Source of the DNA: Actinomadura rudentiformis
GTDB lineage: Bacteria; Actinomycetota; Actinomycetes; Streptosporangiales; Streptosporangiaceae
Assembly: GCF_008923185.1 (NCBI RefSeq)
Contig: NZ_WBMT01000018.1
Coordinates: forward strand, 1-64,000
DNA: 64,000 bases
Direction of reading: 5' to 3'
Shown: piece after piece, positions 1 to 64,000 of the stretch
Layout of the letters: each line of letters opens with the position of its first letter
Position numbering within the stretch: position 1 is the first letter of the stretch
Program-made: the position numbers and the translations under genes
The notes under the pieces: generated by a model
Told to the model about the DNA's origin: nothing
The model's input: the letters and a program-made list of their open reading frames with translations, nothing else
Databases searched by the model: none

Positions 1-442
1 TTGCCGGGGTTCGTGCGGTGCCGAACCAGTGGTTGAGGGCGTGGGTGAGGTGGTGGTGGGTTTGTGGGGTGGTCCAGGCGATGTAGCCGTCGGGGCGGAT
101 GAGGGTGGCGTCGGGTGTGGGGTGTTGGTGGGGGTGCCAGGTGGCGGTGATGGTGTTGATTCGGTCGGTCCAGTTTTGGGCGTGTTCGTTGAGGTGGTGT
201 GTTTCGGGCGTGGTGGTGATGAGGAGGCCTCGGGCGGTGTGGAGGAGGTCGGCGATTCTGGTGTGGGTGCCGTTGGGGAGGGTGAGTCGGTGGTTGGGTG
301 GGATGCGTTTGCCGAGGTGGGGGTGGTCGCCGGGGCCCATGTCGTAGCGGATGCCCAGTCCGCTGAGCATTCCGGCCAGATGGCCTGCGGCGTCCTTGTG
401 GGAGACCAGTTCGCCGATCAGGTCGCGGACAGGGTCCATCTC
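1..442. repeat. Direct repeat copy 1 (3' part of monooxygenase gene)
   Basis: Matches 1526-1967 at a constant offset of 1525 bases with a single mismatch (422 against 1947). It codes for the C-terminal domain of the first monooxygenase. A second identical block follows at 488-595 (matching 2013-2120). The plus strand is strikingly G/T-rich because the sense strand uses runs of CAC, ACC and CCC codons. Confidence 0.95.
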
Positions 443-1471
443 CTCGCCGGTGAGGCGCAGCTCGATCGCGGCGCGGGCGTTGCGCGCCAGCTGCCGTCCG
501 ATGGGGTGGCGTTCGGCGTGGTAGGTGTCGAGCAGGCCGTCGGGCGCCCAGCCGTTGATGGTCGCGGCGAGCTTCCAGCCGAGGTTCACCGCGTCTTGCA
601 CGCCCACACTCAGCCCCTGAGCCATGGCGGGGGGCTGCACGTGCGCGGCGTCGCCGGCGAGGAACACCCGGCCGCGCCGGTATTCGGCGGCCACCCTGGA
701 GGCATCGGTGAAGCAGCTCAGCCAGCGGCACCGGGCGTGGTGGATGGATTCGCCGGTGAGCCGCTGCCACGCGTCCGCGAGCTCGGTATAGCTGAGCGAG
801 TCCCGGTCCCGCGGCGCCATGCCTTTCTCGTGCACGACCACCCTGGTGACGCCGTTCTCCAGGTCCATCGACAGGACCATGCTGCCGCCCGGCAGGTCCT
901 CGGGGGTGAGCCGGCGGCGCGTTTCGATCCCGGTCACGTCGGCCGTGTAGAAACCCCGCCTGGGCGCCGAGCCTGTGAAATCGATGCCGGCCAGCTTGCG
1001 GACGGCACTGCGTCCCCCGTCGCAGCCGGCCAGGTACTCGGCGGTGTCCTCACCGGGGCCCTCCGGCCCGTCGAAGGTGACCGTGACGCCGTCCGGGGTC
1101 TCGCGAAAGCCGGTCACCTCGTGACCGCGCCGCACCGGCACCCCGAGCTCGCCCACCCAGCCTTCCAGCATCCGCTCGGTGCGGAACTGGGAGACTCCCC
1201 GGACACCGGAATGGTCTTCCTCGGCCTGGGTGAGGTCGATCCGCACACCGCCGAGATGGCTGTCGGCGGGTTCCACCTCGCCGAGCCTGCCCAGCAGCCC
1301 TCGCTGATCGAAGCACTCGGCCGTGCGCCGGGTGAAGCTGGCGCCGCGCGACTCCCGGGGCGGGACGGGCAGCTTGTCGTAGACCACCACGTCCACGCCG
1401 CCCAGGCGTAGCTCACCGGCCAGCATCAGCCCGACCGGACCCGCGCCGACCACTATCACGTCCGTTGTCAT
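1..1471 (-). CDS. FAD-dependent aromatic hydroxylase, C-terminus cut by window edge
   Basis: Class A flavoprotein monooxygenase of the type II polyketide tailoring family (PgaE/JadH/RdmE type), expected to hydroxylate an aromatic polyketide using NAD(P)H and oxygen. The N-terminus reads MTTDVIVVGAGPVGLMLAGE, a Rossmann GxGxxG FAD site. A CDGGRSAVRKLAG DG motif and a VFLAGDAAH GD motif follow. 490 codons are visible; the neighbouring paralogue suggests only about seven residues and the stop lie beyond base 1. It is the second gene of a leftward pair, 31 bases after the stop of 1503-3002. Its last 147 codons are nearly identical in DNA to the paralogue while the N-terminal two thirds have diverged, which suggests gene conversion. 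Substrate position unknown. Confidence 0.9.
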   Translation of the reverse strand, partial: MTTDVIVVGAGPVGLMLAGELRLGGVDVVVYDKLPVPPRESRGASFTRRTAECFDQRGLLGRLGEVEPADSHLGGVRIDLTQAEEDHSGVRGVSQFRTERMLEGWVGELGVPVRRGHEVTGFRETPDGVTVTFDGPEGPGEDTAEYLAGCDGGRSAVRKLAGIDFTGSAPRRGFYTADVTGIETRRRLTPEDLPGGSMVLSMDLENGVTRVVVHEKGMAPRDRDSLSYTELADAWQRLTGESIHHARCRWLSCFTDASRVAAEYRRGRVFLAGDAAHVQPPAMAQGLSVGVQDAVNLGWKLAATINGWAPDGLLDTYHAERHPIGRQLARNARAAIELRLTGEEMDPVRDLIGELVSHKDAAGHLAGMLSGLGIRYDMGPGDHPHLGKRIPPNHRLTLPNGTHTRIADLLHTARGLLITTTPETHHLNEHAQNWTDRINTITATWHPHQHPTPDATLIRPDGYIAWTTPQTHHHLTHALNHWFGTARTPA

Positions 1472-1502
1472 GCCTGCGCTCCTGTTCGGTCGATTCGGCC
1501 GG

Positions 1503-3002
1503 TCAGCGGCCGGCGGGCTGGGCGGTTGCCGGGGTTCGTGCGGTGCCGAACCAGTGGTTGAGGGCGTGGGTGAGGTGGTGGTGGGTTTGTGGGGTGGTCC
1601 AGGCGATGTAGCCGTCGGGGCGGATGAGGGTGGCGTCGGGTGTGGGGTGTTGGTGGGGGTGCCAGGTGGCGGTGATGGTGTTGATTCGGTCGGTCCAGTT
1701 TTGGGCGTGTTCGTTGAGGTGGTGTGTTTCGGGCGTGGTGGTGATGAGGAGGCCTCGGGCGGTGTGGAGGAGGTCGGCGATTCTGGTGTGGGTGCCGTTG
1801 GGGAGGGTGAGTCGGTGGTTGGGTGGGATGCGTTTGCCGAGGTGGGGGTGGTCGCCGGGGCCCATGTCGTAGCGGATGCCCAGTCCGCTGAGCATTCCGG
1901 CCAGATGGCCTGCGGCGTCCTTGTGGGAGACCAGTTCGCCGATCAGTTCGCGGACAGGGTCCATCTCAGCGTCGCCGAGGTAGAGCATGGACGCCGCCTG
2001 CACGTTGCTCATCAGCTGCCGTCCGATGGGGTGGCGTTCGGCGTGGTAGGTGTCGAGCAGGCCGTCGGGCGCCCAGCCGTTGATGGTCGCGGCGAGCTTC
2101 CAGCCGAGGTTCACCGCGTCCAGCAGGCCCGCGCTGAGTCCCCATGCGGCCAGCGGCGGTATCGGGTGCGCGGCGTCACCGGCCAGGAACACCCGACCGC
2201 GCCGGTACTCCTCAGCCAGCCCGGCCGCGTTGCCGCACGCCCACAACCACAGCGGTTGCGCGTGGTGGACGGACTCCCCGGTGAGCCGCTGCCACGCGCC
2301 GGCGACCTGCTCGAACGTCAGCGCGCCGGGATCTGGGTGAGCGGGCAGGCTCTTGTCGTGGATGACGATGCGGTAGCGGCCTTCGCCCTGGGGGGTGCAG
2401 AGCACCATGTTCCCGCCGGGAAGGCGTTCGCCGATGGGACGGGGCCGTAGCTTCACCCCAGTGATCTCCGCGGTGTACATGCCTCGCGTGGATTCCCAGC
2501 CGGGAGCGCGAATGCCGGCCAGCTCACGGACGGTGCTCTGCGGGCCGTCGCAGCCGACCAGGTATCCGGTGCGCTCCTCGCCGCGGCCCTCCGGCCCGTC
2601 GAAGGCCACCGTGACGCCGTCCAGCGTCTCGTGGAAGCCGGTCACCTGGTGGCCGCGCCGCACCGGCACCCCGAGCTCGGCCAGCCAGTCTCCGAGCATC
2701 TTCTCGGTCCTTGCCTGCGAGAGGCCCAGCACACCGCTGTGATCCTCGTCCAGCAGGTCGAGGTCGAAGCGGACGCCGCCGAAGTGTCCCATCCGGCCCC
2801 ACATGAAGTCGCCCAGCCGGGGAAGCAGCCCACGCTGGTCCAGAGACTCGGCCGCCCGCCTGTTGAAGCCGAGGGCGCGCGATTCCCCAGTGGGGGCGGC
2901 CAGCCTGTCCAGGACGGTGACCTCCACCCCGCCCAGGCGCAATTCACCGGCCAACATCAAACCGACGGGTCCTGCGCCGACGACCACCACGTCACTATTC
3001 AT
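1503..3002 (-). CDS. FAD-dependent aromatic hydroxylase
   Basis: 499-residue class A flavin monooxygenase, normal family length. It has an N-terminal VVGAGPVGLMLAGELRLGG dinucleotide fold, a GCDGPQSTVRELAG DG motif near residue 155 and a VFLAGDAAHPIPP GD motif near 270, then a His/Thr-rich C-terminal domain. Expected to oxygenate an aromatic polyketide intermediate. It begins a leftward operon that continues into the paralogue at 1-1471. A StrR-type box lies about 105 bases upstream. In place of the usual DAAHxxxPxxGQG segment it reads AAWGLSAG, so the substrate pocket may differ from its relatives. Exact reaction not deducible. Confidence 0.92.
   Translation of the reverse strand: MNSDVVVVGAGPVGLMLAGELRLGGVEVTVLDRLAAPTGESRALGFNRRAAESLDQRGLLPRLGDFMWGRMGHFGGVRFDLDLLDEDHSGVLGLSQARTEKMLGDWLAELGVPVRRGHQVTGFHETLDGVTVAFDGPEGRGEERTGYLVGCDGPQSTVRELAGIRAPGWESTRGMYTAEITGVKLRPRPIGERLPGGNMVLCTPQGEGRYRIVIHDKSLPAHPDPGALTFEQVAGAWQRLTGESVHHAQPLWLWACGNAAGLAEEYRRGRVFLAGDAAHPIPPLAAWGLSAGLLDAVNLGWKLAATINGWAPDGLLDTYHAERHPIGRQLMSNVQAASMLYLGDAEMDPVRELIGELVSHKDAAGHLAGMLSGLGIRYDMGPGDHPHLGKRIPPNHRLTLPNGTHTRIADLLHTARGLLITTTPETHHLNEHAQNWTDRINTITATWHPHQHPTPDATLIRPDGYIAWTTPQTHHHLTHALNHWFGTARTPATAQPAGR
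1526..1967. repeat. Direct repeat copy 2 (3' part of monooxygenase gene)
   Basis: Partner of the repeat at 1-442 with 441 of 442 bases identical. It codes for the C-terminal part of the second monooxygenase. The flanking coding sequence is clearly diverged, so the repeat is better explained by recent gene conversion or domain replacement than by whole-gene duplication. Confidence 0.95.
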
Positions 3003-3107
3003 CCTCTGGACCTTTCAGGAGCTGCGCCATGCGAATTGCATCGTCAAGCTACGCTCCCTCGTGTTCAGCTTCAATATGATGAATTGTGTGCTTCGTGAGT
3101 GACCGCT

Positions 3108-3136
3108 GATCGGCGGCAGGTTTCGCGCAGTTGAAC
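3108..3136. promoter_or_regulatory. StrR/NovG-type operator, one strong and one weak half
   Basis: GATCGGCGG-N11-CAGTTGAAC. The right half matches the NovG consensus CRGTYGAAC perfectly, the left half matches GTTCRACTG at 6 of 9 positions, and the 11-base spacing is correct. It lies between the leftward monooxygenase pair and the rightward SDR/aminotransferase operon. Confidence 0.6.
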
Positions 3137-3217
3137 GCCCTGGGGATTTATGGTGCGAGGTGAAACAATGGCTCATTGGTCTGTTATCCCTCGCGTGCAG
3201 GAAAGGGGCCTCCCGAC

Positions 3218-3946
3218 GTGCCGGTGGAGAAGATCGCGCTGATCACGGGCGCCAACAAAGGCATTGGATTCGAGATAGCCCGGCAGTTGGGCGAACAGGG
3301 GAGCGTGGTGCTCGTCGGCGCCCGGGACGAGGTGCGCGGCAAGACCGCGGCCGACACGCTGGCGGGCCTGGGCATCGCCGCGGTGCCGGTGCGAATCGAC
3401 GTGACGGATCCGGCCTCGGTCGCCGACGCCGCGGTCCAGATCGAGCAGCGCTACGGCCGTCTGGACATCCTGGTGAACAACGCGGGCATCGCCGGCGGCT
3501 TCACCGGGGCGCCCAGCGAGGCGACCGCCGCCGACCTGCGGGAGGTGTACGAGACCAACGTCTTCGGCGTGGTGTCCGTCACCAGCGCGATGCTGCCGCT
3601 GCTGCGCCGCTCGGTCGCCGGACGGATCGTCAACATGTCCAGCCACGTGGGGTCGCTGACCTTGAACTCCGATCCGCGTTCCCCGTTCGCGAATCTCAAC
3701 ATGATCGCCTACCAGTCCTCGAAGACGGCGTTGAACGCCGTCACCATCGCCTACGCCAAGGAGTTGCGGGGGACGCCGATCAAGGTGAACGCGGCCAACC
3801 CCGGATCGGTGGCCACCGACATCAACCACCACCGTGGTCAACGCACTCCTGCGGAGGGCGCCGTGATCGCGGTCCGGCTGGCCCTGCTGGACGATGCCGG
3901 GCCGTCGGGGGCGTATCTGTCCGAGGACGGGGACGTTCCGTGGTAG
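3218..3946 (+). CDS. Short-chain dehydrogenase/reductase
   Basis: 242-residue classical SDR. It has the TGANKGIG cofactor loop (TGxxxGxG), LVNNAGIAGG (NNAG motif), a catalytic Ser in VNMSSHVGS and a YxxxK motif in MIAYQSSKTALNA. The GTG at 3218 is chosen because GGAAAGGGG sits about ten bases upstream; a longer reading would lack the family-typical start. First gene of a rightward operon with the aminotransferase at 3963. Similar carbonyl-reductase-like SDRs in aromatic polyketide clusters reduce ketones or quinones, so it may act on the polyketide rather than the sugar. Substrate unknown. Confidence 0.85.
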   Translation: MPVEKIALITGANKGIGFEIARQLGEQGSVVLVGARDEVRGKTAADTLAGLGIAAVPVRIDVTDPASVADAAVQIEQRYGRLDILVNNAGIAGGFTGAPSEATAADLREVYETNVFGVVSVTSAMLPLLRRSVAGRIVNMSSHVGSLTLNSDPRSPFANLNMIAYQSSKTALNAVTIAYAKELRGTPIKVNAANPGSVATDINHHRGQRTPAEGAVIAVRLALLDDAGPSGAYLSEDGDVPW

Positions 3947-3962
3947 CGAATGGAGCTCCGGC

Positions 3963-5219
3963 GTGAAGCAGAAAATCGACGACCTCGCCGTTTTCGGCGG
4001 GCCCGTGACATTCGGACAGCCGCTCTGCGTGGGCCGGCCGAGCACAGGTGACCGGTCCCGTTTCTTCGAGCGGCTGAACCAGGCGCTGGACGACAGGTGG
4101 CTCACCAACGGCGCGTTGGTCCGGGAGTTCGAGGAACGTGTGGCGGAACTGGCCCAGGTGCGCAATTGCGTGGCCACCTGCAACGCGACTGTGGCCCTAC
4201 AGCTGCTCTATATGGCCACGGAATTGTCCGGCGAAGTCATCATGCCTTCGATGACCTATGTGGCCACGGTGCACGCCGCCCGGATGCTGGGGCTCACGCC
4301 GGTGTTCTGCGACATCGATCCCGCGACCGGATGCCTCGACCCACGGGAGGCGGAGGCCGCGGTGACCTCCCGAACCTCCGGCGTGGTCGGCGTTCACCTG
4401 TGGGGGCGGCCCAGTGCCATCGACGAGCTGGAGAAGACGGGGGCCAGGCACGGCCTGCGGGTGGTCTTCGACGCGGCGCACGCGCTGGGCTGCGCCTACC
4501 GGGGCCGGCGCATCGGCGGCTTCGGGGCCGCGGAGGTGTTCAGCTTTCACGCGACGAAGGTGGTGAACAGCTTCGAGGGCGGCGCCATCGTCACCGACGA
4601 CGACGGCCTCGCGCAGCACCTTCGATCGCTGCGCACCTTCGGATCCGGACCCGGCGCCCGCATCGAGCGCGTCGGCACCAACGCCAAGATGAACGAGGCC
4701 GCCGCGGCGATGGGGCTGACCTCCCTTGAGGCGTTCGACGAGACCGTACGGCACAACCGCGCGAACCACGCCCTCTACCGCTCCGAGCTGTCCGGGCTGG
4801 AGGGTGTCTCGGTCGTCCCCTTCGACGAGGACGAGAGCCCCAACTACCAGTACGTCGTGGTCACGATCGACGAAGCGGGCACCGGTGTCCACCGGGACCT
4901 GCTGATGCAGGTGCTCGAAGCGGAGAACGTCGTCGCGCAACGCTATTTCTCACCCGCCTGCCACCAGCTGGAGCCGTACCGCTCGGAGCGTCCCGTCGAG
5001 CTGCCGCGCACCGAGCGCCTGGCGGAGCAGGTGCTCGTCCTGCCGACCGGGCCCGCTGTCTCCGGTGAGGACGTCCGCCGAATCTGCGAGATCGTGCGGT
5101 GCGCTCTCACCTCGGGCCGGCAGGTGACCGACCGGCTCCGGCATAGGGGAGATCTTGTGTCCTCGTTCGCCGGTCCGCCTTGGCCCGCACCTGGTCGACC
5201 AGTGCGGCCTGGCGTGTGA
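3963..5219 (+). CDS. DegT/DnrJ/EryC1-family NDP-sugar aminotransferase, DesI-like
   Basis: 418-residue PLP-dependent sugar aminotransferase. The PLP lysine is in the FSFHATKVVNSFEGG segment, with DAAHALGC upstream and GTNAKMNEAAAAMGL downstream. The opening LAVFGGPVTFGQPLCVGRP and the WLTNGALVREFEERVAEL region resemble DesI, the C-4 aminotransferase acting on dTDP-4-keto-6-deoxyglucose, which suggests a 4-aminosugar. The GTG start at 3963 follows a GGAG and avoids overlap with the SDR. The C-terminus runs 113 bases into the convergent gene at 5107-6138. Family certain; C-4 specificity is inference from remembered similarity. Confidence 0.9.
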   Translation: MKQKIDDLAVFGGPVTFGQPLCVGRPSTGDRSRFFERLNQALDDRWLTNGALVREFEERVAELAQVRNCVATCNATVALQLLYMATELSGEVIMPSMTYVATVHAARMLGLTPVFCDIDPATGCLDPREAEAAVTSRTSGVVGVHLWGRPSAIDELEKTGARHGLRVVFDAAHALGCAYRGRRIGGFGAAEVFSFHATKVVNSFEGGAIVTDDDGLAQHLRSLRTFGSGPGARIERVGTNAKMNEAAAAMGLTSLEAFDETVRHNRANHALYRSELSGLEGVSVVPFDEDESPNYQYVVVTIDEAGTGVHRDLLMQVLEAENVVAQRYFSPACHQLEPYRSERPVELPRTERLAEQVLVLPTGPAVSGEDVRRICEIVRCALTSGRQVTDRLRHRGDLVSSFAGPPWPAPGRPVRPGV

Positions 5220-6138
5220 TCGCGTCGGCGTGGGGGCCGTAGTCCGCGTCCTGGAGGATCGACCGGGCGAAGGCTTCGGTGATGTTCCTGAACTGGTGGT
5301 CGGGGGGAAGGGAGAGCTCCTCGGTCTGGCCCGAGGACTCGATGCGGATCACCGGAGCCGAGGTCGGGGGCGGGGTGAACGCCCGGTCCAGAGTGAGCCG
5401 GGCCCGATCGCCCCAGAGCGAGTAGCAGGACCGGTAGGCGTGCTCGAAGCCGAAGGACAGCTCGGCAGTGACGCCTGAAGGCGTGCACAGCAGCGCGTGG
5501 CCGGCCACGTCGATGCCGTGCGCCGGGTGCAGGCGCAGCACCGAGCCGACGACCTCAAGGCCGCTGCCGAGGAAATGGGAGGCGGCGCGGATCGGGTAGA
5601 CCCCCACGTCCAGCAGGGCGCCACCGCCCAGCTCGGGCCGGTAACGGATGTCGGCCGCATCCCGTGGGGGGATGCCGAAGCGTGCGGTGAACACGCGGAG
5701 CTCACCGATCCGGCCGTCCGCGACGAGGCCGCTGACCCTTCTGTGCTGGCTGTGGTGGAGGAACATGAAGTTCTCCATCAGCCACAGCCCGGCCTTCCTT
5801 GCCTGGTTCACCAGGGCGAGAGCGGTGGCGTGGTCGCAGGTGAGAGGCTTCTCCGCGAGCACGTGCTTTCCCGCGGCCAGCGCTCGGCCGGCCCAGTGCG
5901 CGTGAAGGCCGGCCGGCAGCGGGATGTACACCGCGTCGATGTCCGCCCGTCCGAGCAGGTCGTCGTACCCGTCGGCCGCGGCGCAGCCGAATTGCCGGGC
6001 GACGTCGCGCGCCTTGGCGGGATCGCGGCTTGCGACGGCGTTCAGCTCTATGTTCCCGGCCTCTTTCATGGCCGGCATGACCTTGCGGAGCGCGATGCTC
6101 GCGCACCCGAGGACTCCCATCCGGATCACGGATCGCAT
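5107..6138 (-). CDS. Gfo/Idh/MocA-family NDP-hexose 3-ketoreductase
   Basis: 343-residue oxidoreductase with an N-terminal MGVLGCASIA Rossmann loop, the AEKPLT catalytic-lysine motif near residue 97 and a C-terminal alpha/beta domain including GGGALLDVGVYPI. In deoxysugar pathways such enzymes reduce the 3-keto intermediate produced by a 2,3-dehydratase, giving 2,6-dideoxyhexoses. The 2,3-dehydratase is at 9361, so both halves of C-2 deoxygenation are present. It is transcribed convergently with, and overlaps, the aminotransferase; no hairpin separates them. An O-methyltransferase gene lies immediately upstream on the same strand. Confidence 0.9.
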   Translation of the reverse strand: MRSVIRMGVLGCASIALRKVMPAMKEAGNIELNAVASRDPAKARDVARQFGCAAADGYDDLLGRADIDAVYIPLPAGLHAHWAGRALAAGKHVLAEKPLTCDHATALALVNQARKAGLWLMENFMFLHHSQHRRVSGLVADGRIGELRVFTARFGIPPRDAADIRYRPELGGGALLDVGVYPIRAASHFLGSGLEVVGSVLRLHPAHGIDVAGHALLCTPSGVTAELSFGFEHAYRSCYSLWGDRARLTLDRAFTPPPTSAPVIRIESSGQTEELSLPPDHQFRNITEAFARSILQDADYGPHADAITRQAALVDQVRAKADRRTRTQDLPYAGAGRSPAGPR

Positions 6139-6189
6139 GCGGTCGCCGCCTCCAGGTCGTCCGGTCGTGGAGCCTGACTCCTCTACGGG

Positions 6190-7173
6190 TCAGGCCGGAC
6201 GGCATTCGACGATGAAGCGGCCGGACGGCGCGTTGCCGGACGCCGCCACCCTCAGACCCGCCTTCGCCGCCAGGGCGCCGAACTGGTCGAGGTTCCGCGT
6301 CCTGCCACCGGTCAGAATCATCACCATCAGACCGCCCCTGGCGGGCGTGTGCCCGGGGGAGACGCCGCCGTCCACGACGACGCGGCCGTGCGGAGCGGCG
6401 GCTTCGGCGCACCGGGCCAGCAGCGTGGTCGCCGGCTCGTCGGGCCAGTCCAGGAGCAGGCGCGTGAGCAGGTAGACGTCGGCTCCGGCGGGGAGCGGAT
6501 CGAAGAAGCTCTGCCCGCTGACGGCGACCCGGTCGGCCACCCCCGCGGACGTGAAGACCTCGTCCGACCGGGCCACCGTGCGGGGAAGGTCCACGAGCGT
6601 GCCGCGAACGTGGGGATGGGCACGCAGGGTCTCGGCCAGCAGCGCACCGGTCCCACCACCGACGTCGACGACGTGGTGGACGTTCTCCCAGTCGTCGTCG
6701 ACCAGCGCGGCCGGATCCGGAACGCTGCGGCCGCCGTCTTTCATCTGCGCGTCGTAGCTGGCTGAGAGGCCGGGATTGGCGTCCAGGTCCTCCCAGTAGG
6801 GGAGTCCGAAGACCTTCTCGTAGCTGGGGCGGCCCGTGCGGACGGCGGCGAGCAGGCCGCTCCACGCACCGGCGATCCTGCCGCCCCAGCCGTCGAGATG
6901 GAGATTGCCGCGCAACGGGCCCGGCTCCACGAGGACACGGGCCGCCTCGTTGAGTGCGAACTCCCCGTCGGCGGGTTCCTCGAAGACGCCCTTGTCCACC
7001 AGGTGACGCAGGACCCTGGCCAGCGAGTCGGCATCGCAGTCCGCCGCCCGGGCCAGTTCGTCGATCTTCGTGACCCCGCGTGCCATGTGCTCGGCGACGC
7101 CGAGGGTCACCGCGACACGTATGCACCAGGGGGTCGCCAAGTCGCTCAGCGTCCAGAGATCCACCTTGTCCAT
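6190..7173 (-). CDS. O-methyltransferase of the DnrK/acetylserotonin family
   Basis: 327-residue SAM-dependent methyltransferase with an N-terminal winged-helix dimerisation region and the SAM loop VVDVGGGTGALLAETL, which is canonical here. The segment LLTRLLLDWPDEPATTLLARC corresponds to the family's catalytic His-Asp region, but the usual His is replaced (LLLDW where relatives have VLHDW), so catalysis may differ. The start at 7173 follows GGAG; an upstream extension would collide with the neighbouring VOC gene. Possible roles are methylation of a polyketide phenol or a sugar hydroxyl. Same strand as the ketoreductase and VOC genes. Confidence 0.85.
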   Translation of the reverse strand: MDKVDLWTLSDLATPWCIRVAVTLGVAEHMARGVTKIDELARAADCDADSLARVLRHLVDKGVFEEPADGEFALNEAARVLVEPGPLRGNLHLDGWGGRIAGAWSGLLAAVRTGRPSYEKVFGLPYWEDLDANPGLSASYDAQMKDGGRSVPDPAALVDDDWENVHHVVDVGGGTGALLAETLRAHPHVRGTLVDLPRTVARSDEVFTSAGVADRVAVSGQSFFDPLPAGADVYLLTRLLLDWPDEPATTLLARCAEAAAPHGRVVVDGGVSPGHTPARGGLMVMILTGGRTRNLDQFGALAAKAGLRVAASGNAPSGRFIVECRPA

Positions 7174-7250
7174 GGCTCCATTGTGCTGAGCCGCCTGGCC
7201 CGGGGGCATCTTCGAAAGTGCCGTGCTGGTGTGGATTCTCGTCGGACGGC

Positions 7251-7859
7251 CTACGTGGAAGCCACCCACTGATAGCCGTCCGGGTCGGTGAAGGGCCCGG
7301 CATCGCTGCCGATGAGGAGCCGGTGCGATCCGGTGCCCCCGGGGTCGACGCCGGCGACCTTGGCGAGGGCCTTGCGCTTGTAGAGGGACAGCTTGATGGG
7401 GCTCGACGGAGACGCGAACTCGACGTACTTGCCGTAGCTCTTTGCCACCTCGAAACCGTGCTCGGTGTAGAACTTCTTGCTCGCGCCGACGTCCTCGGCT
7501 CCCAGCTGGAGAACGACCTCGTCGATCTCCCGGCTGGCCGGGCCGGAGTCCTTCTTGGAGGAGGACGCGACCGTCCAGACGGTCCCGTCCGGGGCCTGGA
7601 AGACGCCGCCGTAGCCCCAGAGCGACTTCTTGGCCGGCTGCAGGGACGTGGCGCCGGCCGCGAGGGCGGCGTCGATGACGGCGTTGGCGTTGGCGGGCTG
7701 GGACACGATGAGCGACATCGTGAATCCGCGGAAGCCGCTCGTCGGTGCGTCCGAAGACTCAAGGCGCACCAGGGTGCCCATATCGAGGGCGGTTGTGTAG
7801 AAGTGCTTGGCGGCCGTGGCGTCGGCCACCTCAAGTGTGACGAATTCGACGGAAGCCAT
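7251..7859 (-). CDS. Two-domain VOC (glyoxalase/bleomycin-resistance fold) protein
   Basis: 202 residues forming two tandem beta-alpha-beta-beta-beta units (about 1-105 and 110-202). The second ends with the typical DPDGYQW; the first has APDGTVW. The chosen start MASVEFVTLEVAD fits the fold. VOC proteins bind metals or sequester aromatic drugs. In a cluster for a reactive quinone or diazo compound a self-resistance or binding role is plausible but unproven. It sits between the glycosyltransferase and methyltransferase genes in the leftward operon downstream of the box at 9207. Confidence 0.8.
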   Translation of the reverse strand: MASVEFVTLEVADATAAKHFYTTALDMGTLVRLESSDAPTSGFRGFTMSLIVSQPANANAVIDAALAAGATSLQPAKKSLWGYGGVFQAPDGTVWTVASSSKKDSGPASREIDEVVLQLGAEDVGASKKFYTEHGFEVAKSYGKYVEFASPSSPIKLSLYKRKALAKVAGVDPGGTGSHRLLIGSDAGPFTDPDGYQWVAST

Positions 7860-7941
7860 GATGGTCACGTTAGGCGCGGCGTGGTGCCCGCGCTTCTCCA
7901 TTCCTGATCGATGCGGTCATTTTCGCTACGCACAATGCCAT

Positions 7942-9108
7942 CTATGCGGTGGCCAGCACCTCCATCCTGCGCACCAACTCGGAGGGTGCCGGAAGTTCGG
8001 CGTTTTCCCCGGCGAGGGCGCGCGCCCGCTGGGCGTACAGCGGTTCGGAGAAGATTTCCCGGCAGCCCGCGGCGAAAACCTCAGCGATCTCATCGTCGGA
8101 CCTTTGTTGCCCGGGCATCACCGTCCGGGCGGCGCCGAAGCCGGTCAGAGCCTGAGCGATGGCCTTGGTATGGGTGTTCGGCGGGAAGATCAATTGCGGT
8201 GCCCCGGCGGCGATGACGGTCATGGCCGTCGTGGCGCCTCCGTGACTCACCACCAGATCGCAGGTGGGGGCGACCACGTCCAACGGCATCCAGCCGATGC
8301 GGACGCCGTCGACCGCACTCGTGCCCAGCTCCGCGCGGAACTCTTCGGCGACCTTCCCGGGCGCCGCGACGAGCACCTCGGTCCCCTCCCCGGCCAACTC
8401 CTCCACCAGGCGCCGCAGCGAGCGGGCGGAGAGCATGCGGAAGTGGCCGCCCGAGGTGATCAGCACACGCCGGCGCCCCTTGGGACGGGTGTACATCCAC
8501 CGTTCGAGGCGCCGCTGGGGGTTGCTCGGGATCCAGCGCATCGGCTGCGCATCGGGGGCGTCCGGCGGCCGCAGGGACGGCGGGCAGGCCTCGATGAACA
8601 GCGCCGGACGCGGCAGCGCCGCCAGCCCCAGGTGCCGCAGCTCGGGCCGGAGTCCCTCCTCGGCTCCCCGGTCGATGTCGGCGGGCGGGAGCCCGAGGTA
8701 CTCGGAATGGCGGACGTACGGAATCTTGAGATGGGCGGCGAGCAGTCCTGCCGCGTAGCCCATCTGCCCGCCGACGATCAGATCGGGGGGCCAGTCCTCC
8801 GCCAGGTTCAGCAGTGCGCCCAGCGCGGCGGAGGCCATCGTGGCGAACCCCCGGCCCATGCCCAGCATCTCCTCCCGCAGATCCTCGGGACCTTGCCGGG
8901 CATTCTTCGTGGGGCCGTTCATCACAAAGTGCCGGGTCGGCTCGGCCATGATGGAGACCGCCGGAATGTGAACGGCCTCGGCGAACTCCATGAGCGGCTC
9001 GTTGGCGGCTAGGAGCACCTCGTGCCCGGCATTCCGTACGGCCGTTGCGAGAGGGGCGACGGCATAGATCGTCACCTGGCTGCCGACCGGTGTGAACAAG
9101 AATTTCAT
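7942..9108 (-). CDS. GT1-family glycosyltransferase for deoxysugar transfer
   Basis: 388-residue glycosyltransferase of the macrolide/angucycline GT-B family. It begins MKFLFTPVGSQVTIYAVAPL and carries the C-terminal nucleotide-sugar motif SHGGATTAMTVIAAGAPQL. Expected to transfer the NDP-aminodeoxysugar made by the neighbouring genes to the polyketide or to oxygen or carbon on it. The start at 9108 is chosen at the conserved beta-strand; the upstream reading adds 23 atypical residues. First gene of a leftward operon (GT, VOC, methyltransferase, ketoreductase) under the StrR box at 9207-9235. No DesVIII-type auxiliary protein is seen. Confidence 0.92.
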   Translation of the reverse strand: MKFLFTPVGSQVTIYAVAPLATAVRNAGHEVLLAANEPLMEFAEAVHIPAVSIMAEPTRHFVMNGPTKNARQGPEDLREEMLGMGRGFATMASAALGALLNLAEDWPPDLIVGGQMGYAAGLLAAHLKIPYVRHSEYLGLPPADIDRGAEEGLRPELRHLGLAALPRPALFIEACPPSLRPPDAPDAQPMRWIPSNPQRRLERWMYTRPKGRRRVLITSGGHFRMLSARSLRRLVEELAGEGTEVLVAAPGKVAEEFRAELGTSAVDGVRIGWMPLDVVAPTCDLVVSHGGATTAMTVIAAGAPQLIFPPNTHTKAIAQALTGFGAARTVMPGQQRSDDEIAEVFAAGCREIFSEPLYAQRARALAGENAELPAPSELVRRMEVLATA

Positions 9109-9206
9109 GGCACTTCGCATGCCTCTCGTGGCGGCTCGCTGTCCCGAGCGGAACCCGTGGTCACATGCGGATTCCACCGATTCTTAATTTACGCGTTTCG
9201 GGGCGT

Positions 9207-9235
9207 GTTCAACTGCGGCGAGTCGTCAGTCGAAC
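9207..9235. promoter_or_regulatory. StrR/NovG-type operator, perfect consensus
   Basis: GTTCAACTG-N11-CAGTCGAAC fits the known NovG/StrR consensus at every defined base. It lies in the divergent gap between the glycosyltransferase (starting leftward at 9108) and the 2,3-dehydratase (starting rightward at 9361). Confidence 0.88.
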
Positions 9236-9360
9236 GGCCCACTCGGTGCTGCAATTGAAAGATGCGCGAAGGTGCCGGCGGACGTTAGCCTGATTCGTCT
9301 AACAAATGGTGCGACAGAGCCGGAAGAAGTGAAGCCGAGCAGAAGGAACGGTGATCTGCC

Positions 9361-10749
9361 ATGACCGCACTGCCGGCGCTGAGGCCGCGGTCCGGCGCGG
9401 GGGTCGCTGAGCGGCTGGCCCGTTCCACCGCGGCCACCGAAGGCATCGGCATGGCGACCGATGACGTGCCGGGCTGGCTGGCCGCCCGGACGCGGGCCCG
9501 TCCGGCCCGGGTACGGCGCATCCCGTTCGCCGAGCTCGACGGCTGGTCGTTCGCCGACGACACCGGCGACCTGAGACATCACAGCGGACGGTTCTTCTCC
9601 GTCGAGGGCCTGCACGTCGTCCGGCCGGACGGGGACTGGCAGCAGCCGATCATCATGCAACCGGAGATCGGCATCCTCGGCATCCTGGCCAAGGAGTTCG
9701 ACGGGACGCTGCATTTCCTGATGCAGGCCAAGATGGAGCCCGGCAATCCCCATCTGGTGCAGCTCTCCCCGACCGTGCAGGCCACCCGCAGCAACTACAC
9801 CAAGGCGCACGGCGGAGCGCAGGTGAAGTACCTGGAGTACTTCCTTCATCGCGGCCAGGTGCTCACCGACGTCCTGCAGTCCGAGCACGGCGAGTGGTTC
9901 TTCCAGAAGCGCAACCGCAACATGATCGTCGAAGTGGACGGGGACGTGCCCGTCGACGACGACTTCCGCTGGCTCACCCTCGGACAGCTCGGCGCGCTGC
10001 TCAACCAGGACAACGTGGTGAACATGGACGCGCGCACCGTGCTGGCCAGCGCGTCGATGACCCATCCCGAACCACGGGCGCTGCTGTCCGACACCGAGCT
10101 GCTGTCCTGGTTCACCGGGGAACGGACCCGCCTCGACGTCCGTGCACGCCGCATACCCCTGCGCCAGGTGTCCGGTTGGCTGCGCGACGCCCACTCCATC
10201 CATCGTGCCGACCACCGGTTCTTCCGGGTGGTCGCGGTCGCGGTCGAGGGCGCCGCCCGTGAGGTCTCCAGCTGGACCCAGCCGCTCTTCGAACCGGTCG
10301 GCCCCGGAGTCGTCGGCTTCGCGTACCGCACCTTCGGCGGCGTCCCGCACGTCCTCGTGCACGCACTCGCCGAAGGCGGCCTCCTCGACACCGCCGAGCT
10401 CGGGCCGACCGTCCAGTACGTTCCGGCGAACCACGCGCATCTGCCGTCCGTGCGCCGGCCGCCCTTCCTCGACCTGATGCTGGACGCTCCGCCCGACCGC
10501 ATCCGGTACGCGGCGGTCCACTCCGAGGAGGGCGGCCGGTTCCTCAACGCCGAGAGCCGCTACCTCATCGTCGAGACCGACGAGTCGACGACCCCCGCCC
10601 AGCCCCCGCCGGGCTACCACTGGATCACCCCGGGACAGCTGAACTGGCTGGCCGGGCACAGCCATTACGTCAACGTGCAGGCACGGACCCTGCTGGCCGC
10701 CCTCAACACGCGCGCGGCCGACCTCGATCATGAGCACCGCCGACCATGA
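9361..10749 (+). CDS. NDP-hexose 2,3-dehydratase
   Basis: 462-residue enzyme of the EvaA/TylX3/SpnO family that removes the C-2 hydroxyl of NDP-4-keto-6-deoxyhexose, giving a 3,4-diketo product for the 3-ketoreductase. The family's internal duplication is plain: two halves, roughly 40-235 and 240-450, each with a WxxxxxGxLRH/D-like start, an (R/H)RF(F/L)xV strand and a final W(L/I)TxGQLxxL segment. Paired LSPTVQATRSN and LGPTVQYVP segments line the active site in this family. Its stop overlaps the start of the ABC exporter (ATGA), so the two are translationally coupled. Confidence 0.93.
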   Translation: MTALPALRPRSGAGVAERLARSTAATEGIGMATDDVPGWLAARTRARPARVRRIPFAELDGWSFADDTGDLRHHSGRFFSVEGLHVVRPDGDWQQPIIMQPEIGILGILAKEFDGTLHFLMQAKMEPGNPHLVQLSPTVQATRSNYTKAHGGAQVKYLEYFLHRGQVLTDVLQSEHGEWFFQKRNRNMIVEVDGDVPVDDDFRWLTLGQLGALLNQDNVVNMDARTVLASASMTHPEPRALLSDTELLSWFTGERTRLDVRARRIPLRQVSGWLRDAHSIHRADHRFFRVVAVAVEGAAREVSSWTQPLFEPVGPGVVGFAYRTFGGVPHVLVHALAEGGLLDTAELGPTVQYVPANHAHLPSVRRPPFLDLMLDAPPDRIRYAAVHSEEGGRFLNAESRYLIVETDESTTPAQPPPGYHWITPGQLNWLAGHSHYVNVQARTLLAALNTRAADLDHEHRRP

Positions 10750-12518
10750 GCACCCCTGAACCGGCCACCACCCCTGAGGCGCCGGTGCGGCGTGTCGTCG
10801 GGCTGTTCCGCCCGTACCGGTGGAACCTGCTGTTCGTCGCCGTCCTCGTCGGCGCGACCTCGCTCGTGTCCCTGGTCAACCCGTTCCTGATCCGCGCGGT
10901 GCTGGACGTGGCGCTGCCCCAGGGGCGCACGGGCCTGCTGACCCTGCTGGCACTCGGCATGATCGTCGTGTCGGTCGCCAACAGCTCGTTCGGCGTCCTG
11001 CAGAGCTACGTGTCCACCAAGGTCGGCCAGCGGGTCATGCACGATCTGCGCGCCGCCGTCTACGCGCACCTGGAGCGCATGTCGCTGGCCTTCTTCACCG
11101 GGACCCGCACCGGCGAGGTGCAGTCGCGCATCGCCAACGACATCGGCGGCATGCAGGCCACCGTGACCACCACCGCGACGACGGTGGCGTCCAACCTGAC
11201 CATCGTGATCGCCACGGCCATCGCCATGCTCGTCCTCGACTGGCGCCTGGCGATGGCGTCGCTGGCGATGACGCCCTTCTTCGGCTGGCTGAGCCGCCGC
11301 ATCGGGAACGAACGCCGCCGCATCACCCGCGACCGGCAGCGCCAGCACGCGGCGATCTCCTCGATCGTGCAGGAGTCGCTGTCGGTGAGCGGCATCCTGC
11401 TCAGCCGCACGATGGGCCGCTCCCGCTCGCTGGTCGACACCTTCGCGGCCGAATCCGACAGGCTCGCCGACCTGGAGATCCGTTCCAGCATGGCGGGCCG
11501 CTGGAGCCAGTCGTGGATCCAGATCGTCATGTCCTCCATGCCGGCGGTGATCTACTGGGTGGCCGGGCTGACCGGGCCCGGCGACCATATGGCGATCTCC
11601 GTCGGCACGCTGGTGGCGTTCACCACGCTGCAGATGAACCTGTTCCGGCCGATGGTCCAGCTCCTGAGCGCCGGGGTGGAGATCCAGGCCTCGCTCGAAC
11701 TGTTCGCCCGCATCTTCGAGTATCTCGACCTGCCCACCGACATCGTCGAGCCGAGGCACCCCATCGCTCCGGTGGCCCTGCGCGGAGATCTCCGTCTGCG
11801 CGACGTCGGCTTCTCCTACGCCGGCGCGGAACGGCGCACGCTCAACGCCATCGACGTGACCGTTCCCGCCGGGCACAGCCTCGGGATCGTCGGGGAGACC
11901 GGGGCCGGCAAGACGACCCTCAGCCATCTCATCCCCCGGCTGTACGACGTGACGTCCGGCCAGGTGACCATCGACGGCGTCGACGTGCGGGACATGTCCT
12001 TCGACACGCTCGCCGCCGCGGTCGGAGTGGTGCCCCAGGAGACCTACCTGTTCCACGCCTCCGTCGCCGCGAACCTGCGGTTCGCCAAGCCCGACGCCAC
12101 CGATGAGGAACTCGCCGCCGCCGCGAAGACCGCACAGATCCACGACCACATCGAGTCCCTGCCCGACGGCTATCACTCGGTGATCGGCGAGCGCGGCCAC
12201 CGGCTGTCCGGCGGGGAGAAGCAGCGCCTGGCCATCGCCCGCGCCATCCTGCGCGACCCGCCCATCCTGGTCCTGGACGAGGCCACCAGCGCCCTCGACA
12301 CCCACACCGAGCGAGCCGTGCTGGCGGCCATCGACGCGGCGAGCGCGGGCCGTACCACGATCACGATCGCGCACCGGCTGTCCACCATCCGGGACGCCGA
12401 CGAGATCATCGTGCTGGACGCCGGGGAGATCGTCGAACGCGGCACCCACGGCGAGCTGCTCCGCCTCGGCGGCCGCTACGCGGCGATGATCGACCGCGAC
12501 GCCGCGGTCAGCGGGTGA
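10746..12518 (+). CDS. ABC multidrug exporter, fused membrane and ATPase domains
   Basis: 590-residue half-transporter of the MsbA/LmrA type. Six predicted membrane helices occupy about residues 15-320. The nucleotide-binding domain follows with Walker A GETGAGKTT, Q-loop VVPQETYLF, signature LSGGEKQRLAIARA, Walker B ILVLDEATSALD and H-loop IAHRLST. It probably works as a homodimer in the plasma membrane, exporting the finished compound and giving self-resistance. Translationally coupled to the 2,3-dehydratase and convergent with the methyltransferase at 12547. Confidence 0.93.
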   Translation: MSTPEPATTPEAPVRRVVGLFRPYRWNLLFVAVLVGATSLVSLVNPFLIRAVLDVALPQGRTGLLTLLALGMIVVSVANSSFGVLQSYVSTKVGQRVMHDLRAAVYAHLERMSLAFFTGTRTGEVQSRIANDIGGMQATVTTTATTVASNLTIVIATAIAMLVLDWRLAMASLAMTPFFGWLSRRIGNERRRITRDRQRQHAAISSIVQESLSVSGILLSRTMGRSRSLVDTFAAESDRLADLEIRSSMAGRWSQSWIQIVMSSMPAVIYWVAGLTGPGDHMAISVGTLVAFTTLQMNLFRPMVQLLSAGVEIQASLELFARIFEYLDLPTDIVEPRHPIAPVALRGDLRLRDVGFSYAGAERRTLNAIDVTVPAGHSLGIVGETGAGKTTLSHLIPRLYDVTSGQVTIDGVDVRDMSFDTLAAAVGVVPQETYLFHASVAANLRFAKPDATDEELAAAAKTAQIHDHIESLPDGYHSVIGERGHRLSGGEKQRLAIARAILRDPPILVLDEATSALDTHTERAVLAAIDAASAGRTTITIAHRLSTIRDADEIIVLDAGEIVERGTHGELLRLGGRYAAMIDRDAAVSG

Positions 12519-12565
12519 AACGCTCAGCGGGTGAATTCCAGAGTGTTCAGCGGGTGAACTCCAGA
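12508..12565. repeat. Triple short repeat at the convergent gene ends
   Basis: TCAGCGGGTGAA occurs at 12508, 12524 and 12547. The last two extend to 19 bases with one mismatch at a 23-base period. One copy ends the ABC exporter and another encodes the last residues and stop of the methyltransferase on the other strand, so the methyltransferase tail codons appear duplicated beyond its stop. It looks like a small slippage duplication. Confidence 0.75.
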
Positions 12566-13599
12566 ATGGAGCGTCCCGAGCCGGTGACGATGTTCTCCCG
12601 CAGCGAGAGCCCCGCGGTGGCCGCGAGCGTGCGGTACTGGTCGAGCGAACGCTCCTGCCCGCCGATGACGGCGAGCATCCGCAGGTCCATGGCGGTGGCC
12701 GCCGGCGAGGTCTCCTGTTCGGTGACGAGCTGTTCGATGACCAGCACCCGGCCTCCGGACCCCGTGGCCTCGGCGCAGCGGCGCAGGATCGTCTCCGCGG
12801 ACTCGTCGTCCCAGTCGTGGAGAACCCTCGACAGGACGTAGACGTCTCCATCGGCCGGCAGGGGAGTGAAGAAGCTCCCAGGGAAGAGGGTGCACCGGTC
12901 GGAGAGACCCGCCGCGGTGAGATGCTCCCGTCCCGCCTCAACGACGGAAGGAAGGTCGACGAGTGTTCCCCGAAGGGCGGGGTGCTTGGTGAGCAGGGCG
13001 GCCAGGAGCGTGCCCGTTCCGCCTCCGACGTCCACGACGTGTCCCACGTCCGACCAGTCGTACGCCGTGGTGACCTCGTCCGCCACGAACGAGACCTGCA
13101 CCGCCATCAGCGCGTCGAACGCCCGGCTGCGCTCGGGATCGGCCTCCAGATCGTCCCAGAACGTCCGCCCGAACATGTCCTCGTACACGGGCCGTCCGGT
13201 GCGCACGACCTGGAGCATTCCGGAGAGCGCCATGTCCGAACGGCCCAGCCCGCCGTCGATGTCCAGCCAGGGGGTCATGCCCCCGTCGCGCTGCCCGGTC
13301 AGCAGCAGGCGGGACAGGTCGGTCAGCGCGAAGACACCCGGCTCCGGTTGCGCGAAGACGCCTTTGGCGGCGAGGTGCCGCAACATCCGTTCCAAGGCGG
13401 CCGGATCGGCCCCGCATCGCTCAGCGAGCTCGCCGGGGCGCCGCGCACCGGCTTCGATCAGATCTGCCAGCCGCAATGTCGCGGCGGCTCGGATGGCGTG
13501 GGGCGTCACCAGGTCGGAGAGCGCGCGCAGCCGGGTCACCGGCTCCGCGTTCGCCCCGCCACCCGGCATGCCACCGGCTCGTGGAGCACCCATCGTCAT
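12547..13599 (-). CDS. O-methyltransferase of the DnrK/acetylserotonin family
   Basis: 350-residue SAM-dependent methyltransferase. It has an N-terminal winged-helix region, the canonical SAM loop VVDVGGGTGTLLAALL near residue 180, and VLSRVLHDWDDESAETILRRC containing the expected catalytic His-Asp. The start at 13599 overlaps the stop of the upstream oxidase by ATGA, showing coupling. Likely substrates are a polyketide phenol or a deoxysugar hydroxyl. Of the three methyltransferases of this fold in the cluster it has the most orthodox motifs, so true O-methylation is most likely here. Confidence 0.87.
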   Translation of the reverse strand: MTMGAPRAGGMPGGGANAEPVTRLRALSDLVTPHAIRAAATLRLADLIEAGARRPGELAERCGADPAALERMLRHLAAKGVFAQPEPGVFALTDLSRLLLTGQRDGGMTPWLDIDGGLGRSDMALSGMLQVVRTGRPVYEDMFGRTFWDDLEADPERSRAFDALMAVQVSFVADEVTTAYDWSDVGHVVDVGGGTGTLLAALLTKHPALRGTLVDLPSVVEAGREHLTAAGLSDRCTLFPGSFFTPLPADGDVYVLSRVLHDWDDESAETILRRCAEATGSGGRVLVIEQLVTEQETSPAATAMDLRMLAVIGGQERSLDQYRTLAATAGLSLRENIVTGSGRSILEFTR

Positions 13600-15065
13600 G
13601 TCCTTCCCGGCTGGGCGGTGTCGAGGTGGGCGAGGACCTGGTCGGCGGCTCTGCGTGCCGCGTTCATGCACTGGCCGATGCCGACACCGTCGTAGGCGGA
13701 GCCGCAGAGGGCAAGACCGGGGTGGTCGGCGACCTGGGCGCGGATCTGTCTGATCCGGTCGGGGTGCCCGACGGTGTACTGGGGCAGCGCGTCGTGCCAT
13801 CGCGTCACTCGCGTGGCCACCGGGTCACCGGTCACGCCGGTGGCCTCGGCCAGCTCACCCGCCGCCAGCGCCACGAGGTCGGCGTCGTCGCGTTGCAGCA
13901 GGTCGTCCTCGCCGATCCCGCCGGCCTGGCATCGCACGATCTCCACATCGCCGCCGGCCTGGTCGGCCATGTGTGACCACTTCACCGTCGAGAACGTGAC
14001 CGACCTGACCGCCCGCCCGTCCACCACCGGCACCCGGTAACCGGCCAGCCCCTGCTCGGCCGGCCCGCCCGCGAACGCCTTCCGGGGGTACGCGAGCGTG
14101 ATCATCGCGACGCTCGCGTACGCGATGCCGGCCAGCCCGGCACAGATCGGTGCGGTCCCGGGAACTCCGGCCAGCAGCTTGCTCGCGGCACCGGCGGGGA
14201 CGGCGAGGATGACGGCGTCCGCGGCGATGTCCTCTCCGCCGGCGGCCGAATCCACCGTCACCTGCCAGCCGTGCTCGCCGCGTGCGAGTTCGGTCACCGT
14301 GGTCCCGGTCCGCACGGCGGCGTCAGGGGAGGCGTCCAGCACGGCCGCGACCAGCGCACCGGGCAGCGAGCCCATCCCGCCGATCAGCGTGCCGAGCCCG
14401 CTGTGCAGCGCGGGAACGTCCGATCCCGGCTTCGGCACGAGTACCCCCGCGGCCTTGGCCAGCGACGCGAACTTGCGCGACGCCTTCGCGAGCGGCAGCA
14501 GCGTCGCCTCGAACGACAACTCGCTCGAACGGCCGGCACACATCTCGTGCAGGAACGGGTCGACCAGGCGGTCCACGACCTCCTGTCCGAACCGCGCGCC
14601 CACGTATTCCCCTACCGAGACGTCCCCGTCGCGGTCCGTCGGCGGCAGCACGAGGTCCTGCCGTGCCCGGGCCACTCCTTCATCGGACAGCACGCCCGAC
14701 TTTGCCAGCTCGTCCATGTCCGAGGGCACGCTCATGAAATGACCGTTGGGCAGCGGCCAAAGCCCGCCCCTGGTCCACGTCGCCACGGCCGCGGTGTCCG
14801 CCGAGACGAGCCGGTCGCCCAACCCCGCCTCGCCGATCATCCATTCGGTCTTGGGGCGCCACACCGCTTCGGCGCCCTCGTCCACCGCGACACCCGCGAC
14901 CTCCGACACGGCCAACTGCCCGCCGATCCTGGACGTTCCCTCAAGGACCGTCACCCGTACCGGCTCGTCTCGCAGCAGGAACGCCGCCGCCAGGCCCGCT
15001 ATACCGCCTCCCACGATCACCACGTGCGGCGCGCCGCTTCCCGGCCGCTGACCAGTGTCCGCCAT
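13596..15065 (-). CDS. HemG/HemY-type protoporphyrinogen-oxidase-like flavoenzyme
   Basis: 489-residue FAD amine-oxidase-superfamily protein. The start at 15065 follows a strong GAGGGAGGG and is followed by VVIVGGGIAGLAAAFLLRD, then TVLEGTSRIGGQL. The C-terminal FAD segment is LALCGSAYDGVGIGQCMNAA. Length and architecture match protoporphyrinogen oxidase (HemG, formerly HemY). A haem role inside a biosynthetic cluster is unlikely. A six-electron-type dehydrogenation of a pathway intermediate, possibly hydrazine or hydrazone to diazo, is speculation. It is coupled to the methyltransferase at 12547 and lies directly downstream of the acetyltransferase/lyase genes. Confidence 0.85.
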   Translation of the reverse strand: MADTGQRPGSGAPHVVIVGGGIAGLAAAFLLRDEPVRVTVLEGTSRIGGQLAVSEVAGVAVDEGAEAVWRPKTEWMIGEAGLGDRLVSADTAAVATWTRGGLWPLPNGHFMSVPSDMDELAKSGVLSDEGVARARQDLVLPPTDRDGDVSVGEYVGARFGQEVVDRLVDPFLHEMCAGRSSELSFEATLLPLAKASRKFASLAKAAGVLVPKPGSDVPALHSGLGTLIGGMGSLPGALVAAVLDASPDAAVRTGTTVTELARGEHGWQVTVDSAAGGEDIAADAVILAVPAGAASKLLAGVPGTAPICAGLAGIAYASVAMITLAYPRKAFAGGPAEQGLAGYRVPVVDGRAVRSVTFSTVKWSHMADQAGGDVEIVRCQAGGIGEDDLLQRDDADLVALAAGELAEATGVTGDPVATRVTRWHDALPQYTVGHPDRIRQIRAQVADHPGLALCGSAYDGVGIGQCMNAARRAADQVLAHLDTAQPGRT

Positions 15066-15144
15066 TTCGCACCCTCCCTCGTCCCTTGTCCTCGTCCTTT
15101 GCCGAACTCGTGTAATGGCACCCTGGCAGCAGCACCCATAACCC

Positions 15145-15153
15145 CGGTCGAAC
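15145..15153. promoter_or_regulatory. StrR-box half-site
   Basis: CGGTCGAAC fits the half-consensus CRGTYGAAC exactly, about 80 bases upstream of the oxidase start at 15065, but no matching left half lies at the 11-base spacing. It may be a weak site or chance. Confidence 0.3.
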
Positions 15154-15190
15154 ACCAGTGGAATGGAGCTTGGCCGACAGTCCAGTTTTG

Positions 15191-15592
15191 TTATGGGTTC
15201 AGCACCCAGGCGGAATTGTGTCGGGTGAAACCGAGGTGCGGATAGTAATCCGCCGCGGCGGGCGCCGACAGAAGCACGATCTTGGCCTGTGGCGCCTCTT
15301 TCTGTGTCGCGTCCATGAGGGCCCTTCCGATACCGGACCGCTGGTGCGCGCGGCTGACGGCGATATCGGAGAGATAGGTCACGTAGGAGAAATCGGAGAT
15401 GCTCCGTGCGATGCCCACGAGTTCACCGTCGATACGGCAGGTGATGAACAGGTTGGCGTTTCGGACCATCGCGGCCATGCGTCCGGTGTCCGCGATCGGC
15501 CGGCGTCGCCCCAGTCCCGATGACCGGTAGACCTCCAGCACCTCGTCCAGGTCCAGGTCCGTGCCGTTCTCGCGCTTAACGTCCCATGTCAC
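15191..15592 (-). CDS. GNAT N-acetyltransferase, FzmQ/KinN-like
   Basis: 133-residue GCN5-type acetyltransferase with the acetyl-CoA pyrophosphate loop HQRSGIGRALM and the C-terminal YYPHLGFTRH. In the fosfazinomycin and kinamycin pathways a small GNAT acetylates hydrazinosuccinate before a PurB-like lyase releases acetylhydrazine. The adjacent gene here is exactly such a lyase and overlaps this start by 17 bases, so the two are coupled. The family is visible in the sequence; the substrate is inferred from the cassette. Confidence 0.87.
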   Translation of the reverse strand: MTWDVKRENGTDLDLDEVLEVYRSSGLGRRRPIADTGRMAAMVRNANLFITCRIDGELVGIARSISDFSYVTYLSDIAVSRAHQRSGIGRALMDATQKEAPQAKIVLLSAPAAADYYPHLGFTRHNSAWVLNP

Positions 15593-16862
15593 GGAGGATT
15601 TCCAATCGCTTGAGGATCACGTCGTGGTGGACCAGGAAACGCTCCGGCGACAGCGACCCGGTCTCGATTCCCTGGGCTCTGAGCCGGGCGCCGAAATCCT
15701 CTCCGGAGGAGGTCGCGCCGTCGGCTGCGGCCTGGACCGCCCGGTAGGCCCGTTCCCGCTCGGTGCCGTCCTCCAGCAGATCGGCCAGCACCGCCGAGCT
15801 GTACGCCAGGCCGTTGGTCTGGTCGATGGCGCCCCGCATGCGTTCCGGGAACACCGAGAGAGCCGCCACCAGGTCCGCCGCCCTGGTGCACTGATAGTGC
15901 GCGACGATCATCGCGTCCGGGAGGACGACCCGTTCCACCGACGAGTGGGACAGGTCCCGCTCGTGCCAGAGCGCGACGTTCTCCAGCATCGTGCCCGCGT
16001 ACCCGCGCAGCAGCCGGGCCAGCCCGACCAGGCGCTCGCTGGTGGTCGGATTGCGCTTGTGCGGCATGGCGCTCGACCCCTGGTAGGCGACCGTCCGGTG
16101 TTCCTCCACCTCGCCGACCTCGGTACGCGACAGCAGTCGCACCTCGGTGGCGATCTGCTCGACGCAGGCGCCGAGCGTCGCGATCGCCTGCAGGAGCTGA
16201 GCATGCCGGTCGCGGGCCACGACCTGGCTCGGCGCGGGCTCCACGTCGAGTCCGAGTTCACCGCACACGTACTTCTCGACGAAGGGATCGATCAGGGCGT
16301 AGGTCCCGACGGACCCCGAGATCGTGCCCACCGCGACCTCCGTGCGCGCGGCCTCCAGGCGCCGTATGGAGCGGTCGACCGCGAAGGCGAACCCGGCGAG
16401 CTTGTGGCCGAACGTCGTCGGCTCGGCATGCATCCCGTGGGTACGCCCGATGCACGCCGTGTCCCAGTGCTCGACCGCCTTGTCCGCCAGCACGCCGCGA
16501 AGCCGTGCCACTGCGCGGAGCAGGACGTCGCAGGCACGGGCGAGGTGGTGTCCCAGCGCCGTGTCCACGAGGTCATAGCTCGTCATGCCCAGGTGAACCC
16601 ACCGGGCGGAGTCGTCAGGGATGTCCTCGCAGAAGGCCGCGAGGAAGGAAAGAATCTCGTGGTCGCGCTGGAGTTCGAGCTCGGCCACGCGCGCGGCGGA
16701 CGGCGCCTTGGCACGCCGGATGTCGGCCACCGCGCCCGGCGGGACCCGGCCGAGCATCGCCTGTGCCTGAGACGCAAGGCATTCCACCTTGGCCCAGGTG
16801 TCGTAGCGGGCCTGATCAGACCAGATCTCCGCCATCTCCGGCAGTGAATAGCGGGCAATCAT
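15576..16862 (-). CDS. Adenylosuccinate-lyase-like enzyme, FzmR/KinM-like
   Basis: 428-residue member of the fumarase/aspartase superfamily, closest in look to PurB: it opens MIARYSLPEMAEIWSDQARY and has the signature GSSAMPHKRNP near residue 260 and TSYDLVDTALG near 95. In the kinamycin and fosfazinomycin pathways the homologue eliminates fumarate from N-acetylhydrazinosuccinate to free acetylhydrazine. A housekeeping PurB is unlikely because it sits between a GNAT gene and a divergent amidase/ligase operon sharing a StrR box. Related nitrosuccinate lyases (CreD type) are an alternative, but the N-terminus is PurB-like. Confidence 0.88.
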   Translation of the reverse strand: MIARYSLPEMAEIWSDQARYDTWAKVECLASQAQAMLGRVPPGAVADIRRAKAPSAARVAELELQRDHEILSFLAAFCEDIPDDSARWVHLGMTSYDLVDTALGHHLARACDVLLRAVARLRGVLADKAVEHWDTACIGRTHGMHAEPTTFGHKLAGFAFAVDRSIRRLEAARTEVAVGTISGSVGTYALIDPFVEKYVCGELGLDVEPAPSQVVARDRHAQLLQAIATLGACVEQIATEVRLLSRTEVGEVEEHRTVAYQGSSAMPHKRNPTTSERLVGLARLLRGYAGTMLENVALWHERDLSHSSVERVVLPDAMIVAHYQCTRAADLVAALSVFPERMRGAIDQTNGLAYSSAVLADLLEDGTERERAYRAVQAAADGATSSGEDFGARLRAQGIETGSLSPERFLVHHDVILKRLEILRDMGR

Positions 16863-16972
16863 TCTGTGGGGTCCTTCCGCTGGCGTGACCGGCAGTCGCA
16901 GGATATGAATCGCCGTGGTGCGATGTATAGACGGCTCTTGTCGTACACCTTGTCTTCTCCGTCCCCGCCTTC

Positions 16973-17000
16973 GTTCAAGTGCGGTTCTCCGCAGTTGAAC
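16973..17000. promoter_or_regulatory. StrR/NovG-type operator with 10-base spacer
   Basis: GTTCAAGTG-N10-CAGTTGAAC: the right half is perfect, the left has one mismatch, and the spacer is one base short of the consensus. It lies between the leftward lyase (starting at 16862) and the rightward amidase. Its position argues that the amidase starts downstream of 17000. Confidence 0.72.
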
Positions 17001-17111
17001 GAGCCGTCGGCCCGGTTGGAGCGGAGGTGTTTATCCGAGGTTGCTTCCCCGGCCTCGATTCTCGTGCTCCGCCACTTGCACGAGATTCGGCCGGTGCCAT
17101 GTAGTGGTCTT

Positions 17112-18587
17112 GTGCCAGTCTCCACCGCAGCGAGAAATAGGCAGCAGATCTGCCGCGACATTCGTGAGACAAAGCTGTCGTTTCTGCAGGGCAATGTCAC
17201 GGTCGCCGAGCACGTGCAGACCGTGCTCGACGCCATCCACGAAACCGACGCCGAGCTCGGCGCGTTCGTCGCGGTCGCCGGCGCCGGTGCGCTGCTGGAG
17301 GCGGAGGCGGCCGACCGGCTCCTCGCCGATCTCGGCGAGGCGGCCTTCCAGGACCGGCCGCTGCTCGGGGTCACGGTGTCGGTCAAAGACCTCATCCAGA
17401 CGCGCGACCTGCCCACGCGGAGAGGGTCGTTGCTGCCGAACCGGCGCGCCGCCGCGGACGCCCCCGCCGTGGCCCGGCTCCGGGCGGCGGGAGCGATCGT
17501 GGTGGGGAAGACGGCCACGTCGGAGCACGGCTGGAGCGCGAGCACGGTGAGCAGGGTGGCCGGCCCCACCCGCAACCCCTGGGCGCGCGACAGGTCCGCC
17601 GGGGGCTCCAGCGGCGGGTCCGCGGCCGCGGTGTCGGCGGGGCTGTGCACCGCGGCGGTCGGCACCGACGGGGCAGGATCGGTCCGTATCCCGGCGGCCT
17701 TCTGCGGCGTGGTCGGGTTCAAGCCGTCCTACGCCCGGATTCCCTACGTGCCGCCCTGCGCCGAGCGGCTGGCGCACGTGGGGCCGCTCGCGCGGAACGT
17801 GGCCGATGTCGCCGAGCTCATGCCGGTGCTGGACGGTCCGGACCACCGAGACCCGGATTCGGTGACCGCTCAGTCTCTGGGCGCCATTTCGGCTGGGGGC
17901 GCCACGTTGTCTGGGGGCGCCACGTTGTCTGAGGGCGCCATGGCCCCCGGCTCGCTGCGGATCGGCTGGATCGAGTTCCCTCGGACGTCCGGCGAGGTCC
18001 GGCGGGTCACCGAGGGAATCCTGCCGGTGCTGACCGGGCTGGGACACCGCGTCGACCGCATCGAGGTGCCGTTTCCCGATCCGTACGCGTCGCTGGTGGA
18101 CGTCCTCGCCGCAGCCGAGGCCAGCGGCACCGAGCCGGAAGACGAACCGTGGTGCGACGAGGGCCGGGCCGCGATCATCCGGTACGGGCGCTCCCTGAGC
18201 GGCGCGGCAGTGATGCGCGCCGAGGAGTCGCGGCTGACCCTGCGAGCGCGGCTGGGCTCGGTGATGGACGACTACGACCTGCTGGCCATGGCGACCGTCC
18301 CCGTCGAGCCGTTCGCCGCCGAGATGATCGCCCCCTCCTGGGCCGCCGACCCCCAAGACCTGCTGTGGCTGGCGTGGTCGCCCGCCACCTACCCGTTCAA
18401 CATCACCGGCCAGCCGGCCCTGTCCCTGCCCGCCGGCGTGACGGCCCGTGGACTGCCGGTCGGGCTTCAGCTGGTGGGCCGGGTCGGCGACGACGACCTG
18501 GTGCTCGCGGCCGCCGGCCGCATCGAGGCGCGGCTCGACCTGACGATGGCGCCGCCGGGCACTGACACGGAAGGGAAAGAATCATGA
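17112..18587 (+). CDS. Amidase-signature hydrolase, FzmO/KinK-like
   Basis: 491-residue amidase-signature enzyme. The Ser-cisSer-Lys triad is visible: Lys in VSVKDLIQT, the Ser-rich GGSSGGSAAAVSAGL and the nucleophile region GTDGAGSVRIPAAFCGVVG. In fosfazinomycin and kinamycin biosynthesis an amidase of this kind deacetylates acetylhydrazine to hydrazine. The frame is open from 16866, but the GTG at 17112 is preferred because an operator lies at 16973-17000 and the earlier residues do not look like the family. An 18-base tandem repeat at 17895-17930 inserts GGATLS twice in a surface loop. The stop overlaps the next start (ATGA). Confidence 0.87.
   Translation: MPVSTAARNRQQICRDIRETKLSFLQGNVTVAEHVQTVLDAIHETDAELGAFVAVAGAGALLEAEAADRLLADLGEAAFQDRPLLGVTVSVKDLIQTRDLPTRRGSLLPNRRAAADAPAVARLRAAGAIVVGKTATSEHGWSASTVSRVAGPTRNPWARDRSAGGSSGGSAAAVSAGLCTAAVGTDGAGSVRIPAAFCGVVGFKPSYARIPYVPPCAERLAHVGPLARNVADVAELMPVLDGPDHRDPDSVTAQSLGAISAGGATLSGGATLSEGAMAPGSLRIGWIEFPRTSGEVRRVTEGILPVLTGLGHRVDRIEVPFPDPYASLVDVLAAAEASGTEPEDEPWCDEGRAAIIRYGRSLSGAAVMRAEESRLTLRARLGSVMDDYDLLAMATVPVEPFAAEMIAPSWAADPQDLLWLAWSPATYPFNITGQPALSLPAGVTARGLPVGLQLVGRVGDDDLVLAAAGRIEARLDLTMAPPGTDTEGKES
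17895..17930. repeat. 18-base tandem repeat inside the amidase gene
   Basis: Two exact 18-base copies (17895-17912, 17913-17930) followed by a partial third, in frame, encoding a repeated Gly-Ala-Thr-Leu-Ser unit. Probably replication slippage in a tolerant loop. Confidence 0.85.
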
Positions 18588-20080
18588 TTTCCAGGCCATG
18601 GTCCCTGCACGGCGAGGAGGGGGCCGTCGGGCGCCCGTCGTTCGTGGCCGAGTTCGGACTCTGGGACGACCGGCAGGCAGCCGCGGCCGAGCGGATCGAG
18701 GCGGAGCTGGACGAGGTCGATCTCGTCCGGGTGGCGTTCTGCGACCCGCACGGCCTGGCCCGGTCGAAGACCGTGCCCGCGAACGTCTTCCGCACGGTGC
18801 TGAGCAACGGCATGGACTTCAGCGCCGGGCCGTTCCTCTTCGACACCGGCCATGCCGTCGCGGTCGACTTCCAGACCGATCCCGGCCTGGGGATCGGCGA
18901 ACTGCTCGGCGCGGGCGACTTCGTGCTCGTTCCGGACCCGCGCACGTTCCAGGTGCTGCCCGGGATCGAGCCGAGGACCGCCTGGGTGCTCGGGAACGAG
19001 TACCTGCGCGACGGCACACCGCACCCGCTTGCCTCTCGCGACGTCCTGCGCCGCGTTTGCGCCCGGTACGCCAAGCACGACCTGGACCCGGTCATCGGGT
19101 TGGAGATCGAGTGGTACCTCACCCGGCTGACCGGCGGGCCGCCGGGCAATGCGGGAAACGGATTCGGCCAGCAGGGGCCCGCTCCTGCGGTCGAGGCCGT
19201 GAACCCCGGGTACCAGTTCAACCTCGACGGCCACTACGACTCAGTGGCCGAGATCGCGGATCCGTTGACCGCGATGCTCAGCGTGCTCGGCCTGCCGCTG
19301 CGCTCGATGGAGCACGAGTCGGGTCCCGGGCAGCTGGAGACCACCTTCGGCCCGATGCTGGCCTTGGACGCGGCGGACGCGATGCTGCTGTTCCGCACCC
19401 AGGTCAAGCAGTTCTGCAGGCGTCGCGGCATGCACGCGTCCTTCATGACGCTGCCGCGCCTGGACAGTTTCGACTCCAGCGGGTGGCACCTGCACCAGTC
19501 CGTGACGAGCACGAAGACCAACCGCAACGTGTTCGCGCCAGAGGGCAACGCGCAGGACGCGATGTCGCCTGAGGGAGAGGCCTACGTCGCGGGCCTGCTG
19601 TCACATGCGCGTGAACTGTGCCTGCTCAGCGTTCCGACCGTGAACGGCTACCGGCGCCTGGGCCCGGAGTTCACGCTGTCCCCGACCTCGGTCAACTGGT
19701 GCTTCGAGGACCGCACCGCGATGGTGCGGGTGCTCAGCGGCGGCAGCTCGACGCACGTCGAGAACCGGATCGGGGAACCGTGCGCGAACCCCTACCTGGT
19801 CATCGCATCCCAGCTCTACGCGGGCCTGGAGGGACTGACCGCCGGCACGCCCGCCGACCGGCCCGCCTACCCGGAGCTGCCAAGGTCGCTGCGCGAGGCA
19901 CTGGACGCGTTCCGCGAGAGCGGCCCCGCCGCAGACCTGCTCGGAACGCCCCTCAAGACATGCCTGACGAAATTGAAGGAGAGCGAGGTGTCGCGCTTCG
20001 ACACATGGCGCGCGGAGCAGCGGCCCGCCGCCGACGAAGTGACCGAATGGGAGCACCGCGAATATTTCGGTGTCTTCTGA
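18584..20080 (+). CDS. Glutamine-synthetase-like ligase, FzmN/KinL-like
   Basis: 498-residue glutamine-synthetase fold, with an N-terminal beta-grasp region (about 35-135) and a catalytic domain containing GLEIEWYLTRL, NPGYQFNLDGHYD, SGWHLHQSV and NGYRRLGPEFTLSPTSVNWC. In kinamycin and fosfazinomycin the homologue joins hydrazine to the side-chain carboxylate of glutamate, giving gamma-glutamylhydrazine, the carrier form. Translationally coupled to the amidase upstream (ATGA) and followed by the ferredoxin. The family is certain. Hydrazine as acceptor is inferred from the surrounding acetyltransferase, lyase and amidase genes. Confidence 0.9.
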   Translation: MISRPWSLHGEEGAVGRPSFVAEFGLWDDRQAAAAERIEAELDEVDLVRVAFCDPHGLARSKTVPANVFRTVLSNGMDFSAGPFLFDTGHAVAVDFQTDPGLGIGELLGAGDFVLVPDPRTFQVLPGIEPRTAWVLGNEYLRDGTPHPLASRDVLRRVCARYAKHDLDPVIGLEIEWYLTRLTGGPPGNAGNGFGQQGPAPAVEAVNPGYQFNLDGHYDSVAEIADPLTAMLSVLGLPLRSMEHESGPGQLETTFGPMLALDAADAMLLFRTQVKQFCRRRGMHASFMTLPRLDSFDSSGWHLHQSVTSTKTNRNVFAPEGNAQDAMSPEGEAYVAGLLSHARELCLLSVPTVNGYRRLGPEFTLSPTSVNWCFEDRTAMVRVLSGGSSTHVENRIGEPCANPYLVIASQLYAGLEGLTAGTPADRPAYPELPRSLREALDAFRESGPAADLLGTPLKTCLTKLKESEVSRFDTWRAEQRPAADEVTEWEHREYFGVF

Positions 20081-20122
20081 GTGCACCGCAGTCCGCGCCA
20101 CCCGGAAGAGAGGAGAACAGAC

Positions 20123-20458
20123 ATGCCGTGGGGGAAGGACACACCCGCCGTGGCCAGCGAGGCGCGCGCGGATCGGATCGCGGAGCGGTCTCGCAATGAA
20201 CAATGGAAGAAGCCGCCGCGTCGTATCGAGACGTCAGAGTGCATAACGTGCGACCTGTGCCTGCGTAACTGCCCTCCCGAGTTCGGGGCCATCTTCGATC
20301 GCGGGCTCGACGTCGTGATAATTCCGGAACTGTGCTCCGGTTGCCCGGTGTGCGTGATGGTGTGTCCCGTCGACTGCATTTACGTGGACGAGGAATGGAC
20401 GCCCACCGAGCCCGGCCTCTGGGATCACGTCGGCCTGACAGTGGAGGGGGCTGCGTGA
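20123..20458 (+). CDS. 2[4Fe-4S] ferredoxin-like electron carrier
   Basis: 111 residues with two complete 4Fe-4S motifs: CITCDLCLRNCP and CSGCPVCVMVCP, each C-x2-C-x2-C-x3-CP. A positively charged N-terminal extension of about 45 residues precedes them. The ATG at 20123 has a GAGAGGAGA ribosome site. The stop overlaps the start of the 630-residue protein (TGATG), so the two products are made together and probably interact. It suggests that low-potential electrons are needed for a step in this cassette, perhaps reduction on the way to the N-N bond. Confidence 0.9.
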   Translation: MPWGKDTPAVASEARADRIAERSRNEQWKKPPRRIETSECITCDLCLRNCPPEFGAIFDRGLDVVIIPELCSGCPVCVMVCPVDCIYVDEEWTPTEPGLWDHVGLTVEGAA

Positions 20459-22350
20459 TGACCTTGCCCACCACGCCTGACACGACGCTTTCCCGGAAGG
20501 CGGCGCTGGCGAAAGCGCGGCAGAGCCGCCGGCCGAGCAGGCTCGGCCGGCGGGCGGGAGCGACGGCCGAGCCGGACTACCCGGTTTCAGAGGAGGCCGG
20601 GTTCCCGGGACTGCTGAAACGGGCCTGGCAGGAGGCGACCGCCGCTCCAGACCTGCCTTCGGCTGTGGACACGCTGCTCACGCTCGCCGGGCATGTCCCG
20701 GCGGACATCCAGCTGCGGGCGCTCCCCGCGCCGGAGGAGTGCGCTCTGAAGGTCCTCGTCGGCAGGTCATGGCGAACGACCGGCCGTGGCGCCCCTCCTG
20801 ACCGCACCACGGGGGACGGCGCTCCGGCGGCGTTCCTCGGCGAGATCGGGTTGAACACGAGCGGCCGCGTCGTCATCCGCGTTCCGTCGAGGCCGCCGCT
20901 GGCCGGCGAAGAGGACCTCGTGGGCGGTGTGCTGCGCGTTCCGTGGTCCGCCCTCGACCTGGCGGACTACCGGACCGAGCTCGCCGCCGCCACCGAACGG
21001 CTGTGCGCCTCGGCTGCAGACTGCCGCGAGTGGCTGGCGGCGGCCGGTCCAGACGGTCGCCGGGACATGCTGGAGGGCCTGAAGGAGGCGGCCCTTCGCA
21101 CGGCGCCGTTCGTGCTGTACTCCGGCGGCCGGCAGTACACCAACTTCCGCGATCGGAACACGCTGACGGGCAAGACGCTGTGGCCGGGCCACCCGGATTG
21201 CGCGCTCAGCAGCCTGACGACGGTGCCGCTCGAGCTGTGGTCGGACAGCGACGTCCTGATGGTCGTCTGCCTCACGCTGTTGGTGCGGTCGGCGGGGTTC
21301 GCCCGGATCGAGGAGGCCAACGGCACCCAGCTCACGACCGACCACCTGGCCTACCTTCTCGAACGGACGCGCCGGGTCTACAACGAGGTACCCGGCGGGC
21401 AGCAGGTGCCGCTCGCGCCCTCGACCCGGGTGGCGGAGCTCAGCGACCTCGCGGAGGCCGTCGCCCGGCGGCGGCGGGAGATCGCCCTGAAGGTCCAGCT
21501 CTATCGCGAGATCCACGGCCCGTTGATGCACAAGGTCGAGCGGATCGCCGATGCCCCCGCCGGCGACGCGATGCGGCAGGAGACGGAGGTCTGCGCGCGG
21601 GTGCGCGACCGGCTCCCGGTCTCCGGTGACACGCTCGCGGAGCTGGGCGCCGCCATCGAGGCGTCGCCCGGATGGCTGGCCGAGCCGCACGGCGAGTTCC
21701 GGACGGGCCTGGAGTCCCTGGTGTACGAGACCGTGCGCGCGGCGACGGCGGCCTTCGACGCCGACTTCGCGATGAGCCGGGGGATGCGGTCGCTCACCGC
21801 GCTGGTCGAGGCGCTGCGCGGGCAGGACTGGCCCAAGATCGCTACTTGGGACCTGCCGCACTTCTTCTGCTGCGTCGTGCCCGCGCCTCACGCCCGGCGC
21901 TACTTCGACGATTCACGTACGCACCTGGCCGACACCGCGTGGTCCATCTCCGCGCGGATGCAGTACAACTCATGGCACTTCCTGGTCGGCAACCTCCCGA
22001 AGGCCCCGGAGATCGTGGCCCGTGACTACTTCGTCCCGCCCTCGATCCCGGATGTCGCGTACTACTCCGATCAACACCATCACGGTCACGTCGCCGCCAG
22101 GGTGCGCTTCAGCATCCGCAGCCCGCAGGCGGTGGAGATTCTGGGACGCATGTTCGACGGATTCGTGGATCTGCGGCTGCTGCGCTGCGAAGGGCTGCCG
22201 TTCGGCGAGCAGGACCTGCTGGCCGCACATCGTGTCTCGGGGTTCATCGCGAAGGCCACCGGCCTCGCCGCCGCGCTGGTCGCCGGCGGCGCGGACATCG
22301 AGATCACGGCCTTCGACTCCCAGTGGCACTGGGAGACGATCACTCGGTAG
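20458..22350 (+). CDS. Unrecognised 630-residue protein of the hydrazine-type cassette
   Basis: No family recognised. Soluble-looking, no signal peptide or clear membrane helix. The N-terminus is basic (about 1-45), then a mixed alpha/beta region with FVLYSGGRQYTNFRDRNT (near 220) and TVPLELWSDSDVLMVVCLTL. A helical middle follows (KVQLYREIHGPLMHKVERIA). The C-terminal third is rich in potential metal ligands: LPHFFCCVVPAPHARRYF, MQYNSWHF and YYSDQHHHGHV. It is made in a TGATG-coupled unit with a 2[4Fe-4S] ferredoxin, directly after the glutamylhydrazine ligase. A redox or metal-dependent nitrogen-chemistry enzyme is the obvious guess, unproven. It ends at a strong bidirectional hairpin. Confidence 0.8.
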   Translation: MTLPTTPDTTLSRKAALAKARQSRRPSRLGRRAGATAEPDYPVSEEAGFPGLLKRAWQEATAAPDLPSAVDTLLTLAGHVPADIQLRALPAPEECALKVLVGRSWRTTGRGAPPDRTTGDGAPAAFLGEIGLNTSGRVVIRVPSRPPLAGEEDLVGGVLRVPWSALDLADYRTELAAATERLCASAADCREWLAAAGPDGRRDMLEGLKEAALRTAPFVLYSGGRQYTNFRDRNTLTGKTLWPGHPDCALSSLTTVPLELWSDSDVLMVVCLTLLVRSAGFARIEEANGTQLTTDHLAYLLERTRRVYNEVPGGQQVPLAPSTRVAELSDLAEAVARRRREIALKVQLYREIHGPLMHKVERIADAPAGDAMRQETEVCARVRDRLPVSGDTLAELGAAIEASPGWLAEPHGEFRTGLESLVYETVRAATAAFDADFAMSRGMRSLTALVEALRGQDWPKIATWDLPHFFCCVVPAPHARRYFDDSRTHLADTAWSISARMQYNSWHFLVGNLPKAPEIVARDYFVPPSIPDVAYYSDQHHHGHVAARVRFSIRSPQAVEILGRMFDGFVDLRLLRCEGLPFGEQDLLAAHRVSGFIAKATGLAAALVAGGADIEITAFDSQWHWETITR

Positions 22351-22379
22351 GAACCCTGGCCACCCGGCAGGAGCCTGCC

Positions 22380-22411
22380 GCGGCGCCCGGCCCGTCATGG
22401 CCGGGCGCCGC
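22380..22411. terminator. Bidirectional terminator hairpin between convergent operons
   Basis: Perfect 13-base stem GCGGCGCCCGGCC with a six-base loop CGTCAT, lying in the 92-base gap between the rightward 630-residue gene and the leftward desaturase gene. There is no T tract, as is usual in actinomycetes. Confidence 0.85.
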
Positions 22412-22442
22412 GAGCCTTCGCATGCCGCTACTTCGCATGCCG

Positions 22443-23459
22443 CTACCGGGTCATGCAGTTCTCCGCGGCGTTCTGGTAGCGCAGTTCGCCGGTCAGGACC
22501 TTCCTGTAGAACGACCAATAGGACGATTCAACCGTCGCGATGCGCTCCTGGATGAGGCCGTGCAGTTCGGGTATCCGCGCCATCGGCACGCCTTGGTGGA
22601 AGTGGTGGGCCGTGTGGAGGTCGTTGCCGTTGGTGAACCAGCGGGCGAACCGGCCCGCGCGGATCGTACGCGTGTTGGTCAGCACGTTCGGATCGGTCTG
22701 GGTGTTGAGGCCGAAGTGCTCCGGCAACTCGATCAGGAAATGCGTCGGCTCGGCGACCAGGAGCGTCGGCAGCACCCATGCGAACAGGATCAGCGGGCTC
22801 CGGGTGACGACGGTGAACGCCACCGCGATCACCAGGACCACCGCGAACAGCAGGTACTCGGTACGGATCTTCTTCGCGGCGGAGGTCTTGGTCACCCCGG
22901 AAACGGTGCGGCCCAGTAGGCTGCGCCCGATGTCGGTGAACACCTCCCCGTAGCGGCCGAGGTGGAAGCAGCCGCGGAGGAACCCGGGCACGCTGTCGAG
23001 ATCATGGAACCGGTAGTTGAAGAACTCCTGGTTCCGCGGGGTGCCGAGGTAGGCGTGATGGCGCAGGTGCTCGTACTTGTAGTGCCAGAACGAGCTCAGC
23101 ATCGGAACGCCGCAGAGGAAGCCCACGAGCCGGTTCAGCCGGCGGCTGCCGTACGCGTGCTCGTGCAGGCACTCGTGCTGCAGCTCCACCAGGTGCGCGT
23201 AGGCCAGACCGAGCACCAGTCCGGCCACGACGATCACCGGCCAGGTGGGGAACAGCGCCATCGCGACCCAGCCGGCGACCACCAGCGTCATGGCCAGGCC
23301 GAACTTGAGGCTGAAGACGCCGGGACGCTTGACGAAGATCTCCTTCGGCAGTTCGCGGCGCCGGTCCTTGCCCTGGACCGGCGCAAGGATCACGTCCACG
23401 GAACCGTAGAGAAGGCGGTCCTCGGCAGGTTTCGAAGCGACTCTTTCCGGTGCCATCAC
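22443..23459 (-). CDS. Membrane fatty-acid-desaturase-like di-iron enzyme
   Basis: 338-residue integral membrane desaturase/hydroxylase. All three histidine boxes are present: HECLHEH (95-101), HLRHH (131-135) and HTAHH (282-286), with hydrophobic helices at about 52-90 and 205-240. Such enzymes use a di-iron centre and an electron carrier to desaturate, hydroxylate or N-oxygenate. It is the last gene of a six-gene leftward operon containing the ring-opening oxygenase. It could modify the polyketide, or perform nitrogen oxidation with the nearby ferredoxin. No acyl-lipid context suggests a normal fatty-acid role. Confidence 0.88.
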   Translation of the reverse strand: MMAPERVASKPAEDRLLYGSVDVILAPVQGKDRRRELPKEIFVKRPGVFSLKFGLAMTLVVAGWVAMALFPTWPVIVVAGLVLGLAYAHLVELQHECLHEHAYGSRRLNRLVGFLCGVPMLSSFWHYKYEHLRHHAYLGTPRNQEFFNYRFHDLDSVPGFLRGCFHLGRYGEVFTDIGRSLLGRTVSGVTKTSAAKKIRTEYLLFAVVLVIAVAFTVVTRSPLILFAWVLPTLLVAEPTHFLIELPEHFGLNTQTDPNVLTNTRTIRAGRFARWFTNGNDLHTAHHFHQGVPMARIPELHGLIQERIATVESSYWSFYRKVLTGELRYQNAAENCMTR

Positions 23460-23483
23460 GTCGTCCTTTCATGTTCAGCAGAG

Positions 23484-24770
23484 CTACACCCGGTCGACCG
23501 GCTGCAGTTCGTCCAGGAAATGGAAGAGGCTGCGGCTGTTGATCGAGTCCGCGGCGACCGCGTCGGCGAACACCTCGGCGACCGCGGCCACCGGGTCGCC
23601 CAGCCGCCGGGCCGCGTCGGCCGCCTCCGCGCGCCGTTCGGCGAAGAGCCGCTGGTACGGCTGCCATCGCAGCTCGGACAAGCCGGTCGGCGGCCGGCCC
23701 GGGTTCGGCTCGGCGGTCCGGGACGCCGGCCGGGTGAACGGCATGACGGCGCGTCTGCCCAGCCCGTCGCGGCGCAGCACGAGAAAGCAGGTGTAGAAGT
23801 ACCGGGCGCCGAGCGACTCCGCGTGCGCGTCCAGGATCTCCAGCAGCCTGTCCGCTTGCAGATCGGGGTTGTGCGGAGCGGACCACCGCGCCGAGACGCC
23901 GCTGCGCACTCGCATGGGCAGCCGTTCCTCGACGGTGACCAGCACCGAGGCGTCCGCCGCGCACTCGTCGATCTCGGCGACCGCGAACGGTCCGGCCTCG
24001 TCGCCGATGCTCTCGAACCGCATGACGAGCACGCCGTCCGGGAGCAGGGCGCGCCGGCTCGCGGTGAAGACGGCGCGGATGACCTGCCTGCCGTCGGGCC
24101 CGCCGTTCCCGGCGGGGAAGTAGCGCAGCCCCGGCGGTACGGGGGCACCCGGCGGATTGGCGGCGATCATCTCGTAGCCGCCGCCCTCCAGCGCGTCGGC
24201 CGCGTCCATGCACTGTACGTCGATCCGGTCGTCGAGGCCGTTGAGGGCGGCGGCCGCGCGGGTCGCGGCCACGCACGCCCGGCTGATGTCGATCGCGGTC
24301 ACCCGGAAGCCGCCGGCGGCCATGGCGACGCTCGTGAACCCCGAGCCCGATCCGACGTCGAGCGCGCGCCCGCCGCCCCGGTGGCTCAGCAGCCGGTCGA
24401 CGATCTGCATGCCGTCCTTCCCGACATAGACCCCGCAGCGTTCGGGACGGTCATGGTGGTCGCCGACCATGAAGAGGTCCCGGGCGGACGTCAGGTGGAA
24501 CGGGACCGAGGGCCCGAGCCCGAGTCCGTCGAGCGCCTTGCGGAGGTCGGCCGGCACCGCCGCGCCGGCCTCACCGAGATGCAGCAGTTCGTACGCCGGA
24601 TCGTCGTGGGCGACCGGGGGCAGCCACGGCTCGTGGATGAGCCCCGCCGCCTGCCGGTAGCTCTCCAGCGTGAGCGGCCAGCCGTGGCGGCGGAGCGTCG
24701 CGGACAGCCGTGACCAGTCTTCGGCCGCGACCTCGCCGAGGCGCGGTCCCGCCCCGTTGGATGCGTCCAT
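23484..24770 (-). CDS. HemK/PrmC-like class I methyltransferase with altered NPPY motif
   Basis: 428-residue SAM-dependent methyltransferase. An N-terminal domain of about 150 residues is followed by the Rossmann core LDVGSGSGFTSVAMAAGG (near 170) and AANPPGAPVPPG where HemK/PrmC and N6-adenine methyltransferases have NPPY. The final aromatic that positions the target nitrogen is thus replaced by glycine. HemK-type enzymes methylate amide or amine nitrogens, so an N-methyltransferase or a repurposed fold is possible. It lies between the desaturase and the AlpJ-like oxygenase in one operon, with gaps of 24 and 43 bases. Confidence 0.82.
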   Translation of the reverse strand: MDASNGAGPRLGEVAAEDWSRLSATLRRHGWPLTLESYRQAAGLIHEPWLPPVAHDDPAYELLHLGEAGAAVPADLRKALDGLGLGPSVPFHLTSARDLFMVGDHHDRPERCGVYVGKDGMQIVDRLLSHRGGGRALDVGSGSGFTSVAMAAGGFRVTAIDISRACVAATRAAAALNGLDDRIDVQCMDAADALEGGGYEMIAANPPGAPVPPGLRYFPAGNGGPDGRQVIRAVFTASRRALLPDGVLVMRFESIGDEAGPFAVAEIDECAADASVLVTVEERLPMRVRSGVSARWSAPHNPDLQADRLLEILDAHAESLGARYFYTCFLVLRRDGLGRRAVMPFTRPASRTAEPNPGRPPTGLSELRWQPYQRLFAERRAEAADAARRLGDPVAAVAEVFADAVAADSINSRSLFHFLDELQPVDRV

Positions 24771-24813
24771 GTCCCGTCTCTTTCCGGTCCCGTCTCCTTC
24801 CGGGCAGCGGGTG

Positions 24814-25551
24814 TCAGGCCACCACGGGTTGTGGCGCGGACCGGCTGTGGACGACCCGATAGGTGTTCCAGTCGAGCGCGGTCGTCAGCGAGTTCCGCTT
24901 GTCCTCGGACTTGCGGCGTGCGGCGGGCTGCTCGGCCCCGGCCATCGCGCGGAACGTGTCGTACGACTGCTTGCCGTCCCACTGCGAATAGACCGCCACG
25001 AAGTCGTTGTCGCTGCCGATGGCCGTGAGGCCGCCGTCTCCGGGACCCCGGGAGCGGATGCCCCGCAGCACGCTCTGCGACCGGTAACCCGGCACGTCCA
25101 CCAGCCACTCGTGGGCCGCCCCGAGCGTGGTGATCAGATCGGTCTGGTCGGCGGGCTCCACCCCGATGATCTCCAGTACCGTGTAGTCGTCGCGGTCGGG
25201 GGAGATCTCGGTGGCGTCGCCCTGTGACGGGTGTCGCCGGCTCAGCTCGACCTCGGTCTGCATCAGCCGGATGAACGTCGTGATCTCCTGGAAGACCGGC
25301 ACCGTGCGGTGCTTGAACTCATCACCCGCGTACCGTGATTCCAGGTTCTGCTTTCCGCGCCACTGAATGAAGTTCGCGGTGCCCAGCCTGTCCTGGCCCC
25401 GGTGCACGGTGCTGGAGATCCAGCCGGGGAACGCCGCGGTGTCGACGATCGCCCGCATCTCGCTGACCAGCCGGTCGACTCGTTCCGACGTGTCGGTCTT
25501 GAACAGATTGATGACCGTCAGGTACCCGTCCTCGGGATTGATGTACGGCAT
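24814..25551 (-). CDS. AlpJ/JadG/GilOII-like ring-B-cleaving oxygenase
   Basis: 245 residues built of two antibiotic-biosynthesis-monooxygenase-like ferredoxin folds (about 1-105 and 125-245). The opening GYLTVINLFKTDT, the TAAFPGWISSTVHRGQDR and GTANFIQWRG segments, and the HRTVPVFQEITTFIRL stretch match my memory of the GilOII/JadG/AlpJ family. These oxidatively open ring B of dehydrorabelomycin on the way to gilvocarcin, jadomycin, kinamycin and fluostatin. This is the clearest sign that the product is a rearranged angucycline rather than an anthracycline. The start at 25551 sits 29 bases after the stop of the upstream hydroxylase. Confidence 0.87.
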   Translation of the reverse strand: MPYINPEDGYLTVINLFKTDTSERVDRLVSEMRAIVDTAAFPGWISSTVHRGQDRLGTANFIQWRGKQNLESRYAGDEFKHRTVPVFQEITTFIRLMQTEVELSRRHPSQGDATEISPDRDDYTVLEIIGVEPADQTDLITTLGAAHEWLVDVPGYRSQSVLRGIRSRGPGDGGLTAIGSDNDFVAVYSQWDGKQSYDTFRAMAGAEQPAARRKSEDKRNSLTTALDWNTYRVVHSRSAPQPVVA

Positions 25552-25580
25552 GGTGTCCTCGCATCCTCTGGTTGCGCTGG

Positions 25581-27131
25581 CTACGACTGGGCGGCCGTCG
25601 TGGCGGGCGCCGCGACGGGCGCCGTGGCGTGAGTGGCGGTCCGGCGGCTCTCGTGTGGCATGCCGAACCAGCGGTGGAGGGCGTCCGGCAGGCCGGCCGG
25701 GCCGGAGCCGCCAGAGCCGGCCCACGCGATGTAACCGTCCGGCCGGACCAGCACGGCCTCGACATCGGCGAGCGCGCCCGCGGTGGGCGAGGCCGCGGTG
25801 ATGACGTCGATCCGGTCGGTCCACGGCGCGGCGGCGGCGCACACCTCGGCGCCCCCGCCAAGGTCGAGGAGGACGCCGCGCCCGGCGTTCAGGAGCTGGA
25901 GGGCGTTCACCGTGCCGGACGGCGCGAAGTCGCCCGCGAGCTCGACGCCGGGCAGCCGCCGGCCGAGCAGCGGGTGATCGCCCTGTCCGACGTCGTACCG
26001 GATGTCCAGGCCGGTGACCATGCCGACCAGCAGCCGCTGGACCTCCTCGTGCGCCAGCAGCTCGGCCATGATCTCCCGCGTGGGGTTCATCTCGTCGCCG
26101 CCGAGGTACAGCAGGCGCTGGGCCAGGGTGTTGGTGAGGATGCGGGCCGCCACGGGGTGCCGCTCGGCGTGGTAGGTGTCCAGCAGGTCCGCAGGCGCGT
26201 GGCCGTTGATCTCGGCGCCGAGCTTCCACCCCAGGTTCATGGCGTCGCCGATGCCCGCGCTCATTCCCTGGGCGCCGATCGGCAGGTGGATGTGCGCGGC
26301 GTCGCCGAGCAGGAACACCCGTCCCTGCCGGTACTGCGCCGCCTGCCGGCTGGCGTCGGTGGTGTAACTGGTCCACAGCGGCTGCGCACCGCTGATGTCC
26401 TCGCCGGTCAGCCGCTTCCACGCGGCGGTCATCTCGGCGAAGCTCGGTGGCCCGTCGCCCTGCCGCTGCATGCCGCGCTCGTACAGGATGACGCGCCGGG
26501 CCTCCGGGCCCAGCGGCAGCACCATGACCATTCCGCCGGGGACGCGCTCGCCGGCGAAACGCGGCCGCAGGGGGCACCCGGTCACGTCGGCGAACCACAG
26601 CTCGACGGCCGGATCGGTCCCGGGGAAATCGACGCCGGCGAGCTTGCGGACGGTGCTGCGAGCGCCGTCGCAGCCCGCCACGTAACGAGCGCGCAGGCGT
26701 TTGCGGCCCTCCGGAGCCACGACGTCCAGCTCGACCCCGTCGTCACCGGCGGTCAGCCCGACGACCTCGTGATCCCGGCGGGTCACGGCACCCAGTTCGG
26801 CGGCCCACTCGGCCAGCACCCCCTCGGTGCGCGACTGAGGTATCCCCCGGGCCCCGTAGGAGCCGCCCTCGATCACCTGATAGTCGAGGGGCAGCCCGCC
26901 GAAATGGCCGAAAGGAATGGTCTGCACATCACCGAAACGGGGGAGCAGCCCTCGCTGGTCGAACTCCTCGATGGCGCGTGCCGAGAACCCGAGGGCGCGT
27001 GACTGCTGCATCGGCTCGGCCAGCCGGTCCAGCACGAGGGTCTCGACTCCGGCCAGGCGCAGTTCCCCGGCGAGCATGAGACCGGTGGGGCCGGCCCCTA
27101 CGACGATGACATCCGCATCAAAGCGTTGCAT
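25581..27131 (-). CDS. FAD-dependent aromatic hydroxylase
   Basis: 516-residue class A flavin monooxygenase of the angucycline hydroxylase group (PgaE/JadH/GilOI-like). Features are DVIVVGAGPTGLMLAGEL at the N-terminus, AGCDGARSTVRKLAGVDFPG near 160, VFLLGDAAHIHLPIGAQGM near 290, and a C-terminal thioredoxin-like domain ending in an Ala/Thr-rich tail. Its start at 27131 has GGAGGG upstream and overlaps the preceding fused gene by 14 bases. Together with the AlpJ-like oxygenase downstream it probably performs C-12 hydroxylation or dehydration chemistry leading to dehydrorabelomycin; the exact step is inferred. Confidence 0.92.
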   Translation of the reverse strand: MQRFDADVIVVGAGPTGLMLAGELRLAGVETLVLDRLAEPMQQSRALGFSARAIEEFDQRGLLPRFGDVQTIPFGHFGGLPLDYQVIEGGSYGARGIPQSRTEGVLAEWAAELGAVTRRDHEVVGLTAGDDGVELDVVAPEGRKRLRARYVAGCDGARSTVRKLAGVDFPGTDPAVELWFADVTGCPLRPRFAGERVPGGMVMVLPLGPEARRVILYERGMQRQGDGPPSFAEMTAAWKRLTGEDISGAQPLWTSYTTDASRQAAQYRQGRVFLLGDAAHIHLPIGAQGMSAGIGDAMNLGWKLGAEINGHAPADLLDTYHAERHPVAARILTNTLAQRLLYLGGDEMNPTREIMAELLAHEEVQRLLVGMVTGLDIRYDVGQGDHPLLGRRLPGVELAGDFAPSGTVNALQLLNAGRGVLLDLGGGAEVCAAAAPWTDRIDVITAASPTAGALADVEAVLVRPDGYIAWAGSGGSGPAGLPDALHRWFGMPHESRRTATHATAPVAAPATTAAQS

Positions 27132-29562
27132 GTTCCCTCCTACCTTCCGAGGCTTCGGCATGGGCCTTGGCGAGGCGCAGGGTGGCCATGCTGTTGCCGC
27201 TCAGGGCGTTGCGGACGAACTCCTGCGCGGTCTGCGCGTCCGCGTCGTCACCGAGGACCTCGGTGACGCGCTCGGTATTGATCCGCACCGTGTGCCGCGA
27301 CGTCACCGACACCCCGCCGTCGTGCTCCTCGATGAGCCAGCGGCCGGTGTGCAGCATGAGCAGCGCGGGGAGGACGGTCTGCTTGTACACGATGCTGGTG
27401 TACGGCTGGCACACGCGTACGGATCGTGTGGTGTGCACGTGCCCGTCCTTGGTCCTGGTGTCCATCTCAAGGATCTGCAGCCCGGGCGTCTCCTCTTCCA
27501 GCGACACCTTGGCCACGTGCGGAAGCCGCTGTGACCAGAGCTGAGCCTCGTTGAGGAAGTCGTAGACGTCTTTGGCGGTGCCGTCGATGGTCACCGTGTC
27601 GTCGAACGTGATGAGCCCGTCCGGTCCGGTGAGCTCCGCGCTCGTCTTGAGCGCCTGCAGTTCCGCCATGCTGTTGCGGTCGACCGCCTGGCTGATCCAG
27701 TCGAGATCGGCGGGGTCGTCGCTCGCGGCGAAGAAGTCGTGCAGCAGGCGCACCCGGCATTCCGATCCGGAGACCGGCTCCACCACCCATTCGCCGCCCA
27801 TGCCGCCGACCGGGTGCTGGGACCGCTCCTGACGGAACGAGACGCTTCTGCGGTCCGGGTCGTGCCGGCGCCTGGACGTCCAGGTCTTGGCGGTGCCGTT
27901 GGCGGTCGCCCAGAGCCGGATCAGTTCCGAGTTCCCGTCCCGTTCGACGCACTCAGCGTGCACGGTCGGGGGGAAGATCTCAGGCCACGTTCCGACATCC
28001 GCGATCAGCGCGTACACCCGGTCGGCGGGAGCCGCGACGTTGATCTCGTGTTCCGTTTCACGCACCGTGCTCGTGCGGGGTTCGCCGAACCAGCGCCGCA
28101 GCGCGCCGGCGAGGTCGCCCCCGTCCGGCGCGGCCCAGGCGACGTATCCGTCGGGGCGGAGCAGCACCGACTCCGTCACCGCGCCGCCCTCTTCCGGTCC
28201 AGGGGGGAAGTTCCGCACCTGAACCAGATCGACGCGGTCGGACCAACCGGCGGCGGTCCGGGCCGTCTCGCCGGAGGCGTCGGCGGTGATCAGGACGCCT
28301 CGCGCCGGGTGCAGCAGCCGCGCGACACGGCCGCGGCCGCCGCCGGCGAGCTCCAGTTCGCGGTCGGCCATCCGCCCGCCCAGCAGTGGATGCCCTCCTT
28401 GCACGCCCATGTCGTAACGGACGTCGAAGCCGCTCACCATGCCGATCAGATGCCGGGCCGCCGCCGGGATCTCGATGATCTCCGCCAGGATGGTCCGCAG
28501 CGGCTCGACCGACTTGTCGTTCAGGTTGAGCGTCCCTTGGGCGAGGGTGTTGAGCAGGACCCGCGCCCCCACCGGGTGTCGCTCGGTGTGGTAGGTGCCG
28601 AGCAGGCCCTCGGGGGCCCGGCCGGTGATCGTCGCCGCGAGCTTCCAGCCGAGGTTGAAGGCGTCCTGCGCACCGACGCTCAGACCCTGCCCTCCCGCCG
28701 GGAGATGGATGTGCGCGGCGTCCCCGGCCAGCAGGACCCGGCCGCGGCGGTACTCGGTGACCTGCCGGGTGGCGTCGGTGAAGCTGCTCACCCAGCGCGC
28801 CTCGCCGTGGTGGATCGACTCGCCGGTGAGGCGCTGCCAGGCGTCCGCGAGGTCGGCGAATCTCACCTGGCGGCCGGTGAAGGTCACCTGGTCGCCGGCG
28901 TCCGGCCGCGACCCGTTCTCGCACACGATGATGCGGGTGTAGCCCTGCTCCAGCGGCGCCGCCATGACCATGCCGTTCGGCAGCAGCTGGCCGATCCGCC
29001 GCGCCTCGATGTCGCAGCCCGTGACGTCCGCCAGGTACATCTCGCGGGTCGCGGCGGAGCCGGCGAAGTCGAAGCCGGCGAGCCGCCGGACGGTGCTGCG
29101 CCCGCCGTCACAGCCCACCAGGTAGCGGGCGGAGCATTCCTCGGGCCCGTCCGGCCCCTCGGTGATCGCGGTGACGCCGTCCGCGGTCTCCTTCAGGCCG
29201 GTGAGCGTGTAGCCGCGGCGCACCTGCGCCCCCAGCTCCAGCGCCCACTGCTCGAGCATCTCCTCGATCTTGTACTGGGGCGCGTTGCGCACGCCGAAGT
29301 GCGCGCCCTCCAGCACCCCGTAGTCGATGGGGACGCCGCCGAAGTGCCCGCGCCTGCTGATCTCGGGGTTCTCCAGCCGGTCGAGCAGGCCGCGCTGGTG
29401 GAACATCTCGGTCGCGCGTGCGGTGAAGCCGATGCCGCGCGACTGCCAGCCCCGCTCCGTCAGCCGCTCAAGGACGATGACCTCGGCACCGCCGAGGCGG
29501 AGCTCGCCGGCGAGCGTCAACCCTGTCGGCCCGCCGCCGACAATGATTACGTCTGTATGCAT
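27118..29562 (-). CDS. Fusion: FAD hydroxylase plus didomain polyketide aromatase/cyclase
   Basis: 814 residues. Residues 1-490 are a complete class A flavin monooxygenase: VIIVGGGPTGLTLAGEL, VGCDGGRSTVRRLAGFDF, VLLAGDAAHIHLPAGGQGL. From about 500 begins a full-length didomain START-fold aromatase/cyclase of the JadD/GilK/UrdL type: ETEHEINVAAPADRVYALIA, ATANGTAKTWTSRRRHD, then a second fold from about 660 (DTVTIDGTAKDVYDFL, MDTRTKDGHVHTTRSVR). The cyclase normally forms the first aromatic ring and the hydroxylase acts later, so the fusion joins early and late steps. No stop separates the halves. A GTG at codon 500 exists but lacks a ribosome site. Operon position two, after the methyltransferase-like gene. 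Confidence 0.92.
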   Translation of the reverse strand: MHTDVIIVGGGPTGLTLAGELRLGGAEVIVLERLTERGWQSRGIGFTARATEMFHQRGLLDRLENPEISRRGHFGGVPIDYGVLEGAHFGVRNAPQYKIEEMLEQWALELGAQVRRGYTLTGLKETADGVTAITEGPDGPEECSARYLVGCDGGRSTVRRLAGFDFAGSAATREMYLADVTGCDIEARRIGQLLPNGMVMAAPLEQGYTRIIVCENGSRPDAGDQVTFTGRQVRFADLADAWQRLTGESIHHGEARWVSSFTDATRQVTEYRRGRVLLAGDAAHIHLPAGGQGLSVGAQDAFNLGWKLAATITGRAPEGLLGTYHTERHPVGARVLLNTLAQGTLNLNDKSVEPLRTILAEIIEIPAAARHLIGMVSGFDVRYDMGVQGGHPLLGGRMADRELELAGGGRGRVARLLHPARGVLITADASGETARTAAGWSDRVDLVQVRNFPPGPEEGGAVTESVLLRPDGYVAWAAPDGGDLAGALRRWFGEPRTSTVRETEHEINVAAPADRVYALIADVGTWPEIFPPTVHAECVERDGNSELIRLWATANGTAKTWTSRRRHDPDRRSVSFRQERSQHPVGGMGGEWVVEPVSGSECRVRLLHDFFAASDDPADLDWISQAVDRNSMAELQALKTSAELTGPDGLITFDDTVTIDGTAKDVYDFLNEAQLWSQRLPHVAKVSLEEETPGLQILEMDTRTKDGHVHTTRSVRVCQPYTSIVYKQTVLPALLMLHTGRWLIEEHDGGVSVTSRHTVRINTERVTEVLGDDADAQTAQEFVRNALSGNSMATLRLAKAHAEASEGRREHATL

Positions 29563-29645
29563 TCTCAGTCCTCAGCTTTGGAGTGGGCCCTGAGGGACCG
29601 GCCGCGCGGTGCGCCGGGCCCTGGACGGCCGCGGTGCGCCGGGCC

Positions 29646-30674
29646 CTAGACGGGCACCGCCTCGATGATCGAGACCGGGCACGTGGTGGGAATCGCCCTG
29701 GAGATCTTCAGGTTCGCCTTGGCGAACAGCTCCTCGTACTCCGGCAGCGTGCGTTCCTTCGCGCCCAGGAGCAGCAGGAGCCACAGATCGATGATGTTGC
29801 CGATGTGCCGTTCGTTGTTCCCGCCGAGCACGTACTCGATCAGGAGCAGCGTGCCGTCGGGGGCGATGGCGTCCCGGACGTTCTGCAGGATCGCCAGGCA
29901 TTCGGGCTCCGGGAAGTCGTGCAGGACGTGCTTGAGCACGTAGGCGTCCGCGCCCTGCGGCAGCTTGTCGAAGCAGGTGCCGTTCTCGATCGTCACCCGC
30001 CCCGCGACACCGGCGGCTTCGAGCACCGGCGGCGCGTCCGCGGTCGCGAACTCGCGGTCGACCAGCACCCCCTGGGCGTCCGGCGCCTGCGAGAGGATGC
30101 CCGCCAGCAGGCCGCCGCGCCCGCCGGCGATGTCCACGATCGTGCGGAACTGGGAGAAGTCGTACGCCGCCACGACCGGGTCGGTCTCCGAGGCCGAGAT
30201 GCTGCCCATTCCCTGGAAGAACACGGCGGCGTATTCGGGATGAGCCCCGAGGAATTCGTACGCGCCCATGCCGCGGAGCTTCGGCAGGTTGGCCTCGCCA
30301 GTGCGCACGGAGCTGAGCAGGTGCCCCCAGTCTTCCCAGAGCATGGGGTGACTCATCAGGACGGCCATGCCGCGCATCGAGTCCGGCGCGTCCTCCCGGA
30401 GCGCGTCGCCCATCGGTGTGAGCGCGAACCGGCCGTCCGGCTCGACGGCGAACACCGAGTAGCCGGACAGCGTGCGCAGCAGCCGGTACGTCGCCTCGGG
30501 GTCGGAGCCGACCCGCCCGGCCACCTCCTCCGCGGACAAGGGTCCGTCACTGAGGACGTCGGCGATGCCGAGCTTGGCCGCGACAGAAATCGCCTGAGTC
30601 ATCACTGAACCCTGAATCAGGTCGAGCAGCGAATACGCGGCAGACTGGTCCCGCACCATGGGCAATGCGGACAT
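29646..30674 (-). CDS. O-methyltransferase-like protein with altered SAM loop, AlpH candidate
   Basis: 342 residues of the plant-type O-methyltransferase fold: winged-helix N-terminus (LDLIQGSVMTQAISVAAKLG), a core, and VLKHVLHDFPEPECLAIL. The glycine loop reads IVDIAGGRGGLLAGIL instead of DVGGGxG. In kinamycin biosynthesis an O-methyltransferase-like protein (AlpH) couples glutamylhydrazine to the benzofluorene without SAM. Among three candidates here this one has the least orthodox loop and leads the operon with the ring-opening oxygenase, so I infer an AlpH-like role. The start at 30674 has CAGGAGG; the StrR box is 79 bases upstream. Confidence 0.85.
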   Translation of the reverse strand: MSALPMVRDQSAAYSLLDLIQGSVMTQAISVAAKLGIADVLSDGPLSAEEVAGRVGSDPEATYRLLRTLSGYSVFAVEPDGRFALTPMGDALREDAPDSMRGMAVLMSHPMLWEDWGHLLSSVRTGEANLPKLRGMGAYEFLGAHPEYAAVFFQGMGSISASETDPVVAAYDFSQFRTIVDIAGGRGGLLAGILSQAPDAQGVLVDREFATADAPPVLEAAGVAGRVTIENGTCFDKLPQGADAYVLKHVLHDFPEPECLAILQNVRDAIAPDGTLLLIEYVLGGNNERHIGNIIDLWLLLLLGAKERTLPEYEELFAKANLKISRAIPTTCPVSIIEAVPV

Positions 30675-30752
30675 GTTTGCCTCCTGAGTTCGTAGCCTCT
30701 GGTGCCCGATATTAGATTCGTGCGTTTTCTGCCGGCAACTTTCCCTTGCTCC

Positions 30753-30781
30753 GTTCAACTGAAGAGTCGGCACAGTTGAAC
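30753..30781. promoter_or_regulatory. StrR/NovG-type operator, perfect consensus
   Basis: GTTCAACTG-N11-CAGTTGAAC, a perfect palindromic pair with the correct spacer. It lies centrally between the leftward methyltransferase-like operon (start 30674) and the rightward ketoreductase (start 30868). Confidence 0.9.
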
Positions 30782-30867
30782 TGAGCCGGGGTCTATCCGC
30801 GCTCGACCGAAATTAATGCAACCCCTGCCAGGCTGCTCTGACAAAGTGACGTGAAGGAGGAAGAAGA

Positions 30868-31653
30868 ATGGCGGACAATGGACGGCGAACCGCGCTGGTC
30901 ACTGGCGGGACCAGCGGAATCGGCCTGGCGGTCGCCGAGACCCTCGCGCGGCGCGGTCTCACGGTCTTCATCTGCTCACGGACCCCCGAGTCGGTCCAGG
31001 AGACGGTGGACAAGCTGAGGTCGAACGGCTACGAGGTCGACGGCGTGGCCGCGGACGTCCGGCGTCCGGAGGACGTCAGGCGTCTCGTCGGCGCCGCCGT
31101 GGAGCGGTACGGGCAGGTCGACGTCCTGGTGAACAACGCCGGGCGCAGCGGCGGCGGCGTGACGGCCGACATCCCCGACGAGCTCTGGTACGACGTCATC
31201 GACACCAATCTGAACAGCGTTTTCCTGGTGACCCGCGAGGCGCTCAGGTCGGGCGGGCTGCTGGACCGCGGCTGGGGACGGATCATCAACATCGCGTCGA
31301 CCGGCGGCAAACAGGGTGTGGTGCTCGGCGCCCCCTATTCCGCCTCCAAGCACGGCGTCATCGGATTCACCAAGGCGCTCGGCCTGGAACTCGCAAAGAC
31401 CGGTGTCACGGTCAACGCCGTCTGCCCGGGATATGTCGAAACGCCGATGGCGCAGCGGGTGAGGCAGGGCTATGCCGCGCATTTCGACACGACCGAGGAA
31501 ACGATCCTCGAACGCTTCCAGGCGAAGATTCCGCTTGGCCGCTATTCCACCCCCGAAGAAGTGGCCGGCCTCGTCGATTACCTGACCACCGACGCGGCCG
31601 CGCCCATGACGGCACAGGCGATCAACGTCTGCGGAGGGCTCGGAAACTACTGA
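30868..31653 (+). CDS. Type II polyketide ketoreductase (C-9 type, ActIII-like)
   Basis: 261-residue SDR closely resembling ActIII/JadE ketoreductases: ALVTGGTSGIGLAVAETLAR, VDVLVNNAGRSGGG, a catalytic Ser in INIASTGGKQG, YSASKHGVIGFTKALGLE, and VCPGYVETPMAQRVR followed by the family's substrate-loop lid. It reduces the C-9 ketone of the nascent decaketide before cyclisation. A strong GAAGGAGGAAG ribosome site precedes the ATG. It heads a rightward pair with the cyclase at 31710 and shares a perfect StrR box with the opposite operon. Confidence 0.94.
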   Translation: MADNGRRTALVTGGTSGIGLAVAETLARRGLTVFICSRTPESVQETVDKLRSNGYEVDGVAADVRRPEDVRRLVGAAVERYGQVDVLVNNAGRSGGGVTADIPDELWYDVIDTNLNSVFLVTREALRSGGLLDRGWGRIINIASTGGKQGVVLGAPYSASKHGVIGFTKALGLELAKTGVTVNAVCPGYVETPMAQRVRQGYAAHFDTTEETILERFQAKIPLGRYSTPEEVAGLVDYLTTDAAAPMTAQAINVCGGLGNY

Positions 31654-31709
31654 CGTTCCCCATCCTCCGTTCTCCATCCTCGATCACCAGTGAAGGCGGT
31701 AAGGCACAC

Positions 31710-32039
31710 ATGCACAGCACTCTGATAGTCGGGCGTATCCAACCGCAGGGGCAGGCGGAGGTCGCCGAGCTCTTCAGCGCGTTCGACCAGACCGACATGC
31801 CGCACCGGATGGGCACCCGGCGCCGCGAGCTCTTCTGCTACCGGGGCCTGTACTTCCACCTGCAGGACTTCGACGACGAGCAGGGGGGCCAGCGCATCCT
31901 TCAGGCGCGGACCGACCCCCGCTTCATCCAGATCAGCAACGATCTGAAGGCCTATATCGAGGCCTACGACCCGGCGACCTGGCGCTCGCCCACCGACGCC
32001 ATGGCCACCCGCTTCTACCACTGGGAGCCGCTCGGCTGA
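31710..32039 (+). CDS. TcmI-family polyketide cyclase
   Basis: 109-residue ferredoxin-fold cyclase of the TcmI/JadI/LndF family: it opens with LIVGRIQPQGQAEVAELF, has HRMGTRRRELFCYRGLYFHL in the middle and ends WRSPTDAMATRFYHWEPLG. These small enzymes direct closure of the later rings; JadI-type members give the angular benz[a]anthracene skeleton. It follows the ketoreductase by 56 bases in the same operon. The pair matches the ketoreductase-plus-cyclase set needed for angucycline formation. Confidence 0.94.
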   Translation: MHSTLIVGRIQPQGQAEVAELFSAFDQTDMPHRMGTRRRELFCYRGLYFHLQDFDDEQGGQRILQARTDPRFIQISNDLKAYIEAYDPATWRSPTDAMATRFYHWEPLG

Positions 32040-32072
32040 CGGTTCGGCTGCACGTCAGGAGGTGGCGGCACG

Positions 32073-32849
32073 TCAGGTGGTGGCGAACTCCACCAGGACC
32101 CGGCCGAGAACGTCCATCTCCACCCGGTGCCACGAACCGGGCAACTGCACACCCCGGCCGTTGGGCAGCGCGGCGGCGGTCGCCTGCGCCGCCGCGCGCA
32201 GCCAATCGCCGGTCTTGTCGCTGTTGACGACCAGCGCAGGCGTCCGCAAGGTGGCCAGCCGCTGTGCCGGGACGGTGAAGTCGCCGCAGAGGGCCGTGTC
32301 GTAGAGGAGCGTGTGGGCGTTCGCCTCGTTCGTCGCCCACAGCGGAGTCCGCCGCCAGTCCGCGATCACCTCGGGGGCCAGCCCCATCAGCTCGGCGAGG
32401 AAGTACTCCGCGGCCTCGCCGCGCTTGTCCTCCGCCAGCAGGGCGCTGAGGTTGGCCATGAAGTCGGCCGGGGGCCGCGGATGACCCTCGACCCGGAAGT
32501 ACGGTTCGTGCAGCGCGAGCTTGGTGATCGGAGCACCGGCCAGTGCCGCCTCGATCGCCAGGTTCGCCCCGCAGGACCCGGCGAACACCACCGCCCGGCC
32601 CCCTGCCTCGTTGATGACCGCTTCCAGATCCTCGATCTCCCGCTCGACGCTGTAGACGGGGGCGTCACCGCTCTCGCCGCGCCCCCGCCGGTCGTAGACA
32701 TAGGTGGTGCAGTGCGGCGTCAGTTCCGGCACCAACGCGTCGAAGATCGTGTGATCGCGGAAGGCTCCGTTGAGGAGCACGATCGGGGGGCCGTCGCCCG
32801 CCCTCTCAAAAGCGATCGTCGTACCGTCCCGCGAAACGACCTTGTGCAT
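32073..32849 (-). CDS. Alpha/beta hydrolase
   Basis: 258-residue alpha/beta-hydrolase-fold protein. The oxyanion-region segment is VLLNGAFRDHTIFDALVPEL, the nucleophile elbow is VFAGSCGANLA (Ser in A-G-S-C-G), an acid is likely in VVNSDKTGDWL and the catalytic His is in GSWHRVEMD. The serine nucleophile separates it from the Asp-dependent epoxide hydrolases (Alp1U/Lom6) of related clusters, so ester, lactone or amide hydrolysis is more likely. ATG at 32849 chosen because the fold starts there. Last gene of the leftward operon from 36244, or independently transcribed; convergent with the cyclase. Confidence 0.82.
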   Translation of the reverse strand: MHKVVSRDGTTIAFERAGDGPPIVLLNGAFRDHTIFDALVPELTPHCTTYVYDRRGRGESGDAPVYSVEREIEDLEAVINEAGGRAVVFAGSCGANLAIEAALAGAPITKLALHEPYFRVEGHPRPPADFMANLSALLAEDKRGEAAEYFLAELMGLAPEVIADWRRTPLWATNEANAHTLLYDTALCGDFTVPAQRLATLRTPALVVNSDKTGDWLRAAAQATAAALPNGRGVQLPGSWHRVEMDVLGRVLVEFATT

Positions 32850-32985
32850 CACGTTCTCCTCATGCCTAATGGCTCTGTCCTGCACGATCTCTGTCTGCAC
32901 AATCTCCGCCATGCCGGTTGACGGCCGGTCGAGAATCCGTCGCGCTCGGCTGGGTTGGTCGACTGGGTTGGCCGTCTGGGCGGGG

Positions 32986-34749
32986 TCACCGAATGTGGTG
33001 CAGAACGCGAGCGACTGCATCGGCCAGGACGCCTGCCGGATCCTCGCTGCCGCTCGTGCTGCGCCAGGCCACGTGGTTGTCGGGACGTACGAGGACGGCG
33101 CCCTCATCGGTGATCTGCCGGAATGCCTCCCACCTGCCGTCGACGTCGGCGAACTCGGCGTTCTCGCCGATGCGGGCCGTGGTGATCGGGATGGAGAGCT
33201 TCTCCGCCACCTGCGCGGCCGCCTCGCACCACGGCGTTCCCGCCGGGCCGGTGAGCATCGCGAAACCGGCGGTGCCGGTCAGGTCATGGGTGGACAGGCG
33301 CCGTCCTTCTCGTTCGAGCCAGGCGTGCGGCAGCAGATGCCCTGGGCGGGTGGTGGGGTGGTGGACGTCGCGCAAGGGCACGCGGGGCGGCGGCGGGCCG
33401 CCATCGGGGACGACCGCGCCCTCCTCGTAGGCGTAGCCGATCTCCACGTCGTGCGCCTGGTATCCGCCGCGGGCGGTGGCGAACATCTCCGCAGCCCGCG
33501 CCCGCCCGGCCACGCCGATGGGGGACGGGTCGAAGTACTTGGCGAACATCTGCTCCCGGCGGTCCGGCGGGGTGCGCGGGCCGAGGCCGATGGCGCCGAG
33601 GATCGCCTGGTTGTGGGAGGCCGCCGACACCGCCCAGTCGATGTTGTGCTCGCCCACCGGCCGCCGTTCCGTCTCGTATGTGTCGAGCAGGCGGTCGGGA
33701 GCACGGCCGGTGACCACCGCGGCCAGCTTCCAGACGAGGTTGTGCACGTCCTGGATGCCGGTGTTCAGGCCGAGGCCGACGGTGGGCGGCTGGCGGTGCG
33801 CGGCGTCGCCGGCGAACAACACCCGTCCCTTCCGGTAGCGGTCGGCGAGCAGCCCCTGCACGGTCCAGCTCGTCACCCCGTGCAAGGTCACGTCCAGGCT
33901 CGGCAGTCCGAGGACCTCACGAATCCTGGGGACGATCGACTGCTCGTCGAGCCGGGCCGGATCGCCGGCGGTGAGGTGGAAGTGCATGACCCACTCCTCG
34001 CACTCCCTTCCCCAGGTCGGTCCCATCTCGAAGAGGTTGCTGAAGAGATCCGCCTTGTACGGGTTGAGGAAGTGGGTCATGTGCGCGCCCTCGCGCCACC
34101 ACTCCGACAGATCCGCGGAGAAGTAGACGGTCGTGATGCGCCGCATCTCAGGCAGCCCGTGCATCCGCACGCCGAGCGCGGGGCCGACCGTGCGGCCGCC
34201 GTCGGCCGCGATGACGTACTGCGCCATGACCCTGGTGGCCTCGCCGGTCTCGACGTCGCGGACCTCGGCGGTCACGTGGTCACCCTCGTCGGAGAACGCG
34301 ACCAGTTCGTGGCCGAACAGGATGCGCCCGGGATTGTGCTGTTCGGCGTGGCGGCGCAGGATCGGCTCCAGCCGGATCTGCGGCAGCCTGGCAGGCAGGA
34401 TGGGGCCGGCCGCCGCGTACCTCTCGTGCGACACACCCCCGCCGAAGCCGTCCAGCTCCTGGATCAACCGCGCGTCCAGCGGCCGGTCGCCGCCCAGTGA
34501 GGTCAGCCAGCGCACCTTGCCGAACGTCTCCACCGGCGCGGCCTGCTCGGTCACCTCCCGGTCCAGCCCGTGCTGGCGGAAGATCTCCATCGTGCGCTGG
34601 TTGTGGTAGTGCGCCTTCGGAATCGTCGACGTGCCCGCGTGGCGCTCCACCAGCAGGTGGGCGATGCCGTGGTCGGAGCAGAAGACGGAAGCGGACAGGC
34701 CGCATCCCCCGCCGCCCACGATCAGGACCGGAACCTCGATTGCTTCCAT
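32986..34749 (-). CDS. FAD-dependent aromatic hydroxylase, PheA/TfdB-like
   Basis: 587-residue flavin monooxygenase, longer than and distinct from the other four. It begins MEAIEVPVLIVGGGGCGLSA, has VIAADGGRTVGPALGVRMHG, VLFAGDAAHRQPPTVGLGLN near 305 and a C-terminal thioredoxin-like domain. Relatives (phenol hydroxylase and TfdB type, including RdmE-distant polyketide enzymes) hydroxylate phenols. The start at 34749 overlaps nothing and sits 8 bases after the sulfotransferase-like gene stop, so the two are in one operon. It is unlikely to be the aspartate N-oxygenase of nitrite-forming pathways, judging by its phenol-hydroxylase-type architecture. Confidence 0.9.
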   Translation of the reverse strand: MEAIEVPVLIVGGGGCGLSASVFCSDHGIAHLLVERHAGTSTIPKAHYHNQRTMEIFRQHGLDREVTEQAAPVETFGKVRWLTSLGGDRPLDARLIQELDGFGGGVSHERYAAAGPILPARLPQIRLEPILRRHAEQHNPGRILFGHELVAFSDEGDHVTAEVRDVETGEATRVMAQYVIAADGGRTVGPALGVRMHGLPEMRRITTVYFSADLSEWWREGAHMTHFLNPYKADLFSNLFEMGPTWGRECEEWVMHFHLTAGDPARLDEQSIVPRIREVLGLPSLDVTLHGVTSWTVQGLLADRYRKGRVLFAGDAAHRQPPTVGLGLNTGIQDVHNLVWKLAAVVTGRAPDRLLDTYETERRPVGEHNIDWAVSAASHNQAILGAIGLGPRTPPDRREQMFAKYFDPSPIGVAGRARAAEMFATARGGYQAHDVEIGYAYEEGAVVPDGGPPPPRVPLRDVHHPTTRPGHLLPHAWLEREGRRLSTHDLTGTAGFAMLTGPAGTPWCEAAAQVAEKLSIPITTARIGENAEFADVDGRWEAFRQITDEGAVLVRPDNHVAWRSTSGSEDPAGVLADAVARVLHHIR

Positions 34750-34756
34750 GCTCGTA

Positions 34757-35407
34757 TCACCTGGGTCCGCCGCCCATGCGCGCGAGCTGCCTGCGCATGG
34801 ACTCGGTGTCGTTGAGGTGAGGGAAGTCCTCTGACGGCACATCCACCCCCAGGAAGGCGCACAGCGGCTCCCATCCCTGCGTCACGTCGTAGATGAGCAG
34901 CCGGTCCGGATCGATGTTCTGCGCGATTTCCTTGTTGTGCTGGTGGTAGACCTCGATGGCGTGCTCCTTGTCGGAGAACCGTCCGTCAAAGAGGCCGTTC
35001 CAGACCATGGTGCTCGTCACGCGATAGATCCGAGCCGGCAGGGAATTGGGCGGCGGCGCCTTCTTCTCGTTCATGAGAACGAACTGGTACAGGGTGTCGT
35101 AGGTGCTCTGATACCAGCGCTCGGCGTCGCGTACCGTCAACACCATCTTCGCCTCGGGGAACGCCTTCATCATCTCCCGGTAGTAGACGGCGGGCGGCCC
35201 GTCCACCGCCGACGTGTAGCCTGCGAAAAGCGCTTCCCAGTCGGGATCCTGTCCCTCGCAGACGACCTTTTCCCACTCGGCAATGCGTGCTTCGTCGCCG
35301 ACGATGTCGAACATGTGGAAGCACGGCCCGTAACCCAGCTGTTCCAGAGCTCCCTTGAGGGAGGTCGTGCCCGTCCGGCCCAGGCCGGTGTTGATGAGCT
35401 TCAACAT
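34757..35407 (-). CDS. Sulfotransferase-family P-loop protein
   Basis: 216 residues beginning LKLINTGLGRTGTTSLKGAL, the PAPS-binding P-loop of the Sulfotransfer_4 family. It continues with MMKAFPEAKMVLTVRDAERW, the 3'-phosphate-binding strand with the conserved Arg, and DRLLIYDVTQGWEPLCAFLG near the end. Its relatives transfer sulfate, or in some clusters are present with unknown function. The full family length is retained. It lies in the leftward operon downstream of the PuuD-type hydrolase. Sulfation of the polyketide or use as an activating group is a guess. Confidence 0.85.
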   Translation of the reverse strand: MLKLINTGLGRTGTTSLKGALEQLGYGPCFHMFDIVGDEARIAEWEKVVCEGQDPDWEALFAGYTSAVDGPPAVYYREMMKAFPEAKMVLTVRDAERWYQSTYDTLYQFVLMNEKKAPPPNSLPARIYRVTSTMVWNGLFDGRFSDKEHAIEVYHQHNKEIAQNIDPDRLLIYDVTQGWEPLCAFLGVDVPSEDFPHLNDTESMRRQLARMGGGPR

Positions 35408-35473
35408 GGCGATTCTCTTTTCCTTTCGGTTGTGACGGACGGACGTGTGCGGACCGGGTGGCGCGGCCGGTGG

Positions 35474-36244
35474 TCAGCGGCTGGGCAGTTGCACGGCGAA
35501 AGCGTCTCGGGCGGCCTGGGCGAGGGCGAGATAGAGCCACTCATTTCCGGTATGGCCGGCTTCCCATTGCACGCCGACCGCAAAGGGGTGATCGATGGCT
35601 TCCACCGCCTCGATCACACCGTCCGGCGCCCAGGCGGTGGCGGTGAGATCCGTGCCGATCCGATCGATCGCCTGATGGTGGTGGCAGACGGCCTCGGCCG
35701 TGCCGTCGCCGAGGATCTGGGCGATCCGGCTGCCGGGCTTCAGCTCCAGGCGGTGGCGGCCGAGGGTGAACGTCTCGCTTTCGGGACAGTGGCCGTCGTC
35801 ACCTGTGATCTCGGGCAGATGCTGGTGCAGAGTGCCTCCGCGGAGCACGTTGAGCAACTGCATGCCGCGGCAGATGCCGAGGATGGGCAGGCCGGCGTCG
35901 AGCGCCGCCTTGACCAGCGCCAGTTCGGCGGCGTCCATGGCCGGACTGGCTCCACGGGTCTTGGGGTGCGCCGTGCCTCCGTACAGCGCCGGGTCCACGT
36001 CCGGGCCGCCCGGGATCAGCAAGCCGTCCAGCTGCCCGAGGATCCGCTCGATCCCCGGCAGCAGCGGGATCAGCAGGGGAGTGCAGCCCACGGAGTCGAG
36101 AATGTCGATATGCGGCTGGAACGCAAGGCTGACGGTCATGTCGGTGCCCTGCAATGTGACCGGAGCCGTCCGTGCGCATATCCCGATCACCGGCCGCGGG
36201 CCCGGGTGTTCCCGACCTGCCGTGCCATTCAACGCTTGGTTCAT
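35474..36244 (-). CDS. Gamma-glutamyl hydrolase of the PuuD class I amidotransferase family
   Basis: 256-residue class I glutamine-amidotransferase-like hydrolase. The nucleophile is Cys125 in LGICRGMQLLNV, and the catalytic His-Glu is in HPFAVGVQWEAGH. The loop LIPGGPDVDPALYGG is typical of PuuD (gamma-glutamyl-GABA hydrolase). In PuuD the enzyme removes a gamma-glutamyl carrier from an amine. In this cluster the obvious cargo is gamma-glutamylhydrazine, or its adduct with the polyketide, so it could unmask the hydrazine after coupling. First gene of the leftward operon under the StrR box at 36316. Role inferred from context. Confidence 0.88.
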   Translation of the reverse strand: MNQALNGTAGREHPGPRPVIGICARTAPVTLQGTDMTVSLAFQPHIDILDSVGCTPLLIPLLPGIERILGQLDGLLIPGGPDVDPALYGGTAHPKTRGASPAMDAAELALVKAALDAGLPILGICRGMQLLNVLRGGTLHQHLPEITGDDGHCPESETFTLGRHRLELKPGSRIAQILGDGTAEAVCHHHQAIDRIGTDLTATAWAPDGVIEAVEAIDHPFAVGVQWEAGHTGNEWLYLALAQAARDAFAVQLPSR

Positions 36245-36315
36245 GACCAGCCTCGTTGCCTCAGTTTGAGAACCTATGGGAACAATACTCGTCGGCCATC
36301 GTCATCAACTCGATC

Positions 36316-36344
36316 GTTCAACTGAAGAGAACACCCAGATGAAC
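36316..36344. promoter_or_regulatory. StrR/NovG-type operator, one mismatch
   Basis: GTTCAACTG-N11-CAGATGAAC: the left half is perfect, the right has one mismatch, the spacer is correct. It lies between the leftward PuuD-type operon and the regulator gene itself, implying autoregulation and control of the downstream ketosynthase genes. Confidence 0.82.
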
Positions 36345-36537
36345 GCGCGCCGATGGCGGTGACCATCCGCTGGAAGTGCTGATGTCCTGGTGTTCGTGAC
36401 CACCCGCTCAATGGTTGCTGAACGGCCTTTCCAGAGAGGATCTATTCGCCGTCGACCGTGGTTAAAGGTGTCCTTGGCAAGGTCGTTCGGGTACGGCAGT
36501 CGTTCGCGTACGGCAGTAGCAGGAAGGAGCGCCGAGC

Positions 36538-37770
36538 ATGGCGGTTGGCAATGGGCAGACTGCCCTGGTCGCAGACAGCATCGGTTTTGCCGGTCCTGAT
36601 GTCGAGGATTCGGTCGCCGGGGACACGCTGGATTTGAACAATTTCGAGAAGCTGCCCGCGTCCGAGGTGGCGGTGAGCGCGTTGTCGCCGGGGCTGGGCC
36701 TGCGCCAGAGCGGGACGAACGCCGCCCACGTTCAACTGCTGATGGACGCGTCGGGCACCGTGGAACTCCCGCCCCTTCTGGTCCAGGAAGAGGGCTGGCG
36801 GGTCATCGACGGGCTGCACCGGCTGGAGGCCGCCAAGCGGCGCGGCGACACCGTCGTGAAGGCACGTTTCGTCGACTGCACCGACTCCGAAGCGGTCGTG
36901 CTGGCCATGAAGGCCAACAGCTCGCACGGACTGCCACTGTCGAAGACCGACCGCATGTTCGGAGCCAAGAGCGTCCTGGCCGCTCACCCTGACTGGTCGG
37001 ACCGGGCCATCGCCTCCATCACCGGGCTGAGCGCGAAGACGATCGCGTCGCTGCGCGACCGGTCGGCCGGCGGGACCCAGCTCGGCGGCAAGCGCCTCGG
37101 CCGTGACGGGAAGCGGCGGCCGGTCACTCCCGGTGAGGGCAGGCTCCGCACCGCCGACTACATCAACGCCCATCCCGACGCCTCGCTCCGGCAGGTCGCG
37201 AGGGCGACCGACGTGTCCCTCGGCACGGTCCATGACGTCCGCGCCCGCCTGCGCCGAGGCGCGAACCCGGAGCGCAACGGGCGCCGCGCATCCTCAGCGC
37301 AGCCTCCCTCCGAACTACCCTCTGCGCAGCCTCCCTCCGTCCAACCTCCCTCTGCGCAGCAGCGACCCACCACCCGGATCTCCGATGCCCGGACGGCCAT
37401 TGCCCGGACAGCCGACGCCCGGCCCGCCGCTCACCCGGCCAGGGAGGATGCCGGCACCGTCACCACGGCGCCCACGGCGCCCACGGCCAACGGCACGTCA
37501 TCGCTCCGCAGGAACCACACTGACCTACCGCCCACGTGGCCCCAGGTGGCGTCCAAGATGGCCGGCGACCCCGCCGTCCGCTACACCGACAGCGGCAAGG
37601 AGTTCCTCCGGTGGATGGCGCTGCACGCCGCGGATCCGCACCGGTGGCGAGAATTCCTCAACACCGTCCCGGCGCACTGGCAGGACATCGTCGCCTCCGT
37701 GGCCGACGACATCAGCCAAGAATGGAGCCTGTTCGCCCAACAGCTCAAGAACAAACAGGAGACGGCGTAG
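36538..37770 (+). CDS. StrR/NovG-family pathway-specific activator
   Basis: 410-residue ParB-like transcription factor. The N-terminal ParB/sulfiredoxin-like domain (about 60-135) has VIDGLHRLEAAKRRG and VVLAMKANSSHGLPLSKTDR. A helix-turn-helix (about 150-170, WSDRAIASITGLSAKTIASL) and a second helical motif (RQVARATDVSLGTVHDVR) follow. A Pro/Ser/Gln-rich linker with repeated SxQPPS units (about 255-285) leads to a conserved C-terminal domain (WPQVASKMAGDPAVRYTDSG). StrR, NovG and Bbr bind GTTCRACTG-N11-CRGTYGAAC, and such sites lie in every divergent promoter of this cluster. AGGAAGGAG precedes the ATG. Likely the master activator. Confidence 0.93.
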   Translation: MAVGNGQTALVADSIGFAGPDVEDSVAGDTLDLNNFEKLPASEVAVSALSPGLGLRQSGTNAAHVQLLMDASGTVELPPLLVQEEGWRVIDGLHRLEAAKRRGDTVVKARFVDCTDSEAVVLAMKANSSHGLPLSKTDRMFGAKSVLAAHPDWSDRAIASITGLSAKTIASLRDRSAGGTQLGGKRLGRDGKRRPVTPGEGRLRTADYINAHPDASLRQVARATDVSLGTVHDVRARLRRGANPERNGRRASSAQPPSELPSAQPPSVQPPSAQQRPTTRISDARTAIARTADARPAAHPAREDAGTVTTAPTAPTANGTSSLRRNHTDLPPTWPQVASKMAGDPAVRYTDSGKEFLRWMALHAADPHRWREFLNTVPAHWQDIVASVADDISQEWSLFAQQLKNKQETA

Positions 37771-37791
37771 CGGTAGGAAGGGAAGGCCCGG

Positions 37792-37944
37792 ATGAAAGTC
37801 TCATGGTTCAGGTACGCAATGCGGTCGATGCTGAGCCGTTTCGGTGACGAGCTGATCTGGGTGGGCTGGATGTACTGGCCTTTCCTCTGGCACGAGCGCA
37901 ACGGCGGCAGCCCGGATGAATACTTGCGCGAGACGCGGAAATAG
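37792..37944 (+). CDS. Small Trp-rich 50-residue protein between regulator and ketosynthase
   Basis: ATG at 37792 after a GGAAGGGAAGG ribosome site, stop TAG at 37942. The product has five tryptophans and a hydrophobic core (LIWVGWMYWPFLWHE) flanked by basic and acidic residues (MKVSWFRYAMRSM, PDEYLRETRK). It could be a single amphipathic or membrane-associated helix. No family recognised. It is 21 bases after the regulator stop and 57 bases before the ketosynthase start, in the same direction, so it is probably co-transcribed. It lies where no other gene fits, but it could be a leader peptide or a non-gene. Confidence 0.55.
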   Translation: MKVSWFRYAMRSMLSRFGDELIWVGWMYWPFLWHERNGGSPDEYLRETRK

Positions 37945-38001
37945 GGGTCACATAAGAATCATGGTGATCCTCGTAGACGTTCTCTATTGCTGGGAGTCCG
38001 C

Positions 38002-39273
38002 ATGACCGGCCGACGGGTGGTTATCACCGGAATGGGAGTGCTGGCGCCCGGCGGGATCGGTGTCAAAGGCTTCTGGGCGCTTCTCAGCGCAGGCAGGACG
38101 GCGACCAGGGGGATCACTTTCTTCGATCCGTCCCCGTTCCGTTCCAGGATCGCCGCGGAGGCGGATTTCGATCCCTGGGCGAACGGCCTCGGTCCGCAGG
38201 AGATACGACGCATGGACCGGGCATCGCAGTTCGCCGTCGTCACGGCGAGGGAGGCGATAGAGGACGGCGGCCTGGACCAGGGCTCCGTGACGCCCCATCG
38301 CACCGGGGTGGCCGTCGGCACCGCCGTGGGCGCCACCATGGGCCTGGACCAGGAGTACCGGGTGGTCAGTGACGGCGGCAGGCTCGATCTCGTCGACCAT
38401 GAGTACGCCGTCCCCCACCTGTACGACTACTTCGTGCCGAGCTCCTTCGCGGCCGAGGTCGCCTGGTCGGTCGGCGCCGAGGGCCCGGCCACCGTGGTCT
38501 CCACCGGCTGCACCTCGGGGCTGGACTCGGTCGGCTACGCGGCCGGGCTGATTAGCGACGGCTCGGCCGACGTGATGATCGCCGGCGCCACCGACGCACC
38601 GATCTCGCCGATCACCGTGGCGTGCTTCGACGCGATCAAGGCGACCTCGCCGCGCAACGACGATCCCGAGCACGCCTCCCGGCCCTTCGACCGCACCCGC
38701 AACGGCTTCGTGCTCGGCGAGGGCTCCGCGATGTTCGTCCTGGAGGAGCTGGAAGCCGCGCGCCGCCGGGGCGCTCACCTGTACGCCGAGGTCGCCGGAT
38801 ACGCGTCCCGGTGCAACGCCTTCCACATGACCGGGCTGCGTCCGGACGGCCGGGAGATGGCGGAGGCCATCGGCGCCGCGCTGGCCGACGCGAGGACGAA
38901 CGCGCAGGACGTCGACTACATCAACGCCCACGGCTCGGGAACCAAGCAGAACGACCGGCATGAGACCGCCGCCTTCAAGCGCGGCCTCGGCGAACACGCC
39001 CGCCGCACTCCCGTCAGCTCGATCAAATCGATGGTCGGCCATTCGCTCGGCGCGATCGGCTCGATAGAGATCGCCGCTTCCGTCCTGGCCATGGAGAACC
39101 ACGTGGTGCCCCCGACGGCGAACCTGCACGAGCCCGATCCCGACTGCGACCTCGACTATGTCCCGCTGACCGCGCGCGACTGGCGAACCGACACCGTGCT
39201 GACGGTGGGCAGCGGGTTCGGCGGATTCCAGAGCGCGATGGTCCTGGCCCGTCCCGACAGGAACCTGGCATGA
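38002..39273 (+). CDS. Type II polyketide ketosynthase alpha
   Basis: 423-residue beta-ketoacyl synthase. The catalytic Cys170 is in [12 protein letters not shown]; the two His residues are in [14 protein letters not shown] and [12 protein letters not shown]. It condenses malonyl units on an acyl carrier protein to build the polyketide chain with its partner at 39270. ATG at 38002 (GGGAG upstream) is preferred over a TTG five codons earlier. The stop overlaps the partner's start (ATGA), ensuring equimolar translation. Overall similar to angucycline KS-alpha proteins (JadA, AlpA type). Confidence 0.97.
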
Positions 39274-40490
39274 CCTCACACGTGGTGACCGGAATGGGCG
39301 TTGTCGCCCCCAACGGCTTCGGCGTGGACGACTACTGGACCGCCTCCTGCCGCGGAAGAAACGGCATCGGCCGTATCACGCGATTCGACCCGCGGCGGTA
39401 TCCGGCGGAGCTCGCCGGAGAGGTGCCCGGCTTCAACGCCGAGGACCACCTTCCGAGCAGGCTCATACCGCAGACCGACCGGATGACCCAGCTCGCCCTT
39501 GTCAGCGCCGAACACGCGTTCGCCGACGCCGGGGTGAGCACCGCGGACATGCCCGAATTCGGGATGGGCGTGGTGACCGCCAGCACCTGCGGCGGATTCG
39601 AGTTCGGCCAGCGAGAGCTCCAGAACCTCTGGAGCAAGGGCGGCCAGTACGTCAGCGCGTACCAGTCATTCGCCTGGTTCTACGCGGTCAACAGCGGCCA
39701 GATCTCGATCCGGCACGGCATGCGGGGCCCCAGCGGCGTGCTGGTCAGCGACCAGGCGGGCGGACTCGACGCCATCGCGCAGGCTCGCCGGCTCGTCCAC
39801 GACGGCAGCGACCTGATCGTGTCCGGCGGTGTCGACGCGTCGATCTGCTCGTGGGGATGGGCGGCCCAGCTCGCCGGCGGACGGCTGAGCACCGTCGACC
39901 ATCCCGAACGGGCGTACCTCCCCTTCGACCCCGCCGCGGCCGGGCATGTGCCGGGGGAGGGCGGCGCACTGTTGATCATGGAGAACGCCGAGGCCGCGCG
40001 CCGGCGCGGCGCGACCCGTGTCTACGGCGAGATCTGCGGCTATGGATCCACGTTCGACCCGAGGCCCGACAGCGGCCGCGAGCCGACCCTGCGCAGGGCG
40101 ATCGAGGTCGCGCTGGACGACGCGGGCCTGGCGCCGGACGAGATCGATGTCGTCTTCGCCGACGCCGCCGCCATCCCCGAACTCGACCGGGTCGAGGCCA
40201 CGGCGATCACCGAGGTCTTCGAGCCGCACAAGGTCCCGGTCACCGCGCCCAAGACCATGACGGGCCGGCTCGGCTCGGGCGCCGCCCCGCTGGACGTCGC
40301 CGCCGCCTTTCTGTCCATGCGGTCGGGCCTGATCCCCCCGACGACGAACGTCACTCCCTCACCCGAGTACGCCATCGACCTGGTGACCACACGGCCCCGG
40401 CGCGCGCCGGTGAACGCGGCTCTCGTCCTGGCGCGCGGCCACGGCGGCTTCAACTCCGCCATCGTCGTACGATCCACCAACTGGAACTGA
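39270..40490 (+). CDS. Type II polyketide chain-length factor (ketosynthase beta)
   Basis: 406-residue ketosynthase-like partner in which the catalytic Cys is replaced by Gln162 in [13 protein letters not shown], the hallmark of chain-length factors. It pairs with KS-alpha and sets the chain length, a decaketide if angucycline-like. Translationally coupled to KS-alpha. Unusually, no acyl carrier protein gene follows: the next gene is convergent, after a hairpin at 40493. The carrier must be encoded elsewhere. Confidence 0.96.
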
Positions 40491-40492
40491 AA

Positions 40493-40518
40493 GAGCCCAG
40501 CCGTTACGGCTGCGGCTC
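40493..40518. terminator. Hairpin after the chain-length factor gene
   Basis: GAGCC/GGCTC and AGCCG/CGGCT arms with a TTA loop and small internal mismatches, beginning three bases after the CLF stop and reaching the stop of the convergent VOC gene. Likely terminates both. Confidence 0.65.
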
Positions 40519-40960
40519 ATGAGGACAGGTCGATCCGCCACGAGATCCCAAAACGGTCGTTCACCCACGCGAACCTCGGGCTGAAGCCGTAGTTCTGCGC
40601 CGGCATGTAAACCTCGCCGCCTTCGCTGAGCGCGTCGTAGAGCTTGTCGAAGTCTTCCCGCGAATGACGCTGCGCGTACAGCGTGACGGCCGGATTCACC
40701 GTGAAATCCTGCCAGCGCGCCGTGCGGTGCAACGGGCTGTCCGGAGGCGGCGTGTTCATACAGACGAGTTGCTGGCCCGCGATTTGGAAGATGCCGTACT
40801 GCAGCGTTCCCTCGGCCCACCCCGGGTCTTCCGCGCGAGCACGGATGACCTGCAGGACCTCGCCATCCTCGAACAGCGACGTATAGAAGTTCATCGCCTC
40901 TTCGGCGTTCCCATCGAACCCCAGGAAGATGGCGATATCCTGCGTGACAGCGGTGGACAT
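40517..40960 (-). CDS. PhnB/3-demethylubiquinone-methyltransferase-like VOC protein
   Basis: 147-residue single-chain VOC protein of the PhnB-like group: IAIFLGFDGNAEEAMNFYTS at the N-terminus, YGIFQIAGQQLVCMN and the closing FAWVNDRFGISWRID. These proteins are common stand-alone genes of unclear function. It is convergent with the chain-length factor and probably marks the cluster's right edge or just outside it; there is no StrR box upstream. A resistance role is possible but nothing specific supports it. Confidence 0.85.
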   Translation of the reverse strand: MSTAVTQDIAIFLGFDGNAEEAMNFYTSLFEDGEVLQVIRARAEDPGWAEGTLQYGIFQIAGQQLVCMNTPPPDSPLHRTARWQDFTVNPAVTLYAQRHSREDFDKLYDALSEGGEVYMPAQNYGFSPRFAWVNDRFGISWRIDLSS

Positions 40961-40987
40961 AATGGCAGCTCCTTCTTATCCGCCCGT

Positions 40988-41260
40988 TCAGGGGGCGTCC
41001 TCAGCCTCGACCATCGCGTCGAGTTCCTGGAGCATTCGCCGATCCTGCTCGGGGAGATCCGCGTAGGGCGTGACGCGATCCGGATCGGTGCCGTCCGGCT
41101 CCTGGCCCGTCCCCCTCAAATAGTCGACGACAGGCCCGCACATCCATGCGCTTGCGCCTGCATAGGCCAAAGCGCGGAGCAAGTGCGGGACGACCCGGCT
41201 GAGAACCCTTCTGAGGCGGCCCGGACCTGGCATGTCGCGATGCATGAGGCGCCCTTCCAT
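40988..41260 (-). CDS. Small hypothetical protein
   Basis: 90 residues. There is a basic N-terminus with a mildly hydrophobic stretch (LLRALAYAGASAWMCGPVVDYL, shown here in part as ALAYAGASAWMCG) and a very acidic tail (DLPEQDRRMLQELDAMVEAE). No family recognised. 27 bases upstream of the VOC gene on the same strand, so possibly co-transcribed. The start could be any of the ATG codons at residues 1, 6 or 10. Coding potential is moderate. Confidence 0.4.
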   Translation of the reverse strand: MEGRLMHRDMPGPGRLRRVLSRVVPHLLRALAYAGASAWMCGPVVDYLRGTGQEPDGTDPDRVTPYADLPEQDRRMLQELDAMVEAEDAP

Positions 41261-41740
41261 GCTCGGATGCTCAGATCATCGCGGCGACCGCTCTCCCTCC
41301 GGTCGAGCCTCACTCGACCTCACCCCTCCCATACAGGGATTCGACAGCTCGGGAGGTGCAGGTTCAGCGCCGAGTCCAGGCGCCGGGGCACGTTCCTGGC
41401 CGGGATGCGTTGAGGCGTGCGGCAACGCCGCGCTAGGCACGAATCAATCCTTCGTCGTTGATGGCCGGCGGGCATCGAGGAGGAAGCGATCGAACCAGCG
41501 GCGCAGGCAGGCGCGGAACTCCTGGGGCGCGCGCGGCCGGGATCGCCTCGCCGGTGCTCGACCTGAGCAGCGACCTCTACGGCGAAAGCGTGAGGCTTGG
41601 CAACGGCCGGCTCGACATGGTGCCGGCCATCGAGGGGGCCACATCAGCGAAGGCCCGGCCCTGCTGTGCAGGAGGACCGGGCCTTCGGCGGCTGAGCCAT
41701 CACATCATGGCCCTGGAGACCGGCGGGTCTGCGCGATGAG
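41261..41740. other. Gene-free gap with one hairpin
   Basis: No convincing gene. Several short open frames overlap in all directions without family resemblance. One minus-strand frame ending near 41444 (CLRRWFDRFLLDARRP) could be the tail of a lost enzyme. The only clear structure is the terminator hairpin at 41648-41687. Confidence 0.5.
41648..41687 (-). terminator. Terminator hairpin
   Basis: Perfect 11-base arms CGAAGGCCCGG and CCGGGCCTTCG, with an inner CCTGC/GCAGG stem. It lies 54 bases downstream of the leftward secreted-protein gene and probably terminates it. Confidence 0.8.
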
Positions 41741-42223
41741 CTACACGCCCTTGCACTTCATCGGTGCGCTGAACCAGTTGCTGCCGGGCTTGGCGTCCCA
41801 GACAGCCTGCGCGGTCCAGCCCTTCGGGCAGTTGTAGACCTTCGACTTGACCGCCTTGGCCGGCTTGAGAGTCGTCGTCTTGGCGTCGTTCCAGTGGAAG
41901 TACTTTTTGCCGTTCTTGGGATTCACGAAGTACGCGCCCATCCGGCCCTTGATGGTGCGCGTGCCCTTGTTCACCGCGATGCCCTGGAATTTCCGCACCT
42001 TGTTGGGGAACACGTTGTAGGTCCACTGCTTGCTGCAGACCTCAGGCTTCTTGTGCTCGCAGTGCCCCCACTTGACCGCGGCTTCGACGGACCCGGTCTG
42101 GGCCGCCGCCCGAGCGGTCGGCGCCTTCGCGCTCGTTGTGCCGGCGGAGGCGGCCGGAGCGGCAAGCCCCGCAGCCGAAACGAGCGCCCCGGCGATGACG
42201 GCAGTGCGAATTGCTGACTTCAC
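41741..42223 (-). CDS. Small secreted hypothetical protein
   Basis: 160 residues with a Sec signal peptide (KSAIRTAVIAGALVSAAGL then an AxA site near residue 27), an Ala/Thr-rich spacer and a basic domain with four cysteines (WGHCEHKKPEVC, VYNCPKGW, MKCKGV) that may form two disulfides. No enzyme motifs. Followed by a strong terminator, so monocistronic. Similar in style to the secreted protein at 61887 but without clear sequence identity. Function unknown. Confidence 0.8.
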   Translation of the reverse strand: MKSAIRTAVIAGALVSAAGLAAPAASAGTTSAKAPTARAAAQTGSVEAAVKWGHCEHKKPEVCSKQWTYNVFPNKVRKFQGIAVNKGTRTIKGRMGAYFVNPKNGKKYFHWNDAKTTTLKPAKAVKSKVYNCPKGWTAQAVWDAKPGSNWFSAPMKCKGV

Positions 42224-42532
42224 TATTCGAATCCTTCTTTCCTGCGGAAAACGTGTCCCGTGATCAAGGTAGTGACCCGTTTCGGCCGCAGACAGGCCCC
42301 CAGGAACTAACCACGTGGCCCCCAGGTTCTAAGGTTTCGGTGTCCCTCGCGGGGAGCTCACGGGTGAAGGAAACTGGTGGGCCGTAAGCCAGATCGGACA
42401 TCTGAAGACAACGCCCTTCGATCTGTCCAGTGCCCGCAGTGACGAGCTGAGAAGGATCGCTCTCTACACCCTCGATGTCGTTCAGCCAGATGGTGACGCC
42501 GTCCCGGTAGGGGCTCAGTGGGCGATCACACG
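42224..42532. other. Intergenic gap, possible remnant
   Basis: Holds the promoter side of the secreted-protein gene. An imperfect direct repeat GGCCCCCAGG(A/T) occurs near 42293 and 42317. From about 42345 a plus-strand frame without a start codon reads like protein (HLKTTPFDLSSARSDELRRI, TLDVVQPDGD), so it may be the tail of a lost gene; not identified. Confidence 0.35.
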
Positions 42533-43105
42533 TCAGTCGAGGAAGAGCGCCGAGAGCCGGGGGAGGCGGCGCCGCATCTCGTGGTCGTCTTCGACATCCC
42601 AGTTGTCGCCGGCCGGCTGGTGGGGACGCGTCATCGCGCGTATCGCGGTTTCCAAAGCCGCGTCAAGTGATTCGGTCTCGCCCTGGGACCTTCGGTATGC
42701 CTCACTGATCGGATGGTCCAGCGATTCGAAGCCGATCCAGCCGCTCTCATCGCGGCTCATCCGGACGACCACGGGCAGGTCGGCCAGGGAGTCGGGATCG
42801 GCCACGGCACGGGTGAACGTCTCCCTTCCAAGCAAGATCAGCCCGTCGCGGAAGTCCATGAAGCCGTCATCCCCGCACCCTCCTTCGATGAGGTAGGCGG
42901 CATTCCACAGTGGATGCCGGTACGCGGAGTCGGTCACCTCGGTCGCCTTCAGGGAGAAGTCGATGATCTCCGTCGGCTCCAGTGCGGCGAGCACATCTGT
43001 CAGCGCACCGGGCAGCGGGTCATCGGGCGAGTTCCTGTCATCGGCCCGATCGCCGACCGCAGTGCGTGCCCGCTCGATGAGGCCCCACCAGTCATCGATC
43101 TGCAT
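42533..43105 (-). CDS. DUF4240-family protein
   Basis: 190 residues beginning MQIDDWWGLIERARTAVGDR, followed by LWNAAYLIEGGCGDDGFMDF and FRDGLILLGRETF, segments typical of DUF4240 (WGR-associated) proteins. Function unknown. Start at 43105 chosen at this conserved opening. Divergent from the decayed LysR gene at 43188. Encodes no signal or membrane segment. Confidence 0.75.
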   Translation of the reverse strand: MQIDDWWGLIERARTAVGDRADDRNSPDDPLPGALTDVLAALEPTEIIDFSLKATEVTDSAYRHPLWNAAYLIEGGCGDDGFMDFRDGLILLGRETFTRAVADPDSLADLPVVVRMSRDESGWIGFESLDHPISEAYRRSQGETESLDAALETAIRAMTRPHQPAGDNWDVEDDHEMRRRLPRLSALFLD

Positions 43106-43187
43106 GGCCAGGGAGCCTAGGGCAGGGGGATGACAGCGTTCGTCAAGGGGACGACGTCGGGCCCTCCCTAATCTTGTCCTCCTCACG

Positions 43188-43712
43188 GTGGAGGAACGAG
43201 TGGAGCTCAGGGAGATCGAGATCTTTCTGACGCTGGCCGAGGATCTGCATTTCGGCCGCGCGGCGGAGCGGATGTACCTGTCCCAGTCGCGCGTCAGCCA
43301 GACCATCCGTGCCATGGAGACTCGCGTGGGCGGCCGGCTGCGTCCGGGTTTCGAACAGATACACCTGGCCTTTGCGGAGGCACGGGAGATCGCGTCGGGG
43401 ATCACCGGCGTGCTGCGTGTCAGCCTGCTGAACTTCGCGGCCGGTGGTCCGGCGTTTCCGGAGATCGTACGGGCGTTCACAACGGCCCATCCTGGTTGCC
43501 GAACGCGGCTTTGCCACCGTGGAGGACCTCGGCGACCACCACGTGGCCAGGGAATGGTGCCGGCCGAGACGCTGGAGACCCTCTATCCACCGTTGACCAC
43601 TGCCGGCCGCCCATCGTCCGCCGCCATCGGGAGGGCCGAATGATCGAGGTTCTGTCGCTGGTGGCCCGTGGGGAGATCGTGCCCGGCACCGTCCACTATC
43701 GCCGGTCGGTCT
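43188..43712 (+). pseudogene. Decayed LysR-family regulator
   Basis: The N-terminus is a good LysR helix-turn-helix (ELREIEIFLTLAEDLHFGRA, YLSQSRVSQTIRAMETRVGG). A deletion then joins it to a later part (FEQIHLAFAEAREIASGITG, FPEIVRAFTTAHPGCR). After further frame changes come VAERGFATVEDLGDHHV in one frame and IEVLSLVARGEIV in another, both pieces of the effector-binding domain. The end overlaps the convergent gene at 43696. Multiple deletions and frameshifts mean no functional regulator. Confidence 0.85.
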
Positions 43713-45177
43713 TTTCGGCCTGCTCACGGCCGACGGCGATCAGTATGCTGACCGCCGCGTACGCGCAGAGCAGGGTGAGCCCAGCCCACCCGGGGAGCGG
43801 GAAGTACCCGGCCGATGGCGCGTAGTGTGCCGTCACCTGCGGATATTCCACCATCGTCTGCTTGACCGCGAAGCCGGCGGCGGGCGTGAGCCGCAGCAGC
43901 CAGTCGGAGACCGTGTCGGAGAGCAGCGGGAACGCGGTGACGGCATAGGGCAGGGCGATCAGTGACACTCCGGTGAGGATCGCTGACCAGCCGCGGTGCA
44001 GCCGCACACCGAGTGCGAAGGCGACAACGGCGCACAGTGCGAGCACTGCCGCGAGGCCGATGATCACCCGGGCGCCGGTCAGTGCCGGCAGCGACGGCAC
44101 CACGGTGCCGTTGCTTTCCAGGCCCGCCAGGCCCGCCGGGAGGACGATGCCGACCGCGACCAGACCGGTGACGAAGCCGGCCCCCGCGACGACGAGCGCC
44201 CGGGCGACGATCACTTGTCGGCATGCCGCCTCGCCGGCCGTGCGGGTGCCGTAGCGTGCCGCGACGATCACCAGGATGATCAGCGCGATCGGCAGGCCGG
44301 GCAGCGTTTTGTCGACGATACGCGCGCCCTCACCGAGCGGCCCGATGTCGCCGGTGCCGCTGACGGTGATGACGCCGTCCTTCTCCACGGCTCCCGATGC
44401 GTTGTGGTGCTTCTCCCAGTCGGTGTGGTTCATCTGGCCGATCGGGTCGCTGCCCCACTTGCTGGTGGCGCCGTTGACGGTGACGTTGTCGAAGACGCCG
44501 ACGGCCTGGGTGAACCGCGCCTCCTCGATCGCGCCGCCGAGGCCGGTCTTGCGGAGCGTGAGGTCGCCGGGGGAGGTGGCGAAGAGGCCGACCTGGACGG
44601 TGTCCGGCAGCCCGTGGAGGGTCGCGGCCGCGACGGTGTGCCACTGGCGGCCGTCGGCGGACTCGGAGCCGGTGATCGTGTTGCCGGATCGGGTCAGGCG
44701 CAGCCAGCGGGGGGACTGCGCCGAGACGTCGCCGGCCCTGCCGGCGACGTCGTTCCGGTAGTCGTGCTGGAAGCGAACACCGTGGCCGCCGGTCATCATG
44801 AGTGCCGCGTATTGCGAGCCCTGCCGCATGCCGTCCTTGACGATGATCCCGGCCTTCGCCCACGGCACCAGCCCGGACACGATCCGGTCGTGTTTCGGCG
44901 GTGGATAGGTGATCGTTCCGGTCATCGAGGTCATCCGGACGGTGATGTCGCCCTCGCGGCCCAGGTCACGATGCTGAAACCAGAACTGGTCACTGACGAC
45001 GGAGCCGTCACCGGCGACGGGCGCGGCCGGGCAGCCACCCGGGCAGGACGAGCGGACGTTGAGCGTGAACAGCAGGCCGAGTGCGATGACGGCGAAGGCC
45101 GCGGCGGCCAGGGCGATCAGGCGGCCTGGGCGGCGGAACGCGGTCCATTCCCGCCGGAGGAGTTCGGTGGTCGACAT
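43696..45177 (-). CDS. ABC-2-type membrane protein with large extracytoplasmic domain
   Basis: 493 residues. A first membrane helix lies at about 20-40 (LIALAAAAFAVIALGLLFTL), then about 230 residues outside the membrane resembling a beta-sandwich/DUF1349-like domain (WLRLTRSGNTITGSESADGR). From about 285 come five or six further helices. This resembles ABC exporter permeases of actinomycetes that pair with a separate ATPase, but no ATPase gene is adjacent. It is divergent from the sensor kinase gene at 45264, with an 86-base gap, which suggests that two-component system may control it. Confidence 0.75.
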   Translation of the reverse strand: MSTTELLRREWTAFRRPGRLIALAAAAFAVIALGLLFTLNVRSSCPGGCPAAPVAGDGSVVSDQFWFQHRDLGREGDITVRMTSMTGTITYPPPKHDRIVSGLVPWAKAGIIVKDGMRQGSQYAALMMTGGHGVRFQHDYRNDVAGRAGDVSAQSPRWLRLTRSGNTITGSESADGRQWHTVAAATLHGLPDTVQVGLFATSPGDLTLRKTGLGGAIEEARFTQAVGVFDNVTVNGATSKWGSDPIGQMNHTDWEKHHNASGAVEKDGVITVSGTGDIGPLGEGARIVDKTLPGLPIALIILVIVAARYGTRTAGEAACRQVIVARALVVAGAGFVTGLVAVGIVLPAGLAGLESNGTVVPSLPALTGARVIIGLAAVLALCAVVAFALGVRLHRGWSAILTGVSLIALPYAVTAFPLLSDTVSDWLLRLTPAAGFAVKQTMVEYPQVTAHYAPSAGYFPLPGWAGLTLLCAYAAVSILIAVGREQAEKTDRR

Positions 45178-45263
45178 GCCGTCGGTTATACGGATCGGTG
45201 TGTAACCCGGCCCGAACCGGCGCCGTCATGCTGGTGTTAGGTTTCGCAGGGCATGCTTGCAGC

Positions 45264-46412
45264 ATGATCGGGCTGCGCAGTGGGACCGTGGGAGCACGGT
45301 TCACGATGTTGTACGCCGTTGTGTTCCTCCTGTCGGGCGTCGGGCTGCTCGGCCTGGCCTTCCTGCTGTCCGGAAGCAGCCTCAGCGATGTCGCCCCGGC
45401 CGGCGACATCCCCGGCCAGGGCGGCCTCACCGCGACGCAACAGCGCGTCCAGGAGTTGGAGGGCCAACTGGCCGCGGTACATGCACAGCAGTCTCGTCGG
45501 CTGCTGGTCGGCTCGCTGCTGGCGCTGATCGTGATGGCGATCGTCTCGTTGCTGCTCGGTCGGGTGCTGGCCAAGCGTGTACTGCGGCCGTTGCGGCGCA
45601 TCGCGGCCGTCACCCGGCGTATCTCCGCCGACAGCCTTGATCAGCGGCTGGCCGTCACCGGTCCGGCGGACGAGGTGAAGGACCTCGCCGACACCATCGA
45701 TGGGTTGCTCGGACGGCTTGAGTCATCGTTCACCGCGCAGCGGCGGTTCGTCGCCAACGCCTCCCACGAGCTGCGTACGCCGCTGGCGACGATGCGGGCA
45801 TCGGTGGACGTCGCGGTCGCCAAGCCCGGCGCGGCCGCCTCGACGGTGGCGCTCGCGGCCCGCCTGCGCCGGCAACTCGACCGGGTCGATCACCTGCTCG
45901 ACGGGTTCCTCGTGCTGGCCCGGGCGCAGCACGGTGCGCTGGCCGACGCCGCACCGGTCGACCTCGGCGACCTCATCGACGCCGCGCTGCGGGAAAGATC
46001 CACCGACGTACGGCGCAAGGCGCTGAGTGTGACGGTGGACGTGCCGCCGGAAACGGCGACCGTGGGCAGCCCGGCGCTGCTGGCGCGGCTGGTGGGCAAC
46101 GTCGTTGACAACGCCGTGACCCACAACGAGACCGGCGGATGGATCCAGATCACCGGGTCCGCGAACGTGGAGACGGCGCTGATCGTCGAGACCGGCGGGC
46201 CCATCTTCGACCAGCGGAAGGTCGAGCGGCTGGCGCAGCCCTTCGAGCGGCTCGGCGGCGACCGCACCGGCTCCCCGGGGCTGGGCCTGTCGATCGTGGC
46301 GGCCGTGGCCGCCGCCCACGGCGGCCGGCTTGCCCTGCTCGCCCGGCCCGAGGGCGGCCTGCGCGTGTCGATCACCCTCCCGCCCGCGAAGGCACCGGTG
46401 AGGGCGGCATGA
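45264..46412 (+). CDS. Sensor histidine kinase
   Basis: 382-residue membrane kinase: two helices (about 10-38 and 78-100) around a short external loop, HAMP linker (about 100-150, RVLRPLRRIAAVTRRISADS), HisKA with the phospho-acceptor His in NASHELRTPLATM, and an ATPase domain with N-box NVVDNAVTHNE and GSPGLGLSIVAAVAAAHGG. ATG at 45264 preferred over an upstream start lacking a ribosome site. Stop overlaps the response regulator (ATGA). Signal unknown; the adjacent membrane protein is a likely target. Confidence 0.93.
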   Translation: MIGLRSGTVGARFTMLYAVVFLLSGVGLLGLAFLLSGSSLSDVAPAGDIPGQGGLTATQQRVQELEGQLAAVHAQQSRRLLVGSLLALIVMAIVSLLLGRVLAKRVLRPLRRIAAVTRRISADSLDQRLAVTGPADEVKDLADTIDGLLGRLESSFTAQRRFVANASHELRTPLATMRASVDVAVAKPGAAASTVALAARLRRQLDRVDHLLDGFLVLARAQHGALADAAPVDLGDLIDAALRERSTDVRRKALSVTVDVPPETATVGSPALLARLVGNVVDNAVTHNETGGWIQITGSANVETALIVETGGPIFDQRKVERLAQPFERLGGDRTGSPGLGLSIVAAVAAAHGGRLALLARPEGGLRVSITLPPAKAPVRAA

Positions 46413-47065
46413 GGATCCTGGTGGTCGAAGACGACGACGCCCTCGCCGAGGTCGTCGCCGAAGGGCTACGCGACCAGGGGATGGCCGTCGACCTGGCCCA
46501 CGACGGGTTCACCGCCGCCACCAAGCTGGACCTCACGGACTATGACGTGGTGGTCCTGGACCGAGACCTGCCCAGCCTGCACGGCGACACCCTCTGCCAG
46601 ATGATCACCGAGCGGGCGGACCGGCCGATGGTGCTGATGCTGACCGCGGCCGGCGCGCCCGGCGATCGGGTCAGCGGACTGACCCTGGGCGCGGACGACT
46701 ACCTCGCCAAGCCCTTCCACTTCCCGGAACTCATCCTGCGCATCCAGGCGCTGGCCCGCCGCAAACCGGACGCGCGTCCCCGCATGCTGCACGTGGCCGG
46801 GATCACGCTGGACCCGCTACGCCGCACAGTCGTCCGCGACGGGCGGCAACTCGACCTCTCCGTGAAGGAGTTCGCCGTGCTCCAGGCGCTGCTGCGGGCA
46901 AGCCCGGGCTTCCTGAGCACCGAGACCCTGCTCGAGCGGGTATGGGACGAAAACGCCGACGGTTTCACCAACACCGTCACGGTCACCGTAGGCCGGCTGC
47001 GGCGTAAGCTCGGCGACCCGCCGCTCATCGCGACGGCGCGAGGAGTCGGCTACCGGATCGCCTGA
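46409..47065 (+). CDS. OmpR/PhoB-type response regulator
   Basis: 218 residues. Receiver domain (1-115) with acidic pocket VVEDDD, phospho-acceptor Asp in VVVLDRDLPSLHG, the Thr in MLTAAG and Lys in LAKPFHFPEL. C-terminal winged-helix DNA-binding domain ends FTNTVTVTVGRLRRKLGDPP. Translationally coupled to the kinase at 45264, so a cognate pair. Confidence 0.95.
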   Translation: MRILVVEDDDALAEVVAEGLRDQGMAVDLAHDGFTAATKLDLTDYDVVVLDRDLPSLHGDTLCQMITERADRPMVLMLTAAGAPGDRVSGLTLGADDYLAKPFHFPELILRIQALARRKPDARPRMLHVAGITLDPLRRTVVRDGRQLDLSVKEFAVLQALLRASPGFLSTETLLERVWDENADGFTNTVTVTVGRLRRKLGDPPLIATARGVGYRIA

Positions 47066-47363
47066 TCAGACGGATCTCCGAAAGGTGCGTGCCCCTTCGC
47101 GAGGCGGTTCCTTATGCCGCTGCCCAGGTTGAGATATGGCTTTCCGACGCGGTGCCGCCGGAGGCGATCGGTGCGTGGGGATGCCGCGCCATCGTGACTC
47201 AAGGCGGGCACGTCGACCTAATGCGGTAGCGGCCAGGAACGTTTCACTGTGCTGGATCGCCGCATTTTCAGCGTCATGGTGGCCTTCCGCTCAGGCTCGG
47301 CGGGCCGAGCGGTGCTGTCCGGGTTTGTGGCGTGCGGAAGGTGCCGAACTTTGGGTGGCGGTG
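47066..47363. other. Intergenic gap
   Basis: About 300 bases between the convergent response-regulator and LacI-type genes. Short open frames occur without family resemblance, and I see no strong hairpin. Confidence 0.5.
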
Positions 47364-48353
47364 TCAAGGGGTGAGGAGGTCGGAGCAGCTGGCGTGTTCG
47401 TACAGGCGGGGCGACAGGAGTTGAACGGGTGGGGGTGGGGTGGTCTGAAGGAGTGCGTCGACGGCGGCGGCGCCCAGGTCGGCGGCGGGGATGTCGACGT
47501 AGGTCAGGGGCAGTTCCTGCTGTTCGGCGATGGCCCGGGGGCAGATCGCCACGATGGAGATGTCATTGGGGATCTGGCGGTTGCGTTGCCGCAGGCAGGT
47601 CAGCAGATGGGGAAGGGCGGCCTCGTTCTGGACGACGATGCCGGTGGTGTGGGGGTGGTCGCGTTCCAGCGCGTCCACCCAGGCGCGGACGTCGTCTGGC
47701 GTGGGATGGCAACGGTGGGCGGTGAAGCTCAAGTCCAGCGAACGTGCCATCGTGGTGAAGCCGGTGCGGGTGCGGACGGCGTAGCTCTTGCGGTGGGCGG
47801 GTGATTCCAGCAGGGCCAGATGCCGTCGACCATGCTGGGCGAGGTGCTGCACGGCCAGGCGGGCGGCGTGCTGGAAGTCCAGGTCCACGCACGGCAAACC
47901 GCCGGGCGAGTCGGGCACGCCGATGATGACGGTCGGCGTTCGAAGTTCCTCCAGAAGCCCCACGCGCGAGTCGGCCTTGTCGACGTCCATCACGATCACG
48001 CCGTCGACCAGGGCGGACACGGTGACTCGCCGGATACCTTGCGTTCCTTCCGCCGGGTTGAGCAGGACGAGGTCGTGGTCGTGCCCGCGGGCCGCGGTGA
48101 GCATCGCGTTGATGAACTGGCGGATGACCCCGGCGGTGAGGTCGTCGCAGGCGGGAGCCAGCAGGCCGAGCGTGCGGGTGCGGCGGCTGGCCAGGGCACG
48201 GGCGCCTGCGTTCGGGTGGTAGCCCAGCGTGTCGATCGCCTGCCGCACCCGCCGTTGCGTCTGCTCGGAGATGCGTCGCTTCCCGGACAGCACGTAGGAC
48301 ACCGTGCTCGGTGACACGCCCGCCGCCTTGGCCACCTCCGAGATCGTCACCAT
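47364..48353 (-). CDS. LacI-family transcriptional regulator
   Basis: 329 residues. N-terminal LacI helix-turn-helix and hinge (TISEVAKAAGVSPSTVSYVL, GYHPNAGARALAS), then a periplasmic-binding-like effector domain (TLGLLAPACDDLTAGVIRQF to the end). Typically a repressor of a sugar or metabolite uptake operon. No transport or catabolic operon adjoins it; the next sequence upstream is an IS5-like remnant, so its original target may have been lost or moved. Confidence 0.93.
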   Translation of the reverse strand: MVTISEVAKAAGVSPSTVSYVLSGKRRISEQTQRRVRQAIDTLGYHPNAGARALASRRTRTLGLLAPACDDLTAGVIRQFINAMLTAARGHDHDLVLLNPAEGTQGIRRVTVSALVDGVIVMDVDKADSRVGLLEELRTPTVIIGVPDSPGGLPCVDLDFQHAARLAVQHLAQHGRRHLALLESPAHRKSYAVRTRTGFTTMARSLDLSFTAHRCHPTPDDVRAWVDALERDHPHTTGIVVQNEAALPHLLTCLRQRNRQIPNDISIVAICPRAIAEQQELPLTYVDIPAADLGAAAVDALLQTTPPPPVQLLSPRLYEHASCSDLLTP

Positions 48354-48538
48354 GCCGCAACGCTAGCGGGCACGCGGGGTGATGACCACGCACATTTCTT
48401 GGACAGCGTGATGCGGACGCGCCCACGCTCATCAGGCGGCGTCGTGGAACGCACCCAATACGAGGAAACCTCCTAAGAGGTCATAACAGAATGCGTATAT
48501 GAAACGACATGCGGTAGTAGTTGGCTGTTCGTGGGGGC

Positions 48539-48888
48539 ATGCGTAAGGGCGAGCAACCTCCCTGGATCGTGCCCGACAGCCTGTGGGAGCGGATCGAGCC
48601 GCTGCTGCCAAAGGTGGAGCGCGGTAAGCGCCACAACGGCCGCAGGCGGTTGGACGATCGCAGGGTGCTGTGCGGGATCTTGTTCGTGCTGCGTACCGGG
48701 ATCCGGTGGGAGTTCTTGGTCACCTGGACTGGTCGAGGGGCGGTGATCGACAGCTCGCACGTGCGGGCGTTGAAAGGCGGCCCAAACCGGGCCGAGCCCG
48801 GTCGACCGTGGCCGGCCGGGCTCTGAGCATCATGTCCTGACCGACGGCCTCGGCATCCCGCTCGCCCTCAGCGTCGACGCCGACATCA
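48539..48888 (+). mobile_element. IS5-family transposase remnant
   Basis: N-terminal transposase sequence (PDSLWERIEPLLPKVER, RRLDDRRVLCGILFVLRTGI) runs into a deletion at GIRWEFL and continues as AVIDSSHVRALKGGP, part of the DDE domain. A frame change near 48824 then gives HHVLTDGLGIPLALS before it fades out. Much of the catalytic domain is gone, so it is dead. No matching terminal inverted repeats could be fixed with confidence. Confidence 0.82.
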
Positions 48889-49299
48889 AGCCGGAGCCGT
48901 CCACCAAGTCAGCCTGCACAACCATCTCGACCAGAAAGACTCCCTGACCGCTCAAGGTCGTCAGCTCTGCCGTGCACGTTCCGTAAGCATGCGGCTCTTA
49001 AGGTGTGCGGGCCAGGGGTGCGCCCCTGGCCTGCTGGTTGACCTTTGCTAGGCAGGATCAGACGCGAACGCTAGTGGGTCAGACGCGAACGAGGCATTTC
49101 GGTGCGACCAGCCGCCCGCCAGAGGCATTGAACCTATGGCCTGCCCGGTAGCGGGCGATGATGGCGGTCGACCGGTCAGATCGGACGTGCGCGTTGACAG
49201 CCTGCTTCGCCATGTAGTCGCAGGTGACTTGCAACTCGGCGTTGGCGATGGTTGTGCTGGCGTGCGTGCCGTTCGCAGTTTCGGATGGGTGCGGCTCTT
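48889..49299. other. Gene-free gap with direct repeat and hairpin
   Basis: No gene recognised. It contains the hairpin at 49009-49030 and two copies of TCAGACGCGAACG near 49049 and 49079. It lies between the IS5 remnant and the SnoaL-like gene and may be debris from the insertion. Confidence 0.5.
49009..49030. terminator. Hairpin, probable terminator
   Basis: Perfect 9-base arms GGCCAGGGG and CCCCTGGCC with a four-base loop. It lies downstream of the IS5 remnant, where no complete gene remains on the plus strand. Confidence 0.6.
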
Positions 49300-49692
49300 C
49301 TAGAGGGATTCAGCGGGCTGCCACCACGCCAGGTTGGCGGCCGCGTGGGCCACCGGCTCGATGATCTCCCAGCCCTCGGCGATCAGCCCGTTGTCGAGGC
49401 GCCAGATATCGACGACCGCGATCTCCGGCCCGGCATCGGGCAGCTGCCGGCGCGAGTGCACCACGACATGATCACCATCGGCCAGCAGGTGGTGGACCTG
49501 GACCTGCATCTCGGCGAGCGGGGTGAGCGCCGCGTGGACGGCGGCGAGCCATTCCGCCTTGGTCGAGGAGGTGGAGTCCGGTCGGTGGTGGACGAAGTCG
49601 TCGCTCAGCAGCGGTTCAAGCGCGTTGGTGCTGCCCGTCTCGATCAGTTCCGCCAGTGCCCGTTGAACGATGCTCTTGTTGTCTGTGGTCAT
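49300..49692 (-). CDS. SnoaL-like ester cyclase-fold protein
   Basis: 130 residues of the SnoaL/NTF2-like fold: SIVQRALAELIETGSTNALE, LLSDDFVHHRPDS, VHAALTPLAEMQVQVHHLLA and IAVVDIWRLDNGLIAEGWEI. The fold includes polyketide cyclases but is mostly found in stand-alone proteins of unknown function. The start at 49692 is chosen at MTTDNKSIV. It is divergently transcribed from the XRE regulator at 49773 with an 80-base gap and is probably regulated by it. There is no link to the polyketide cluster 9 kb away. Confidence 0.82.
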   Translation of the reverse strand: MTTDNKSIVQRALAELIETGSTNALEPLLSDDFVHHRPDSTSSTKAEWLAAVHAALTPLAEMQVQVHHLLADGDHVVVHSRRQLPDAGPEIAVVDIWRLDNGLIAEGWEIIEPVAHAAANLAWWQPAESL

Positions 49693-49772
49693 GGACGCAG
49701 TGTTTCCACGGTCGCAGCGGTTGTCGATGAAGTCGCATTTCATGGCGTACGGCTCCACGATGAGTACTCTCG

Positions 49773-50573
49773 ATGACCGTGCACACGGTCGGGGAGCTCT
49801 TGCGGCAGTGGCGGCATCGCCGGCGACTCAGCCAACTCGATCTTGCGATCGCGGCCGACGTCTCGGCTCGTCACGTCAGCCTGGTCGAGACGGGCAAGTC
49901 CAACCCGAGCGCCGACATGATCCTTCGGCTTGCCGACCAGCTCGATGTGCCGTTGCGGGAGCGTAACCGGCTGTTGCTCGCGGCCGGCTTCGCACCCCGG
50001 TACACCGAGCGGCCTCTCGATGACGACGCGTTGTCGGCGGCACGGCATGCCATCGCAAGGGTGCTCCGCGCGCATGAGCCGTACCCGGCGCTGGCTTTCG
50101 ATCGCCGGTGGAACATCGTCATGACCAACCGTGCGGTCGAGCCGTTCTTCGCCGACGTCGATCCCGACCTCCTACGGCCGCCGATCAACCTGGTGCGGCT
50201 GGGACTGGACCCGCGCGGGTTCGCTTCTCTGGTCGTCAACCTGGCCGACGTACGCGCGGTGTTTCGCTCCCGAATCAGGCGCCAGCTCGCGGTCGCCCCC
50301 GACCCTGAACTCGCAGCGCTCTACGAGGAACTGCTGGAGCCCAACGCTGAGGACGCGTCGAGCCGATCGGCCGAATCCGATGTCGTGATCCCGATGATCA
50401 TTCGCATCGACGGGCGAGAACTGCGCCTGTTCTCGACGATCACCACGTTCGGTACCCCGATGGACATCACGCTGCACGAGGTCGCGATCGAGTCGTACTA
50501 CCCGGCGGATGCGGAGAGCGCCGCTTTCTTCGAGGGGTCCCACAGTGACGTTCGAGCAGCCGCCCTTCCCTGA
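49773..50573 (+). CDS. XRE-family regulator with MmyB-like ligand-binding domain
   Basis: 266 residues. Helix-turn-helix at about 5-65 (LSQLDLAIAADVSARHVSLV, ETGKSNPSADMILRLADQL), then the PAS-like MmyB domain (ALAFDRRWNIVMTNRAVEPF, LRLFSTITTFGTPMDITLHE). Such proteins often control a divergent neighbour; here the SnoaL-like gene. Many MmyB-domain regulators bind fatty acids. Effector unknown. Confidence 0.9.
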   Translation: MTVHTVGELLRQWRHRRRLSQLDLAIAADVSARHVSLVETGKSNPSADMILRLADQLDVPLRERNRLLLAAGFAPRYTERPLDDDALSAARHAIARVLRAHEPYPALAFDRRWNIVMTNRAVEPFFADVDPDLLRPPINLVRLGLDPRGFASLVVNLADVRAVFRSRIRRQLAVAPDPELAALYEELLEPNAEDASSRSAESDVVIPMIIRIDGRELRLFSTITTFGTPMDITLHEVAIESYYPADAESAAFFEGSHSDVRAAALP

Positions 50574-50836
50574 TCAGCAAGGACCGGACAGCCCAATGGG
50601 CCGGTTCAGATCATCCGGCTCTGAACGCGGCCGGCGACTGCGGCGCGGTGGTGCACTGTGTTCGGCTCTCCTGGGAGTGAGCTTCCGGTGGCTGCGTTCT
50701 GGCCGCGCGGCGGTCGACGGCCGGATCCGGGCCTTATGGACCGTGCCGTCGGCTCCCGCTTGACCTGAGTGCCGGGAACCGCGGGTCACTTGATCGCGTC
50801 TACGAGGGGACGGGACCACTGGGGCAGAGGAGACCG

Positions 50837-51439
50837 ATGAGTACGCAGCTCACGATCTACAGCGTGAGTATCCAGAACCTGGGCAGCTGGATCCAGCATC
50901 CCGCACCCGGCACGGTGGAAACGAGCCGCCAGCGCGCCGCGGCCATTGACGCGCGTGGGGAGATGGAGGCGTCTCGGACGATGGTCGAGGCCGTCGACGA
51001 CATCTTCGGCGGTCGGCCCAAGGACCCGGAGGCCGGCGACGCCTACGCCCGCGTCTGGCAGGACGTCATCGAATACGGCGAGTCGACCCGCTTCGATTTC
51101 GGGCCACTGCGGCTGGGCGCGCAGTACCTGCAAGAGGCGAGCGAGGAGTTCGAGAGGCTCGGCGTGCCTCGTGAGCTCACGCCGACGGGGTTCATGTACG
51201 ACAACCCGTTCACCGGCACGCCGCAAGCCAGGCACGCGCCGGTCATCGGGCATGTGACGGCCGCGCGAGTGCCGCAGATGCGGCAGGTGTACGGCCCGAT
51301 CGTTGACCGAGTGGTGGCGGCCGAACTGGTCAAGGTCCTGCTGGCCGCGGTGGACGAGACGCTCGACTTCAACACCTTCGCACGCGAGTTCCCCGATGGG
51401 CCGCTACCGCTGCGGGACCTGGTCACCTTCTACGGCTGA
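50837..51439 (+). CDS. Hypothetical protein
   Basis: 200 residues, soluble, acidic: QLTIYSVSIQNLGSWIQHPA, DVIEYGESTRFDFGPLRLGA, RLGVPRELTPTGFMYDNPF. It resembles uncharacterised actinobacterial DUF7691-type proteins by feel only. GGCAGAGGAGA precedes the ATG. No motif suggests activity. Flanked by gene-poor DNA on both sides. Confidence 0.72.
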   Translation: MSTQLTIYSVSIQNLGSWIQHPAPGTVETSRQRAAAIDARGEMEASRTMVEAVDDIFGGRPKDPEAGDAYARVWQDVIEYGESTRFDFGPLRLGAQYLQEASEEFERLGVPRELTPTGFMYDNPFTGTPQARHAPVIGHVTAARVPQMRQVYGPIVDRVVAAELVKVLLAAVDETLDFNTFAREFPDGPLPLRDLVTFYG

Positions 51440-51749
51440 CCTGGACTGGCCCTTACGGAGAGCGGGGCGGCGCAAGCTGGGATGAGCTCATCGACACTCC
51501 CCAGGCGACCGAGCAGCACAGGCGGCCGAGCAGCACAGGCGGCCGACTCGGTCAGATCTGAGTGCCGACGGCGGTGACGATCAGTACTGCCGCACGCTGA
51601 TCGACATGGTCAGAAGTAAATGAGGAGGCAGTGCCCAGCGGTGGCGCCGCCTCCTTCGCTTGTTCCGCCCACGCCCGAGGGAGTGTCAACGAAACGGCTG
51701 GTCTTGGTGGTTGAACGGTCAGTGGACGGCGGGGGCCAAGCGGCCTCCG
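51440..51749. other. Gene-poor gap with tandem repeat
   Basis: No gene recognised. A 17-base unit CGAGCAGCACAGGCGGC is repeated exactly at 51510-51526 and 51527-51543. The rest is the frameshifted 3' debris of the SnoaL-like pseudogene. Confidence 0.6.
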
Positions 51750-51854
51750 AGGGGCCTTGAACGTCGCCAGCAGCCCGTCGATGTCCTGGGCGTTCTCCAC
51801 CTGGACGTGCCGCCGGACGAGGTCCATGCGGCGGTCGGCCAGGGTCGCCGTCAC
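51750..51854 (-). pseudogene. Truncated SnoaL/NTF2-like gene
   Basis: GTG at 51854 overlaps the upstream cupin stop (GTGA). The first 32 residues (TATLADRRMDLVRRHVQVEN, AQDIDGLLATF) look like the start of a SnoaL/NTF2-like protein. The sequence then turns into Pro/Arg-rich nonsense. The rest of the gene is deleted. Confidence 0.6.
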
Positions 51855-52363
51855 AGGTAGAGCCTTTCGTTGATCTTGATGCCGTGTTTCTCGCAGTGGG
51901 ACTCGTAGTGGTCGATGAACCAGAACACGTCGACCACCTCGGTGACGCGATCCTCTTCGTCCAGGAACTCCAGCGGCCCGTTGAGCCAGAAGAACGTCTT
52001 CATGCCGTTCTCGGAGTAGAGGGTGTGGGTGCGTCCGGGGCTCTCGCGGACGAAGTCGCCCGCGCGTCCCACCCAGTCGTACTCCAGGTAACGCCAGCTG
52101 CCCTCCAGGACGTAGCCAGAGACGGGGCCGCGGTGGCGGTGCCGTCCGAGCATGCCGCCGGCCTGCACCCACAGCACGTTGGCGGCGCTGCTGCTGCGCA
52201 CGTCGAAGGTCAGATGCTTGATGAACACGTTGGGGACGAACGGCACCCACGGGGTGCTGTCATCGCTGATGTAGCCCTCCTCGAGGGCGTACTTGTCGCG
52301 CATCCGGTCGGTCCGCGCCTCGTTGGCCACGGTCTGTGCCATGAGCTCTTCGGCGGTGGTCAT
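51851..52363 (-). CDS. Cupin-fold protein, 2,4'-dihydroxyacetophenone-dioxygenase-like
   Basis: 170 residues of a cupin of the 2,4'-dihydroxyacetophenone dioxygenase/ChrR-like group: FIKHLTFDVRSSSAANVLWV, metal ligands in GRHRHRGPVSGYVLEGSW and a second box RESPGRTHTLYSENGMKTFF. Possibly an iron-dependent dioxygenase or a stress-responsive cupin. It is divergent from the AraC regulator at 52493, a likely regulator-target pair, and was once coupled to the now broken SnoaL-like gene downstream. Confidence 0.82.
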   Translation of the reverse strand: MTTAEELMAQTVANEARTDRMRDKYALEEGYISDDSTPWVPFVPNVFIKHLTFDVRSSSAANVLWVQAGGMLGRHRHRGPVSGYVLEGSWRYLEYDWVGRAGDFVRESPGRTHTLYSENGMKTFFWLNGPLEFLDEEDRVTEVVDVFWFIDHYESHCEKHGIKINERLYL

Positions 52364-52492
52364 GTCCGCTCACCTCTTCCGTTTCAGGGTCTTCGACGCT
52401 ACGGCCGGGCCCGTGGCCAGGGGTTGACTGCCGCTGCACCGGTAATCGACCCTGAGCGCACCCGGTCACGGATCCGCAGCGAGGTGGCCACC

Positions 52493-53464
52493 ATGACGCT
52501 CACCTTCTCCACCACGACGGTCGATGAACGCGAGCAGCTGGAGTACTGGCGCGAGGTCGTCTGCGCCACCTTCGTGCCGTTCGACCTGGAGACGCCGGAG
52601 CGGCGCGTCGTGGGCTTCCGGGGCGAGGTATCGGCCGAGGCGCTGGACGGCATGTGGGTCGCGAAGGTCGTCTCCGAGCCGCATGCGGTGGACCGGCCGC
52701 CGCTGCTGGTCCGCCGGAGTTCCGAGGACGACTACCTGGTGAACCTGGCCGTCCGGGGCCGCATCACCGTGGCCCAGGACGGGCGTGAGGCGCTGCTGCG
52801 GCCGGGCGACCTCGCCGTCTACGACAGCGCCCGCCCCTGCCGGATCGCTGGTCTCGACCCGTTCGAGCTGCTCGTGCTGAAGGTGCCCCGGACGCTGTTC
52901 GAGGCGCGCTGCCCCCTGCCCCGGAACGCGACGGCGACGCCGGTACGCGGCGATCACGGCGCGGGCGCGCTGCTGTCGACGTTCTTCCGTTCGCTGACCG
53001 TTCAGGTGCCCGGCCTGTCGCCGGACGTGCTGTCGCGGGTCGGCGGCATCTTGCTGGACCTGGTCGCCGCCGCGCTGGCTGAACGGCTCGACACCGGGCT
53101 CGACCTGCCGCGAGCGGCACATCTCGCCCGTGCCCGCCGTTACATCATCGACAACATCGCCGACCCGGATTTGTCGCCCGCGATGGTGGCCCATGCCCTC
53201 GGGGTGTCGGTCCGCTACCTGCACATGCTGTTCCGGGACGAGAACACCTCACCGTTCCGCTGGATTCTGGAGCAGCGTCTCGACCGGGCTGCGCGGCTGC
53301 TCGCCGATCCGCGCCAGGCCGGGTGGAGCGTGGCGAACATCGCGTTCAGCGTCGGTTTCAAGGATGCTTCGCATTTCACCCGGACGTTCAAGAACCGCTA
53401 CGGGCTGCGCCCCCGCGACTACCGTGCTGCTCCTGCCCGCCGAAATGCGCTGAACGCAACCTGA
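52493..53464 (+). CDS. AraC-family transcriptional regulator
   Basis: 323 residues. N-terminal AraC-binding-like cupin domain (about 1-190, QLEYWREVVCATFVPFDLET, RPGDLAVYDSARPCRI) and two C-terminal helix-turn-helix motifs (DPDLSPAMVAHALGVSVRYL, VANIAFSVGFKDASHFTRTF). ATG at 52493 chosen at the domain start. Divergent from the cupin gene at 52363 with a 129-base gap, suggesting it activates that gene in response to a small aromatic ligand; inference only. Confidence 0.9.
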   Translation: MTLTFSTTTVDEREQLEYWREVVCATFVPFDLETPERRVVGFRGEVSAEALDGMWVAKVVSEPHAVDRPPLLVRRSSEDDYLVNLAVRGRITVAQDGREALLRPGDLAVYDSARPCRIAGLDPFELLVLKVPRTLFEARCPLPRNATATPVRGDHGAGALLSTFFRSLTVQVPGLSPDVLSRVGGILLDLVAAALAERLDTGLDLPRAAHLARARRYIIDNIADPDLSPAMVAHALGVSVRYLHMLFRDENTSPFRWILEQRLDRAARLLADPRQAGWSVANIAFSVGFKDASHFTRTFKNRYGLRPRDYRAAPARRNALNAT

Positions 53465-53715
53465 TTCCGCCGCGGCGACAACGCGGCGAACCGCGACTCC
53501 CTCCAGCCGATCCGTGGCGAAAAAGACGAGGAGCCACCCAAAAACACAATCCATGCGTCCCGCAGTCGCTAAATCGTGCGTCTCCCTGGAAAGGACGCCG
53601 TGGCAAACCAAGGCCACTTACTGATTTATCTTCAGTTAGTGGTTAAGACTGATGATCGCGCCGTACGGAACGGGCCGTATGGAAGGGTGAGCCGACCAGT
53701 CGAAGGAGGGCGTGC

Positions 53716-55119
53716 GTGAGCGAACGAGACCGCGGCGTGCCCGCAGGTGCACGGCCGCTGGGCCCCAAGGATCCCCGGAAGATCGGGCGCTATCGCCTGC
53801 TCGGCCGCCTGGGCGCGGGTGGAATGGGCGTCGTGTACCTCGGCCGGGACTCCGGCGGGCGGCTCGTCGCCGTCAAGACCCTCACCCCCGGGCAGGAAGA
53901 CGACACCGACGCGCGGCGGCGGTTCCGCGCGGAGGGGCTGTACGCGCAGCGGATCGCCTCGTTCTGTACCGCACGCGTGATCGAGGACGCCGGCGACCGC
54001 GACCGTCCCTATCTCGTCACCGAGTACGTCGCGGGCCCGCCGCTGTCGGAGGTCGTCCAGCGGCACGGGCCCATGCCGCAGCGCAGCGTCGAGGCGGTGG
54101 CCATCGGCGTCGCCGCCGCCCTGGTCGCCATCCACCAGGCCGGGCTGGTGCACCGCGATCTCAAACCCGCCAACGTCCTGCTCGCCCGGATGGGCCCCCG
54201 CGTCATCGACTTCGGTCTCGCCTCCGAAATGGACGTGGTCGGCGGCCCGACCAAGACCGGCATCGTGATGGGCAGTCCCGGCTGGATCGCGCCGGAGCGG
54301 CTGGCGGGCGGCCCGGCCACCCCCGCCAGCGACGTCTTCGGCTGGGGCTGCCTGGTCGCGTACGCGGCGACCGGACGGCACCCGTTCGGTGGCCGCGACG
54401 CCGCCGTGCTGACCGAGCGGATCATGAGCATGCCGCCGGAGCCGAACGGCCTGCCCGAGCCGCTGGGCGGTCTGGTGTCGGCCGCCCTGGCCAAGGAGCC
54501 CGCCGTGCGGCCGCGCGCCGCCGACCTGCTGAACATCCTGCTGGCCGCGCGGGCCGCCGCCGGTGACGACGGCATGGCGGCCGCCGCGGCGATCGCTGAA
54601 CTGTGGGACCCGCCGCCCGAGCCGGACGGCGTTCCGGGCGGTGAGCCGCGCCGTCTGCCGAGCTTGCGACCCGGGCTCGCCGCCATTGGCTCCACGGTGG
54701 TGGCCGTCCTGCTCATCGCCGTCGTCGGCGCCACCGACTTCGGCTCCGGCACCAAGGAGCCGCCCGGTTCGGACCGGCTCATCGTCGACGGCCCGTCCGG
54801 CGGCACGGCCCCGTTGTCCCCGGGCTCCGTCTGGTCCACGGCCGAGTCCGCCGGGGCACCTGTCTCCACCACGCCCAACACCACCACGACCAGGCCGCCG
54901 GACGGGCGATCTCCGCGGGTCGCCCCCAGCGCGTCACCGGGCGTCCCGGGCACGCCAACCGCCGGCCCTACGCCGACCGAGTCCGCGGAGCAACTACCTC
55001 CAGGCCAGAGCAAGACGCCCCCAGGCCAGACCAAGACGCCTCCAGGCCACACCAAGAAACCGAAGAAGAAGGACCGGGAAGAACCGGAAACCGCTGCGGA
55101 GCCCTACGCCGTCCAGTGA
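53716..55119 (+). CDS. Membrane Ser/Thr protein kinase (PknB-like)
   Basis: 467 residues. Kinase domain at about 20-280: RLGAGGMGVVYLGRDSG (glycine loop), VAVKTL (Lys), LVHRDLKPANVLL (catalytic loop), VIDFGLASEMD (DFG) and GSPGWIAPERLAGGP. One membrane helix lies near 320-340 (AAIGSTVVAVLLIAVVGA), then a Pro/Thr/Ser-rich external tail ending in PPGQSKTPPGQTKTPPGH repeats and a lysine-rich stretch. GTG start with GAAGGAGGG upstream. No PASTA domains. Signal and substrates unknown. Confidence 0.92.
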   Translation: MSERDRGVPAGARPLGPKDPRKIGRYRLLGRLGAGGMGVVYLGRDSGGRLVAVKTLTPGQEDDTDARRRFRAEGLYAQRIASFCTARVIEDAGDRDRPYLVTEYVAGPPLSEVVQRHGPMPQRSVEAVAIGVAAALVAIHQAGLVHRDLKPANVLLARMGPRVIDFGLASEMDVVGGPTKTGIVMGSPGWIAPERLAGGPATPASDVFGWGCLVAYAATGRHPFGGRDAAVLTERIMSMPPEPNGLPEPLGGLVSAALAKEPAVRPRAADLLNILLAARAAAGDDGMAAAAAIAELWDPPPEPDGVPGGEPRRLPSLRPGLAAIGSTVVAVLLIAVVGATDFGSGTKEPPGSDRLIVDGPSGGTAPLSPGSVWSTAESAGAPVSTTPNTTTTRPPDGRSPRVAPSASPGVPGTPTAGPTPTESAEQLPPGQSKTPPGQTKTPPGHTKKPKKKDREEPETAAEPYAVQ

Positions 55120-55325
55120 CGGGGCCGGTGGCGCTGGTCGGCATCCTGGGCGACGCCCCCGAGCGCACCGAAGTGAGGTCCCCGGGGAGTGCCTTCGGCG
55201 GTATCTCCCTGCACGCCGAACTGCAGCGGGCCGGCGTCACCCAGGCCGTGCTGGCAGGTGTCGCCACCAGCATCGGGGTGGAATCGTCCGCCCGGGTCGC
55301 GCACGAGCACCCGAGTGATTATTGA
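55116..55325 (+). pseudogene. Isochorismatase-family hydrolase fragment
   Basis: Only the C-terminal half of a cysteine hydrolase is present: SPGSAFGGISLHAELQRAG, then VTQAVLAGVATSIGVESSAR with VAHEH after it. These are the strands around the family's cis-peptide and catalytic Cys region, but here Ile-Gly replaces the usual Cys context and the N-terminal catalytic Asp part is missing. It overlaps the kinase stop and runs to a TGA at 55323. A decayed fragment, possibly truncated by rearrangement. Confidence 0.65.
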
Positions 55326-55525
55326 CACAATTCGTGCGTGTCGTCATAGTATTGTCGCACGATCGGGCTTCGTCCCCACGAGGGATATGGCCATCCTGTG
55401 CGTTCGGCTGGTGCTCGTGTCTCACACGGTCCGGCGTGGACGTCAACATTCCAGGTCGGCTGTGCCGCCGTGACGGTGGCCCGCGCGGTCTGGGTACGCC
55501 GAGCCCTCGCCCAAGGAGTGTGCCC

Positions 55526-57391
55526 GTGAGAGCAGCCCGTTTCAGCGCCCTCGCAGTAGCGATCTCGGTGACGTCCGCGATGGCGGCTCCCGCCGTCGCC
55601 GACCCGGCAGGAGCGGTCTCCCGGAACGGAGTTCACACGGTGACCGTGGCCGATCCGCAAGTGGCCTGCGCCGCCATGCGGGGCGCCACCATTCCCGCCA
55701 ACAAGATCGGCACGCCTGGGATGCTCCGGGCCGACGCCACAGTGACCTCAGCCGTGCACCATGCCGCTTCCGACGCGGTCCTGACCGCCGGCAGGCAGCC
55801 TGTGCGCAACGCCGGCAACTCCTCGGCGGTCGTGACACCGGCCAAGCCCGCCTTCTGCCGGTTGACCGGCAACATCGCACCGGTGACCAAGGGCGCGCAA
55901 CCGATCGGGTTCGAGGTGAACCTGCCTACCGAGTGGAACGGCTCGTCCACGCAGTTCGGTGGAGGCGGGTTCAACGGCCGTCTGACCGATGCGACCGGGT
56001 ACATCAGCATCGACGCCAACGCCGGCGATGTTCTCACCCCGCTGATGCGCGGCTACATGACCGTGGGCACCGACTCCGGCCACCTCATCACCGCAAGCCC
56101 GCGCTACAACTCACCCGACCCCGTCGAACGGGCGGGCGCGACGTTCGACTTCGCGCTCAATGCGGAGATGTTCGGCAACTTCGCCACTGACGCCTACAAG
56201 AAGGTCCACGACGTGGCGGAGGAGATCGCCAAGGACTACTACGGTGAACGGCCCCGCAAACGGCTCTGGGTCGGCGGCTCGGAGGGAGGACGCGAGGGGC
56301 TGCTCATGGCCCAGCGGTTCCCGGGCGACATCGACGGTGTCTTCGTCCGCGTGCCGGTCATCGGATGGACCGGGCTGTTCGGCAATTTCATCGCCACCCT
56401 CCAGGCCGTCGAGCGCAACGGAAAAGCGGGTGGCTTCACCACCGCCGACATCAATCTGCTGGGACGCATGTCCGCGCATGCCTGCGACTCGCGCGACGGC
56501 ATCGCCGACGCCGTCCTCAGCGACTACCGTGGCTGCCAGAACAAGATTCTCAAGGCCGTGCGCACCCTGAAGTGCACGGGGGCGCCGCAGCCTGGCAGCT
56601 GCCTCACCGCCGCGCAGCTCGACGTCGTCGACACCGTGTTCACGCGCCTGGACCTCGGGTTCACGCTGCCCAGCGGGCTGGACCATTACCCGGGGTTCTT
56701 GTTCGGAGGGGAACCCTGGTCCCTGGCGACGAAGGTCGGTGACAATCCCTCCCTGAGTTACGGTGACACCGGGTACCCCAGATACGCCGAATACGGTGTC
56801 GGCGCCGCCAAGTTCGTGTTCAGCCGGAATCCCGGCCTGGACGTGGTGAACCACTTCGACCGGGCCGAACACCGGCACCGCATGGCGCAGGTCTCGGCGA
56901 TGATGGACACGCTCAACCCCGACCTGTCGGCCTTCAACAGGCGCGGCGGCAAGCTCATCGTCCTTGAATGCACCGCCGACTATGCCCGGAGCGCGGCGAT
57001 GGGGATGGAGTACTACGACTCGGTGGTCTCGACCATGGGCAGGGCGACGACTGGCACATTCATGCGCCTGTACGTCTCACCCGGCACCGACCACGGCTGC
57101 GGCGGAACCATCGACCCCGCCACCCTCGACGCCGACGGCACGACCCCCTACGGCGTCGGCACCAGCGCCGGAACCGTCAACGCGGTGCCACGCAACGTCG
57201 ACTGGTTCAGCGTGCTGGAGAACTGGGCTTTGAAAGGCCGGGCGCCAGGAGTCTCCGTGACGGCAACCGCCAACCACTACGCGCCACCGTTCCAGATGCT
57301 GGCCGCCAAGCCGATCTGCGCCTATCCGCTGTACCCGCGTTACACCGGCGGCAACGCCGCCTCCGCGAACAGCTACAGCTGCCGACGCTGA
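55526..57391 (+). CDS. Secreted tannase/feruloyl-esterase-family protein
   Basis: 621 residues with a Sec signal peptide (RFSALAVAISVTSAMAAPAV, cleavage near residue 26). Mature protein of the tannase family: an entry motif GFEVNLPTEWNGSSTQFGGG, the nucleophile elbow WVGGSEGGREGLLMAQR (Ser in GGSEGG), the acid region VLECTADYARS and the catalytic His in SPGTDHGCGG. Such enzymes hydrolyse galloyl or feruloyl esters of plant polyphenols outside the cell. GTG at 55526 follows AAGGAG. Single-gene unit; no relation to the polyketide cluster. Confidence 0.88.
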   Translation: MRAARFSALAVAISVTSAMAAPAVADPAGAVSRNGVHTVTVADPQVACAAMRGATIPANKIGTPGMLRADATVTSAVHHAASDAVLTAGRQPVRNAGNSSAVVTPAKPAFCRLTGNIAPVTKGAQPIGFEVNLPTEWNGSSTQFGGGGFNGRLTDATGYISIDANAGDVLTPLMRGYMTVGTDSGHLITASPRYNSPDPVERAGATFDFALNAEMFGNFATDAYKKVHDVAEEIAKDYYGERPRKRLWVGGSEGGREGLLMAQRFPGDIDGVFVRVPVIGWTGLFGNFIATLQAVERNGKAGGFTTADINLLGRMSAHACDSRDGIADAVLSDYRGCQNKILKAVRTLKCTGAPQPGSCLTAAQLDVVDTVFTRLDLGFTLPSGLDHYPGFLFGGEPWSLATKVGDNPSLSYGDTGYPRYAEYGVGAAKFVFSRNPGLDVVNHFDRAEHRHRMAQVSAMMDTLNPDLSAFNRRGGKLIVLECTADYARSAAMGMEYYDSVVSTMGRATTGTFMRLYVSPGTDHGCGGTIDPATLDADGTTPYGVGTSAGTVNAVPRNVDWFSVLENWALKGRAPGVSVTATANHYAPPFQMLAAKPICAYPLYPRYTGGNAASANSYSCRR

Positions 57392-57885
57392 ATCCGTCCT
57401 GTGCGGGGTTGAGTCAGGGGCGGGCCGGTGAGCGCGGCCATGTTTGTCAGGAGGCTGGTGGGCGGGCCGTTTGCGGACCGCGTCCAAGAGGAAGTCGGCT
57501 GCCTCCTGGACGCGACGCTGGAGAAGCGCTAGTACCCGGGACGAGGACGAGCGGTGGGACGTGACCGCGCACCCACGTGCCCACCGCAACACGTCATCAT
57601 CGCCACCTACCACTCCACGACGAACGACCGCGCGACCTGAGAAACAACCAGCCAGGGGATCCCCGCTGCAGCGTGAGCAGCGGCGCCAGTTCGCGCACCG
57701 TCGGTGAACTGCCTGGGTGTCGATTTCCGAAGCCATCTGCGCGGATGTCCGAAGTCGCCTGCACGTGGGGCTCCTGGAGGGGGCCGCGACCTCGACTACG
57801 CGATCTCCACTGGTCGTGAAGACTGTCCTGCCGATCGTGTGAGCCAGATGACGGTCAAGCGAGCCAGGTAGATGTTGTGGTGACC
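57392..57885. other. Gene-free gap
   Basis: Nearly 500 bases between convergent genes. Several short frames occur, none with family resemblance or ribosome sites. I see no strong repeat or hairpin. Confidence 0.5.
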
Positions 57886-58359
57886 TCAGTGCTGGATCAG
57901 GCCGCCGACCGGGACGTGAGCGACATGGCCGGTTGCCGGGAGGGTCTGTGACAGGGTGAGGCCGATGTCGACCAGCGATGACCGGCGCAGGCGAGCGACG
58001 TCGGGGATCGGAGTCCAGGTCGGCTCGGCGGTTTCGCCGTTCGGCTCAGGTCGGAGGTGGCCGCCGGTGATACGGACCTGGTAGAAGATGCCGACATTCT
58101 GGTGCTCGGGTCCGCCGGGGATGGTGCGCTCAGCCGCGGGGATCACCCTTGAGTCCACGCCCAGCAGGCGTTCGACCACCGCGTCGCAGCCGGTCTCCTC
58201 AGCGACCTCCCGAATCACCGCGTCGAACGGATCCTCCGCGTGCTCGACCCTGCCACCCGGAAGAGTCCAGTTGGTCTCGCCCTTCGGTGGCACGTGACGG
58301 GCGAGCAGCACGCGCCCGTCCTCGATGCACACGGCATACGCCGCCAGCCGGAAGCTCAT
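57886..58359 (-). CDS. Nudix hydrolase
   Basis: 157 residues with the Nudix box GxxxxxExxxxxxxREVxEExG running from LPGGRVEHAEDPF through IREVAEETGCDA. Substrate unknown; nucleotide clean-up is typical. The start at 58359 (MSFRLAAYAV) is chosen as the fold start. Confidence 0.88.
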   Translation of the reverse strand: MSFRLAAYAVCIEDGRVLLARHVPPKGETNWTLPGGRVEHAEDPFDAVIREVAEETGCDAVVERLLGVDSRVIPAAERTIPGGPEHQNVGIFYQVRITGGHLRPEPNGETAEPTWTPIPDVARLRRSSLVDIGLTLSQTLPATGHVAHVPVGGLIQH

Positions 58360-58617
58360 CCCCGTGTCTCTCCATTCTTCTGCAACCCCGGAGAAACCTG
58401 GCTCACTGTCCGGGAGCAGACCCGCGCGTAGGCCCACGCACGCCCCATCCCATCTCCTTCGCGTCCGAAACGTCTACTTACCTTGGTTGATCGCTGGCCG
58501 GGGTACCGCGCCCGCCAACGCAGGGGACGGCGGGCGCCGGCGCAGCATGCGCGCTCGGCGTAGCGGTCATGGTGAGGGCCAGGCTGTCCAGAACGTCGTG
58601 GTCCGTCCAAGGACGCG

Positions 58618-59088
58618 TCAATGATCAACTTCTCGGGTGGAACGCAGGACGAGCGTGATGATGAGCAGGAACGCCGCCAGCGCGGTGACGGTGCGCACGA
58701 TGTTGAAGGCCTCCCACCGCTGGAGGATCTCGGCGTGGTCGGGCGGGGGCGCGGTGACCGCCCAAACCTTGATCTTCTGGTTGATGGGGACGTTGCCGAA
58801 CCGGGTGACCAGGAACGACACCACCGCCAGCGCGCTGGCCGCACCGGCCAGCAGGCGCGGTTTTCCGCGCGTCGACACCGCCAGGGCGAGCGAGCTCAGC
58901 ACGGCCAGGGCCATGGCCGTCTGCATGACGGGGCCGTTCATCCGCATCAGTGCCGAGTGGAAGGTCAGGCGCACCTCCAGCGGGACCGCGTCGAAGGTGG
59001 GGGCGACGTTGGTCGCGCCGTAGCCGAACGCTCCGGCGAGCAGGCCGGTGGACAGCAGCGCCAGTCCGGCGATGAGCCGGGTTTTCAT
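58618..59088 (-). CDS. DUF1772 membrane protein
   Basis: 156 residues with four hydrophobic helices (about 5-25, 55-70, 78-97 and 128-150), and the family segments FGNVPINQKIKVW and RWEAFNIVRTVTALAAFLLI. Function unknown; anthrone-oxygenase-like proteins share this fold. Follows the amidohydrolase gene by 91 bases on the same strand, so probably in its operon and under the TetR-type regulator at 60702. Confidence 0.85.
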   Translation of the reverse strand: MKTRLIAGLALLSTGLLAGAFGYGATNVAPTFDAVPLEVRLTFHSALMRMNGPVMQTAMALAVLSSLALAVSTRGKPRLLAGAASALAVVSFLVTRFGNVPINQKIKVWAVTAPPPDHAEILQRWEAFNIVRTVTALAAFLLIITLVLRSTREVDH

Positions 59089-59179
59089 GAGGGAACTCCT
59101 TGGGGAAAGCGCACGGGACGGCCCGGGCGGTCGTCCGGCCGGGGTGGTCGTGCGGCGAGGATCGCGGCGGGCCGCTGAT

Positions 59180-60664
59180 TCAGGGCGCGGCCGGGGGTTC
59201 GGCGGCCGCGCGAGCGATGTCGGCCAGCATCCGCGCGCGGTGTTCGGCGGTGATGAGGCGTCCGCGGGTCAGGACCGCGTGGATGCGGGTGGTGTTGCGG
59301 ATGTCGGCCAGGGGGTCGGCGTCGAGCACGGCCAGGTCGGCCAGCTTGCCGACCTCCACGGTGCCGAGGAGGTGGTCCAGGCCGAGCAGGCGGGCGGCTT
59401 CGATGGTGGCGGCCCGCAGCGCGCGCACCGGCGACAGCCCGGCCCGCACGAGCGCGGCGAGCTCGTCGTGCAGGGCGAATCCGGGGACCTGGAACGGCAC
59501 GTCGCCCGCGTCCGTTCCCGCGACGATCGGCACTCCGGCGTCGGCCATCGCGCCGACGAGCATCTGGCGGCGGTCGAGCAGCGCGCGGTGCTGGGCGATC
59601 TCCTGCGGGGTGCGGCCGGCCCTGATGACGTGGTCCAGGGCCCACCGCCAGCCCTCGGCGACCGCGGCCGGAACGTAGCGCAGCCGCTCGTCGTTCGGGT
59701 CGACCTCTTCCGGCCGATCCAGCACCTGGTAGACGGTCAGGGTGGGCACCATCCGCGTCCGGTTGCGGGCCAACGTGGCGAACACCCGCGCCGCCTTGCG
59801 GGGGTTGTAGCTGGTGGCCGCGTCCCACTCCAGATGGTGGGTCTCGCGCATCCAGTGGAGGTAGTCGCCGCGTTCGATGCGCATGGCGGCGATCCGGGCG
59901 CGCAGTTCCGGCTCGCGGGTCGAGGTGTCGTACCAGATGCCGTACAGGTGCTCGATGCTGCGCTGTCCCGCCGCGCTGGCGGCGGTGAGCGCGACAGCGT
60001 CGGAGCAGTGTCCGGCGAACGGGATGCCGCAGCGGCGTGCCTCATCGGCGATCACCCGGTGCAAGTCGCGGGGCAGCCGTGAGTACACCTTCACGAAGTC
60101 CGCGCCTTCGCGCCTGGCCTGGCGCACGGCCGCGCGAGCCTGGTCGGCGGTGGCGACCTCGGTGAAGACCGCCGGGTCCCCGATCGTGGGCGCGCCGTCC
60201 ACGATACGGCTGGCGATCACCGATCGCGGACCGAGCAACTCCCCGTGGCGGGTCCGCTCGCGCCACTGGTGCAGCAGCGGGGAGCCGGACATCTCCCGGA
60301 CGGTGGTGATGCCGTTGACCAGGTGGAGCGGCGGGGAGATCCGCTCGTCGGGGACGCTGTGCACGTGCGCGTCGCACAAGCCGGGGATCACGAACCTGCC
60401 GGGCAGGTCGAGGACCCGGGCACCGGCGGGAATGGTGACCGTTCCCCGGCGTCCAAGTCCCGCGATGCGCTGCCCTCGCACGAGCACGGTCATGTCGCGG
60501 CGGGGCGGGCGCCCCGTGGCGTCGACGACCGTGACTCCGGTGAGCGCGATGGTCTCATCCGCCGCAGCGGCGCGTCCGGGAACCGAAGGCGCCGCAGCCG
60601 CCGTCATCAGCAGGCCCGAGCGCAGCACGGTGCGCCGGGACGTTTCAGCTCTTATCTCTGACAC
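59180..60664 (-). CDS. Exported amidohydrolase (imidazolonepropionase/prolidase-like)
   Basis: 494 residues. A twin-arginine signal (SRRTVLRSGLLMTAAAAPSV) suggests Tat export. The metal site is visible: PGLCDAHVHS, a Lys in DFVKVYSRLP, His in FAGHCSDA, IEHLYGIW and the Asp in IVAGTDAGDVPF. GTG at 60664 chosen because the upstream frame overlaps the divergent TetR gene. Family members hydrolyse cyclic amides, dipeptides or lactones; substrate unknown. Heads a leftward operon with the DUF1772 gene; the 37-base gap to the regulator contains a likely operator. Confidence 0.88.
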   Translation of the reverse strand: MSEIRAETSRRTVLRSGLLMTAAAAPSVPGRAAAADETIALTGVTVVDATGRPPRRDMTVLVRGQRIAGLGRRGTVTIPAGARVLDLPGRFVIPGLCDAHVHSVPDERISPPLHLVNGITTVREMSGSPLLHQWRERTRHGELLGPRSVIASRIVDGAPTIGDPAVFTEVATADQARAAVRQARREGADFVKVYSRLPRDLHRVIADEARRCGIPFAGHCSDAVALTAASAAGQRSIEHLYGIWYDTSTREPELRARIAAMRIERGDYLHWMRETHHLEWDAATSYNPRKAARVFATLARNRTRMVPTLTVYQVLDRPEEVDPNDERLRYVPAAVAEGWRWALDHVIRAGRTPQEIAQHRALLDRRQMLVGAMADAGVPIVAGTDAGDVPFQVPGFALHDELAALVRAGLSPVRALRAATIEAARLLGLDHLLGTVEVGKLADLAVLDADPLADIRNTTRIHAVLTRGRLITAEHRARMLADIARAAAEPPAAP

Positions 60665-60667
60665 GAT

Positions 60668-60703
60668 GTCCAAGTTATCGAGGTTTGCTAAAGTTGACAA
60701 CAT
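60668..60703. promoter_or_regulatory. Candidate TetR operator between divergent genes
   Basis: The 37-base gap has imperfect dyad symmetry: TGTCCAAGTT on one side and, on the other strand, TGTCAACTTT. It is AT-rich compared with its surroundings and holds both start regions. Binding by the TetR-type protein at 60702 is inferred. Confidence 0.4.
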
Positions 60704-61349
60704 GTCTGAGATATCGGCTTCCCGGCGCAGGCGACGCCGTGCCGACGCCGATCGGAGTGCGGCCGCCGTCCTGCAGGCCGCCCAGCGGGTCCTGGCCTCC
60801 GAGCCCCATGCGAGCATCGAGGACATCGCCACCGCGGCCGGAGTCAGCCGTCAGACGGTCTACGCCCACTTCGGAAACAGAGACGCACTGGTGAGGGCCG
60901 TGATCGACGCCATCACGGCCGAAACCGTCGCCGAGATGGACACCGCCCGGCTGGACGAGGGTTCCGCCGCCGAGGCCCTGCTGCGCCTGCTCGACGTGAG
61001 CTGGCGTCCCTTCCAGCGCTACATGCGGCTGCTGAACGTCGAGGCGACGACCACCGACGATGAGCGCGCTCAGCACCGTCCGGTGGTCGACCATCTCCAG
61101 GAAGTGCTCACCCGAGGGCAACGATCCGGAGAGTTCACCCGAGACCTGTCGGCCACCTGGCTCGCCACAGCCACCGTCTCCCTCGGCCACGCCGCAGGGG
61201 AGGCCGTGACCACCGGCCAGATGACCATCGCCGAAGCCGCCCGCGCCCTGGCCTGGAGCCTCCTGCGACTGTGCGGCGTCGAGCCGTCCAGGATCACCGA
61301 ACTCGTGGACCGGAAGCCCTCCGCCGGCAGCCCCGTCCAAGAGGACTGA
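60702..61349 (+). CDS. TetR-family repressor
   Basis: 215 residues. Helix-turn-helix HASIEDIATAAGVSRQTVYA with HFGNRDALVRAVIDAI, then an all-helical ligand domain. ATG at 60702 chosen at MSEISASRRRRRRADADRS, giving the normal length. Divergent from the exported amidohydrolase, which it probably represses together with itself. Confidence 0.92.
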   Translation: MSEISASRRRRRRADADRSAAAVLQAAQRVLASEPHASIEDIATAAGVSRQTVYAHFGNRDALVRAVIDAITAETVAEMDTARLDEGSAAEALLRLLDVSWRPFQRYMRLLNVEATTTDDERAQHRPVVDHLQEVLTRGQRSGEFTRDLSATWLATATVSLGHAAGEAVTTGQMTIAEAARALAWSLLRLCGVEPSRITELVDRKPSAGSPVQED

Positions 61350-61841
61350 GTGCGCGCCGGTCTCCGTCCCCCGCCTCCCGTGACCCCAGAACGGCGAAGT
61401 CACACTCAACGGCGGCAGCAGGACCTGGAGTCGCACCTGTCTTACGGATGCTCAGCCCGCCAGCCAGAAAAGTCGCTGATCGTGGTGCCGAAGAAAGTCT
61501 GCCCATCCTCGAGACCTCCGGCCGGCTCAACGACTCGACCCGCGCGTCATGGAGGGCCGCGGTGTCTACCCACCTGATCTACCGGCTCCGCGACCGCGCC
61601 TGACCGCAACACCAGCCGACGGTTGCCAGGAGCGCCGCAGTCCTGCGGCTTGGTGAGCGCACCGATCAGCCGACGACGAAAAGCAGACGGTCACGGGCCA
61701 CCTCCGAGGGCCAGGTGGCTCTGAAACTCTCCGACATCTCCGTGCCAGCCCAGACCACGCCGGACCGCAGGTCAACCAGGCTTCGAGGGACTGGACGGTC
61801 TGGCTTCCCGAAAATCTACTGACCGCGATCGTCCAGGCCGT
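61350..61841. other. Gene-free gap
   Basis: About 490 bases with only short, arginine-rich frames and no recognisable gene or mobile-element remnant. It ends at the terminator hairpin at 61842. Confidence 0.5.
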
Positions 61842-61878
61842 TCTCACCCCTCACCACCAGATTGGATGAGGGGTGAGA
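61842..61878 (-). terminator. Terminator hairpin
   Basis: Perfect 12-base arms TCTCACCCCTCA and TGAGGGGTGAGA around a 13-base loop, eight bases beyond the stop of the leftward secreted-protein gene. Confidence 0.8.
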
Positions 61879-61886
61879 TCAGCTGT

Positions 61887-62354
61887 CTACTTGTAGTTGT
61901 AGACCTTCGTCCACGTCTTGTTGCACTTCATGCGCTGGAAGGGGTGGCCGGCCACGCACTCGCGGACCTTGATCGATCGCGGCGATCCGTTCCACCAGCG
62001 GTAGGTGTGCTTCTTGTGGGGCCCCTTGAAGTCGATGGTCTTCTTGACGCCGCTCCACGACGTGTACTCCATGTACATGCGCGGATGGCGCTTGTCGCTC
62101 GCGGTGTCGGTGAGGTGGAACTGGATCTGCAGCTCCTTCACGCCCATCTCCCAGCGCGTGTGGTACTTCCAGGAGACGGCGACGCCCTTGATCGGCTTCT
62201 TGATCTTGCCGGTCTTCCACTTCGACCAGCCGTCGGCGGCCTGAGCCGAGGCTGGTGCCGCCGCTTGGACGGGGGCGGCCTCGGCCGGGGCCGCGAGAGC
62301 GAGGGACGCCGCGCCGGCCAGGCCGGCCGCGGAAAGGGAAAGCGTTCGACGCAT
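61887..62354 (-). CDS. Small secreted hypothetical protein
   Basis: 155 residues: signal peptide (RRTLSLSAAGLAGAASLALA, AxA near 27), Ala-rich spacer, then a basic, Trp/Tyr-rich domain (WSKWKTGKIKKPIKGVAVSW, YMEYTSWSGVKKTIDF) with two cysteines near the C-terminus (VRECVAG, MKCNKTW). No known fold recognised; may be a beta-rich surface or spore-associated protein. AGGAG upstream of the ATG at 62354. The frame is open further upstream only because it runs into an IS21 remnant. Confidence 0.78.
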   Translation of the reverse strand: MRRTLSLSAAGLAGAASLALAAPAEAAPVQAAAPASAQAADGWSKWKTGKIKKPIKGVAVSWKYHTRWEMGVKELQIQFHLTDTASDKRHPRMYMEYTSWSGVKKTIDFKGPHKKHTYRWWNGSPRSIKVRECVAGHPFQRMKCNKTWTKVYNYK

Positions 62355-62561
62355 GATGATGTGGTACTCCTCGAAGGATTTTCGGCGGGAACGCGGCCGT
62401 CGCCGGAACGACGACCACGCCGTCGAGAAGTCTGGTGACGGCCCCGATGCCAGGCCAGGGCCCCGAGAGCCAATTCCGATCAACGGGAATGGCCCTCTGG
62501 CACCAGGACGCGCCGGTGCCCGCAGGGCCGGGTGCCCTGTTAGGCGGGCGACCTCGCGGAG

Positions 62562-62702
62562 ACTAACCGCGCGCACCGGTACATAGCGAGCCACCGTGTG
62601 TGGTCGCACCCCGCCAGCTCGACCGCCGCACGGGAACTGTCCGTGAGGTCGTACGCCTCAAGAATCGACAGAACAACAGCGTCCCGCACGCCGTCCTGCG
62701 AA
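62562..62702 (-). mobile_element. IS21-type IstA transposase fragment
   Basis: A short minus-strand stretch, VVLSILEAYDLTDSSRAAVE then LAGCDH, continues after a one-base frame change as HTVARYVPVRA. This is the N-terminal helix-turn-helix of IstA transposases. Nothing else of the element is visible, so it is a dead scrap. Confidence 0.7.
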
Positions 62703-62943
62703 TCGATGTCCCTACGACCTTGGTCACATGGCCACAGCCGCTTGACAGATGCATGAGAGAGCCGCCCTCTTTTACCGGGCACGCCGCCGTCGGGTCCGCC
62801 GGCACCGCGAACACCGTCGCGGCGGGCACGGCGAAAGTCAGGGTGGCGCTCACGTTCTCCTGATTCACGGTGGCCGGGTCGTTCGTGGTGGTGACGGACA
62901 TCGTGGACCTGTGGTGACCCCCGGCCGCTGCAGGGCTTGGTGG

Positions 62944-63885
62944 TCACTGGTTCGGCAAGATCATCCGACGGCCGGCGGTGGCGCCGCCGTCGACCATGAC
63001 CGAGGCGCCGGTCATGTAGGCGAAGTCGTCGCTGCACAGCGCCATCACCGCGGTGGCGATGTCGGTGGTCTCTCCCATCCTCGGCAGGCCGTCGATGTTG
63101 AGCTGGGCGAAGACCTTTTTGGCCTGTTCCCATTCCGCGTCGCTGAGGTCGGGAAGGGCGCCGCGGACCATTGGGGTGTCGATCGTGCCCGGTTGGATCG
63201 CCATGACCCGGATGTTGTGCCGGCCGTAGTCGAGCGCCGCCGCTTTCACGATTCCCTCCAGGGTGCCCTTGCTGCCGGAATAGGCCGAGCCGCCGGGGCG
63301 GGCCATCTCCACCCCGAGCGAGGAGGTCACCACGATCGCCCCGCCGCCTCGTTTGAGCAGGTGGGGGATCTGGTGTTTCATCGCCAGGAAGACCCCGCGG
63401 GCGTTGGTGCTCTGCATGTCGTCGTACTCCGCGGCGGTGATCTCGTGCAGCGGCTTGAACCAGTTGATCCCGGCGTTGTTGAAGGCGATGTCGAGGCCAC
63501 CGTAGAGCGTGACCGCACGGTTGACGAAGGCCACGATCTGCCGCTCGTCGCGTACGTCGGCACGGATGTAGGTGGCTTCCCCGCCCGCCTTTCGGATGGT
63601 CGCCTCGACGTGTCTTCCCAGCTTCTCGCGGCGCCCGCAGAAGGCCACCCGCGCGCCCTCGGCGGCGAACGCCCGGGCCGTGGCCGCACCGATCCCCGAA
63701 GTGGCGCCGGTGATGATCACGACTTTGCCGGTGAACCGCCTGGCCTTTCCGGGTGCCGCCTGCGCCGCACGCTGACCCGCCACCGTCGGGACGGCGGCGG
63801 CGGCCAGCCCCGCGGCGGTGCCGCCGAGGAGGCGCCGTCGGCTGGGGCCGGTGGTGTGCGCACCGTCAGTGGTCTCGTCGGTCAC
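62944..63885 (-). CDS. Exported SDR oxidoreductase with twin-arginine signal
   Basis: 313 residues. The N-terminus has SRRRLLGGTAAGLAAAAVPT, a Tat-type signal, followed by an SDR: VVIITGATSGIGAATARAF, NNAGINWFKP, SSLGVEMARPGGSAYSGSKG (Ser, Tyr, Lys) and a C-terminal AYMTGASVMVDGG. GTG at 63885 has CAGGAGGAAATC upstream, making the start clear. Tat-signal SDRs are uncommon but known in actinobacteria; substrate unknown. The 115 bases after it hold no complete gene. Confidence 0.87.
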   Translation of the reverse strand: MTDETTDGAHTTGPSRRRLLGGTAAGLAAAAVPTVAGQRAAQAAPGKARRFTGKVVIITGATSGIGAATARAFAAEGARVAFCGRREKLGRHVEATIRKAGGEATYIRADVRDERQIVAFVNRAVTLYGGLDIAFNNAGINWFKPLHEITAAEYDDMQSTNARGVFLAMKHQIPHLLKRGGGAIVVTSSLGVEMARPGGSAYSGSKGTLEGIVKAAALDYGRHNIRVMAIQPGTIDTPMVRGALPDLSDAEWEQAKKVFAQLNIDGLPRMGETTDIATAVMALCSDDFAYMTGASVMVDGGATAGRRMILPNQ

Positions 63886-64000
63886 GATTTCCTCCTGGTC
63901 ACTGGGATCTTCCGGACTCAACCCTCGTGGCGGACCCGCCGGCGGGCATCTGTCAAAACGACTGGTCTTCACCGCCGGTTAGTGTGGACAGGTGCTCATC

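Follow-up and report, generated by a model that had tools for sequence, protein, structure and literature searches.

Diazo natural products are few, fewer than 30 having been reported according to the available part of PMC13061610. In the kinamycin (kin) and fosfazinomycin (fzm) pathways, acetylhydrazine is first loaded onto glutamate and deacetylated afterwards (PMC6133997 and PMC10477347, in their available parts), and the same part of PMC10477347 describes AlpH as coupling glutamylhydrazine to a benzofluorene-type scaffold. The KinJ-type heme enzymes are found in many gene contexts (PMC12154649). Here we report the analysis of 64,000 nucleotides from Actinomadura rudentiformis (contig NZ_WBMT01000018.1, the whole stretch hereafter called the window). 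On the whole, the gene content indicates with a probability of roughly 0.88 that the cluster directs the biosynthesis of a diazobenzofluorene that resembles the kinamycins and lomaiviticins and bears a sugar. Both compound families are potent antitumour leads.

A hydrazine cassette of kinamycin/lomaiviticin type is present as six contiguous genes in two divergent arms (15191-22350, Table 1), all with open reading frames. Five of these enzymes had been recognised as contiguous in the initial annotation, and the coordinates (15191-20458) and family matches agree, while the heme enzyme at 20458-22350 and the AlpH orthologue had been overlooked. The span given for the cassette, 13596 to 22350, does contain the five enzymes, but also takes in a protoporphyrinogen-oxidase-like flavoprotein outside the enzyme set, which is the second such copy in the genome (the other, on contig C44, is 50% identical). 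If 17214 is taken as the start of the amidase, whose frame is already open from 16866, a gap of 351 bases (16863-17213) separates the arms. The ferredoxin translation reads the motif CX2CX2CX3CP twice.

Table 1. Features of the diazobenzofluorene-type cluster in the window; functions are predicted from the evidence given
Feature	Position	Strand	Evidence
DegT aminotransferase for deoxysugar	3963-5219	+	PF01041 363 bits; 69% to Salinispora counterpart
Gfo/Idh-like sugar 3-ketoreductase candidate	5107-6138	-	label read from sequence; 72% to Salinispora counterpart
EryCIII-type glycosyltransferase, only one seen	7942-9108	-	PF06722 + PF21036
NDP-hexose 2,3-dehydratase	9361-10749	+	PF03559 504.7 bits
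ABC exporter	10785-12518	+	ABC_membrane + ABC_tran
Protoporphyrinogen-oxidase-like flavoprotein	13596-15065	-	TIGR00562 195.9 bits, cut-off 97.85
GNAT acetyltransferase, KinN/FzmQ-like (predicted hydrazinosuccinate N-acetylation)	15191-15592	-	Pfam Acetyltransf_10/7/1
PurB-like lyase, KinM/FzmR-like (predicted release of acetylhydrazine + fumarate)	15576-16862	-	Lyase_1 171 bits
Amidase, KinK/FzmO-like (predicted glutamyl-acetylhydrazide deacetylation)	17214-18587	+	PF01425 314 bits
GS-like ligase, KinL/FzmN-like (predicted acetylhydrazine loading onto glutamate)	18584-20080	+	PF00120 209 bits
2[4Fe-4S] ferredoxin, KinI-like putative electron donor	20081-20458	+	Fer4_21 39 bits
KinJ/FzmP-type heme enzyme (predicted N-N bond formation, nitrite + L-aspartate)	20458-22350	+	named KinJ residues
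Fatty-acid-desaturase-like (GntB-like) hydroxylase	22443-23399	-	PF00487 123.4 bits
SAM methyltransferase	23484-24770	-	PF05175
AlpJ/JadG/GilOII-family ring-opening oxygenase	24814-25551	-	PDB 5f9p E 6.7e-64, 9kdp E 8.4e-62
FlsO1/AlpK-type FAD oxygenase	25581-27131	-	PDB 7vwp FlsO1 E 5.2e-207; 6j0z E 5.1e-202
FAD oxygenase fused to two-stretch polyketide aromatase/cyclase	27118-29562	-	FAD_binding_3, Rng_hyd_C, Polyketide_cyc, single frame
AlpH orthologue (predicted glutamylhydrazine-polyketide coupling, diazo installation)	29646-30674	-	PDB 8h3t AlpH 374.7 bits
Ketoreductase-type SDR	30868-31653	+	adh_short
TcmI-type polyketide cyclase	31710-32039	+	PF04673 140.5 bits
Alpha/beta hydrolase, candidate Lom6-like enzyme	32073-32912	-	Abhydrolase_6
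Peptidase C26/amidotransferase, candidate Alp1W counterpart	35474-36139	-	PF07722 188 bits
Ketosynthase alpha, minimal type II PKS	37987-39273	+	ketoacyl-synt N and C domains
Ketosynthase beta (chain length factor)	39270-40490	+	ketoacyl-synt N and C domains

The product of 20458-22350 has no match in Pfam or NCBIfam profile scans, and by its residues is a KinJ/FzmP-type heme enzyme, the predicted N-N-forming step. Nine of the 11 KinJ positions named in PMC12154649 are found at a single offset of +3, read from the residue match itself, and these nine are invariant in all 11 aligned rows. The residues named for KinJ include C468, M498, H504, H541 and arginines; the two positions without a match at this offset, R496 and R550, are one off from R497/R551, and PMC12154649 uses both numberings.

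We compared the cassette with 31 relatives selected by possession of the heme enzyme, whose presence in all 31 (56-81% identity) is thus by construction. Counterparts of the ferredoxin are found in 31 (63-84%), of the ligase in 29 (58-86%), of the amidase in 27 (61-81%), of the lyase in 25 (63-86%) and of the GNAT in 23 (65-90%); judged from these genomes, the co-occurrence is not chance. The window ligase and 30 cassette ligases form one clade (98/97) apart from five GS paralogues of the own genome, and 26 cassette lyases share 63-86% identity with the window lyase, against 43% for the own PurB-like protein. The outcome that would have refuted the initial annotation, best matches in unrelated primary-metabolism clades, is not seen, and its interpretation of cassette and context is supported. 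Because the lyase also exceeds the curated adenylosuccinate lyase cut-off (TIGR00928, 396 against 326 bits), family models alone would name it PurB; we assign it as KinM/FzmR-like on the strength of its neighbours and identity. In the lyase tree, a single cassette clade appears in only 31% of bootstrap trees; this tree left out two Lyase_1 proteins of the own genome (L001, L002), which are genuine members at a very large distance, and retained as 'other' four nitrosuccinate-lyase-like rows from other loci, a label guessed from length and identity. As a nitrite-releasing CreD/FzmL enzyme the lyase is rejected, with 125 bits to NF052556 (cut-off 650) compared with its PurB score.

AlpH is the best PDB match of 29646-30674, leading the next (227.7 bits) by 147 bits, and by these matches the protein is nearer to AlpH than to true O-methyltransferases. 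All five AlpH sites whose mutation impaired activity are retained (M174, K266, H267, H270 and D271, equivalent to M156, K248, H249, H252 and D253), and nine of 12 contacts named in the available part of PMC10477347 are identical, with Y, I and I in place of F157, M177 and V314. There are two further OMT-like genes: 12547-13569 was rejected as AlpH, its best PDB match being 3i53 with AlpH far lower, and 6190-7173 has its closest kin in Salinispora (70%). The oxygenase matches 5f9p and 9kdp are labelled in the PDB as anthrone oxidase-like protein and anthrone monooxygenase, and we take them to be AlpJ-family proteins; 6j0z, labelled as an angucycline-like polyketide oxygenase, is presumably AlpK. 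The AlpJ-like oxygenase and benzofluorene context proposed earlier are thereby recovered as AlpJ-, FlsO1/AlpK- and AlpH-type proteins. The hydrolase at 32073-32912 was compared with its Salinispora counterpart (77-78% identity), and 35474-36139, which may remove the glutamyl group, with a Salinispora pacifica stretch (60% by tblastn). The genes expected of a diazobenzofluorene cluster (hydrazine cassette, AlpH, AlpJ, AlpK-type oxygenase, type II PKS) are present in what looks like an almost full set. Since the cassette is accompanied by an AlpH orthologue and by AlpJ-family and FlsO1/AlpK-type oxygenases, a diazobenzofluorene is the most likely product.

The deoxy-aminosugar genes noted alongside are likewise present by family matches. 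The window begins at a contig break, and contig C8, ending with the window's first 127 bases, supplies the missing left end with RmlA-ACP, RmlB-type and carboxylase genes; the putative C8-C10 junction is drawn from this overlap, whose first 88 bases recur at 1526, and by synteny. No ACP is found inside the window by motif or tblastn, and the sole one found, on the C8 end, is fused to a glucose-1-phosphate thymidylyltransferase (RmlA). The fusion is full length in at least five of 341 family genomes; if both halves act as a single protein, polyketide and sugar supply would be linked in an uncommon way. In addition, 22443-24770 holds two extra genes that have no counterpart in any relative compared: the desaturase-like gene has no match in the 31 relatives or in loci L024-L128, and searches of L024-L128 and L144-L195 with the methyltransferase return its own locus only. 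The latter matches gentamicin methyltransferases over 74 residues only (E 1e-7) and is a candidate sugar N-methyltransferase; the former matches nothing in the PDB at E 1. The hydrazone oxidase Dob3 belongs to another family, being a ferritin-like diiron enzyme (PMC13061610, available part), and so lends no support to a diazo-forming role of 22443-23399.

Read from gene content, synteny, homology and conserved catalytic residues, the predicted reactions would start with the heme enzyme and ferredoxin, reducing nitrite onto L-aspartate to give hydrazinosuccinate, which the GNAT would acetylate before the PurB-like lyase frees acetylhydrazine. The GS-like ligase would place this on glutamate and the amidase strip the acetyl group, leaving glutamylhydrazine. 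Acetylhydrazine, hydrazine and gamma-glutamylhydrazine had been named as what this enzyme set makes; because of the loading order in the available kin/fzm descriptions, hydrazine in free form is unlikely to be the main carrier. Meanwhile, the type II PKS and cyclases would form an angucycline, contracted by the AlpK- and AlpJ-type oxygenases to a benzofluorene, to which the AlpH orthologue would join glutamylhydrazine; glutamyl loss and oxidation would yield the diazo group, and one 4-amino-type deoxysugar would be attached.

A rival reading is that the product is lomaiviticin or a closely related dimer primed with propionate. Most genes have counterparts in the lomaiviticin-type locus of Salinispora pacifica CNR114 at 56-83% identity, including the aminotransferase, sugar ketoreductase and glycosyltransferase (56%). 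However, the ketosynthases reach only 68-70 and 58%, a second Salinispora glycosyltransferase matches just the same single window gene, and the Salinispora DUF3050, 3,5-epimerase (label read from sequence) and Epimerase-family sugar proteins are unmatched in the window and C8 end. An LnmK-like acyltransferase/decarboxylase is the lomaiviticin starter system, and the lomaiviticin pathway proper also has the NmrA-family Lom19; in the window and C8 end, the Salinispora LnmK-like, acyltransferase and NmrA proteins (the last taken as the Lom19 counterpart) have no tblastn match. The earlier remark that propionyl-starter genes are missing thus holds in the window and also on the C8 end. We consider lomaiviticin or such an analogue unlikely. 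Because starter and dimer genes are missing, we infer an acetate rather than a propionate starter and, less surely, a monomer: fluostatin-type dimers arise without an enzyme (PMC5970136, available part), so the absence of NmrA is no proof of a monomer.

Slightly less probable still is a cluster silent or short of nitrite, giving a non-diazo benzofluorene or a stealthin-type shunt product. Profile searches of the genome (97% complete) for CreD and NarG find no nitrite-supply gene: no CreD-type nitrosuccinate lyase above the family cut-off (best 483 versus 650 bits) and no NarG (best 41.5 versus 1084 bits). Nitrite supply of the CreD/CreE type corresponds to alp2F/alp2G, and for CreE the profile PF13454 is not diagnostic. 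The 483-bit lyase on contig C1 was rejected as CreD, its neighbours resembling a protocatechuate operon as read from their sequences. Moreover, kinamycin-producer alpH and alp2F mutants yield stealthin C, and the alpH mutant also seongomycin (available parts of PMC10477347 and PMC12181624). Against this, the cassette frames are open, the named heme-enzyme and AlpH residues are kept, and CreDE genes are absent from most KinJ genomes anyway (PMC12154649). A cassette that serves to make some other N-N compound or a hydrazide, fosfazinomycin- or negamycin-like, and lies beside the angucycline cluster by accident would fit the varied contexts of KinJ-type enzymes, and nine of the 31 relatives have no AlpH-type match within the stretch compared; but an AlpH-type gene accompanies the cassette in 22 and an AlpJ-type gene in 21, and AlpH is known to couple glutamylhydrazine to this scaffold (PMC10477347), making such an accident highly improbable.

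The glycosylated diazobenzofluorene thus remains our preferred reading. Several genomes of Actinomadura, Actinoallomurus and Thermomonospora carry the same cluster, and because close clusters exist in many genomes, its novelty is lower than at first claimed. The differences from the lomaiviticin cluster nevertheless suggest a relative, perhaps one not yet described. Tentatively, and rather as a possibility than as an expectation, this would be a new monomer primed with acetate, a diazobenzofluorene that bears one 4-aminodeoxysugar and is tailored by the products of the two inserted genes; its type II PKS would have the sole ACP tethered to the nucleotidyltransferase opening the sugar pathway, which would keep the supply of aglycone and sugar in fixed proportion or place. 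Strains of Actinomadura type with a cluster of this group are places to look for a simpler glycosylated diazo member, and they allow tests of the genes behind starter choice and dimerisation and of the origin of nitrite without CreDE.

Compared with known systems, the kinamycin cluster (kin/alp) has the KinI-KinN set, AlpH, AlpJ and AlpK in common by family (sequences compared were AlpH and related PDB entries) and would share the acetate starter, while the window differs by its sugar genes and its genome by having no CreD-type lyase above the cut-off. On the fluostatin-producer contig of Micromonospora rosaria DSM 803, the heme enzyme (63%), ligase (64%) and ferredoxin (74%) are alike, with no AlpH/AlpJ-type match on the 14-kb stretch compared; fluostatins are not known to carry a sugar. 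The fosfazinomycin cluster has a five-gene FzmN-R set alike by function, as described in the available part of PMC6133997, but a phosphonate scaffold and no in-cluster ferredoxin by the description in PMC12154649. The lomaiviticin-type locus of S. pacifica (L168-L172), a strain not known to make lomaiviticin, shares the hydrazine cassette, AlpH/AlpJ/AlpK-type genes, aromatase, ketoreductase, cyclase, C26 amidotransferase, aminotransferase, sugar reductase, 2,3-dehydratase, glycosyltransferase, PPOX-like gene and exporter; nothing in the Salinispora stretch matches 22443-24770, 40517-40960 or the carboxylase genes of C8, and the fused sole ACP is a further difference. Clusters of this type are also present in Actinomadura livida JCM 3387, A. 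fibrosa LMG 29177 and Actinomadura sp. GC306. None of them has a counterpart of 22443-24770, the assembly of A. livida shows an interrupted frame for the heme enzyme, and A. fibrosa has a DUF3050 gene and no exporter within the stretch compared; all three nevertheless have gene products mostly 69-92% identical, in closely similar order, with the same RmlA-ACP fusion.

On the whole, the reading of the cluster as one for a glycosylated diazobenzofluorene of the kinamycin/lomaiviticin kind is supported at the gene level, with the product being predicted from the sequence. The window covers bases 1 to 64,000 of contig C10, which has 285,130 bases in a genome of 10.7 Mb, and the genes were called by a codon-usage script. 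Gene calls and family searches confirm the hydrazine cassette genes of the initial annotation, in the order GNAT and PurB-like lyase on the reverse strand, a divergent gap of 351 bases, and then amidase, glutamine-synthetase (GS)-like ligase, ferredoxin and a protein of 630 residues on the forward strand. The five enzymes named there thus stand, while the sixth piece, the 630-residue heme enzyme of KinJ/FzmP type, had been left unnamed.

Coordinates of the genes discussed (window positions unless another stretch is named; L147 lies on contig C8 of the same genome)
Feature	Stretch	Coordinates	Strand
Second PPOX-like gene	window	13596-15065	
GNAT	window	15191-15592	-
PurB-like lyase	window	15576-16862	-
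Amidase	window	17214-18587	+
GS-like ligase	window	18584-20080	+
Ferredoxin	window	20081-20458	+
Heme enzyme	window	20458-22350	+
Hydroxylase and methyltransferase	window	22443-24770	
AlpJ-family and FlsO1/AlpK-type oxygenases	window	24814-27131	
FAD oxygenase-aromatase/cyclase	window	27118-29562	
AlpH-type protein	window	29646-30674	
RmlA-ACP fusion	G000:C8 (= L147)	289982-291136 (= 9983-11137)	
RmlA-ACP fusion	L061	418-1581	
RmlA-ACP fusion	L031	12319-13482	
RmlA-ACP fusion	L030	7067-8329	
DUF3050/haem-oxygenase-like gene	L028	18186-18995	

The 630-residue protein has no match in Pfam or NCBIfam, and KinJ and FzmP are described, in the text available, as heme enzymes without recognisable motifs, which, paired with a ferredoxin, make hydrazinosuccinate by reducing nitrite onto L-aspartate (PMC12154649). 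Among the 11 KinJ positions named there (C468, M498, H504, H541, N501, K356, R570, R497, R496, R551 and R550), nine are matched by the window protein at a constant offset of +3, which was inferred from the residue match itself, the KinJ sequence lying outside alignment A1. Only R496 and R550 fail, and these appear to be R497 and R551 under a different number in the available text. The nine positions are invariant in all 11 homologues of alignment A1, which covers the window and 10 of the 15 other genomes with a heme-enzyme match, leaving aside A. livida (G248, broken frame) and four distant ones. In the A. livida assembly (L017/L062, on G248:C9) the gene is divided over two frames, by decay or sequencing error.

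Conservation was counted in 31 relatives selected for having the heme enzyme, namely 11 genomes, each represented by 40 to 80 kb, and 20 of 65 loci with flanks of at most 10 kb. The counts are 25 for the lyase (at least 63%), 29 for the ligase, 27 for the amidase, 23 for the GNAT, 22 for an AlpH-type protein and 21 for an AlpJ-type one; these are minima where loci are short, as a missing gene may lie outside the stretch. The initial annotation had held that best matches in primary-metabolism clades would speak against it. The ligase instead forms one clade with 30 ligases of KinJ-bearing loci (support 98/97) against the five GS paralogues of the genome, which are only 27-34% identical to it. 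The lyase is 63-86% identical to 26 lyases of KinJ-bearing loci, compared with 43% for the PurB-like protein encoded elsewhere in the genome, yet it passes the curated adenylosuccinate-lyase cut-off, and a single cassette clade is not firmly recovered (31% of bootstrap trees, with a long outgroup branch).

The free hydrazine step of the initial annotation is probably not the route, because acetylhydrazine is loaded on glutamate first and deacetylated after, according to the text available (PMC6133997, PMC10477347). AlpH is reported to couple glutamylhydrazine to the polyketide independently of SAM (PMC10477347). In a PDB search the AlpH-type protein of the window matches AlpH (8h3t) at 374.7 bits, with the runner-up at 227.7 bits; it retains all five sites at which mutation impairs AlpH activity, and 9 of 12 named contacts are identical, the other three being Y, I and I. 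The same kind of search gives the AlpJ-family and FlsO1/AlpK-type oxygenases, and we take the PDB entries matched to be AlpJ and AlpK. The FAD oxygenase and aromatase/cyclase are in one frame here and likewise fused in A. fibrosa and A. bangladeshensis, and are separate in the gene calls of Actinomadura sp. GC306, A. livida, WMMA1423, Actinoallomurus soli, Thermomonospora and Salinispora pacifica.

In the window, a desaturase-like hydroxylase and a methyltransferase separate the heme enzyme from the AlpJ gene; in GC306 about 60 bases lie there. Neither is matched in the 31 relatives. Across the stretches L024-L128 and L144-L195, the methyltransferase matches its own locus alone, and the hydroxylase only loci picked for its relatives. 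Of 341 family genomes, 10 contain relatives of the hydroxylase, this genome included, and five stretches around them (L191-L195) have no match to the heme enzyme or methyltransferase.

As for nitrite, profile searches of the genome give no CreD-type lyase and no NarG above cut-off. The PPOX-like gene adjoining the cassette, with another copy elsewhere in the genome, has counterparts in 8 of the 11 relatives with 40 to 80 kb stretches and in Salinispora pacifica, and might contribute to the heme supply of the heme enzyme or act as a putative pathway oxidase. A DUF3050/haem-oxygenase-like gene, possibly for nitrite supply or N-oxidation, is absent from the window, occurs in 6 of those 11 stretches, and has a similar protein in Salinispora pacifica; in A. 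fibrosa and Actinoallomurus soli, the two gene orders inspected, ligase and ferredoxin flank it.

The left end of the cluster lies on contig C8, whose final 127 bases are identical to window bases 1-127. Window 1-88 recurs at 1526-1613, an identical 3' stretch of the adjacent FAD oxygenase genes 1-1471 and 1503-2957, which would explain the assembly break. The C8 end has the gene content found left of the same point in GC306, with almost unchanged spacing (in GC306, 7.5 kb between RmlA-ACP and the first oxygenase), and A. livida and A. fibrosa share it at near-equal spacing as far as their stretches extend. It includes carboxyltransferase, biotin carrier, biotin carboxylase, RmlB-type dehydratase and aldo/keto reductase, besides regulators labelled by reading of the sequences alone. 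In one protein here a glucose-1-phosphate thymidylyltransferase (NTP_transferase, 228 bits) precedes an ACP (PP-binding, 26.4 bits against a cut-off of 20.8), and no further ACP was found in the window and C8 end. Among the matches listed (above about 342 bits), the full-length fusion is in at least five of 341 family genomes, all of the same genus code, and 14 further KinJ-bearing genomes give no match that covers both parts. L200, a stretch of G275:C23, has the RmlA-ACP left end in a genome without heme-enzyme match, its contig ending just past the AraC-type gene, at the same place as the window's own break.

A review covering Actinomadura metabolites to 2022 (PMC10951976) does not mention kinamycin, lomaiviticin, benzofluorene, diazo or hydrazine in the available text, and angucycl- occurs four times, never about a diazobenzofluorene-type compound in the passages shown. 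Among the papers listed by a literature search, no title or abstract opening reports such a product from Actinomadura, subscription journals being mostly outside its scope.

The lomaiviticin-type locus of Salinispora pacifica CNR114 was compared over 100 kb. It has in addition an acyltransferase, an LnmK-like protein, an NmrA-family gene, further sugar genes, a second glycosyltransferase, a stand-alone ACP after the ketosynthases, a second ACP, and the protein resembling the A. fibrosa DUF3050 one. By tblastn of 12 unpartnered S. pacifica proteins against the window and C8 end, the second glycosyltransferase and second ACP match genes already counted and the other 10 have no match; therefore the earlier remark that propionyl-starter genes are missing, unlike in lomaiviticin, holds. 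The LnmK-like gene presumably has a starter role in lom. The absence of NmrA hints weakly at a monomeric product: an earlier proposal made NmrA (Lom19) responsible for dimerisation, but dimers of fluostatins arise spontaneously, as the available texts have it (PMC4506494, PMC5970136). Gene by gene, the S. pacifica stretch has no match to 40517-40960 or to the inserted hydroxylase and methyltransferase, a match of just 30% for 7251-7901, and for 12547-13569 one of 45% that falls on another gene's counterpart; it has one oxygenase where the window starts with two. The counterpart of 35474-36139 was found by tblastn, and most window genes up to 40490 have S. pacifica counterparts, the better ones at 56-83%.
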